DNA from: a virus
DNA length: 23,944 nucleotides
Strand: one strand, 5' to 3'
Virus record (IMG/VR): IMGVR_UViG_3300033064_003625
Coordinates: 1-23,944 of that record
The translations under genes were made by a program, and so were the position numbers. A model generated the notes under the pieces. That model saw nothing but the letters and a program-made list of their open reading frames with translations. It searched no databases and had not been told where the DNA came from. Of this stretch, positions 1 through 23,944 are shown piece after piece (positions within the stretch are counted from its first letter, which is position 1; each line of letters starts with the position of its first letter).

Positions 1-361
1 CATTCAGCGTCTTCATTTCGTCGCGGCAGTCGATGGTGACCATCCGCTTTTTCTTCATCGACGGATCAGCCTTGATGTTATCGATCTTGCCGGCGAACAA
101 ATTGTAAGTCGATCCGGAATGCGTTGCTTCAATCTTGACTTGCTTGCCGGGGATGAGAAACCCGTTCAACGCTGAGGCGGAATTTGATGGGCTATACTTT
201 CCATCGAAGTTGTCAAGAGTGATTTTACCGGCACCGGTCTTGAATTTATCAAACAGGCCCGCTGCCTGATTGGTGGTCTGAAATGCACGCACATCCTCGC
301 CCAGCTCAGTGAAAGAGCCGGTCTGCCATTCGATCAGAACATTGTAGGACGGGACAGCCAT
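1..361 (-). CDS. Distal tail / minor tail protein, N-terminal part (runs off left edge)
   Basis: Reading the minus strand from an ATG at 361 gives an open frame of 120 codons that leaves the window. It starts MAVPSYNVLIEWQTGSF and contains a segment around residues 42-62 (KITLDNFDGKYSPSNSAS) and then FLIPGKQVKIEAT and YNLFAGKIDNI. This pattern (V-x-I-E-W, ITLDN-x-DG-x-YSP, PG-x-x-V-x-I, LF-x-G-x-I) is typical of phage minor tail proteins encoded just after the tape measure and thought to sit at the tail tip. The ATG overlaps the tape measure stop by one base (TAATG), so translation is probably coupled. The C-terminal part is not visible, so the exact family and length cannot be given. Confidence 0.75.
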   Translation of the reverse strand, partial: MAVPSYNVLIEWQTGSFTELGEDVRAFQTTNQAAGLFDKFKTGAGKITLDNFDGKYSPSNSASALNGFLIPGKQVKIEATHSGSTYNLFAGKIDNIKADPSMKKKRMVTIDCRDEMKTLN

Positions 362-3300
362 TAGGCGATGCCTCGGAAGCTCATGTTGTCCATGCGCTCG
401 ACAATCTTACGCGCCAGATCGTCGGCAGTGATATCGTCAAAGACCGCGTCGCCCTCGACAATCACATTGACGCCACCGCCACGACCGCCGCCAGAGGCCA
501 GCGGGCGACCAGTGATATGCTCGGGTCCATTCTCCGCCACACTCAAAAGCGTGGGCTGGGTGAAGACCCTGTCTCCGCCTGTCTCCATCGAGGCAAAGGC
601 AGAGTTTGCATCTTCAATAAGTTTCAATGAAGCTGGCCCCATGAAATTTCCGAAGCTGCCCAACCTTCCTGTTGATGGTGGGATCCGACGCTCGATCTGA
701 TCTGCATGGCCAGCAACATCAGCTTCTGACATCAGCTCGCCATTGCCATGGTTGCCAAACTTGTTTGCAAGGGCCAAGCCAAACATGGCGATCGCTCCGA
801 TGCCGCCCATCCCAATCAATGGGCCAATGAAACCTAGCTGCTGCTCTGCGTTCATGGCGATTGCACTTTGATCACCGGTCGCTGCGGCGATTGCATTTAT
901 CTGTGCATCAGTCAAGCCCTGCACGCCCGTTTGGCCTTGACCAATTCCGATCTTTGCCAACATAGTTTGGACTATCGAGTTAACACCTTGCCCGATGAAA
1001 CTTCCCGATGTTGACGGGACCATCATTTCGGCAAGGCTGTGAAAGCCAATGCCGGTCGGAGATGCCGCCGGATCAATAAGTTCATTGAGCGCCAGCCCTA
1101 GCGTTCCGATGTCATTGGCGACGCCCCCCGAGTTACCTATTGATCCCGGCCCGGAAACTTGTGGCCCGCTGCCGGTGTCGCCGATGCCTTCTGTATTAGC
1201 GGCGACACCACCGCCCTCAGCAAAGCTGGGGATCATACCTTGGTTCATTAGTGAAAGGCGTGCTGGCCCTAACTTCTTTGCAGCAGCAGCATTGATAACG
1301 TATTCACCACTACTGACCATCGCCAGAATGTTATCATCCTTTGGCCCACCCGGTCCAGTGACTGGTCCACCGCCGGCAAAGAAGCCGCCAATCCAAGTTA
1401 CGATGCCGCCAACTAAGCTGCCAATGATTCCGCCTCCACCAGCGGCGCTACCACCACCGAAAGCTCCAGCGATACCAGAGATCAGATCCTTGGCTACGAG
1501 GCGAGCAAGCTCAACCTTTACGACATCGACGAAATCTGCAAAATCTAGTTTACCAGTCAGGAAGAATTGCGTTAAGGCATCTTCAAGACCCAGCAGCACC
1601 CGGCCCATTGAGGCTTCGGTCTGCTTGGCGACATCACGAATGTCATCGAGATAAGATGTGGTTGCCTTGCCAATGCCTTCCCAAGCTGGGCCGAGCCGCT
1701 CGATGCCCTGCGTGACACCAGCAACACCCTCCATCGATTTCTTTGAAGCCGCAGTGAAGCGTTCCATAGCTGCAACTGAATCATCGATTGGATCTGTCGG
1801 GATGCCTTCCCAAATATCAATCATGGATACAGAAGCGACTTCGGCAGAGCGAATTTGAGCCTGCAGAGCTTCGAAGGCTGGCGTGACACCATCAACCAGC
1901 GCGTCGCCAATAGTGTTTCCGAACTCGACTCCGGTGGCGATTAAATCTTCAACCCCGCTCGTCGCGTCATCAACCGCTCTGTCCATTGCCTCAAGAGCTT
2001 CGACGTTCGCTTCACCTGTGGCCTTCGCCGCATCTTCCCACTCTTTGAAATTGGCAATGGCTCGCTCTTTGATGGACTTCTCAACATCTTTCAGAGCATT
2101 GTCTATGAAGTCTGGCAGCTTTCCGAATGTGCCAAGGAAGGCCCGAAAATTCTTGACCATGATAGCAAGGCCATTGAGAAATAGTCCTTGGAACTTATCC
2201 CAGAACCTTCCCAAATTCAAAGTCACAGCCGTCCATATTTTTCCCATCTCATCCCAGTTGCGCGCAACAACGACTGCCGCCAACCCGACTGCAACCACCG
2301 CTGCAATTATGAGGCCGATGGGGCTGATGACTAGGCCGATTGCTTTAACCAGAAGGACGAATGATCCGATCAGGATCTTGATCGCCTTAGTACCAAGCAA
2401 CAAGAATGTGGAAACCAAGCTGCCAGCTATACCAAGCAACATACCAAAAGCTTTTGTCAACAGCCCTGCCACGATGAGCAGTGGTCCGATGCCGGCGACA
2501 ACCCCGGCCGCAATTGTGCCAAGCCTCAGCAGATAAGGATTCATGGCAGCGATCTCTCGCGTGAATGCCGCAGCATCTTTGGCGAGTGTCGTGAACAAAT
2601 CGAGGAAGCCCGTATCGCCAATGGCCAAGGCGAGTTCGCTAAGGGCACTGGTCAGCTCTTTGATGGCACCGTTAAAACCTTCCATCTGGATCTTGGCAAT
2701 GCGCGCAGCGGTGCCGCCAGAATTTTCCAGCTTCTTGGTGAATGCTTCCAGAGCGTCCGAGCCTTGTGACAGCAGAACTTCCATACCCGGCCCGGCCCGA
2801 GCGGCAAAGATTTTCAGGATCTCAGCTGTATTGGCCCCGGCCTTTTCCATCTGTCGGATCAAATCAATGAAGCCAACGAATTGGCCACTTGAAGTCATGG
2901 CATTGATGCCAAGCTCTTTGAGCAAGGCGGCTGACTCATCGGCCGGATCAGCCAAGCGGATAAGCACGTTACGCAGCGTGGTGCCCGCCAAGCTACCCTG
3001 AAGACCAGCATTACCCAGCAGGCCAACAGCAGCCGCTGTCTCTTCCATGCTGACCTTGAAGCCGCTAGCTACCGGGGCCACCATCTTCATGGCCTCAGCC
3101 AGTTGGTTGAGATCGGTGTTAGAGTTGGTGAAAGTCGCCGTCAGGACATCGACCGCATGCCCCATGTCATCAGTTTCAAGCCGGAAGCCCTTCATGATGT
3201 TGGTCGTGATGTCAGCAGCTCGGCCCATATCAATCTGAGCAGCGGCCGCAATGTTCAGGGTATGGGGAAGTGATCCCATGATGTCGTTGGCGTTAAGACC

Positions 3301-3657
3301 AGCCTGCGCCATAAAGCCCATAGCATCAGCGGCCTGAGAAGCGGAGAACTGGGTGGTGGCACCAAGCTCCCGTGCCTGCTTCTCCATCTTAATCATCTGC
3401 TCGCCAGTGGCAGCAGTCAAAGCTCGGACGCGGTTCATCCCAGCCTCAAAGTCACCTGCAACCTTCAAGACAGCGGCACCCATTGCAAGGATGGGCAAGG
3501 TGACCTTTGTGGTCATTGCCTTGCCCGCCTTGGTCATGTCGTCCCCAAATTTAGTTACGCTCTTGGAGAGCTTACCAATGCCTTTGTCGAGATTGGCGAT
3601 GCCAGTCTCAACTTGCTTGATGCCAACTAGGCTGGTCGTGAGTTTAACGTCAGTCAC
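361..3657 (-). CDS. Tail tape measure protein
   Basis: A 1,098-residue protein that sets tail length and is ejected with the DNA. Residues about 80-330 match the TP901-type tape measure core (GDFEAGMNRVRALT, LGATTQFSASQAADAM, then VSMEETAAAVGLLGNAG and TTLRNVLIRL). Residues about 375-465 are a long run of strongly hydrophobic helices, the usual membrane-active part. Near the C-terminus, a glycine-rich stretch and the segment GPGGPKDDNILAMVSSGEYV are a common tape-measure signature, followed by AENGPEHITGRPL. The start is GTG at 3657; an AAGGA-like site lies 9 bases upstream and the GTG overlaps the stop of the chaperone extension (GTGA). At about 1.5 angstroms per residue, a general rule for the family, the tail would be around 160 nm. 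Confidence 0.93.
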   Translation of the reverse strand: MTDVKLTTSLVGIKQVETGIANLDKGIGKLSKSVTKFGDDMTKAGKAMTTKVTLPILAMGAAVLKVAGDFEAGMNRVRALTAATGEQMIKMEKQARELGATTQFSASQAADAMGFMAQAGLNANDIMGSLPHTLNIAAAAQIDMGRAADITTNIMKGFRLETDDMGHAVDVLTATFTNSNTDLNQLAEAMKMVAPVASGFKVSMEETAAAVGLLGNAGLQGSLAGTTLRNVLIRLADPADESAALLKELGINAMTSSGQFVGFIDLIRQMEKAGANTAEILKIFAARAGPGMEVLLSQGSDALEAFTKKLENSGGTAARIAKIQMEGFNGAIKELTSALSELALAIGDTGFLDLFTTLAKDAAAFTREIAAMNPYLLRLGTIAAGVVAGIGPLLIVAGLLTKAFGMLLGIAGSLVSTFLLLGTKAIKILIGSFVLLVKAIGLVISPIGLIIAAVVAVGLAAVVVARNWDEMGKIWTAVTLNLGRFWDKFQGLFLNGLAIMVKNFRAFLGTFGKLPDFIDNALKDVEKSIKERAIANFKEWEDAAKATGEANVEALEAMDRAVDDATSGVEDLIATGVEFGNTIGDALVDGVTPAFEALQAQIRSAEVASVSMIDIWEGIPTDPIDDSVAAMERFTAASKKSMEGVAGVTQGIERLGPAWEGIGKATTSYLDDIRDVAKQTEASMGRVLLGLEDALTQFFLTGKLDFADFVDVVKVELARLVAKDLISGIAGAFGGGSAAGGGGIIGSLVGGIVTWIGGFFAGGGPVTGPGGPKDDNILAMVSSGEYVINAAAAKKLGPARLSLMNQGMIPSFAEGGGVAANTEGIGDTGSGPQVSGPGSIGNSGGVANDIGTLGLALNELIDPAASPTGIGFHSLAEMMVPSTSGSFIGQGVNSIVQTMLAKIGIGQGQTGVQGLTDAQINAIAAATGDQSAIAMNAEQQLGFIGPLIGMGGIGAIAMFGLALANKFGNHGNGELMSEADVAGHADQIERRIPPSTGRLGSFGNFMGPASLKLIEDANSAFASMETGGDRVFTQPTLLSVAENGPEHITGRPLASGGGRGGGVNVIVEGDAVFDDITADDLARKIVERMDNMSFRGIA

Positions 3658-3799
3658 TTGGCGTCATCCTTCATTATCAACCGCGTCAAATGATTTAGCT
3701 CGATAATTGAAAACTTCTCAATGTCCTCAGGACGCCACCCATAACGAGTGGCGAACTGATGGACAGCCGCTAGGTAGGGCGGTCGACTTCCTCGCCTCC
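3654..3799 (-). CDS. Frameshift-dependent C-terminal extension of the tail assembly chaperone
   Basis: Between the chaperone stop (3770) and the tape measure start the -1 frame stays open for 42 codons from 3782 to a TGA at 3656-3654. The product reads PPYLAAVHQFATRYGWRPED and then IEKFSIIELNHLTRLIMKDDAK, a composition and helix pattern like the second half of tail chaperones (lambda T-like). The frame has no ATG, GTG or TTG before its last few codons, so it can be expressed only by ribosomes shifting -1 within the upstream gene. The -1 frame is open back to about 3835, which limits the slip site to the last 20 or so codons of the chaperone. Candidate sites are GGGAGGC (3800-3794) and CCCT near the stop; neither is a canonical X-XXY-YYZ heptamer. 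Confidence 0.6.
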
Positions 3800-4066
3800 C
3801 ATTGCCTCGGTAAAGAACTTCGTGAGTGCCGGCAGCTCATTGAGAGGCAGCGCCTCAACATGCTCGTCGACGATAGGATCTTCACCTTCCTTCAGCGATT
3901 TGTTGGCGACATGAAGGAGGAGCCCGATGATGCCATCAGCACCGGCCAAATTCAAATCGCCTTTGTCGGTCAGGAGCCCGGTCTTGCCGAGCTGACGGAG
4001 GTCGCCCAGCGTCAACGGGAATGCACCGCTGAGATCGACCTCACGTTCGCCAAGAGTAAGTTTCAT
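3770..4066 (-). CDS. Tail assembly chaperone (lambda G-like position)
   Basis: A 98-residue acidic protein between the tail tube and tape measure genes, the position of the tail assembly chaperone that coats the tape measure during tail assembly. It begins MKLTLGEREVDLSGAFPLTL, a form often seen in small chaperones of this kind. An AGAAAGGTAGAA leader ends 4 bases before the ATG and supplies an AAGG ribosome site; the same leader occurs before two other minus-strand genes. A -1 frameshift near the end would give a longer product of roughly 137 residues, as in lambda G/GT. The assignment rests mainly on position, size and the frameshift arrangement rather than on a strong motif. Confidence 0.75.
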   Translation of the reverse strand: MKLTLGEREVDLSGAFPLTLGDLRQLGKTGLLTDKGDLNLAGADGIIGLLLHVANKSLKEGEDPIVDEHVEALPLNELPALTKFFTEAMGGEEVDRPT

Positions 4067-4070
4067 CTTT

Positions 4071-4082
4071 TTCTACCTTTCT
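4071..4082 (-). promoter_or_regulatory. AGAAAGKTAGAA leader, copy 1 (chaperone ribosome site)
   Basis: Minus-strand AGAAAGGTAGAA ends 4 bases before the ATG at 4066 and contains the AAGG ribosome-binding core. Two further copies lie at 9600-9611 and 20433-20444, each directly before a gene start. Confidence 0.55.
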
Positions 4083-4094
4083 GGGTTTTGGCTT

Positions 4095-5054
4095 TTAGAA
4101 GCCGCTGGTGGTGTTGGTCAGTTGGAACTCGATGGCCGCGCCAGACCCGGCATGCCACCGGGCATTGCCATCGAATGAAATCACCTGACGCCCACGATCC
4201 CCGATACCGGTGGGGAAGCTGGTGTAGATGAAGCGCGGAATATCGATCAGCAGGGAGAAAGAATCGGCCGTCGTGAAGTTGGCCAAGAAAGCCATTTCCG
4301 TTTCGGCGCGGAAGCGATCCATGTCAACGATGTCTTCGAACGCCAGCGATCCAGACAGCCGGACCAACTGCGGGCCGGTACGTCGGATTTTGGCAATCTC
4401 AGCACTGTTGTTGAGCGACGGGATGCCCTCGAGCTGATTGTCGATCGTCAGGTTGAAAGCCTCGATGGTTGCCACCGCGGCACCGCCCAAGGAAATCGAG
4501 CAGGTGTCGAAGGTGAATGGCCCCGTCGGGCTTCCGGGGAAGCTCGGAGTGGTCTTCGCAATGCTGCGCTCGCCCTTGCCGATCATCGACGCCGTCAAAC
4601 GTAAATCCTGGTTCGGCGCGGCCGACATTTGAAGCTGCGCGATTTGCAGCCCATCATATTGCTGCGACGAAGTGACATCGCGAAAGATTTCCAGCGTCAT
4701 CGGCGTAACCGGATTGTTGGCAGCATTATCCGCCGCTGCCATTGTCAGGTTGTGCGTGTGCAAGAAGCCACTCAAAACTTCTGCATTTGACTGGATACCG
4801 GTCACGCCGACCAAGAACGGCAGCATTGAAACCGGGTGGGCGGCGGCAACCACATCACCAGCAATACGATTGACACCCTGCTCATCGTCCGGCTCGCCGT
4901 ACATGCCGACAATGTTCTTGGTGTCAAAGCGATCAAAGTTTGAGGAGAGGCTTTCGCTCAGCGCCTCAATGTAATCAGTTGCGGCAACAGCAGTGCCCCA
5001 AGCTGTTTCTTTGGCGAGACCAATGTGCCCGCCGAACCCATATCCTGATGCCAT
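4095..5054 (-). CDS. Major tail tube protein
   Basis: A 319-residue protein that should polymerise into the tail tube. The N-terminus (GHIGLAKETAWGTAVAATDY, followed by IEALSESL and a FDRFDTKNI segment) is the usual opening of siphovirus tail tube proteins, in which G-x-x-KE-x-x-WGT is followed by a region on the tube's inner face. The rest alternates short beta strands, with RLSGSLAFEDIVDMDRFRAE and a C-terminal strand-rich end (EFQLTNTTSGF) typical of the fold. It sits between the tail terminator-like gene and the chaperone. A very strong ribosome site, AAGGAGG, lies 8 bases before the ATG, consistent with a highly made structural protein. The stop of the preceding small gene is part of that ribosome site region. 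Confidence 0.88.
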   Translation of the reverse strand: MASGYGFGGHIGLAKETAWGTAVAATDYIEALSESLSSNFDRFDTKNIVGMYGEPDDEQGVNRIAGDVVAAAHPVSMLPFLVGVTGIQSNAEVLSGFLHTHNLTMAAADNAANNPVTPMTLEIFRDVTSSQQYDGLQIAQLQMSAAPNQDLRLTASMIGKGERSIAKTTPSFPGSPTGPFTFDTCSISLGGAAVATIEAFNLTIDNQLEGIPSLNNSAEIAKIRRTGPQLVRLSGSLAFEDIVDMDRFRAETEMAFLANFTTADSFSLLIDIPRFIYTSFPTGIGDRGRQVISFDGNARWHAGSGAAIEFQLTNTTSGF

Positions 5055-5057
5055 GAT

Positions 5058-5246
5058 CTAGTCCTCCTTCATGGGTGCAGTGGCGGGTTTCGCCGTCTGC
5101 TTTTCTTTGCTGGACTTGAAGCTCACGGCAAGTCCTTGTTTGATGAATTGTTCTCCTTGAGCTGTCGTCACATCTTTCGATTCGCCCGCATGCTTGAGGC
5201 CGATGCCATCCCCATACTTGCGCGTTTCAGTAAAAGTAATTCTCAT
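5058..5246 (-). CDS. Small conserved-type phage protein, function unknown
   Basis: A 62-residue protein starting MRITFTETRKYGDGIGLKHA. It has a compact N-terminal part of about 45 residues that looks like a small beta domain (AGESKDVTTAQGEQFIKQGLAV) and a charged, probably disordered tail rich in lysine. It has a strong AGGAGG site 5 bases before the ATG. Small genes of this form often sit just before the tail tube gene in Mu-like and lambda-like tail operons, but no function can be given from sequence. Confidence 0.7.
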   Translation of the reverse strand: MRITFTETRKYGDGIGLKHAGESKDVTTAQGEQFIKQGLAVSFKSSKEKQTAKPATAPMKED

Positions 5247-5255
5247 GATCGCCTC

Positions 5256-5699
5256 CTATGTAGCAATCGAAGTGGCATCAACCACTATTTCTATTTCACC
5301 GGCGGCATTGAAAAGCCCATCATCCCCGTTCCGAGCATTCTCAAATTCGCCGCCCATAAGCCAGCAGGATTTAACGGCCCCGCCAAATGTTCGATCTGTC
5401 ATAATGGCAGTTTCGACATTGCCAATCAGATCGTCTCGGGCTTCCATCGCGCCTTTCAAGTCAAGCATCTGAGCCATACAGACCGCAACATAGGTGATTT
5501 CATATCGAGTGCGCAGCCCGGCTGATAGGCTCTGCATCTCTTCTGGCGCATTGCGGCCAATCAAATAAATTACAACCTTGGATCCTTCAGCAAAGTCTGG
5601 CTCCTGCTCGACATCAACCGTGACGCCAACCAATGTTGCCGCCGCTCGTAGCTGGGTGGCGATGGCTTCCTCAATAGCATAATAATCGATGCGCGCCAT
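5256..5699 (-). CDS. Tail terminator-like protein
   Basis: A 147-residue protein that starts with a helix (DYYAIEEAIATQLRAA) followed by alternating strands and a central DLKGAMEARDDLIGNVETAI helix, ending GEFENARNGDDGLFNAAGEI and three strands. That order, the length and the place between the gpG-like gene and the tail tube fit the tail terminator (lambda gpU-like), which caps the finished tube and joins it to the head. The identification is by architecture and gene order, not a diagnostic motif. The ATG overlaps the upstream stop by one base (TAATG). Confidence 0.6.
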   Translation of the reverse strand: MARIDYYAIEEAIATQLRAAATLVGVTVDVEQEPDFAEGSKVVIYLIGRNAPEEMQSLSAGLRTRYEITYVAVCMAQMLDLKGAMEARDDLIGNVETAIMTDRTFGGAVKSCWLMGGEFENARNGDDGLFNAAGEIEIVVDATSIAT

Positions 5700-6145
5700 T
5701 ACCTTGCCGCCATATTGTAGACCGCTTGCAATTCTTGCTTGGCGATTATCTTGGCACGAATTCTTGAGGGCAGCATCTTACGTTTCGGCACGCCGATGCC
5801 TTCTTCATGTTGTTGGGCGTACTGGGTTTGCGTGCCAACGGTCACATGCTGCGGGCCGACGGCAAAGATATTATCGCTGCCGCCCGAAACAAATGACATT
5901 GAGAGCCGGCCAGTATCTCGAAGGATCTTGGCGCCTCGACCATGCATGCGCCGCTGCGAAAGCGTGCGCGCTGATAAGGGTTGCCAGCGAGCTCCGCCCA
6001 ACGAGCCCTCAGCCTTGAAGTTCTGGCCAATCCAATACAGATGGGCATTGCCAATCGACTGGAGGATCTGCCGGGCATTGATATGGTTGCGCATCTTACG
6101 CAGCTTGCGCTTTGCACCAGTCACGTTGATTGATACGCCGATCAT
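5699..6145 (-). CDS. Virion morphogenesis / tail completion protein (Mu gpG-like)
   Basis: A 148-residue basic protein with features of the phage virion morphogenesis family: FKAEGSLGGARWQPLSARTL (residues about 44-63), then KILRDTGRLSMSF, a VGPQHVTVGTQTQYAQQHEEG segment, and a late KRKMLPSRI. In Mu the homologue takes part in joining tail to head. The ATG overlaps the stop of the connector gene by four bases (ATGA), the tightest coupling in this tail block. Confidence 0.82.
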   Translation of the reverse strand: MIGVSINVTGAKRKLRKMRNHINARQILQSIGNAHLYWIGQNFKAEGSLGGARWQPLSARTLSQRRMHGRGAKILRDTGRLSMSFVSGGSDNIFAVGPQHVTVGTQTQYAQQHEEGIGVPKRKMLPSRIRAKIIAKQELQAVYNMAAR

Positions 6146-6648
6146 GTGACCAGCCTCGAGTAACCATTGCCGCGCTCGTCTTGCTGCGCTTCGACCTTGT
6201 CAGGATCGTGGGTCATGTCTTTGAAGTTGATACTGTCGGTAAAGGTTGGCGTGAAACCATCGGTGGTCGTCTTCAGCTGTGAAGTGGAAGTATTGGCCCC
6301 GATGACATCGCCATTCTCATCGGTCAAGAGAAGATCGCCATCGCCAATCTTGTCAGCAGTTTCGAGCGCCTCTTTAAAACGATCAGGCCACGCGCTGTCT
6401 TTCAAACGCTCGTTGGTGAATACCCGCTTCGCCAAGACTTGATAGGTGGCAAGATCCGTTGCCAGCGCCTGAAGCAGCGGGACTGTTCCAGACACCGGCA
6501 CGGAATACATCTTGACGATACGGGCATTCAATTCAGCCTCGCCATACTCGGCAAGCTCAACCGTCTGCGCAGATGTCAAAGTTGACAAAGAACCAATCTG
6601 CGGCACCATGGTATGGATGCGGTCAACGCTTGTGTATGTCAAGGCCAT
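6142..6648 (-). CDS. Head-tail connector protein (Mu gp36-like / DUF1320 type)
   Basis: A 168-residue protein whose first 90 residues form a helical bundle (TSVDRIHTMVPQIGSL, TVELAEYGEAELNARI, LLQALATDLATYQVLAKRVF) like the head-completion adaptors that bind under the portal. It is followed by a charged, likely flexible tail from about residue 100. It is the first gene of the tail-joining block, three bases after the large glycosyltransferase gene. GGGGAGT lies upstream of the ATG as a ribosome site. The family assignment follows from the helix pattern and the gpG-like gene next to it. Confidence 0.7.
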   Translation of the reverse strand: MALTYTSVDRIHTMVPQIGSLSTLTSAQTVELAEYGEAELNARIVKMYSVPVSGTVPLLQALATDLATYQVLAKRVFTNERLKDSAWPDRFKEALETADKIGDGDLLLTDENGDVIGANTSTSQLKTTTDGFTPTFTDSINFKDMTHDPDKVEAQQDERGNGYSRLVT

Positions 6649-6651
6649 CGA

Positions 6652-9597
6652 TTACCACTCCCCGGTCTGAAAGCGTTCCATCTTCTGATCAAGGCGATGG
6701 GTGATTTCAACGATCGCTTCATCAGCGTCGGCGAAGCGGGCGTGGGTCCCGTGACCATTGATCACATCGCCGACACCGTCACGATTGACATTCAGATCGA
6801 AGCTCACATCGATGCCCTCACCAAGCAGCACCAAGCACTCGGTGTAATATGATAAGGTATCGATGCCGACCAGCTTTGTCTGGGCGAGGAAGTGCTCGCG
6901 ATACATCGCACACGCCTCTCTGGCGCGACCCGCCATGTCGGCCGTGACCTGCCCGCCATTACCTTGATAAAGGTAGCGGTTGAGCAGGCACATATCCCGG
7001 ATCACGAAATGCTTTTGCAGCAGGCGATCAGGGTAGGTCTCGATATCTTTTCTGACCAGCGGCGTATTGCGGCCAAACCGGTTGCGCCTGATATTCTCAG
7101 ACATGTATCCGGTATGGCCTATATTGACATCAGTGACGATCAGCACTGGCCCCGGCCCTTTATTCATGCCGGCTTCCGGGTGCTCGTGGATCATGCCGTA
7201 GAACCTGATCGGATTGCCGTCAGGCGTGGCAGTGCGATTAAAAAGCCTGACCGGCATATCGGGATCGAAGTGCCCATCGACGGTGAAGTGGTGTTGCTTG
7301 AGACCGAACCCGACCCAATGCGACTGGCGCATATACTTGGTGATGTTCTGGGCATCGACAATCCGCTCATCGGTATCGAACCAGAGGATCATGTCAGTCC
7401 AGCTAGCATCAAGCGCCTCATTGCGCGGCGTTTCAAAACCATGCTGGATTGGATCCGAGCCTTCGATGATGCGGACAGTCGGCACCGTTGCGAGCATGAT
7501 CTTGCTCAGATCAGAAAGGCCGGTATCGACCACCACGATCTCATCGACCAATTCCTTGACGGCATCGATGCCCCAAAGGATTGACTTCTCGGCACCCGGG
7601 CCGGCAATGATATTTGCCGACACGGTCAGGCGCGGTCGCTGAAGCCGCAGCTTGCGATCGAGGTCGATGGGTTTGATGGGCTCGTGATCTGCTTTGTACC
7701 AAGTCAAATGGTAGCCGACAGCGTCGCCGTTGACATCGCACTTGCGCTCGGGCGATCCATCGACCGCCAGATCAGGTTTGCCTTTGAACATCTCTGCCAG
7801 ATCAGCAAGCTCCAGTTCCCAGATATGATTCCGGAACTCGTACCAGTTGCGAGTGCCAATCTCACTGGGACCGAATGGCGTGGTGATCAAAACCAGACCG
7901 CCAGCCTTGATAAATTTTTCGAGCCGCTCGACAACCGTTGCCGGTTCAATCACATGCTCAAGCACTTCACTGATCAAGAGCACATCATACTCTTCAATCA
8001 GCTCGATCTCATCGTCGCCGACGAGAAATTCGAGGTTGGCAGGAGCATTGGCAAACTCTTGGGCATAGCGTTCACATGCCGCGATGGCACCGGGATCAAT
8101 ATCGACGCCGGTGATTTCACAGCCCAGTGTGTTGGCATAGAAGATCGACGACCAGCCATGCCCGCAGCCAAACTCGAGCATCTTGAAATCAGGGAGATCC
8201 CCGTCTTCGTTGGTTTGCATTTCAAACCGGATGCGATCAGCGATGTCCCTGAAGCGCCGCTCGTTGGATCCATCAAACATATCCGGCGTCGCCTCGAGCT
8301 TGTCAAGGTACGCTGAGGTATTTAAACCATTTGAAAGATAATGCTCGTTGAACGCTTCTTGGCTTACGATGAACGGGTAGTGCTGGTCAATCAGACCACT
8401 CAAGCGATCAGCGCCCTGCCCGGTCTGACCTTCCAGCGCCGCCTTGGCGGCAAAGATGTCTGACCGTTTGTAGAAATGATAGGCCAGCCGAACCGGATCA
8501 TCGTTGAGCTCATCGAACAACTTGTCGAAGCCCAACGTCCATTCTTCGGCGACTGAAGACCAGTCCATCGCCTTGGCAGCTTTGATACCGGCCTTCGATG
8601 CAGCCTCGAAGGCTTTATCGTCGGTCGCGAATTTGACCACGGCAGCGACGAACTTCTCGACGTAGGCGGTGCCATCATTGATCAGGGTGCCGGCACCTTT
8701 GGCGACGGTTTCAGGGAGCGCCCCGATGCGGCTTGTAACTATGGGAAGGCCGCAGGCTTGAACCTCCATGGCGGAGATGCATGAGATTTCCCGGAAGTCT
8801 GCACTGATCGGACTCGGTGTCGGATACACGTACACGCCCGCGGCCTTATGGACCGCATAAAGCTCGGCCTTTGTCAGGTGCCCTCCGTGCTTCACACGAT
8901 CCCCCATCTCATCCATCTGTTGGGCTAAGGCACCATAGAAGCCATCCAGATGAGACACAGGATTTTCATAACCGTACACCGTGAGGCGATACTCGGGATC
9001 GATCTCCCAGAGCGCCGGCATGATCTTGTCGAGCATGACATCAAGGCCACGCTCGGGTCGGGCGGCATATATAAGATGCTTGCGATCACGCCCGCCGCCG
9101 GGGGCATCATCAATCAACTTGAGGTCGATGCCGTTGCGCGTGCTCCACCAGATCGGATCGTCTTCGCCGAAGCCGTATACATCGGAATACTGCTTGCGCA
9201 TGAATTCAGAGAGCACCATGACGCGGTCGATGTTCCAGCTTGGCGCTTTGAAGTGATCGCTCATACGACCCGTCGCCATATCATGTTGCCAGAGGATATT
9301 GACTTTGGAGGCCAGACGGTTTTGGAAGGCGGTGGGCTGGCGCTGCACGATGTTGATATCATGAGGCGTCGACTTGGAATAAATCTCCCAGCGATCCTGC
9401 GGCATGTAGACCACATTATCGTGAGTGCTGATTTCGGGTGTGTTTGAAAAGACAATGACGCGATGACCCATCGCTGCCAGTTCACGAGCCATACATAGGC
9501 CCGCAGTTTCGGAGCCGCCCAAAGACTTGGTCTTTAAGGTGCTCCCGTCAAAGGCCATGCCGGGCACCAGCATGACGATATCATATGCATCTCGCAT
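6652..9597 (-). CDS. Three-domain GT4 glycosyltransferase - SAM methyltransferase - GT2 glycosyltransferase
   Basis: A 981-residue protein with three enzyme domains. Residues 1-365 are a GT-B glycosyltransferase (GT4-like): SLGGSETA at 25-32, AARPERGLD at 178-186, and SAMEVQACGLPIVTS at 275-289 for nucleotide-sugar binding. Residues about 470-640 are a class I SAM methyltransferase: LEFGCGHGW at 474-482, GVDIDPGAI at 497-505, and EVLEHVIEP at 544-552. Residues about 655-850 are a GT-A glycosyltransferase (GT2-like): VVVDTG at 688-693, RNEALD at 725-730 and the metal-binding FDTDE at 740-744. The rest is helical. An ATG 24 bases upstream (9621) overlaps the previous stop, but the one at 9597 has the AGAAAGGTAGAA leader two bases before it and starts right at the first beta strand, so it is preferred. 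The protein probably adds and methylates sugars on a virion or surface glycan; the substrate is unknown. Confidence 0.9.
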   Translation of the reverse strand: MRDAYDIVMLVPGMAFDGSTLKTKSLGGSETAGLCMARELAAMGHRVIVFSNTPEISTHDNVVYMPQDRWEIYSKSTPHDINIVQRQPTAFQNRLASKVNILWQHDMATGRMSDHFKAPSWNIDRVMVLSEFMRKQYSDVYGFGEDDPIWWSTRNGIDLKLIDDAPGGGRDRKHLIYAARPERGLDVMLDKIMPALWEIDPEYRLTVYGYENPVSHLDGFYGALAQQMDEMGDRVKHGGHLTKAELYAVHKAAGVYVYPTPSPISADFREISCISAMEVQACGLPIVTSRIGALPETVAKGAGTLINDGTAYVEKFVAAVVKFATDDKAFEAASKAGIKAAKAMDWSSVAEEWTLGFDKLFDELNDDPVRLAYHFYKRSDIFAAKAALEGQTGQGADRLSGLIDQHYPFIVSQEAFNEHYLSNGLNTSAYLDKLEATPDMFDGSNERRFRDIADRIRFEMQTNEDGDLPDFKMLEFGCGHGWSSIFYANTLGCEITGVDIDPGAIAACERYAQEFANAPANLEFLVGDDEIELIEEYDVLLISEVLEHVIEPATVVERLEKFIKAGGLVLITTPFGPSEIGTRNWYEFRNHIWELELADLAEMFKGKPDLAVDGSPERKCDVNGDAVGYHLTWYKADHEPIKPIDLDRKLRLQRPRLTVSANIIAGPGAEKSILWGIDAVKELVDEIVVVDTGLSDLSKIMLATVPTVRIIEGSDPIQHGFETPRNEALDASWTDMILWFDTDERIVDAQNITKYMRQSHWVGFGLKQHHFTVDGHFDPDMPVRLFNRTATPDGNPIRFYGMIHEHPEAGMNKGPGPVLIVTDVNIGHTGYMSENIRRNRFGRNTPLVRKDIETYPDRLLQKHFVIRDMCLLNRYLYQGNGGQVTADMAGRAREACAMYREHFLAQTKLVGIDTLSYYTECLVLLGEGIDVSFDLNVNRDGVGDVINGHGTHARFADADEAIVEITHRLDQKMERFQTGEW

Positions 9598-9599
9598 TT

Positions 9600-9611
9600 T
9601 TCTACCTTTCT
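9600..9611 (-). promoter_or_regulatory. AGAAAGKTAGAA leader, copy 2 (decides start of the glycosyltransferase fusion)
   Basis: Minus-strand AGAAAGGTAGAA ends two bases before the ATG at 9597, giving AAGG about 7 bases from the start. It is identical to the leader at 4071-4082, which favours 9597 over the upstream ATG at 9621. Confidence 0.6.
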
Positions 9612-9620
9612 CATGGTTCA

Positions 9621-9959
9621 TTAAAGCTTCCGCACCACTTTGAAATCGCGTGCGGCAGCTTGGTCAATATCAAGTTCGATCCGGCCATATTCAAAGGGCT
9701 TTAAAACTTCGGCCGAAAGAGCAACGCCACCGATGCCAACTGTCCAAGTGAAATCTCCCTGACCATCCATCTCAGCAATGCGGACAAAGCCAGCTGAGGT
9801 TGTGTCAAAATTCCCTTGCAGGAATGCCTGACAGGAAGTGAGTGCCGGGGCAACGATGGCAAGTTCCCTTGCCCCGGCAATCGAGAAGTTACCTGACACC
9901 AGACCGCTCCCGCTAATGGGGACTGTCGCTGTCTCTGTGTCAACGGTTTTCCGTGGCAT
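9621..9959 (-). CDS. Small beta-rich structural protein, head region
   Basis: A 112-residue protein with no catalytic motif. After a short polar start it alternates strands (GLVSGNFSIAGARELAIVAP, then FLQGNFDTTSAGFVRI, DFTWTVGIGG and FEYGRIELDIDQAAARDFKV), which looks like a beta sandwich. Proteins of this size and shape after the major capsid gene are often minor decoration or neck proteins. It follows its neighbour by four bases, with only a weak AGGG site upstream, so it probably relies on coupled translation. Not recognised to a named family. Confidence 0.7.
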   Translation of the reverse strand: MPRKTVDTETATVPISGSGLVSGNFSIAGARELAIVAPALTSCQAFLQGNFDTTSAGFVRIAEMDGQGDFTWTVGIGGVALSAEVLKPFEYGRIELDIDQAAARDFKVVRKL

Positions 9960-9963
9960 GGTC

Positions 9964-10308
9964 TTAACCCTGCGTGGTACGGATCAAGGCCCACATGACG
10001 GTGGTTGCGGCATCACGAGCCGCAACACCATCCGCCATCGCTAAATCAAAAGAGATGCCGCTGCGAATGGATGACACTTCGATTGGCCCAGCTGCGCCGC
10101 TGTTCTGACGCGTATCGGACTGCATCGTCGCGAGGATGATGCTGTCCGAGTTCACCAGAGCAGTCGAGACGGTGACTGAGACATCACCCGAAGCGACCGA
10201 AGTCCGCCCAAAGGCAGGCTCGTTGCTGTTCGGCCCGCCATCGAGGTTGCCGTGAAGAGCACCATGGATAAGCGGATTGTAGAGTTGGTCATTGGTCTTA
10301 CCAGACAT
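9964..10308 (-). CDS. Small head-region structural protein, function unknown
   Basis: A 114-residue protein with a polar, glycine- and asparagine-rich N-terminus (NPLIHGALHGNLDGGPNSNE) and a C-terminal strand-rich part (VSVTVSTALVNSDSIILATM, then IRSGISFDLAMADG and TTVMWALIRT). The C-terminal half resembles a small beta fold such as those of phage surface or decoration proteins. A clear ribosome site, TAGGAGAG, lies 4 bases before the ATG and includes the stop codon of the preceding gene. Function not recognised. Confidence 0.7.
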   Translation of the reverse strand: MSGKTNDQLYNPLIHGALHGNLDGGPNSNEPAFGRTSVASGDVSVTVSTALVNSDSIILATMQSDTRQNSGAAGPIEVSSIRSGISFDLAMADGVAARDAATTVMWALIRTTQG

Positions 10309-10317
10309 GCCGCTCTC

Positions 10318-10542
10318 CTATACTGCTTTCTTGCGCGGTGCCTTGGCTTTCGCCTTGGCCGGGGTCCGATCGGAGGCAACGCTGATGCGCGCTGCCTCCG
10401 TAACGGTGCGAGTGAAGTTGCCGAGCTTTTTGCCAAGCGACCTCGCAATTTGGTCCCAAGTGGCTTGGGGATAGTCGAAGACATCGCCTGCCTTCCACTT
10501 CCCATTACCACGAGGAACGTCCTTGGTGAACACCAGTTCCAT
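10318..10542 (-). CDS. Small basic-tailed protein after the capsid gene
   Basis: A 74-residue protein. Residues 1-45 look folded (MELVFTKDVPRGNGKWKAGD and then VFDYPQATWDQIARSLGKKL), with a K-x-GD turn as in small beta-barrel head proteins. The last 20 residues are a lysine/alanine-rich basic tail (PAKAKAKAPRKKAV) that could touch DNA. It starts two bases after the capsid stop with almost no ribosome site, so it likely depends on ribosomes finishing the capsid gene. Function unknown. Confidence 0.65.
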   Translation of the reverse strand: MELVFTKDVPRGNGKWKAGDVFDYPQATWDQIARSLGKKLGNFTRTVTEAARISVASDRTPAKAKAKAPRKKAV

Positions 10543-10544
10543 GA

Positions 10545-11531
10545 TTAACCGCGGGGGTCAACGATGAGGTAGCCGAGCTCGGGAGCAACGACTTTCTCAT
10601 CCTGGAAGTGGCCGGCCTCGATGACCTCGACCTTCTCGGTGCCAGCACCGGCGATGGTCATGCGCTCAACCTGGAAGTCAGCCGGGAAACCCGCCGGACG
10701 CCAATTGAACCGAAGACCGAGCGACTTCGTCTGCAGCCCGGTGGCCGGCCCGATGTGAGCCAGGAGCACGTTGTTGCCCCAGATGTTCGTGATCGAGGAG
10801 GCGCCGCCTTCGAGTTCGTTTGCCTTGACCGCCATGCCGATGTGAATTTCCTTGACGCCGAAAACGTCGCGGAGGTTTTCCATCGTCACCATGCCGGACT
10901 GGGTATGCTTGTACATATCCAAGAGCATGGGATGACGGCGCACGATCTGAGCCGTGTCGTAATCCATCATCATGGTATTGGCGACCAGACCAGTCTGCGC
11001 CCGGATATAGGCGTGGCCGGTGGTGACGTCGGCGATCGGATCGGAGGCAGTGAAGTCGGTCCACTGATTCCCACCGGTCAAGGTCGTACCCGACCCGAGG
11101 TTGCCGGCGGTCGTCAGCAAGGTCGCGATGCGATCTTCCTGCGAGCGGAGCAAGTCGGTGGTGATCAGGCTGACGCTGTTCTCGCGCAGCTGGATCGCCA
11201 TATCGGCATTGGCGAGGTCTTCCAAAGCGTTCTCATTGGCCAACGCGTAGTTGTCGGCGAAGAAGGCATCGGAGCTGACATCGAACTCGACCCGGCGGGC
11301 TTTGGTCTTGGGTGCCCGGAGTGCCGTCTGGGTACGGAGGAAGGCGCCTTTGCTGATCGTGTAGTACTTATCGGATTGCTTGCCGACCGGAACGGCCGGG
11401 AGCAACTTTGCCCCGATGAAGTCATCCACGTTATCGTTGAAGGCGCGCACCGCCATGTTCGAGAGCGGCACATCCATGTGAGCGTCGCCGCCGGAAGGGG
11501 TACCGTACTTTTTCAGAGTTGACTTTAACAT
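10545..11531 (-). CDS. Major capsid protein (HK97-fold type)
   Basis: A 328-residue protein with the opening typical of a widespread phage major capsid family: DVPLSNMAVRAFNDNVDDF, IGAKLLPAVPVGKQSDKYYT and ISKGAFLR, then a run of arginine-rich sequence. Later segments (TAQIVRRHPMLLDMYKHT, LRDVFGVKEIHIG, NNVLLAHIGP, and a C-terminal EAGHFQDEKVVAPELGYL) match capsid A- and P-domain patterns. Two ATGs sit in tandem at 11534 and 11531. The AGGAGG site ends 2 bases before the first but 5 before the second, so the second is preferred. The same AGGAGG contains the end of the cement gene's stop, and a strong site fits the most abundant virion protein. Confidence 0.9.
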   Translation of the reverse strand: MLKSTLKKYGTPSGGDAHMDVPLSNMAVRAFNDNVDDFIGAKLLPAVPVGKQSDKYYTISKGAFLRTQTALRAPKTKARRVEFDVSSDAFFADNYALANENALEDLANADMAIQLRENSVSLITTDLLRSQEDRIATLLTTAGNLGSGTTLTGGNQWTDFTASDPIADVTTGHAYIRAQTGLVANTMMMDYDTAQIVRRHPMLLDMYKHTQSGMVTMENLRDVFGVKEIHIGMAVKANELEGGASSITNIWGNNVLLAHIGPATGLQTKSLGLRFNWRPAGFPADFQVERMTIAGAGTEKVEVIEAGHFQDEKVVAPELGYLIVDPRG

Positions 11532-11540
11532 CATCCCCTC

Positions 11541-11930
11541 CTATGTCCGGACCAGAGGCGTGGGACGCTCAAGCAGCACCCGGACAACTTCGCCGTCGGT
11601 GGCCGCAGTCTCGAGAGCGGTACCGATGACAATATTGCCGGAGGCTGCATCAGCGGCGCGCCCTGACCCATTGGTGGTGATTTTGGAATTGGCGGTGACG
11701 GCGCCACCGGCAACGACCTTGACTTCGCCGGCGTAGGCGATGGTCGCGGCCTGACCAGAATCGGGTTTGTTGATCAGCACGCCCATCGGCCCGAGCACGT
11801 GTGTGGCGGCAGCGTGCGACGCGATGTCGCAAGTGCCGGCCGCAACCGCTCGCTGAATGGTGTACTGCATCGTCCGCATGTCCCGGGCCGCTTGCGCGGT
11901 GCGGGATACGACATTGACCATATCAGACAT
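11541..11930 (-). CDS. Capsid cement / head decoration protein (DUF2190-like)
   Basis: A 129-residue beta-rich protein with repeated small-residue turns: MGVLINKPDSGQAATIAYAG, EVKVVAGGAVTANSKITTNG, then SGRAADAASGNIVIGTALET and DGEVVRVLLERPTPL. This pattern is characteristic of DUF2190-type proteins that stabilise capsids and are encoded beside the major capsid gene. It follows the protease-scaffold gene with a one-base overlap (TGATG), the normal gene order for this module. Confidence 0.85.
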   Translation of the reverse strand: MSDMVNVVSRTAQAARDMRTMQYTIQRAVAAGTCDIASHAAATHVLGPMGVLINKPDSGQAATIAYAGEVKVVAGGAVTANSKITTNGSGRAADAASGNIVIGTALETAATDGEVVRVLLERPTPLVRT

Positions 11931-12643
11931 CAGCTGGCCTCCGCGTACTGGCGTTTCAGCTCGGCATTGTCAGGGTCATCACAGACCAGCTTGAAGGCTG
12001 CGCTGTAATCCTTGATGTCATGCTTGGCCATGTAAACGCTGGTGAGCCGACTCAACTCGGCACCGGCATCTTCGGTCGTCTCGGCGGCGGGCTCGTCATC
12101 CCGTTTGAAGTCACCGGTGTGACCCAGAGTGGTGAAAAGTCTTTCGGTGGATTTGTTGATGCGGGCGACCAGATCGTCGATGACCTTGATCGCAGCAACA
12201 TCGCCGTACTTCTTTTCACCCTTGTCATCTTCGCTGATGAAGAAGCGAACCTGAGTGTCCGACCGGGAGGCCAGATCATAAAGGGCCGCGACATGATCAC
12301 GAAGAGAGGGAACGCGCAGGTCTTTGACTTTGGCCTCAACCCGAGCGGCGCGCTCGCGTTCGCCGGAAGCAGCGAGCTCGGTGCGCATCGCTTCCATATC
12401 ATCCTGCATCTTTTTGAAGTCGACGGCGTCGACACTGGCCGATCCGCCATCGCCTTCATCATCGCCTTCACCGGCCTTGTCTTTCGACTTGGGCGGCTTG
12501 GCTGACAGTTCCACGATCTTGCCGGACACTTCGGACTGCTCTGCATAAAGGGCAGCGAGCTTTTCAGCGTCCTGCTCTTCTGCAATCTCAGCCGTCAATG
12601 CGGTCAAGCGCGCGGTGCAATCAGCAAGGGTTTTGAGCGTCAT
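11930..12643 (-). CDS. Scaffold protein from an internal in-frame start
   Basis: Met297 of the protease-scaffold gene (ATG at 12643) is preceded by AGAGGAGAG with an AGGAG core 7 bases from the ATG, a much better ribosome site than that of the full-length gene. Starting there gives a 237-residue, mostly helical and acidic protein with the features of a free scaffold and no protease domain. The same nested arrangement is known for Mu I/Z and lambda C/Nu3, where the short form is made in excess as the true scaffold. The reading frame is the same as that of the parent gene. Confidence 0.75.
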   Translation of the reverse strand: MTLKTLADCTARLTALTAEIAEEQDAEKLAALYAEQSEVSGKIVELSAKPPKSKDKAGEGDDEGDGGSASVDAVDFKKMQDDMEAMRTELAASGERERAARVEAKVKDLRVPSLRDHVAALYDLASRSDTQVRFFISEDDKGEKKYGDVAAIKVIDDLVARINKSTERLFTTLGHTGDFKRDDEPAAETTEDAGAELSRLTSVYMAKHDIKDYSAAFKLVCDDPDNAELKRQYAEAS

Positions 12644-13531
12644 CTTTGCTCTCCTCTTTGGTTGAACCGTATAGGCGTGTATTCCATCCCATGAGCTTTC
12701 GCCAAATTCGACGACGCCATGGAGCGGCTTCAAGTCGCCCACACCGGGGGTTTCGGCCCCGAGCAGGGCCACTGCTTTCAAGACACGCCGGAACAGTTTC
12801 CCGTTGCGCTTGAAATTCCAAAATATCTCTGAGCTCACCGCATCGAAGCGGCGCTCTTTAATCAGAGACACGATTTCTTTGGGGACATCGACAAAGTCAG
12901 CGACCAGTCTGGCGGCGCTCTTCTTTGCGTTGTCAAATTCGATGCGGATATTCTCGACCCAGCCATAAGCCATGCCGCCGCTCTTCTCTTGATGGCCCAG
13001 CTTGACTGGCGGGTTGAAGCCGACGCCTTCGGCGGCGGCGACGATATCTTGAAGGTCCTTGGTGGTGTAGTTCTCGCCATTCCATTTGCCGGTGCGAAAG
13101 ATTTCAACGCCATCGATGCGCCCGCTGTTGGGAGCAGGGTCCTTGAAATCTTTCAGCTCAGCGAATGACTTGGGCCGTTCAATCCGCTTGATTGTCGAGG
13201 GATCAAAGTTGTCTTTGGCTCGAATTTCGTATGTGAATTCATTCCGCGTGTCTTTGAATTCATCGCCGCCCCAGAAGCTCATCTGATCAAGCCACTTGCG
13301 GGCGGATACAAGATCGTAGGCTTCTTTGTCAAATGATACGGAATGGATGGCCCAGTTGTCTGAGCCCTTAACTTTGCCGATGGAGATTGTGATGCCAACC
13401 GGCTGGAAAAAACCAAAGGCGCTAAATGCGGCCTTTTCAGCATCGCCTTTGACGGCGACTGTAGAACGATCCTTGAGCTCTGTCGCAGCAATGCGATCCA
13501 AGCCGGGAATATTCAATAGCTGAAGCTTCAT
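11930..13531 (-). CDS. Head maturation protease fused to scaffold (Mu gpI-like)
   Basis: A 533-residue protein. Residues about 60-130 hold an extension with SFDKEAYDLVSARKWLDQ, seen in some phage protease genes. Residues about 140-275 are the Mu I-like head protease domain: VEIFRTGKWNGENYTTKDL, VKLGHQ (His180), GWVENIRIEF, then RRFDAVSSEIFWNFK (Ser233/Ser234) and LKAVALLGAETPGV; His180 and one of the serines are candidate catalytic residues. Residues 297-533 are a charged, coiled-coil-rich scaffold (ARLTALTAEIAEEQDAEKL, a disordered acidic stretch, and MQDDMEAMRTELAASGERER). It would clear the scaffold after capsid assembly. A weak GAGGG site lies upstream of the ATG, directly after a terminator-like hairpin. 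Confidence 0.85.
   Translation of the reverse strand: MKLQLLNIPGLDRIAATELKDRSTVAVKGDAEKAAFSAFGFFQPVGITISIGKVKGSDNWAIHSVSFDKEAYDLVSARKWLDQMSFWGGDEFKDTRNEFTYEIRAKDNFDPSTIKRIERPKSFAELKDFKDPAPNSGRIDGVEIFRTGKWNGENYTTKDLQDIVAAAEGVGFNPPVKLGHQEKSGGMAYGWVENIRIEFDNAKKSAARLVADFVDVPKEIVSLIKERRFDAVSSEIFWNFKRNGKLFRRVLKAVALLGAETPGVGDLKPLHGVVEFGESSWDGIHAYTVQPKRRAKMTLKTLADCTARLTALTAEIAEEQDAEKLAALYAEQSEVSGKIVELSAKPPKSKDKAGEGDDEGDGGSASVDAVDFKKMQDDMEAMRTELAASGERERAARVEAKVKDLRVPSLRDHVAALYDLASRSDTQVRFFISEDDKGEKKYGDVAAIKVIDDLVARINKSTERLFTTLGHTGDFKRDDEPAAETTEDAGAELSRLTSVYMAKHDIKDYSAAFKLVCDDPDNAELKRQYAEAS
12651..12655 (-). promoter_or_regulatory. Internal ribosome-binding site for the scaffold
   Basis: Minus-strand AGGAG lies 7 bases before the in-frame ATG at 12643, inside the protease-scaffold coding sequence. 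Confidence 0.75.
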
Positions 13532-13541
13532 ATTGGTCCCT

Positions 13542-13588
13542 CAAAACAAAAACGCCACGCGCCGGGCTTTGACCCGAGGCGTGGCGTT
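13542..13588 (-). terminator. Intrinsic terminator in the leader of the protease gene
   Basis: Arms 13551-13560 (AACGCCACGC) and 13579-13588 (GCGTGGCGTT) pair perfectly over 10 bp, with an inner 4 bp CGGG/CCCG stem. On the minus strand the hairpin is followed at once by TTTTTGTTTT. It ends about 10 bases before the start codon at 13531, so it would stop minus-strand transcripts crossing the inverted island unless relieved. Confidence 0.75.
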
Positions 13589-13783
13589 GCTGCGCGATTG
13601 TGGATCTTTTATAGGCGATCACCTTAATCGAAGGCACGCCCTTATTCGATTTTAATCTAAGGCCTTGATTTAATTAAAATCTTTTTTAACTTATAGGCCG
13701 TTTTAACGTTGTATCTTCCGTAGATTGTGTTATTATTAGTCATCGGCCCACGGGGGTCGCCCTAGAGAACCGGAGAAAATCAG
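13589..13783. promoter_or_regulatory. Divergent intergenic control region with palindromes
   Basis: This AT-rich stretch separates the protease gene (minus) from the plus-strand island. It holds an inverted repeat, GATTTTAAT at 13648-13656 and ATTAAAATC at 13673-13681, enclosing the perfect palindrome AAGGCCTT (13659-13666) and overlapping TTTAATTAAA (13669-13678), followed by six T on the plus strand. These could be operator sites or a weak plus-strand terminator. On the minus strand the only promoter-like candidates are -10-like sites (TATAAG, TATAAA) without good -35 partners. Confidence 0.4.
13709..13736 (+). promoter_or_regulatory. Sigma70-like promoter for the plus-strand island
   Basis: TTGTAT (13709-13714) and TATTAT (13731-13736) are separated by 16 bases, with a predicted start of transcription near 13743 and the first gene at 13784. 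Confidence 0.45.
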
Positions 13784-14077
13784 ATGACCATCACAACAAA
13801 CCTCGAAGCCATCGTCCTTAACAACATCGCCTATCACGAGATGTGCCCGCAGAATGGTGCCAAGCCGCAGAGCCACCGCGATGCATGCTGCTGGTGCTGG
13901 GCTGACGATTTCGCCGGCGATGCGATGACCGTCAATGCCTGCAAGGGCGTCCTGTCCAGTCTCGTCAAAAAAGGCTTCATCGTTATCCACCCCAACGATC
14001 CTGAAGATAGCGAAGTGGATTTCACTGAAGCCGGCTTCGAAGCATGGAAGCTGATCGACGACAACCGCAGCGATTGA
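13784..14077 (+). CDS. Small winged-helix-like protein, function unknown
   Basis: A 97-residue protein. The N-terminal 45 residues are rich in cysteine, histidine and tryptophan (AYHEMCPQNGAKPQ, CCWCWADDF). The C-terminal half (NACKGVLSSLVKKGFIVIHP, then EVDFTEAGFEAW) has the helix, beta-hairpin and helix arrangement of a small winged-helix domain, a form also found in other phage and plasmid genes. CCGGAG lies 11 bases before the ATG. It is the first gene of the inverted island and could be its regulator, which is inference from the fold. Confidence 0.75.
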   Translation: MTITTNLEAIVLNNIAYHEMCPQNGAKPQSHRDACCWCWADDFAGDAMTVNACKGVLSSLVKKGFIVIHPNDPEDSEVDFTEAGFEAWKLIDDNRSD

Positions 14078-14085
14078 AATTAAAT

Positions 14086-14105
14086 GCCGGGGCTTCGGCC
14101 CCGGC
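14086..14105 (+). repeat. UUCG-tetraloop hairpin, copy 1
   Basis: GCCGGGGC, loop TTCG, GCCCCGGC form an exact 8 bp stem closed by a very stable C(UUCG)G loop. It sits between the stop of the winged-helix gene and the ribosome site of the SprT-like gene. There is no T tract, so an RNA-stability or processing role is more likely than termination. An identical copy lies at 14685-14704. Confidence 0.8.
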
Positions 14106-14107
14106 CC

Positions 14108-14124
14108 AGAACGGGAGAAACAAG
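14108..14124 (+). repeat. Shared gene leader, copy 1
   Basis: AGAACGGGAGAAACAAG ends directly at the ATG at 14125 and supplies the GGGAG ribosome site. A copy matching 16 of 17 bases lies at 15244-15260, and a looser version precedes 13784. Confidence 0.7.
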
Positions 14125-14673
14125 ATGAATAGAGAACAGTGGTTAAACAAAGCAGTCCGCAAAGCCCGCCCGATGTTTAAGAAGGCCGGCCACGAGCTCC
14201 CCGAAAACGTCCGCGTTGGATCCGGGCATATGGGCACCGGTCTCCGCTCGAAGCACATCGGCGAATGCTGGCACTCATCAGCCTCTGAAGACGCCGGCCG
14301 CGAAATCTGGATCCGCCCGGATCAGACCGACGCGATGTCCGTGCTTGGCACTTTGGTCCACGAGCTGGTCCATGCCGCGTTGCCCGATGGCACCGGCCAC
14401 AAAGGCCCGTTCAAGAAGTTGGGCGAAGCATTGTTGCTGGTCGGCAAGCCCACGCATATGACCGGCGGCGAAGACTTCGCAGCGATCTGGCAAACCTTCG
14501 TCGAGAAGACGGGTGCCTATCCCCAGCCGAAGTTCATGGCGGCGCATGCCAAGAAAAAGCAACAGCAGTCCGTCCAGAAATTCGAATGCGACGAATGTGG
14601 CATGGTCTTTCGCACCTCGCTCAAGTGGGCCGATTCCGTCACCGAGTGCCCTTGCTGCCACAACCCGATGTAA
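14125..14673 (+). CDS. SprT-like zinc metalloprotein
   Basis: A 182-residue protein with the SprT-type active site: HELVH at 79-83 and a third ligand His92 (HExxH followed by eight residues and His). A C-terminal zinc ribbon carries C155/C158 and C175/C178 (CDEC, CPCC). SprT-like proteins include SprT and Spartan, which cut DNA-bound proteins; in phages the function is generally unknown. A longer frame from 14044 exists, but the ATG at 14125 has the GGGAG leader and the earlier codons lie in the preceding gene and the hairpin, so 14125 is chosen. The island position suggests an early or regulatory rather than structural role. Confidence 0.9.
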   Translation: MNREQWLNKAVRKARPMFKKAGHELPENVRVGSGHMGTGLRSKHIGECWHSSASEDAGREIWIRPDQTDAMSVLGTLVHELVHAALPDGTGHKGPFKKLGEALLLVGKPTHMTGGEDFAAIWQTFVEKTGAYPQPKFMAAHAKKKQQQSVQKFECDECGMVFRTSLKWADSVTECPCCHNPM

Positions 14674-14684
14674 TCGTGCTACTC

Positions 14685-14704
14685 GCCGGGGCTTCGGCCC
14701 CGGC
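14685..14704 (+). repeat. UUCG-tetraloop hairpin, copy 2
   Basis: This is an exact 20-base copy of the hairpin at 14086-14105, just after the SprT-like stop. A T-rich run (TTTAATTTATTTTATTG) starts 10 bases later, so this copy might also act as an imperfect terminator. Confidence 0.8.
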
Positions 14705-14731
14705 AGAAAGGCGGTTTAATTTATTTTATTG

Positions 14732-14761
14732 TTCACTTTAATGTTGACCTCTTGTTATAAT
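14732..14761 (+). promoter_or_regulatory. Sigma70-like promoter before the 118-residue gene
   Basis: TTCACT (14732-14737) and the consensus -10 TATAAT (14756-14761) are 18 bases apart, giving a start near 14768. TTGACC also occurs at 14744-14749. The start of transcription falls after 14729, which argues against a longer coding frame beginning there. Confidence 0.5.
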
Positions 14762-14818
14762 TCTATGTTATCAATTCATGGGAGGCGGTTGTCGCGTCCC
14801 GAGAATGGGAAAAAGAAA

Positions 14819-15175
14819 ATGACCAATTACACCGAAGACCAGATCGAAGAAGCCAATCACGAAATGTGGGTGATGGGTGGCGGTCGTGAACGCAGCGCAG
14901 TGATCCATGCCGATCTGGCCCGGGCCACTTTCGCCGAGCTCAGCAACAACGGCTGGCGCGTCATTGAGCAGACCGACTACAAAGATTCGGGCGACGAGTT
15001 TCGCAAGCTCGAGATCGTGGTTCGCAAAGATCGTGAAGTCAAGATCCTTCACTGGAACAGCTTCAACAAGGGCTGGATGGAAAGCAGCCAGTCCGGCGGC
15101 TGGTCGATCTTTTACATCGACGGTGTCAGCCCTCGGGATCGTATCGCGATGCAGCGCGCGCTCGATCATAAATAA
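14819..15175 (+). CDS. Conserved-type 118-residue phage protein, function unknown
   Basis: A 118-residue soluble protein with a helical start (TEDQIEEANHEMWVMGGG, then SAVIHADLARATFAELSNNG) and a mixed beta and helix rest (WRVIEQTDYKDSGDEFRKLE, SGGWSIFYIDG). There is no catalytic motif or membrane segment. The frame is open from 14729, but a GGGA ribosome site and the promoter-like elements at 14732-14761 favour the ATG at 14819. Function not recognised. Confidence 0.75.
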   Translation: MTNYTEDQIEEANHEMWVMGGGRERSAVIHADLARATFAELSNNGWRVIEQTDYKDSGDEFRKLEIVVRKDREVKILHWNSFNKGWMESSQSGGWSIFYIDGVSPRDRIAMQRALDHK

Positions 15176-15196
15176 GTTTTAACACAACCAGTAAAA

Positions 15197-15224
15197 GGCC
15201 CGCTGCTCAAATCGAGCGCGGGCC
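15197..15224 (+). other. GC-rich hairpin in the leader of the 64-residue gene
   Basis: GGCCCGC (15197-15203) pairs with GCGGGCC (15218-15224), with an inner GCTC/GAGC stem (15205-15208 and 15214-15217), one bulged T and loop AAATC. No T tract follows on the plus strand. On the minus strand it is followed by TTTTACTGG, so it may be a weak terminator for antisense transcripts. Confidence 0.55.
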
Positions 15225-15243
15225 AGAGGTGGTAGAGAAACTT

Positions 15244-15260
15244 AGAACGGGAGAACCAAG
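15244..15260 (+). repeat. Shared gene leader, copy 2
   Basis: AGAACGGGAGAACCAAG ends directly at the ATG at 15261 and differs from the copy at 14108-14124 by one base. Confidence 0.7.
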
Positions 15261-15455
15261 ATGACTTACTTTAAGGGATTGCCAGATGTCAAAGTCATGG
15301 CTCTGGATCAAGCCAAGTCACGTATCAATCGCATGATCGAGCGTGTCGATAATTTTGAAAACGTCGCCGCTAAAACTTTGCCTCACTCAGATTGGATTGA
15401 GCTCGAAAATCAGGCGATGATGATTGTCCAGATCGCGAAGGAGGCAAGGCAATGA
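15261..15455 (+). CDS. Small helical protein, function unknown
   Basis: A 64-residue, mostly helical protein (QAKSRINRMIERVDNFENVA, then IELENQAMMIVQIAKEAR), able to form a coiled-coil-like helical pair. Its ATG follows the shared leader directly. The stop overlaps the next ATG by four bases (ATGA), so the two small proteins are probably made together and may work together. No family recognised. Confidence 0.7.
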   Translation: MTYFKGLPDVKVMALDQAKSRINRMIERVDNFENVAAKTLPHSDWIELENQAMMIVQIAKEARQ

Positions 15456-15649
15456 AAATACTATCGAAAGAAGAATACACCCGCAGTGAGGGAAAGGTTT
15501 GCCCTCACTGCAAAGAGAAAGAAGTGACCTCGGTCACATCCATTGAGCGGGATGCTTTTGGCGCTTGGCGCGAAATGGCCTGCAAATCTTGCGGGGCAAA
15601 GTTCATCGAGCAGTTCAGACTTGACGGGTATTCTCAGCTTTCAGTTTAA
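15452..15649 (+). CDS. Small zinc-ribbon protein
   Basis: A 65-residue protein with two CxxC pairs, C17/C20 (CPHC) and C44/C47 (CKSC), separated by 23 residues: a four-cysteine zinc-ribbon arrangement. Zinc ribbons of this size usually bind nucleic acid or protein; the partner is unknown. It starts with a four-base overlap with the previous gene. Its TAA overlaps the stop of the convergent glycosyltransferase gene, with no terminator between the two. Confidence 0.75.
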   Translation: MKILSKEEYTRSEGKVCPHCKEKEVTSVTSIERDAFGAWREMACKSCGAKFIEQFRLDGYSQLSV

Positions 15650-16431
15650 ACCACATGCCCATCGATCAGGTGGTGGAACATGCGTAGGTGGCCGCAGGTT
15701 TTGAAATGCTTGTCGGCCATCTGTTGCCTGTACTTGTGGAAGCGTTCGACCTGCGCCTCTTCTGAATGGAGGTCGTTGTAGGTCGCCCGATTGAGATGCT
15801 CGATGCGCACCCGATGATTGCGATACGATCGTAGGCCGGCAGCGTAGTGGGCCAAGACCAAATCGGTGTCGCTGAAGATGTCAGGGAAGTCTTCATCAAA
15901 TGTCTTTGGGAATGGATCAGTGTTAGTTGATCCATGTGCCGCGTTGCCATCCATCAGAGCCCAGTGCTCGGGCAACCATTGTCGACGGAACATCATGAAG
16001 GGACCATAGACACCTTCAATGATGTGATCGCCGACATCGCTTATTGGCTTTGGCAGATCCCCAGACGCCAAGCATGATACGCCGCAGTCAGCATAATCTT
16101 CGAAGGGCCGCAGCAGCTCACGCGCCCAGCCCGGGCGGACAAAGACATCATTGCCGGTGTGCACCACGAACTCACCATCGCACCACTTGAGGCCGGCATT
16201 GGCATCGGCGGTCCATTGGGATTTTTCTTCGATGTTGACATACTTGGTCTGCACGGGCAATCCATTGCCTTGATAAACCTTGTGGTCCTGGAGATGGCTG
16301 CTGCCAGTCTCGACAATCACTAGGTTGAAACCAGCGCCGGGATAGATGGCAAGGCAATCCAGAGCGTACTTGGTCATGGGCACCTGCCAACTGGGCTCGG
16401 TGAATAGAATGGGCATCAGCACTGTGATCAT
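15646..16431 (-). CDS. GT2-like glycosyltransferase, copy B
   Basis: A 261-residue GT-A fold enzyme. It has LVIVETGSS at 37-45 (nucleotide binding), DANAGLKWCDGEFVVHTGND (76-95) with a D-x-x-x metal site variant (NDVF), then YGPFMMFRRQW and SDTDLVLAHYAAGLRSYRNHRV near the C-terminus, as in the GT2 acceptor region. It is a clear relative of the gene directly upstream (same segments in the same order), so the pair is a tandem duplication. The ATG overlaps that gene's stop by one base. A conventional D-x-D is replaced by N-D, which may change metal use. Substrate unknown. Confidence 0.85.
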   Translation of the reverse strand: MITVLMPILFTEPSWQVPMTKYALDCLAIYPGAGFNLVIVETGSSHLQDHKVYQGNGLPVQTKYVNIEEKSQWTADANAGLKWCDGEFVVHTGNDVFVRPGWARELLRPFEDYADCGVSCLASGDLPKPISDVGDHIIEGVYGPFMMFRRQWLPEHWALMDGNAAHGSTNTDPFPKTFDEDFPDIFSDTDLVLAHYAAGLRSYRNHRVRIEHLNRATYNDLHSEEAQVERFHKYRQQMADKHFKTCGHLRMFHHLIDGHVV

Positions 16432-17156
16432 CAGAAGTACTCCCGGCCGTATTGGTTGCTGCCGCGCATCATCATTCGGTAGATTGCCAGCGGGCTGTCG
16501 CCATGGCGCTTCTCGAACTTTGCCTTGGCGATCATCACTTTCTCATTCCGCTCTTCGGCGCTGAATGCTTTTTCCCAAGTGATGCCATTCATGTGAAAGC
16601 CCTTGGCCTTATTGTTTCGGTACGCCCGCATGCCATCGTTATAAATGCGCATGACCAGATCGTTGTCGGAGGCTTGGTCGGGGAACATTGGATCCAAGAA
16701 CCAGCCATCGCGAAACATCATCAGCGGCCCGTACATCGCCTCATCGATTGTATCTTGCGGCACGAAGGGACCAATGCTAGCGCCGGGCTCGCCCATTGAG
16801 ATTGTCGCCACGCCGCAATCTTTGAACTTGGTGAAGCATTCCAGCATTGCTTCGAGCCAGCCCTCGCCGACAAAGACATCGATGCCGATATGGACTTTGA
16901 AGTCGCCGCTTGATGTCCGCAGGCCGGCGTTGAAGTCGCTGGTGTAATTGGATCGCTTTTCCATGTAGAGATGCCTGTCGGCCAAATCAACTAGATCACC
17001 TAGATCACCTGATCCGGTCTCGACGATCACCAGCTCGAAAGGGATCTTGGTCTTTGCCCGCATCGTCAGAATTTGGAATCGAGCGAGATCCTCCTGCCAT
17101 GGATCAGCGAGCATCACCGGCAATATCACCGAGACGCGCGTTTTCGAATTGCTCAT
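16431..17156 (-). CDS. GT2-like glycosyltransferase, copy A
   Basis: A 241-residue GT-A fold enzyme. RVSVILPV forms the first strand (7-14), followed by LVIVETGSG at 42-50, DFNAGLRTSSGDFKVHIGID at 74-93, and the metal-site variant IDVF. The C-terminal part carries YGPLMMFRDGW and SDNDLVMRIYNDGMRAYRNN. These match copy B. The first strand is needed for the fold, so the start at 17156 is retained even though it overlaps the radical SAM gene by 53 bases in another frame. The two enzymes could add two sugars in a chain or form one complex; this is inference. Confidence 0.85.
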   Translation of the reverse strand: MSNSKTRVSVILPVMLADPWQEDLARFQILTMRAKTKIPFELVIVETGSGDLGDLVDLADRHLYMEKRSNYTSDFNAGLRTSSGDFKVHIGIDVFVGEGWLEAMLECFTKFKDCGVATISMGEPGASIGPFVPQDTIDEAMYGPLMMFRDGWFLDPMFPDQASDNDLVMRIYNDGMRAYRNNKAKGFHMNGITWEKAFSAEERNEKVMIAKAKFEKRHGDSPLAIYRMMMRGSNQYGREYF

Positions 17157-18810
17157 AACTAGCCTTCCTGCCGTACCAGACGGCTTCCCTCGCCCATGCT
17201 TCTTTGTCTGGCCATATTGGCTTGATCGATTTCAACTGGTGGCCAATGACGGAGCTGGGCAATTCCACCATGTGGCACACTTCAGCCACGAACAGGTCGG
17301 GGTTTTCCATAGCCCGGATATAGGATGCTTCTTCTGCTGGCCATGAGATGTCACCATAACCCGGCATCACCTGATCCCACGATCCGCCGGCGAGAGCCTC
17401 GGCGAACACTTTGCCATACTTATAGAAGATCATGCCGACTAACGTGCTTAGGTCTGGGTGCGAGGCCATCGCCCAATAGAATCTGGTATAGGGAATGCCA
17501 AAAGTTAACTTGGCAAAGATCGCTAGGCCGCGGGTCAGGCCAGTGCAATGGAAGGCTTGGATCGCATGCGACAGAATCATGGCTGATCGCCATTCGTCAA
17601 GGCTCATGGTCGAAGTGCTAGTCACCACCTCATAGGTCTCTTTAGCCCATTCATCAGGAGTAGCGTGGAGCAGCATCTGTTGCATGGTCAGGGTTTCAAT
17701 TTGATGCTTTTCGCGATAGGCTGGGTCATTGAGTTCACTGTTGGGCAAAACGATGCAAGGGTATATTGCCAAGTTGGCATTCGGGTCGGCATCAAGGATA
17801 CGATCGATGCCGCCAATGAAAGATTCCCAAGTCTCGCCCGGCAGGCCGATGATCAGCTCAGTATAAGTGGGAACGCCGCGTTCAGCGTAGCGCCGGGACA
17901 AGGCGGCATAATCATTGATAGCGATATTCTTGCGCTTGATAGCGGTGAGGGTATTGTCATCGAGGGACTGCAACGATAACGTGACGCCCTTGCCCAATCC
18001 AGAATCGTTTAATCGGCATGCCTGCTCGAAGATCCGATCGGTATGGATCTTGGGATAAGCGGCGCGCAACTTTTGCGGCCAGCCTGTGTTCTCTTTGGTG
18101 GTGATCAACCATTCAATCAGTTCACCATCACGCGGCAGCATGCCGAAGTTGGCATCGCAATTGTAGATGAGTTCAATCTGGTTGTCGCTGAACCAAATCA
18201 TCTCAGCCTTGAGGCGCTCCATATCGAACTGTGTCACCTTGGCTTGGACGGCGGAACCCCAATCACAAAAAGTGCAGCTGTACGGGCAACCACGGTGCGT
18301 TTCCCAAAGGGCATGGAAATCGACCTCCGGGTTGGCCTCAATGAGATCATCGAACAGGCCAGTGAGATATGGTGATGGGAGCTGGGAGATGTCTTTGGAG
18401 CGACCATTGCAAAACGTCACCGGCCTAGTAGGAATATCAACCAGTGCTGAATGGAATATCTTTTCACCTTCACCCATGATGGCAATGTCGATGAAATCTG
18501 GCGGCTCTGACGTCACCTGTGGCCCGCCAAGAATGACAACACACTTTGGGTTATCTCGTTTGACCGCAGCAGCCAGAGCCAGATTGTATTCCCAATTCCA
18601 GATGTAACAACTCAGGGCCAGGATGTCGGGCTTGGCCTTTATGATATTCTCGAAAGGCTCGCGGTCGAACTGCATTGGCCGGGCCAGCTCGAAGTTATCG
18701 CGGACCATCTCGTCCTGTATGGCATAGGCCCACAGGCTGGCGACCGAATATGGCAAGAAGGCGTTATTGCCGAAGCGATGGTTGGGCTGGGCGAGGTGAA
18801 TTGTTTTCAT
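17104..18810 (-). CDS. Radical SAM enzyme with B12-binding-type N-terminal domain
   Basis: A 568-residue protein. Residues 1-125 form a cobalamin-binding-like domain with ALSCYIWNWEYNLALA, VVILGGPQVT (91-100) and IMGEGEKIF (111-119). The DxHxxG cobalt ligand motif is not visible, so cobalamin may bind in a base-off mode or not at all. The radical SAM core follows with C175-x3-C179-x2-C182 (GCPYSCTFC) for the [4Fe-4S] cluster, then NCDANFGM, SLQSLDD and ELIIGLPGET. Residues from about 400 on are helical and unassigned. Such enzymes make methylations or rearrangements at unactivated carbons, and here the context suggests sugar or peptide modification. The ATG overlaps the 70-residue gene by four bases. 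Confidence 0.85.
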   Translation of the reverse strand: MKTIHLAQPNHRFGNNAFLPYSVASLWAYAIQDEMVRDNFELARPMQFDREPFENIIKAKPDILALSCYIWNWEYNLALAAAVKRDNPKCVVILGGPQVTSEPPDFIDIAIMGEGEKIFHSALVDIPTRPVTFCNGRSKDISQLPSPYLTGLFDDLIEANPEVDFHALWETHRGCPYSCTFCDWGSAVQAKVTQFDMERLKAEMIWFSDNQIELIYNCDANFGMLPRDGELIEWLITTKENTGWPQKLRAAYPKIHTDRIFEQACRLNDSGLGKGVTLSLQSLDDNTLTAIKRKNIAINDYAALSRRYAERGVPTYTELIIGLPGETWESFIGGIDRILDADPNANLAIYPCIVLPNSELNDPAYREKHQIETLTMQQMLLHATPDEWAKETYEVVTSTSTMSLDEWRSAMILSHAIQAFHCTGLTRGLAIFAKLTFGIPYTRFYWAMASHPDLSTLVGMIFYKYGKVFAEALAGGSWDQVMPGYGDISWPAEEASYIRAMENPDLFVAEVCHMVELPSSVIGHQLKSIKPIWPDKEAWAREAVWYGRKASYEQFENARLGDIAGDAR

Positions 18811-19019
18811 CCGCAGAGCATCCAGCTGAATAGATATGACATTCCGGCACTACCAAGAAAGGCACCGACACCAGCAGCAAGCCAAAGGGGAGGGGGCTTG
18901 ATGATGCGTTCTTTGATCTCATCCTTGGTCTCAACTTCTTTTGGATCACCACGCCGGTCAATGGACTTTGCTCTATCAGTTGGCCTATCAGTTGTAGGCT
19001 TCTTACCTTGCTCAGCCAT
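18807..19019 (-). CDS. Small one-TM protein
   Basis: A 70-residue protein with a charged, lysine/arginine-rich N-terminal 42 residues and a single hydrophobic segment at about 44-67 (LWLAAGVGAFLGSAGMSYLF). It overlaps both neighbours (one base with the dehydrogenase, four with the radical SAM gene), so it is built into this operon. It could anchor the enzymes at the membrane. A holin-like role is possible for any small TM protein in a phage, but there is no lysis gene beside it. Function unknown. Confidence 0.65.
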   Translation of the reverse strand: MAEQGKKPTTDRPTDRAKSIDRRGDPKEVETKDEIKERIIKPPPLWLAAGVGAFLGSAGMSYLFSWMLCG

Positions 19020-20428
19020 CAGCCTTCTCCCACTCGGATCACCGTGATGCCATCTTGGTCAGCGATGTAGCGGTGAGGGTCGATGACGATTGAGCCTTCG
19101 ATCCATGCCCAGCGCTCCCAAAGCTCATGCTTGCAACTAATAACAGCGATGCAAGGCTTGCCTTCGCCACTAAATACATCTGGTGCGCCTTCGCCAGAAT
19201 CAATGCGTGGATCCCACTCTGTGCAAATTGGATCGAACATCTCAAATGGCACCTGGCCAGTCATCAAGTCAGCCAGCAACAATGCCGGGCTTCCAGTTGT
19301 GATGTTGGTGCCGGGCTTGAAGGCTGTGCCCATGAGCACCACGGGCAGGCTGGTCGCCTTGTATTGTTCAATGATCAGGCGCATCAGGTAGTCGGTCTGG
19401 TACTCGCGCCAGTGCATGATGTCCTCGAAAGGATTGCAGCTCAGCTTGAGCTCTTGGGCCAGATACGACATGGCAATGTTATCACGAGGATGACAACCAC
19501 CACCATCGCCCATACCGCCACGAAGATAAGTTGGGCTAATGATGCGACGATGAGCAAGGGAAAGCCCATCAATAACTTCATCGCAATCAGCATTTGGTAT
19601 TTCATGGCATATCTCCATGATGGTATTTGCGAAGCCAATCTTCAGGCCGATGAAGGTATTGTAAGCGACCTTGGTCAGCTCGGCACTTTCGATTGACACC
19701 TCAGCGAACGGGGCGTGGCGCTTGTGCGTTCGCTCGGAATATTCATGTGGCGCATCTTCATCAACCATTGTGGCCGCAAGGCAATCGATGTGCGCTTGGC
19801 GAACTTTGTCAAGTGCACCGTCATCATCCCCACCCAGCAGCACGAACTCCGGGTCGATGAAGTCGCGCCACGTTGTGCCCATGGCGATGAAGGCAGGGTT
19901 ATAAACGACCGGCGCGATGTCTTTGAAGATGGGCATGATCTCGCGGCGCATCGTGCCGGGGAGCATGGTGCTGATGATGGCGATTGTTGGTGGTGTATTG
20001 CCATCATCATGGTTGAATCTTTGAATGTTCAGAATGCAGTTGGCCAAGTCCTGACTGGCATCGGTGATGTAGTGATAGTCGAAGTCCTTGCGATCCAGCG
20101 GAATGGGCGTGATGCCTTCATATTCTGGATCGTGCGGCGTCTGCACTGCGACGAAGATCACTTCGGCATGCGCTGCGACCTCGCCCATTGAGCCGAAGTG
20201 GAGGCGACCACTTTCTTTGCTGACGAAAGTTTTACCATCATTATCCGCCATGTGCCTGACGGTGATGTTGAAATCACTGCCACCCGGATCCAGTTCCTGA
20301 TACTGGCGCTGGTTATAGGTCATGTTGACTGGGTCAAGATCGTAACCCATAACGTCATGCCCGGCATAAACCATTGCAGTGGCGACGGGATAGCCCAGCT
20401 TGCCTAGGCCGATGAATCCGATTTTCAT
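19019..20428 (-). CDS. UDP-glucose / GDP-mannose dehydrogenase-like protein
   Basis: A 469-residue protein with the three-part fold of nucleotide-sugar dehydrogenases: NAD-binding GFIGLGKLG (4-12), the middle segment ESAELTKVAYNTFIGLKIGF (247-266), the catalytic GDGGGCHPRDN with Cys312, and the UDP-binding GTAFKPGT at 367-374. The family makes UDP-glucuronic or GDP-mannuronic acid by a two-step oxidation through this Cys. In most members the motif is GGxCFPKD; here it is GGGCHPRD, with His and Arg in place of Phe and Lys. It starts at 20428 with the AGAAAGTTAGAA leader 4 bases before the ATG. It begins the sugar cassette, probably supplying an acidic sugar donor for the glycosyltransferases. 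Confidence 0.9.
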   Translation of the reverse strand: MKIGFIGLGKLGYPVATAMVYAGHDVMGYDLDPVNMTYNQRQYQELDPGGSDFNITVRHMADNDGKTFVSKESGRLHFGSMGEVAAHAEVIFVAVQTPHDPEYEGITPIPLDRKDFDYHYITDASQDLANCILNIQRFNHDDGNTPPTIAIISTMLPGTMRREIMPIFKDIAPVVYNPAFIAMGTTWRDFIDPEFVLLGGDDDGALDKVRQAHIDCLAATMVDEDAPHEYSERTHKRHAPFAEVSIESAELTKVAYNTFIGLKIGFANTIMEICHEIPNADCDEVIDGLSLAHRRIISPTYLRGGMGDGGGCHPRDNIAMSYLAQELKLSCNPFEDIMHWREYQTDYLMRLIIEQYKATSLPVVLMGTAFKPGTNITTGSPALLLADLMTGQVPFEMFDPICTEWDPRIDSGEGAPDVFSGEGKPCIAVISCKHELWERWAWIEGSIVIDPHRYIADQDGITVIRVGEG

Positions 20429-20432
20429 TTGG

Positions 20433-20444
20433 TTCTAACTTTCT
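20433..20444 (-). promoter_or_regulatory. AGAAAGKTAGAA leader, copy 3 (dehydrogenase ribosome site)
   Basis: Minus-strand AGAAAGTTAGAA ends 4 bases before the ATG at 20428. It differs by one base from the copies at 4071-4082 and 9600-9611. Confidence 0.5.
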
Positions 20445-20475
20445 AAAAAGTCCCGGCCCCGATCATAGGGCCGGG
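20445..20475 (-). terminator. Intrinsic terminator between portal and sugar cassette
   Basis: CCCGGCCC (20452-20459) pairs perfectly with GGGCCGGG (20468-20475) across an 8-base loop. On the minus strand it is followed by ACTTTTT. It lies between the portal stop and the dehydrogenase start, and its T run meets the dehydrogenase's ribosome leader. Confidence 0.7.
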
Positions 20476-20520
20476 TAGTATCAACAGGGAGTGCATCGTC
20501 TGGGAGGACAATGCCAGCAA

Positions 20521-20549
20521 ATTATAGGGCAATTCGCCCTAACTTAAAA
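20521..20549 (-). promoter_or_regulatory. Possible weak promoter ahead of the sugar cassette
   Basis: On the minus strand TATAAT (20526-20521) lies 17 bases after TTTTAA (20549-20544). The -10 is consensus and the -35 is poor (3 of 6). A 6 bp hairpin (TAGGGC/GCCCTA, 20525-20541) overlaps it. A transcript from here would meet the terminator at 20475-20445 first. Confidence 0.2.
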
Positions 20550-22838
20550 CCCCTTATGCGAGAGCGACAGTCCCCGGGCGACTTCGCTGGCGCTGATGTA
20601 TTTGTCAACATTGGCACTGGCCGGAATGGGGATCAGATAGCTGCGGCAGTTAAAATGCCTCGGCGGCTTGAGCTGATCAGCGTTGCCGTCGCCGGCCTTG
20701 AAGTTCTTGCCGTCGAGGAAACGGCAGACATCAGTGGTTCGGCCATCAAGGATCGAACTGTATTCAAAGCCCTTCAGCAATGGCCCGGCCTGTCTGGCCT
20801 GCAGCAATCGACCGGTGTTGAATGCGTCGGTGGCATTGGTGCGGATGATGGTCTCAAGTCGATGGGCACTGACCACCTCGCCATCGACAGTGATCCCGAC
20901 AAACGGATCGAAGGCAGCACCAAGCGTCTCCATGGTCGCTCGCAAAGGCTGACCGGTCTCGACCGCGTTGAGCAGGATCAATCGAGCCTCATCAACCAAG
21001 TCATCTTCAATGACGCCAGTCACCCATAGCGACTTCTGCTGCAAGTGGCGCATGGCATCGGAGGGCTTGTAGTTTGGATCGTCGTACCATTTCACCTCAT
21101 TGTTGGTGAAGGCCTTGACTTCTCGCCGCAAGGTTGTCCGCCCCAGTTGATAGGTGCTGAGAACAAATTCCTCGACCGCCTTCTTGATGCCATCGATCTT
21201 GCGCAGCCCTTTAATGCTCATCGGGAACTCAGACTGGAGCTTGAAGTTCTTCTCAACGTGTTTTAACAGCGCGTTGCGGCTGATGATCAGGGCTGCGCTG
21301 ATCTGCTCGCGTCCTCGCTTCTCGACCCGGTCGAGCTCTTTCTCGATGGTAGCAGCGTCGGAATGGATGGCGAAGGATTCGACGGCCTCTCTTGTGGCGA
21401 TGTCTTCCGGGCTTTCATCATCCGGCGATTCGCTCGGATCAGGGCTTTCGTCTTCTTCCTCATCGGGCTCAGCATTCCTTTCATCCATTTCGTCTTGATC
21501 CAACTCCTCAAAGTCGAGCAGATCGCGGACACGGTTCTCGTCGGTGGGCCTTGACTTGACACCGCCTGCAGCCAGTTGCTCGCGCCACTCGCCAAGGATA
21601 TCCAGACGGATGTCATCGGTCAGCGGCAGGAACCTGAACCCGGGATACACGTCGGTGGTGAAGTTCAGATTGACCAGCGGCTTGATAATCTGGTCCATCA
21701 TCACCTTCTCTTGGATCTCGGATCGCAGATACTCGACCACCAGCATGAAGACATCAAACTGGACCCGAGCGCGAGCGAATGAGCCAGCTTGCTGATCAGG
21801 CGTCAAGCCCAAGAGGCCCGGCATCAGGATCGCCCGAGCAATGTCCCGGTTGAACATATCAAGGGTCGGGCCGAATACGTCCTTGGCATTCTTGGCCAAG
21901 TTCTCCGGCGACCATAATTCAAGGTTGTCAGGATCCGATCGAGGTATCACGCCCATCGTTGTTGAGCTCATCGACTTGAGGGCGCTGTACAGCTTGTCGA
22001 TATGCGCCGGCGAATACTTCTTGGGATCATACATCGCCAAGATGGTCGGCACGCCATAGCGTTCAAGCACCATCATCAGGAACTTGTAGGCATTGTCCTT
22101 CGACCACCAAGGCCGATAGGCGGCGATGAAATCGCTCTTGCCATAATGATTGCCGAACTCGAACTGGTGGGTGTAGATCACGAACTTGTCAATCGGCAAC
22201 TTGGTGTACCCGCCCGCTGATGCGCCAGCCGTGCCCCGCTGCCAGAGACCATCCTCGGCGATGTTGCCATGCTCGTCCGTTTTGAAGTCGAAGGAATGAG
22301 GCTTGCGGGTCTTGAGTGCCCTGAGATTGATCATGCCGTCGGCGTCGTCGTAAATCTTTTCCGTGACGCTGTAGCCATAATCCATCGCCGTCATTATCTG
22401 GATCAGCGTGGTCTGAAAGGATCCATCAAGCTCTTCAAGTGTCTTGGTGACGAACTCAGTGACCTCCCAATCCTCGGCCTGCCCTTCAGGACTGACGATC
22501 TCGTACCCTGCCGAAAGGATGGTATGCTTTTTAAACAGGGAGGCGGCATGGATCTGATCGTCCTCCCGCATCTGGTCAAAGATGCGCATGCCATATCGGG
22601 TGACCAAGGCATCAGGATTGTAGGGTGTGATGCTGAAGCGCCCGCCGAACATGTTGAGAGGATCCGCCACCGACATCTCACCTCTGGTGTTGGCGGCAAA
22701 CTCTTCGACGCCTTCTTTGATGGCCAGATTGACCCGCTTGACAGTTGTCTTGAGCTTCTTGGCAATCACTGCCGCCTCGCTGCCCGACCGATGCCATTCG
22801 GAGTAGATATCGTTGTCGGTCACCTTTGACTTGGCCAT
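20544..22838 (-). CDS. Portal protein fused to minor head protein (Mu gp29/gp30-like)
   Basis: A 764-residue protein. Residues about 8-40 (NDIYSEWHRSGSEAAVIAKK and LKTTVKRVNLAI) form a helix-turn-helix-like segment. Residues about 70-445 are a Mu gp29-like (DUF935) portal, with RYGMRIFDQMREDDQIHAAS, ILSAGYEIVSPEG and the long helix region ending MMDQIIKPLVNLNF. An acidic linker at about 455-480 (DEEEDESPDPSESPDDESPE) joins a Mu gpF-like minor head domain (about 500-740) with RTNATDAFNTGRLLQ, FEYSSILDGRTTDVCRFLDG and the closing PPRHFNCRSYLIPI. Separate genes in Mu are here one chain. The ATG overlaps the upstream stop by one base (TAATG). Confidence 0.9.
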   Translation of the reverse strand: MAKSKVTDNDIYSEWHRSGSEAAVIAKKLKTTVKRVNLAIKEGVEEFAANTRGEMSVADPLNMFGGRFSITPYNPDALVTRYGMRIFDQMREDDQIHAASLFKKHTILSAGYEIVSPEGQAEDWEVTEFVTKTLEELDGSFQTTLIQIMTAMDYGYSVTEKIYDDADGMINLRALKTRKPHSFDFKTDEHGNIAEDGLWQRGTAGASAGGYTKLPIDKFVIYTHQFEFGNHYGKSDFIAAYRPWWSKDNAYKFLMMVLERYGVPTILAMYDPKKYSPAHIDKLYSALKSMSSTTMGVIPRSDPDNLELWSPENLAKNAKDVFGPTLDMFNRDIARAILMPGLLGLTPDQQAGSFARARVQFDVFMLVVEYLRSEIQEKVMMDQIIKPLVNLNFTTDVYPGFRFLPLTDDIRLDILGEWREQLAAGGVKSRPTDENRVRDLLDFEELDQDEMDERNAEPDEEEDESPDPSESPDDESPEDIATREAVESFAIHSDAATIEKELDRVEKRGREQISAALIISRNALLKHVEKNFKLQSEFPMSIKGLRKIDGIKKAVEEFVLSTYQLGRTTLRREVKAFTNNEVKWYDDPNYKPSDAMRHLQQKSLWVTGVIEDDLVDEARLILLNAVETGQPLRATMETLGAAFDPFVGITVDGEVVSAHRLETIIRTNATDAFNTGRLLQARQAGPLLKGFEYSSILDGRTTDVCRFLDGKNFKAGDGNADQLKPPRHFNCRSYLIPIPASANVDKYISASEVARGLSLSHKGF

Positions 22839-23530
22839 TAAATGCGCTCCTTCCAGCTACAACCAATTGTGACAAGGCCGTCTGCACCGCCTGTCTTTTT
22901 CGTTGCAACAAATGCCCAGCGGTCAGTGGGCCTGATCGACATATCGAGATCGCTGATGTTGATGCCTTTACTGTCGCTGGCAGGGACTGCAAAACCAAAC
23001 ATTTCTTCACCGCCCAGATACCCGCCGCCGGCAGAATTGGCGTAGGTCATTACGGAATTGTTCGCATCCACATCTGACAACGTCATTCCGCTTGTAACAT
23101 TTGTCGGATTGCGAATGATCTTGCCGAAGATCGGCTTGGTGGCTTCATTGATGACTGAAATGAAATCAGGGTAGCACACAACTTTATTCCGGGTGCCTTG
23201 GAATACATCTCCGTTATGAAGATACAGCACAACCACATCTTCAGTTCCGTCAGTGCTCATCTCATTGCTTTGTGCTTTACGGATTGCCTGATCGGCTTCC
23301 TTGCCCTCAATAAAGCCAGCGAGTGAAGATGTCTTGATTGTTTGGGCTGCGCCGGCAAAGCCTGCCTCAGTCTTGGCAATCATGTTCATGTGGAAAGTCG
23401 GGTTGCGGAAAGTTGGCACAGCATTGCGACCAGCGAACTTGAATATATGTATCGGGACAAAGGTGCCGCTCTCTGGGCTTTCAAGTGCCACTGTAATATC
23501 ACCGGCGCCCAGATATTGCATCTTGGCCAT
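22838..23530 (-). CDS. Protein of unknown function between terminase and portal
   Basis: A 230-residue protein rich in glycine, serine and short strands (YLGAGDITVALESPESGTFV, AVPTFRNPTFHMNMIAKTEA, ISVINEATKPIFGKII). It has no transmembrane segment or catalytic motif. It ends one base into the portal start, so it is part of the packaging block. A virion-associated role, such as a head or fibre protein, fits its place and composition, but no family is recognised. The ATG at 23530 overlaps the previous gene by 32 bases; ATG 23521 is an alternative. Confidence 0.7.
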   Translation of the reverse strand: MAKMQYLGAGDITVALESPESGTFVPIHIFKFAGRNAVPTFRNPTFHMNMIAKTEAGFAGAAQTIKTSSLAGFIEGKEADQAIRKAQSNEMSTDGTEDVVVLYLHNGDVFQGTRNKVVCYPDFISVINEATKPIFGKIIRNPTNVTSGMTLSDVDANNSVMTYANSAGGGYLGGEEMFGFAVPASDSKGINISDLDMSIRPTDRWAFVATKKTGGADGLVTIGCSWKERI

Positions 23531-23822
23531 ATCGAATGACGTCCCGCGATCTGATCTGACTAAAAGCCTCTGCTACGCCGGCAACTGTGACTGTGCAAAG
23601 GCCATTCGTTGCCGCCGCGCTTGACCCTGCCTTGTTCGTCAGCACCTGACAATTGTCGGGAACGATACCGTTCGGGAACTTGATCTGAACCTGCGGAGTG
23701 CTCTCTGCCACAGCCACTTCGCCAAAGGCAGTCGTCGCGCCGCCTTCAATTGTGACTGGAAGTGGATGGCCGTGTGAAGCTGCCCGGTGCCTGCCTCGGT
23801 GGTCAATAAATGTGTCTACCAT
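23499..23822 (-). CDS. Small protein resembling the N-terminus of a phage fibre-type protein
   Basis: A 107-residue protein: MVDTFIDHRGRHRAASHGHP, then FGEVAVAESTPQVQIKFPNG and AEAFSQIRSRDVIRYGQD, stopping soon after. The elements V-A-E-x-T/S-P-x-V-Q-x-x-F and S-R-x-V/D-I-R-Y are familiar from longer phage proteins, possibly head or tail fibres, in which the chain continues after R-Y-G/P-G-Q-G. Here it ends there, and the next gene starts in another frame 32 bases before the stop. It may be a natural short form or the result of a past frameshift; the sequence alone cannot decide. It begins one base from the end of the terminase gene. Confidence 0.65.
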   Translation of the reverse strand: MVDTFIDHRGRHRAASHGHPLPVTIEGGATTAFGEVAVAESTPQVQIKFPNGIVPDNCQVLTNKAGSSAAATNGLCTVTVAGVAEAFSQIRSRDVIRYGQDAISGRR

Positions 23823-23823
23823 A

Positions 23824-23944
23824 TTATGGTCCTCTTGCGCTTATCATTTCATCACCCATGAGGTAGTCGCCATCGCCCCATGCTTCGGCGGCACCTCCTG
23901 AGTATAGGATCGCAAGGGCATCTGCACGGTCCGGTGATTTGGGC
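23824..23944 (-). CDS. Terminase large subunit, C-terminal end (runs off right edge)
   Basis: The minus strand reads PKSPDRADALAILYSGGAAE and then AWGDGDYLMGDEMISARGP before a TAA at 23826-23824. KSPDRADAL is the common closing signature of phage large terminases, after the nuclease domain. Only 39 residues are in the window. Its position right before the head genes agrees with the DNA-packaging motor's usual place. Family (Mu gp28-like or other) cannot be told from this end alone. Confidence 0.8.
   Translation of the reverse strand, partial: PKSPDRADALAILYSGGAAEAWGDGDYLMGDEMISARGP

Follow-up and report, generated by a model that had tools for sequence, protein, structure and literature searches.

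The window analyzed here, a 23,944-nt viral contig (IMG/VR record IMGVR_UViG_3300033064_003625, positions 1 to 23,944), carries on its minus strand a head-and-tail module that includes a Mu-type portal, Gp36, a tail tube and a tape measure protein. One long gene of this module encodes two glycosyltransferases, of the GT4 and GT2 families, and a methyltransferase in a single chain (domain residue numbers refer to the 989-codon frame):

6652..9597, minus strand: GT4-methyltransferase-GT2 fusion gene; frame open to 9621, 989 codons
8506..9588, minus strand: GT4 (GT-B) domain, residues 12-372, with E278-x7-E286 and RPERG 188-192; PF13692/PF00534
7657..8271, minus strand: class I SAM methyltransferase domain, residues 451-655, motif I EFGCGHG; Pfam, PDB profile and motif table
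7102..7656, minus strand: GT2 (GT-A) domain, residues 656-840, with D749-T-D751-E752 and H812-EHPE
6655..7101, minus strand: helical C-terminal tail of GT2, residues 841-989, placed as in SunS/ThuS; predicted secondary structure

The plus-strand frame at this locus contains stops throughout. The preliminary description of this DNA started the gene at 9597, yielding a protein of 981 amino acids, and this start is preferred over 9621 because an AAAGG-like ribosome-binding site precedes 9597, with none before 9621, and the relatives of the protein align from the 9597 start. The open reading frame is far beyond chance, given the homologs in 86 contigs, the conserved synteny and the dN/dS values well below 1 that are described below.

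The description of one chain with three domains that retain their key residues holds: the catalytic motifs are intact, and evidence comes from Pfam, PHROGs, PDB profile searches and fold comparison. The AlphaFold model of the whole fusion has a pLDDT of 90.5 and a pTM of 0.90. The N-terminal domain belongs to the GT4 family by its Pfam match (PF13692, residues 183-333, above the cut-off), E-x7-E motif and GT-B fold; it has PDB profile matches, its fold matches TarM, PimA and SdgB (Z about 21), and it also resembles WaaG and HepE. Both glutamates of the motif are present in 52 of the 61 full-length members, and the first is replaced by aspartate in some. The central domain is a class I SAM methyltransferase, with Methyltransf_23/11 matches above the cut-off (PF13489, residues 453-613, 1.8e-15) and the SAM-binding motif I; read by eye, D/E-x-G-x3-G is found in 55 of the 61 full-length members, and a stricter script pattern finds it in 28. 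The GT2 domain was not detected by Pfam in the window protein, and was identified by PHROGs (residues 685-883), by Pfam in relatives, by PDB profile search and by fold; its DxD motif is retained in 60 of the 61 full-length members. Comparison of predicted structures with known families, suggested earlier for each domain, bears out the GT4 (GT-B) and GT2 folds, the methyltransferase having been assessed from its sequence. None of 30 aligned fusion members contains a membrane segment.

The head operon and its sugar-related genes

Other genes of the module, encoded on the same strand of the window, are:

20544..22838, minus strand: Mu-type portal fused to a Mu F-like protein (Pfam PF06074, PF04233)
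19019..20428, minus strand: nucleotide-sugar (UDP-glucose type) dehydrogenase (PF00984/PF03721, phrog_9148; below the NCBIfam cut-off)
17104..18810, minus strand: B12-binding radical SAM protein, C-methyltransferase-like (Pfam; NF033712, KedN5-type, 251 bits, cut-off 700)
15646..17156, minus strand: small GT2-like genes gtA (15646-16431; PF00535) and gtB (16431-17156)
11930..13531, minus strand: probable head protease/scaffold, between portal and major capsid protein, conserved in relatives
11541..11930, minus strand: g13, homolog of an isolate gene annotated as head fiber or virion protein
10545..11534, minus strand: major capsid protein (MCP), by synteny and homology to annotated MCPs
9621..10542, minus strand: g9, g10 and g11, small genes between MCP and fusion
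6142..6648, minus strand: Mu Gp36-like head gene (Pfam PF07030), directly after the fusion

The order MCP-g11-g10-g9-fusion-Gp36, with gaps of 2-23 nt (23 nt from g9 to the fusion and 3 nt from the fusion to Gp36), confirms the position between head genes and Gp36 noted at the outset. A promoter and terminator scan gave signals at the chance level, and the probable protease/scaffold has no Pfam or NCBIfam match.

The dehydrogenase, the paralogous gtA and gtB (32% identity) and the radical SAM gene all lie between the portal and the protease, and the dehydrogenase possibly supplies a donor sugar. The radical SAM protein, here part of the head operon, resembles methylcobalamin C-methyltransferases; a pattern scan of viral contigs gave no relative of it, and radical SAM genes recur in five contigs with the fusion (L005, L110, L113, L114 and L123). 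In L123, the genes upstream of the fusion encode nucleotidyltransferases, a sugar-type C-methyltransferase, an epimerase and a GT2. Glycosidase- or lectin-like genes are located between MCP and fusion or just 5' of the fusion in three contigs (L095:5081-6262 and L094:1925-2671, both between MCP and fusion, and L005:1047-3041). Such sugar-related neighbors fit a sugar-decorated particle and are absent from some members.

Other genes in and around the module are more diverse. Within the minus-strand head module of the window, a block of small genes is on the plus strand (13784-15649); one (14044-14673) matches phrog_6361, of unknown function, and three others that were scanned have no Pfam family. 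Directly 5' of the fusion, eight contigs (L096, L097, L099, L100, L103-L105 and L121) carry a NUMOD4/HNH-type gene of about 176 codons, assigned by Pfam for the L104 copy and by similar sequence for the others; in these low-GC contigs it is possibly a homing element. Amidoligase and gamma-glutamylcyclotransferase-like genes occur between fusion and Gp36 (L008:16227-20293, L100:6539-8161) and are possibly another protein- or wall-modifying pair. Some low-GC contigs have a separate GT4-like gene (about 450 codons; Pfam run on the L008 copy) 5' of the portal region (L007:1607-2953, L008:332-1696, L102, L104 and L121).

Lineage-wide conservation alongside the capsid gene

Searches with the fusion protein and its alignments yielded homologs in 86 contigs (a few of them near-identical phages) with GC content from 30 to 67%; in 65 it is one ORF of 850 aa or more, and the full-length homologs are 28-46% identical. 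The MCP gene is upstream of the fusion in 69 of the 71 contigs with at least 2.5 kb of upstream flank, and Gp36 is downstream in 38 of 48, within the conserved order portal, protease, g13, MCP, small genes, fusion, Gp36, tail genes that spans the entire GC range. A separate scan seeded with the MCP yielded 62 contigs outside the fusion set, from the best 80 of 238 matches, and is biased in that the MCP alignment was built from fusion-bearing phages. Among these best 80 matches, the fusion was found in all 26 contigs with at least 5 kb downstream of the MCP and in 30 of the 32 with 3 kb. The domain order, which had been considered unusual for a virion operon, is thus nearly universal in this lineage, and the search for it elsewhere finds it almost always in the same slot.

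None of the isolate phages searched carries the fusion, and no cultured member of the lineage was found. In KPP23, CRP-6, Ottawa and Vibrio 1.103.O, which have related MCPs, the fusion profile has no match in that slot; the isolates without the fusion have MCPs at about 27-30% identity. Three contigs from metagenome-assembled genomes carry the fusion, although phage contigs are not reliably binned. A tyrosine integrase is encoded in 2 of 12 long viral contigs, so that part of the lineage may be temperate.

The GC content of the fusion matches that of the rest of the contig (r 0.99, n=40), and its distances follow those of the MCP (Mantel r 0.89), with mean pairwise identities of 37% for the fusion, 41% for the MCP and 30% for Gp36. 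By these measures, the fusion has been inherited vertically together with the head genes; they are by themselves no proof of function. All three domains are under purifying selection, with median dN/dS of 0.12 for GT4, 0.15 for the methyltransferase and 0.07 for GT2 (the pairs being non-independent); among aligned members, conservation is highest in GT2 and lowest in the methyltransferase. Given the slot conservation, the MCP-seeded scan, the GC match, the purifying selection and the tracking of the MCP, the fusion can be regarded as near-core in this uncultured lineage of phages.

Several variants are found. The L003 fusion has no methyltransferase core, L112 is split between GT4 and methyltransferase-GT2, and the 1,615-aa protein of L123 (9545-14392) consists of a methyltransferase, a GT4-like stretch, a GT4, a degenerate methyltransferase and a GT2. 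In seven contigs (L098, L101, L107, L169, L170, L193 and L195), the fusion occupies the same slot but points the opposite way from the head operon, and in marine-type contigs the slot also accommodates HNH, amidoligase and other genes. These inversions and additional genes indicate that the fusion can behave as an inserted module, a point against the virion role proposed below.

Probable glycosylation of a virion protein

Among enzymes with solved structures, the GT2 half is most closely related to glycosyltransferases that modify polypeptides. In a search of its profile against PDB, the best matches were GmaR (4.9e-31), SunS (7.3e-23) and ThuS (9.7e-21), and the next GT2 followed at 2.4e-10. 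Because GT4 matches dominated the fold search with the whole model, the GT2 half was predicted (pLDDT 89.2) and searched alone; together with its tail, it matches SunS/ThuS with Z of 19-21.5 over about 270 residues, compared with 14.5 for the next family, and the best SunS match (Z 21.5) covers both GT2 and helical tail over 270 residues. By its GT-A fold, DxD motif, helical tail and nearest neighbors in sequence and fold, this half is thus of the SunS/ThuS/GmaR type, without being a SunS ortholog by the equivalog model TIGR04195 (27.1 bits for the window protein and 60.2 bits for L007, cut-off 350 bits). What it has in common with these enzymes is the family of the GT2 domain and the helical tail; to our knowledge, none of them is linked to head genes or occurs as a fusion with a GT4 and a methyltransferase. 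GmaR transfers GlcNAc to flagellin, an acceptor that its TPR domain has been proposed to bind (PMC9638930). Mainly because GT2 and tail are nearest to these enzymes, the profile matches and the predicted fold point to a protein acceptor. Lipopolysaccharide (LPS) GT2s without structures could resemble the fusion GT2 as closely: for the WaaE/LgtF-type LPS core enzymes, which are of the same broad kind, we know of no solved structure.

The analysis establishes the domains with their motifs, the synteny, the selection and the kinship of the families; the acceptor, the reaction order, the sugars and the presence of the product on the virion are inferred. The fusion probably attaches a short sugar chain, capped by methylation, to a virion protein. 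It would be a cytoplasmic trifunctional glycan-assembly enzyme made together with the head proteins, with a capsid, small head or tail protein as the putative target. The C-terminal GT2 would attach the first sugar directly to a side chain of the acceptor, held by the helical tail; the N-terminal GT4 would then extend the chain by one or more sugars; and the central methyltransferase would cap it. The preliminary description suggested that GT4 adds, the methyltransferase caps and GT2 adds again. This order finds no support: as the polypeptide-type half, GT2 is more likely to act before the other two, and the domain with the lowest conservation is the methyltransferase, which L003 lacks and L123 has in degenerate form. 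The role in virion-linked sugar that had been suggested gains from the lineage-wide conservation, the MCP linkage and the SunS/GmaR-type GT2; the acceptor may be the capsid, another virion protein or a host surface glycan. A search for acceptors by Ser/Thr content or C-terminal tails among MCP, g13, g9, g10 and tail tube gave nothing decisive, and in most members the MCP has no Ser/Thr-rich ends. The small proteins g9, g10 and g11 are candidate acceptors or decoration proteins.

In most members, the terminal strand of the tail tube protein (4095-5054 in the window, and its relatives) is rich in Thr/Ser, and in several it is of the TTTxSxY type. This end is a possible glycan site, although the strand may be structural.

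Of the alternatives, the one that survives best, although it is unlikely, is late remodeling of a host surface glycan (LPS, capsule or exopolysaccharide) that would block re-adsorption or superinfection. GT4 and GT2 families are frequent in LPS synthesis, and the GT4 fold resembles WaaG and HepE. Furthermore, phage glycosyltransferases can alter the host serotype (PMC12619734). However, the fusion is fixed inside the head operon, the nearest solved relatives of its GT2 modify polypeptides, and nothing like an O-antigen conversion (gtr) operon was seen, with GtrA absent from 12 long, possibly incomplete contigs and no membrane segment in the fusion.

It is quite unlikely that the enzyme acts on a host protein, a secreted peptide or another polypeptide that does not belong to the particle, in the way SunS modifies a bacteriocin. 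SunS is itself phage-borne (SPbeta) and peptide-acting, and radical SAM enzymes, which are frequent in peptide modification, recur near the fusion; against this, no precursor peptide was recognized, albeit without a systematic search, and the linkage to MCP and Gp36 is lineage-wide. The inversions and the NUMOD4/HNH gene that low-GC contigs carry between MCP and fusion would also fit a selfish or moron cassette that homing endonucleases maintain and whose function has nothing to do with the virion. This is very improbable, given that no such gene was seen in that position in higher-GC contigs, that the fusion was present in every MCP-seeded contig with at least 5 kb of downstream sequence (among the best 80 of 238 matches), and that its GC content has ameliorated and its sequence has diverged together with the MCP. 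Addition of sugars to modified bases of phage DNA, for which virus-encoded glycosyltransferases are on record (cited in PMC12619734), is highly improbable, given that the solved GT2 matches include no DNA glycosyltransferase and 12 long, possibly incomplete contigs encode no thymidylate-synthase-type base-modifying enzyme above the cut-off.

Glycosylation of a virion protein by the fusion would have precedents. In mycobacteriophages Che8, Corndog and Myrna, phage-encoded glycosyltransferases modify capsid and tail tube (Freeman et al. 2023, as related in PMC12363180, PMC11256854 and PMC12619734). Che8 gp108 (L203:4172-5347), annotated only as a glycosyltransferase, is by Pfam a GT2 fused to a TylF-like methyltransferase, so that the cassette employs the same kinds of parts, which are non-homologous: BLASTP finds no similarity of gp108 or gp110 to the fusion, and none of the three Che8 glycosyltransferase genes matches the fusion domain profiles. 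The Che8 enzymes are spread over three genes at the far genome end, whereas the fusion is one protein in the head operon, lineage-wide. The soluble WsaE of Geobacillus stearothermophilus likewise combines two glycosyltransferases with a sugar O-methyltransferase, and its methylation is tied to the end of chain growth (PMC2943079), so a fused methyltransferase can cap a chain; WsaE, however, is cellular, acts on a lipid-linked S-layer glycan and has an N-terminal methyltransferase (MT-GT-GT), in contrast to the GT4-MT-GT2 order of the fusion. Podovirus ctKR88 (MW202524) encodes, two genes after the annotated MCP, a GT2-TPR-GT4 protein, both glycosyltransferase parts of which match the fusion-derived domain profiles; the domain order differs, the methyltransferases are separate genes, and the ctKR88 head genes are unmatched by the profiles of the fusion lineage. 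This is a second case of a head-linked glycosyltransferase fusion.

The best reading of the fusion system is as a variant of the phage virion glycosylation known from mycobacteriophages, with unrelated enzymes. In the accessible literature, glycosylation of a phage's own particle has been demonstrated only for a few cultured mycobacteriophages; notable here is a single protein with its own methyltransferase that is nearly universal in an uncultured lineage spanning low and high GC content, in which this glycan-assembly enzyme amounts to a head gene. Should its product sit on the particle, virion glycans would be much commoner than thought, with a bearing on adsorption, stability and recognition, and the fusion would provide a compact, one-protein, lipid-free glycosylation tool. 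Only tentatively, with the chances slightly below even, glycosylation and methyl capping of the particles might be a core trait of a widespread uncultured lineage with Mu-like heads, brought about by a single assembly-line enzyme as old as the capsid and nearly as constrained. If so, glycan coating would be part of virion construction rather than an optional add-on.

What the first reader, a model, noticed from the sequence alone, without database searches (positions are those of the whole stretch)
11930..12643. Scaffold start inside the protease gene with a near-perfect ribosome site
Seen: AGGAG 7 bases before an in-frame ATG at codon 297, just after the protease domain ends and where the helical scaffold begins; the parent gene's own site is weak. 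Known: nested scaffolds occur in Mu (I/Z) and lambda (C/Nu3). Inferred: a separate 237-residue scaffold is made in excess.
Basis: partly seen in the sequence, partly recalled or inferred. Interest (0 to 1): 0.55.

Follow-up and report, generated by a model that had tools for sequence, protein, structure and literature searches.

The report
Nested scaffold start in phage protease
A phage gene that encodes a capsid-cutting protease fused to a scaffold carries a second, strong start signal where the scaffold begins, so the scaffold can probably also be made alone; relatives share this and the trick is already known from phage Mu.

Summary
In the 533-codon minus-strand gene at 11930-13531, ATG codon 297 (12643) is preceded by AGGAG with a 7-base spacer. 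It is the only one of 195 internal in-frame ATGs in 22 window genes with AGGAG 5-9 bases upstream. The gene matches head-maturation-protease families over about residues 132-278. A predicted disordered linker (260-297) ends at Met297 and helices start at 302. The site is conserved: a 68%-identical relative keeps AGGAG-ATG, and 18 of 23 tested non-redundant genes (window included) have an ATG with strong Shine-Dalgarno pairing 23-45 codons after the protease domain, against 1-6 of 21-23 (any start codon) in displaced intervals. Phage Mu I/Z, scored the same way, gives the same picture. So this is most likely a functional internal start making a 237-residue scaffold: a new member of the Mu I/Z kind. 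Two qualifications: the parent site is average, not weak, for this window, and "in excess" is inferred. A side observation is a strong terminator-like hairpin just upstream of the parent gene in the window and several relatives.

The parts
11930..13531 (-). Parent gene, 533 aa: N-terminal extension (1-131), head maturation protease domain (about 132-278), disordered linker (260-297), helical scaffold (302-532)
   Evidence: phrog_3894 E 5e-24, phrog_976 E 1e-21; AlphaFold model, mean pLDDT 62.6
12698..13138 (-). Head maturation protease domain, about residues 132-278; His180 and Ser233 nearly invariant among relatives (candidate catalytic pair, inferred)
12641..12754 (-). Linker, residues 260-297, predicted disordered (pLDDT below 50), ending at Met297
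12651..12655 (-). Internal Shine-Dalgarno AGGAG, 7 bases before ATG codon 297
   Evidence: conserved in L002
11930..12643 (-). Nested scaffold reading frame, 237 aa, calculated 25.9 kDa
   Evidence: conservation of the start
13539..13542 (-). Parent gene Shine-Dalgarno GAGG, 7 bases before the ATG at 13531
13543..13588 (-). Terminator-like hairpin (38 nt, -28.2 kcal/mol) followed by TTTGTTTT, ending 11 bases before the parent ATG
11541..11930 (-). Capsid decoration (cement) gene; its ATG overlaps the scaffold stop codon (TGATG)
   Evidence: PF09956 E 9e-7; junction sequence
10545..11534 (-). Major capsid gene
   Evidence: phrog_1005 E 7e-67

Best explanation
The gene encodes a capsid maturation protease fused through a flexible linker to a helical scaffold. 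Ribosomes start at two places on the same message: at codon 1, giving the 59 kDa protease-scaffold, and at codon 297, giving a free 26 kDa scaffold. The free scaffold co-assembles with the fusion inside the procapsid, so that only some scaffold subunits carry a protease, which later destroys the scaffold. Shown here: the site, its unusual strength, its place at the domain junction, and its conservation in position across diverse relatives. Inferred: actual initiation, the dosage ratio, and the roles in assembly.
For: Site present and unique among 195 internal ATGs. Junction placement: protease profile ends near 278, linker 260-297 disordered, first scaffold helix 302. L002 (68% identity, best segment) keeps AGGAG-ATG although residues 292 and 296 beside the site differ; 15 of 16 degenerate identical-residue positions in -8..+10 use the same codon against 107 of 181 elsewhere, Fisher P 0.004 (permutation P 0.03-0.04 for the 15- and 20-codon windows, 0.44 for the 10-codon window). 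Family: 34 IMG/VR, MAG and window genes, 10 dropped as 90% redundant, 1 of the 24 left (L042) too short for the test; of 23 tested, 19 have a site at or below -6.5 kcal/mol 10-60 codons after the protease domain (18 if L051's doubtful +16 site is left out), against 3/21, 2/23, 1/23, 6/23 and 3/23 at five displaced intervals; combined synonymous-shuffle P 3e-4 against 0.89 or more for the displaced ones. In 14 of 24 the strongest internal site of the scanned stretch lies in that interval, 3.9 expected, none of 200,000 simulations reached it. Different residues build the site in different phages. Positive controls: the Mu Z start is the best of 16 internal sites, RcapMu40 the best of 9. Capsid-protein relative CRP-6 carries a protease and the following gene as separate ORFs.
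Against: No expression data. Only 4 of 23 family members are individually below 0.05 in the synonymous shuffle, partly because acidic/lysine linkers give SD-like codons anyway. In L025, L027, L031 and L038 a downstream site inside a conserved KDGKM/KDGRM motif scores better, and in L036 one in the protease domain ties. L048 lacks a convincing site; L038 and L046 are weak (-5.6). Synonymous conservation at the start is below P 0.05 in 2 of 9 pairs and absent in others such as L032/L034. The SD model did not pick the annotated lambda Nu3 or KS10 gp29 starts, preferring other internal sites in both. Arthrobacter phages EastWest, Vibaki and Shade have only a weak GTG site (-5.3).
Confidence: 0.87

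Rival explanations
1. Free scaffold comes from self-cleavage of the fusion in the 260-297 linker, not from internal initiation; the AGGAG is incidental.
For: The linker is predicted disordered, and herpesvirus UL26 cleaves itself at such a site, R, to free protease from scaffold (PMC12474303, passages read).
Against: An ATG with SD recurs at the junction while linker residues vary; incidental SDs should not cluster there. Cleavage may occur as well.
Confidence: 0.06
2. The internal site mainly raises ribosome traffic into the coupled decoration gene (TGATG overlap) rather than making scaffold as such.
For: Scaffold stop and decoration start overlap in the window.
Against: In L002 the stop and next ATG do not overlap (TAAATG), and the decoration gene has its own strong site (-9.5). 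Sites sit at the domain junction rather than near the downstream gene.
Confidence: 0.04
3. Chance match with no function.
For: AGGAG can arise from AGG-AGA arginine codons; the single-gene shuffle p is only 0.0105.
Against: Conservation and clustering across relatives.
Confidence: 0.03

Closest known systems
Phage Mu genes I and Z (and RcapMu39/40, KS10 gp28/29)
   Same: Protease gene with in-frame nested scaffold start, upstream of the capsid gene; the Mu Z start, codon 179, has AGGAG and is the best internal site, RcapMu40 likewise. [quoted passage not shown] PaMx73 has a putative Val177 start with SD (PMC4378225, passages read).
   Different: The window protein has a 131-residue N-terminal extension and only weak sequence similarity to Mu-like proteases; no Pfam match.
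Phage lambda C/Nu3
   Same: Nested scaffold in a protease gene followed by the decoration gene (roles partly recalled, see also PMC3224144, passages read).
   Different: No profile link of P0001 to lambda C was found. Lambda's annotated Nu3 start is poorly supported by SD pairing.
Herpesvirus UL26/UL26.5
   Same: Protease-scaffold gene with a co-terminal shorter scaffold gene; the fusion-derived scaffold is about 10% of the total (PMC12474303, passages read).
   Different: That the short form there has its own transcript is recalled, not from a call; here the signal is an internal ribosome site.

Membership tests
Mu I/Z-type nested protease-scaffold | Head maturation protease fused to a C-terminal helical part, upstream of decoration/capsid genes | tested here: met
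Mu I/Z-type nested protease-scaffold | In-frame internal start with SD at the protease/scaffold junction | tested here: met
   Mu control
Mu I/Z-type nested protease-scaffold | Short form actually made and acts as scaffold | not testable with these tools
   needs expression or proteomics
Mu I/Z-type nested protease-scaffold | Sequence homology to Mu-like proteases | tested here: inconclusive
   Local alignment of the P0001 protease domain to RcapMu39 gives score 111 without a significance estimate; Pasteurella phage peptidase tblastn E 8e-6; not compared directly with Mu I
Lambda C/Nu3 | Protease of the lambda C family | tested here: not met
   No Pfam (E 0.01) or NCBIfam (E 0.1) match for P0001, and its PHROGs matches are phrog_3894 and phrog_976; lambda C itself was not run
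Herpesvirus UL26/UL26.5 | Assemblin protease fold | tested here: inconclusive
   No PDB match at E 0.001 with a model of moderate confidence; BFVD matches include prohead proteases

The most novel reading that the evidence does not exclude
In this phage group the capsid operon has two-tier dosage: a strong intrinsic terminator about 11-25 bases before the protease start codon lets only read-through or antiterminated transcripts make protease, while the internal start (and perhaps an undiscovered promoter inside the protease gene) supplies scaffold and capsid in bulk, somewhat as UL26/UL26.5 does in herpesviruses.
Probability: 0.1. Interest if true: 0.55.

Novelty: new member of a known kind. 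Interest (0 to 1): 0.32.

Why it matters
It shows, with controls, that the nested scaffold start is a conserved feature of a diverse group of uncultivated phages in which a plain ORF call lists only the long frame. It suggests a simple annotation rule: look for an SD-ATG about 20-45 codons after the protease domain.

Tried and rejected
Single-protein scans and the two-sequence scan A2 gave only L001/L004 (identical over the shared stretch) and L002; the portal scan gave L020. The first genome-contig scan confirmed none, the second gave L024. One search used a wrong interval for the locus-derived genes (130 codons too far downstream, my error) and its family figures are not used; one search is the corrected run, serves only for the redundancy list. 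Searches were scripts that failed (missing file; gapped sequence read in). The PDB fold search gave nothing significant. Rfam gave no match in 9 sources. Internal promoter: one sigma-70-like site on the minus strand inside the gene (13362-13333), 1.1 expected by chance; not pursued. Paper searches with narrow phrases found nothing. A review on phage assembly (PMC3185693) and one on herpes capsids (PMC4379554) were searched for passages and did not bear on nested starts.

Full report
Observation. On the minus strand the ORF at 13531-11930 runs 533 codons. Codon 297 is an ATG at 12643 with AGGAG and a 7-base spacer; 237 codons remain. Pairing with the 16S tail is -9.1 kcal/mol, the strongest of 409 internal in-frame start codons in 22 window genes, and it is the only internal ATG of 195 with AGGAG at 5-9 bases. 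The parent start (GAGG, -6.1) is average for this window, so 'weak' is only relatively right.

What the gene is. Residues 132-278 match head maturation protease families; Pfam and NCBIfam give nothing for it. His180 and Ser233 are nearly invariant among relatives. An AlphaFold model on a 20-sequence alignment (mean pLDDT 62.6, pTM 0.31) shows a beta-rich domain to about 257, a linker below pLDDT 50 from 260 to 297, then helices from 302. Viral-model matches include scaffolding proteins and prohead proteases; the PDB gives none at E 0.001. The next genes are a cement protein and the major capsid protein. The window is a linear IMG/VR record; no host is assigned.

Conservation. L002 keeps AGGAG and ATG in the same place, with near-identical codons around it. 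Alignment-based scans brought L022-L024 and L025-L055, the portal scan L020. Of 34 genes collected, 10 were dropped as redundant at 90%; duplicates L001, L004, L021-L023 and L026 were left out before. L042 is cut off too soon for the test, though it has a -13.1 ATG at +39. In the 23 tested, 19 have a site at or below -6.5 within 10-60 codons of the protease domain, 18 of them ATGs at +23 to +45; displaced intervals in the same genes give 1-6 of 21-23. Combined synonymous-shuffle P is 3e-4 at the junction and 0.89 or more elsewhere, though only 4 of 23 are individually below 0.05. In 14 of 24 the strongest site in the scanned part of the gene is in the interval, 3.9 expected. L049 and L051 have inserted stretches after the protease domain and strong sites near the later scaffold part (ATG354, GTG608); L048 has an insert and no convincing site. 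Named phages with related fusions show strong sites further along a longer linker: Colucci ATG295, ZiggyZoo GTG300, Pasteurella phage ATG210, RcapMu GTG220, the last annotated as a nested scaffold. EastWest, Vibaki and Shade have only a weak GTG site (-5.3); phiT1 and ACL01 have sites of -6.9.

Controls with known nested genes. Mu Z: best of 16 internal sites, parent -2.0 against -7.4. RcapMu40: best of 9. Lambda and KS10: annotated starts are weak and other internal sites score better, so SD scoring alone is imperfect, or those annotations deserve a second look.

Mechanism. The best account is dual initiation on one message giving a protease-scaffold fusion and free scaffold, as in Mu. The dosage ratio and assembly roles are inferred from the family. 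CRP-6, KPP23, Vibrio 1.103 and a Rhizobium phage with related capsid proteins have a protease-like gene followed by a separate gene instead; of these only CRP-6's first gene matched profiles named head maturation protease, the others matched phrog_1530, whose label is DNA methyltransferase, and the Rhizobium gene is annotated methyltransferase/prohead protease.

Known or new. Nested scaffolds in protease genes are in print for Mu-like phages (PMC2628397 and PMC4378225, passages read). This is a new member of that kind. What may be less known is the terminator-like hairpin directly upstream of the parent gene: in the window and in L025, L027, L031, L032, L033, L034, L037, L039 and L044, none of 40 shuffles was as good; L053 has a weaker one (1 of 40), L020 and L052 chance-level ones (7 of 40 each), and L036, L040, L041, L043, L046, L049, L051 and L054 none by the same test (21 sources). 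L032, L033 and L034 are close relatives, so these are not ten independent cases. Its role is open; no paper search was made on it beyond the Mu late-promoter search (listing only).

Noticed in passing
window 13543-13588 (-); L025, L027, L031, L032, L033, L034, L037, L039, L044 upstream of the protease gene: Strong hairpin plus U-run about 11-25 bases before the protease start codon, different in sequence but alike in place; in the relatives the loop repeats the complement of the 5' arm (three-part pattern, seen by eye). It leaves little room for a promoter between it and the gene.
   Followed up: partly
window 15646-20428; L025, L032, L036, L039, L040, L041, L043, L044 upstream of the protease gene: Cargo genes upstream of the protease: one or two ORFs sampled in each of 9 loci gave radical SAM in 7, FkbM methyltransferase in L025 and L036, nothing in L053; the window has radical SAM and UDP-glucose dehydrogenase-like genes between portal and protease.
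   Followed up: partly
L025, L027, L037, L038, L044, N-terminal part of the protease gene: In-frame YGGRGI-type insert resembling homing-endonuclease-associated domains (resemblance recalled; no Pfam hit to it in L027, L037, L044), absent in sister genes L032, L034, L036.
   Followed up: partly
L027 and L034, N-terminus of the protease gene: ChaB domain (PF06150, E 2e-9 and 9e-10) fused in front of the protease.
   Followed up: no
L056 (lambda C/Nu3), L058 (KS10): Annotated nested starts have weak SD pairing, while lambda codon 309 ATG and KS10 codon 238 GTG each score -10.8.
   Followed up: no
window 6652-9621 (-): 989-aa glycosyltransferase-methyltransferase protein lying among head and tail genes.
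   Followed up: no
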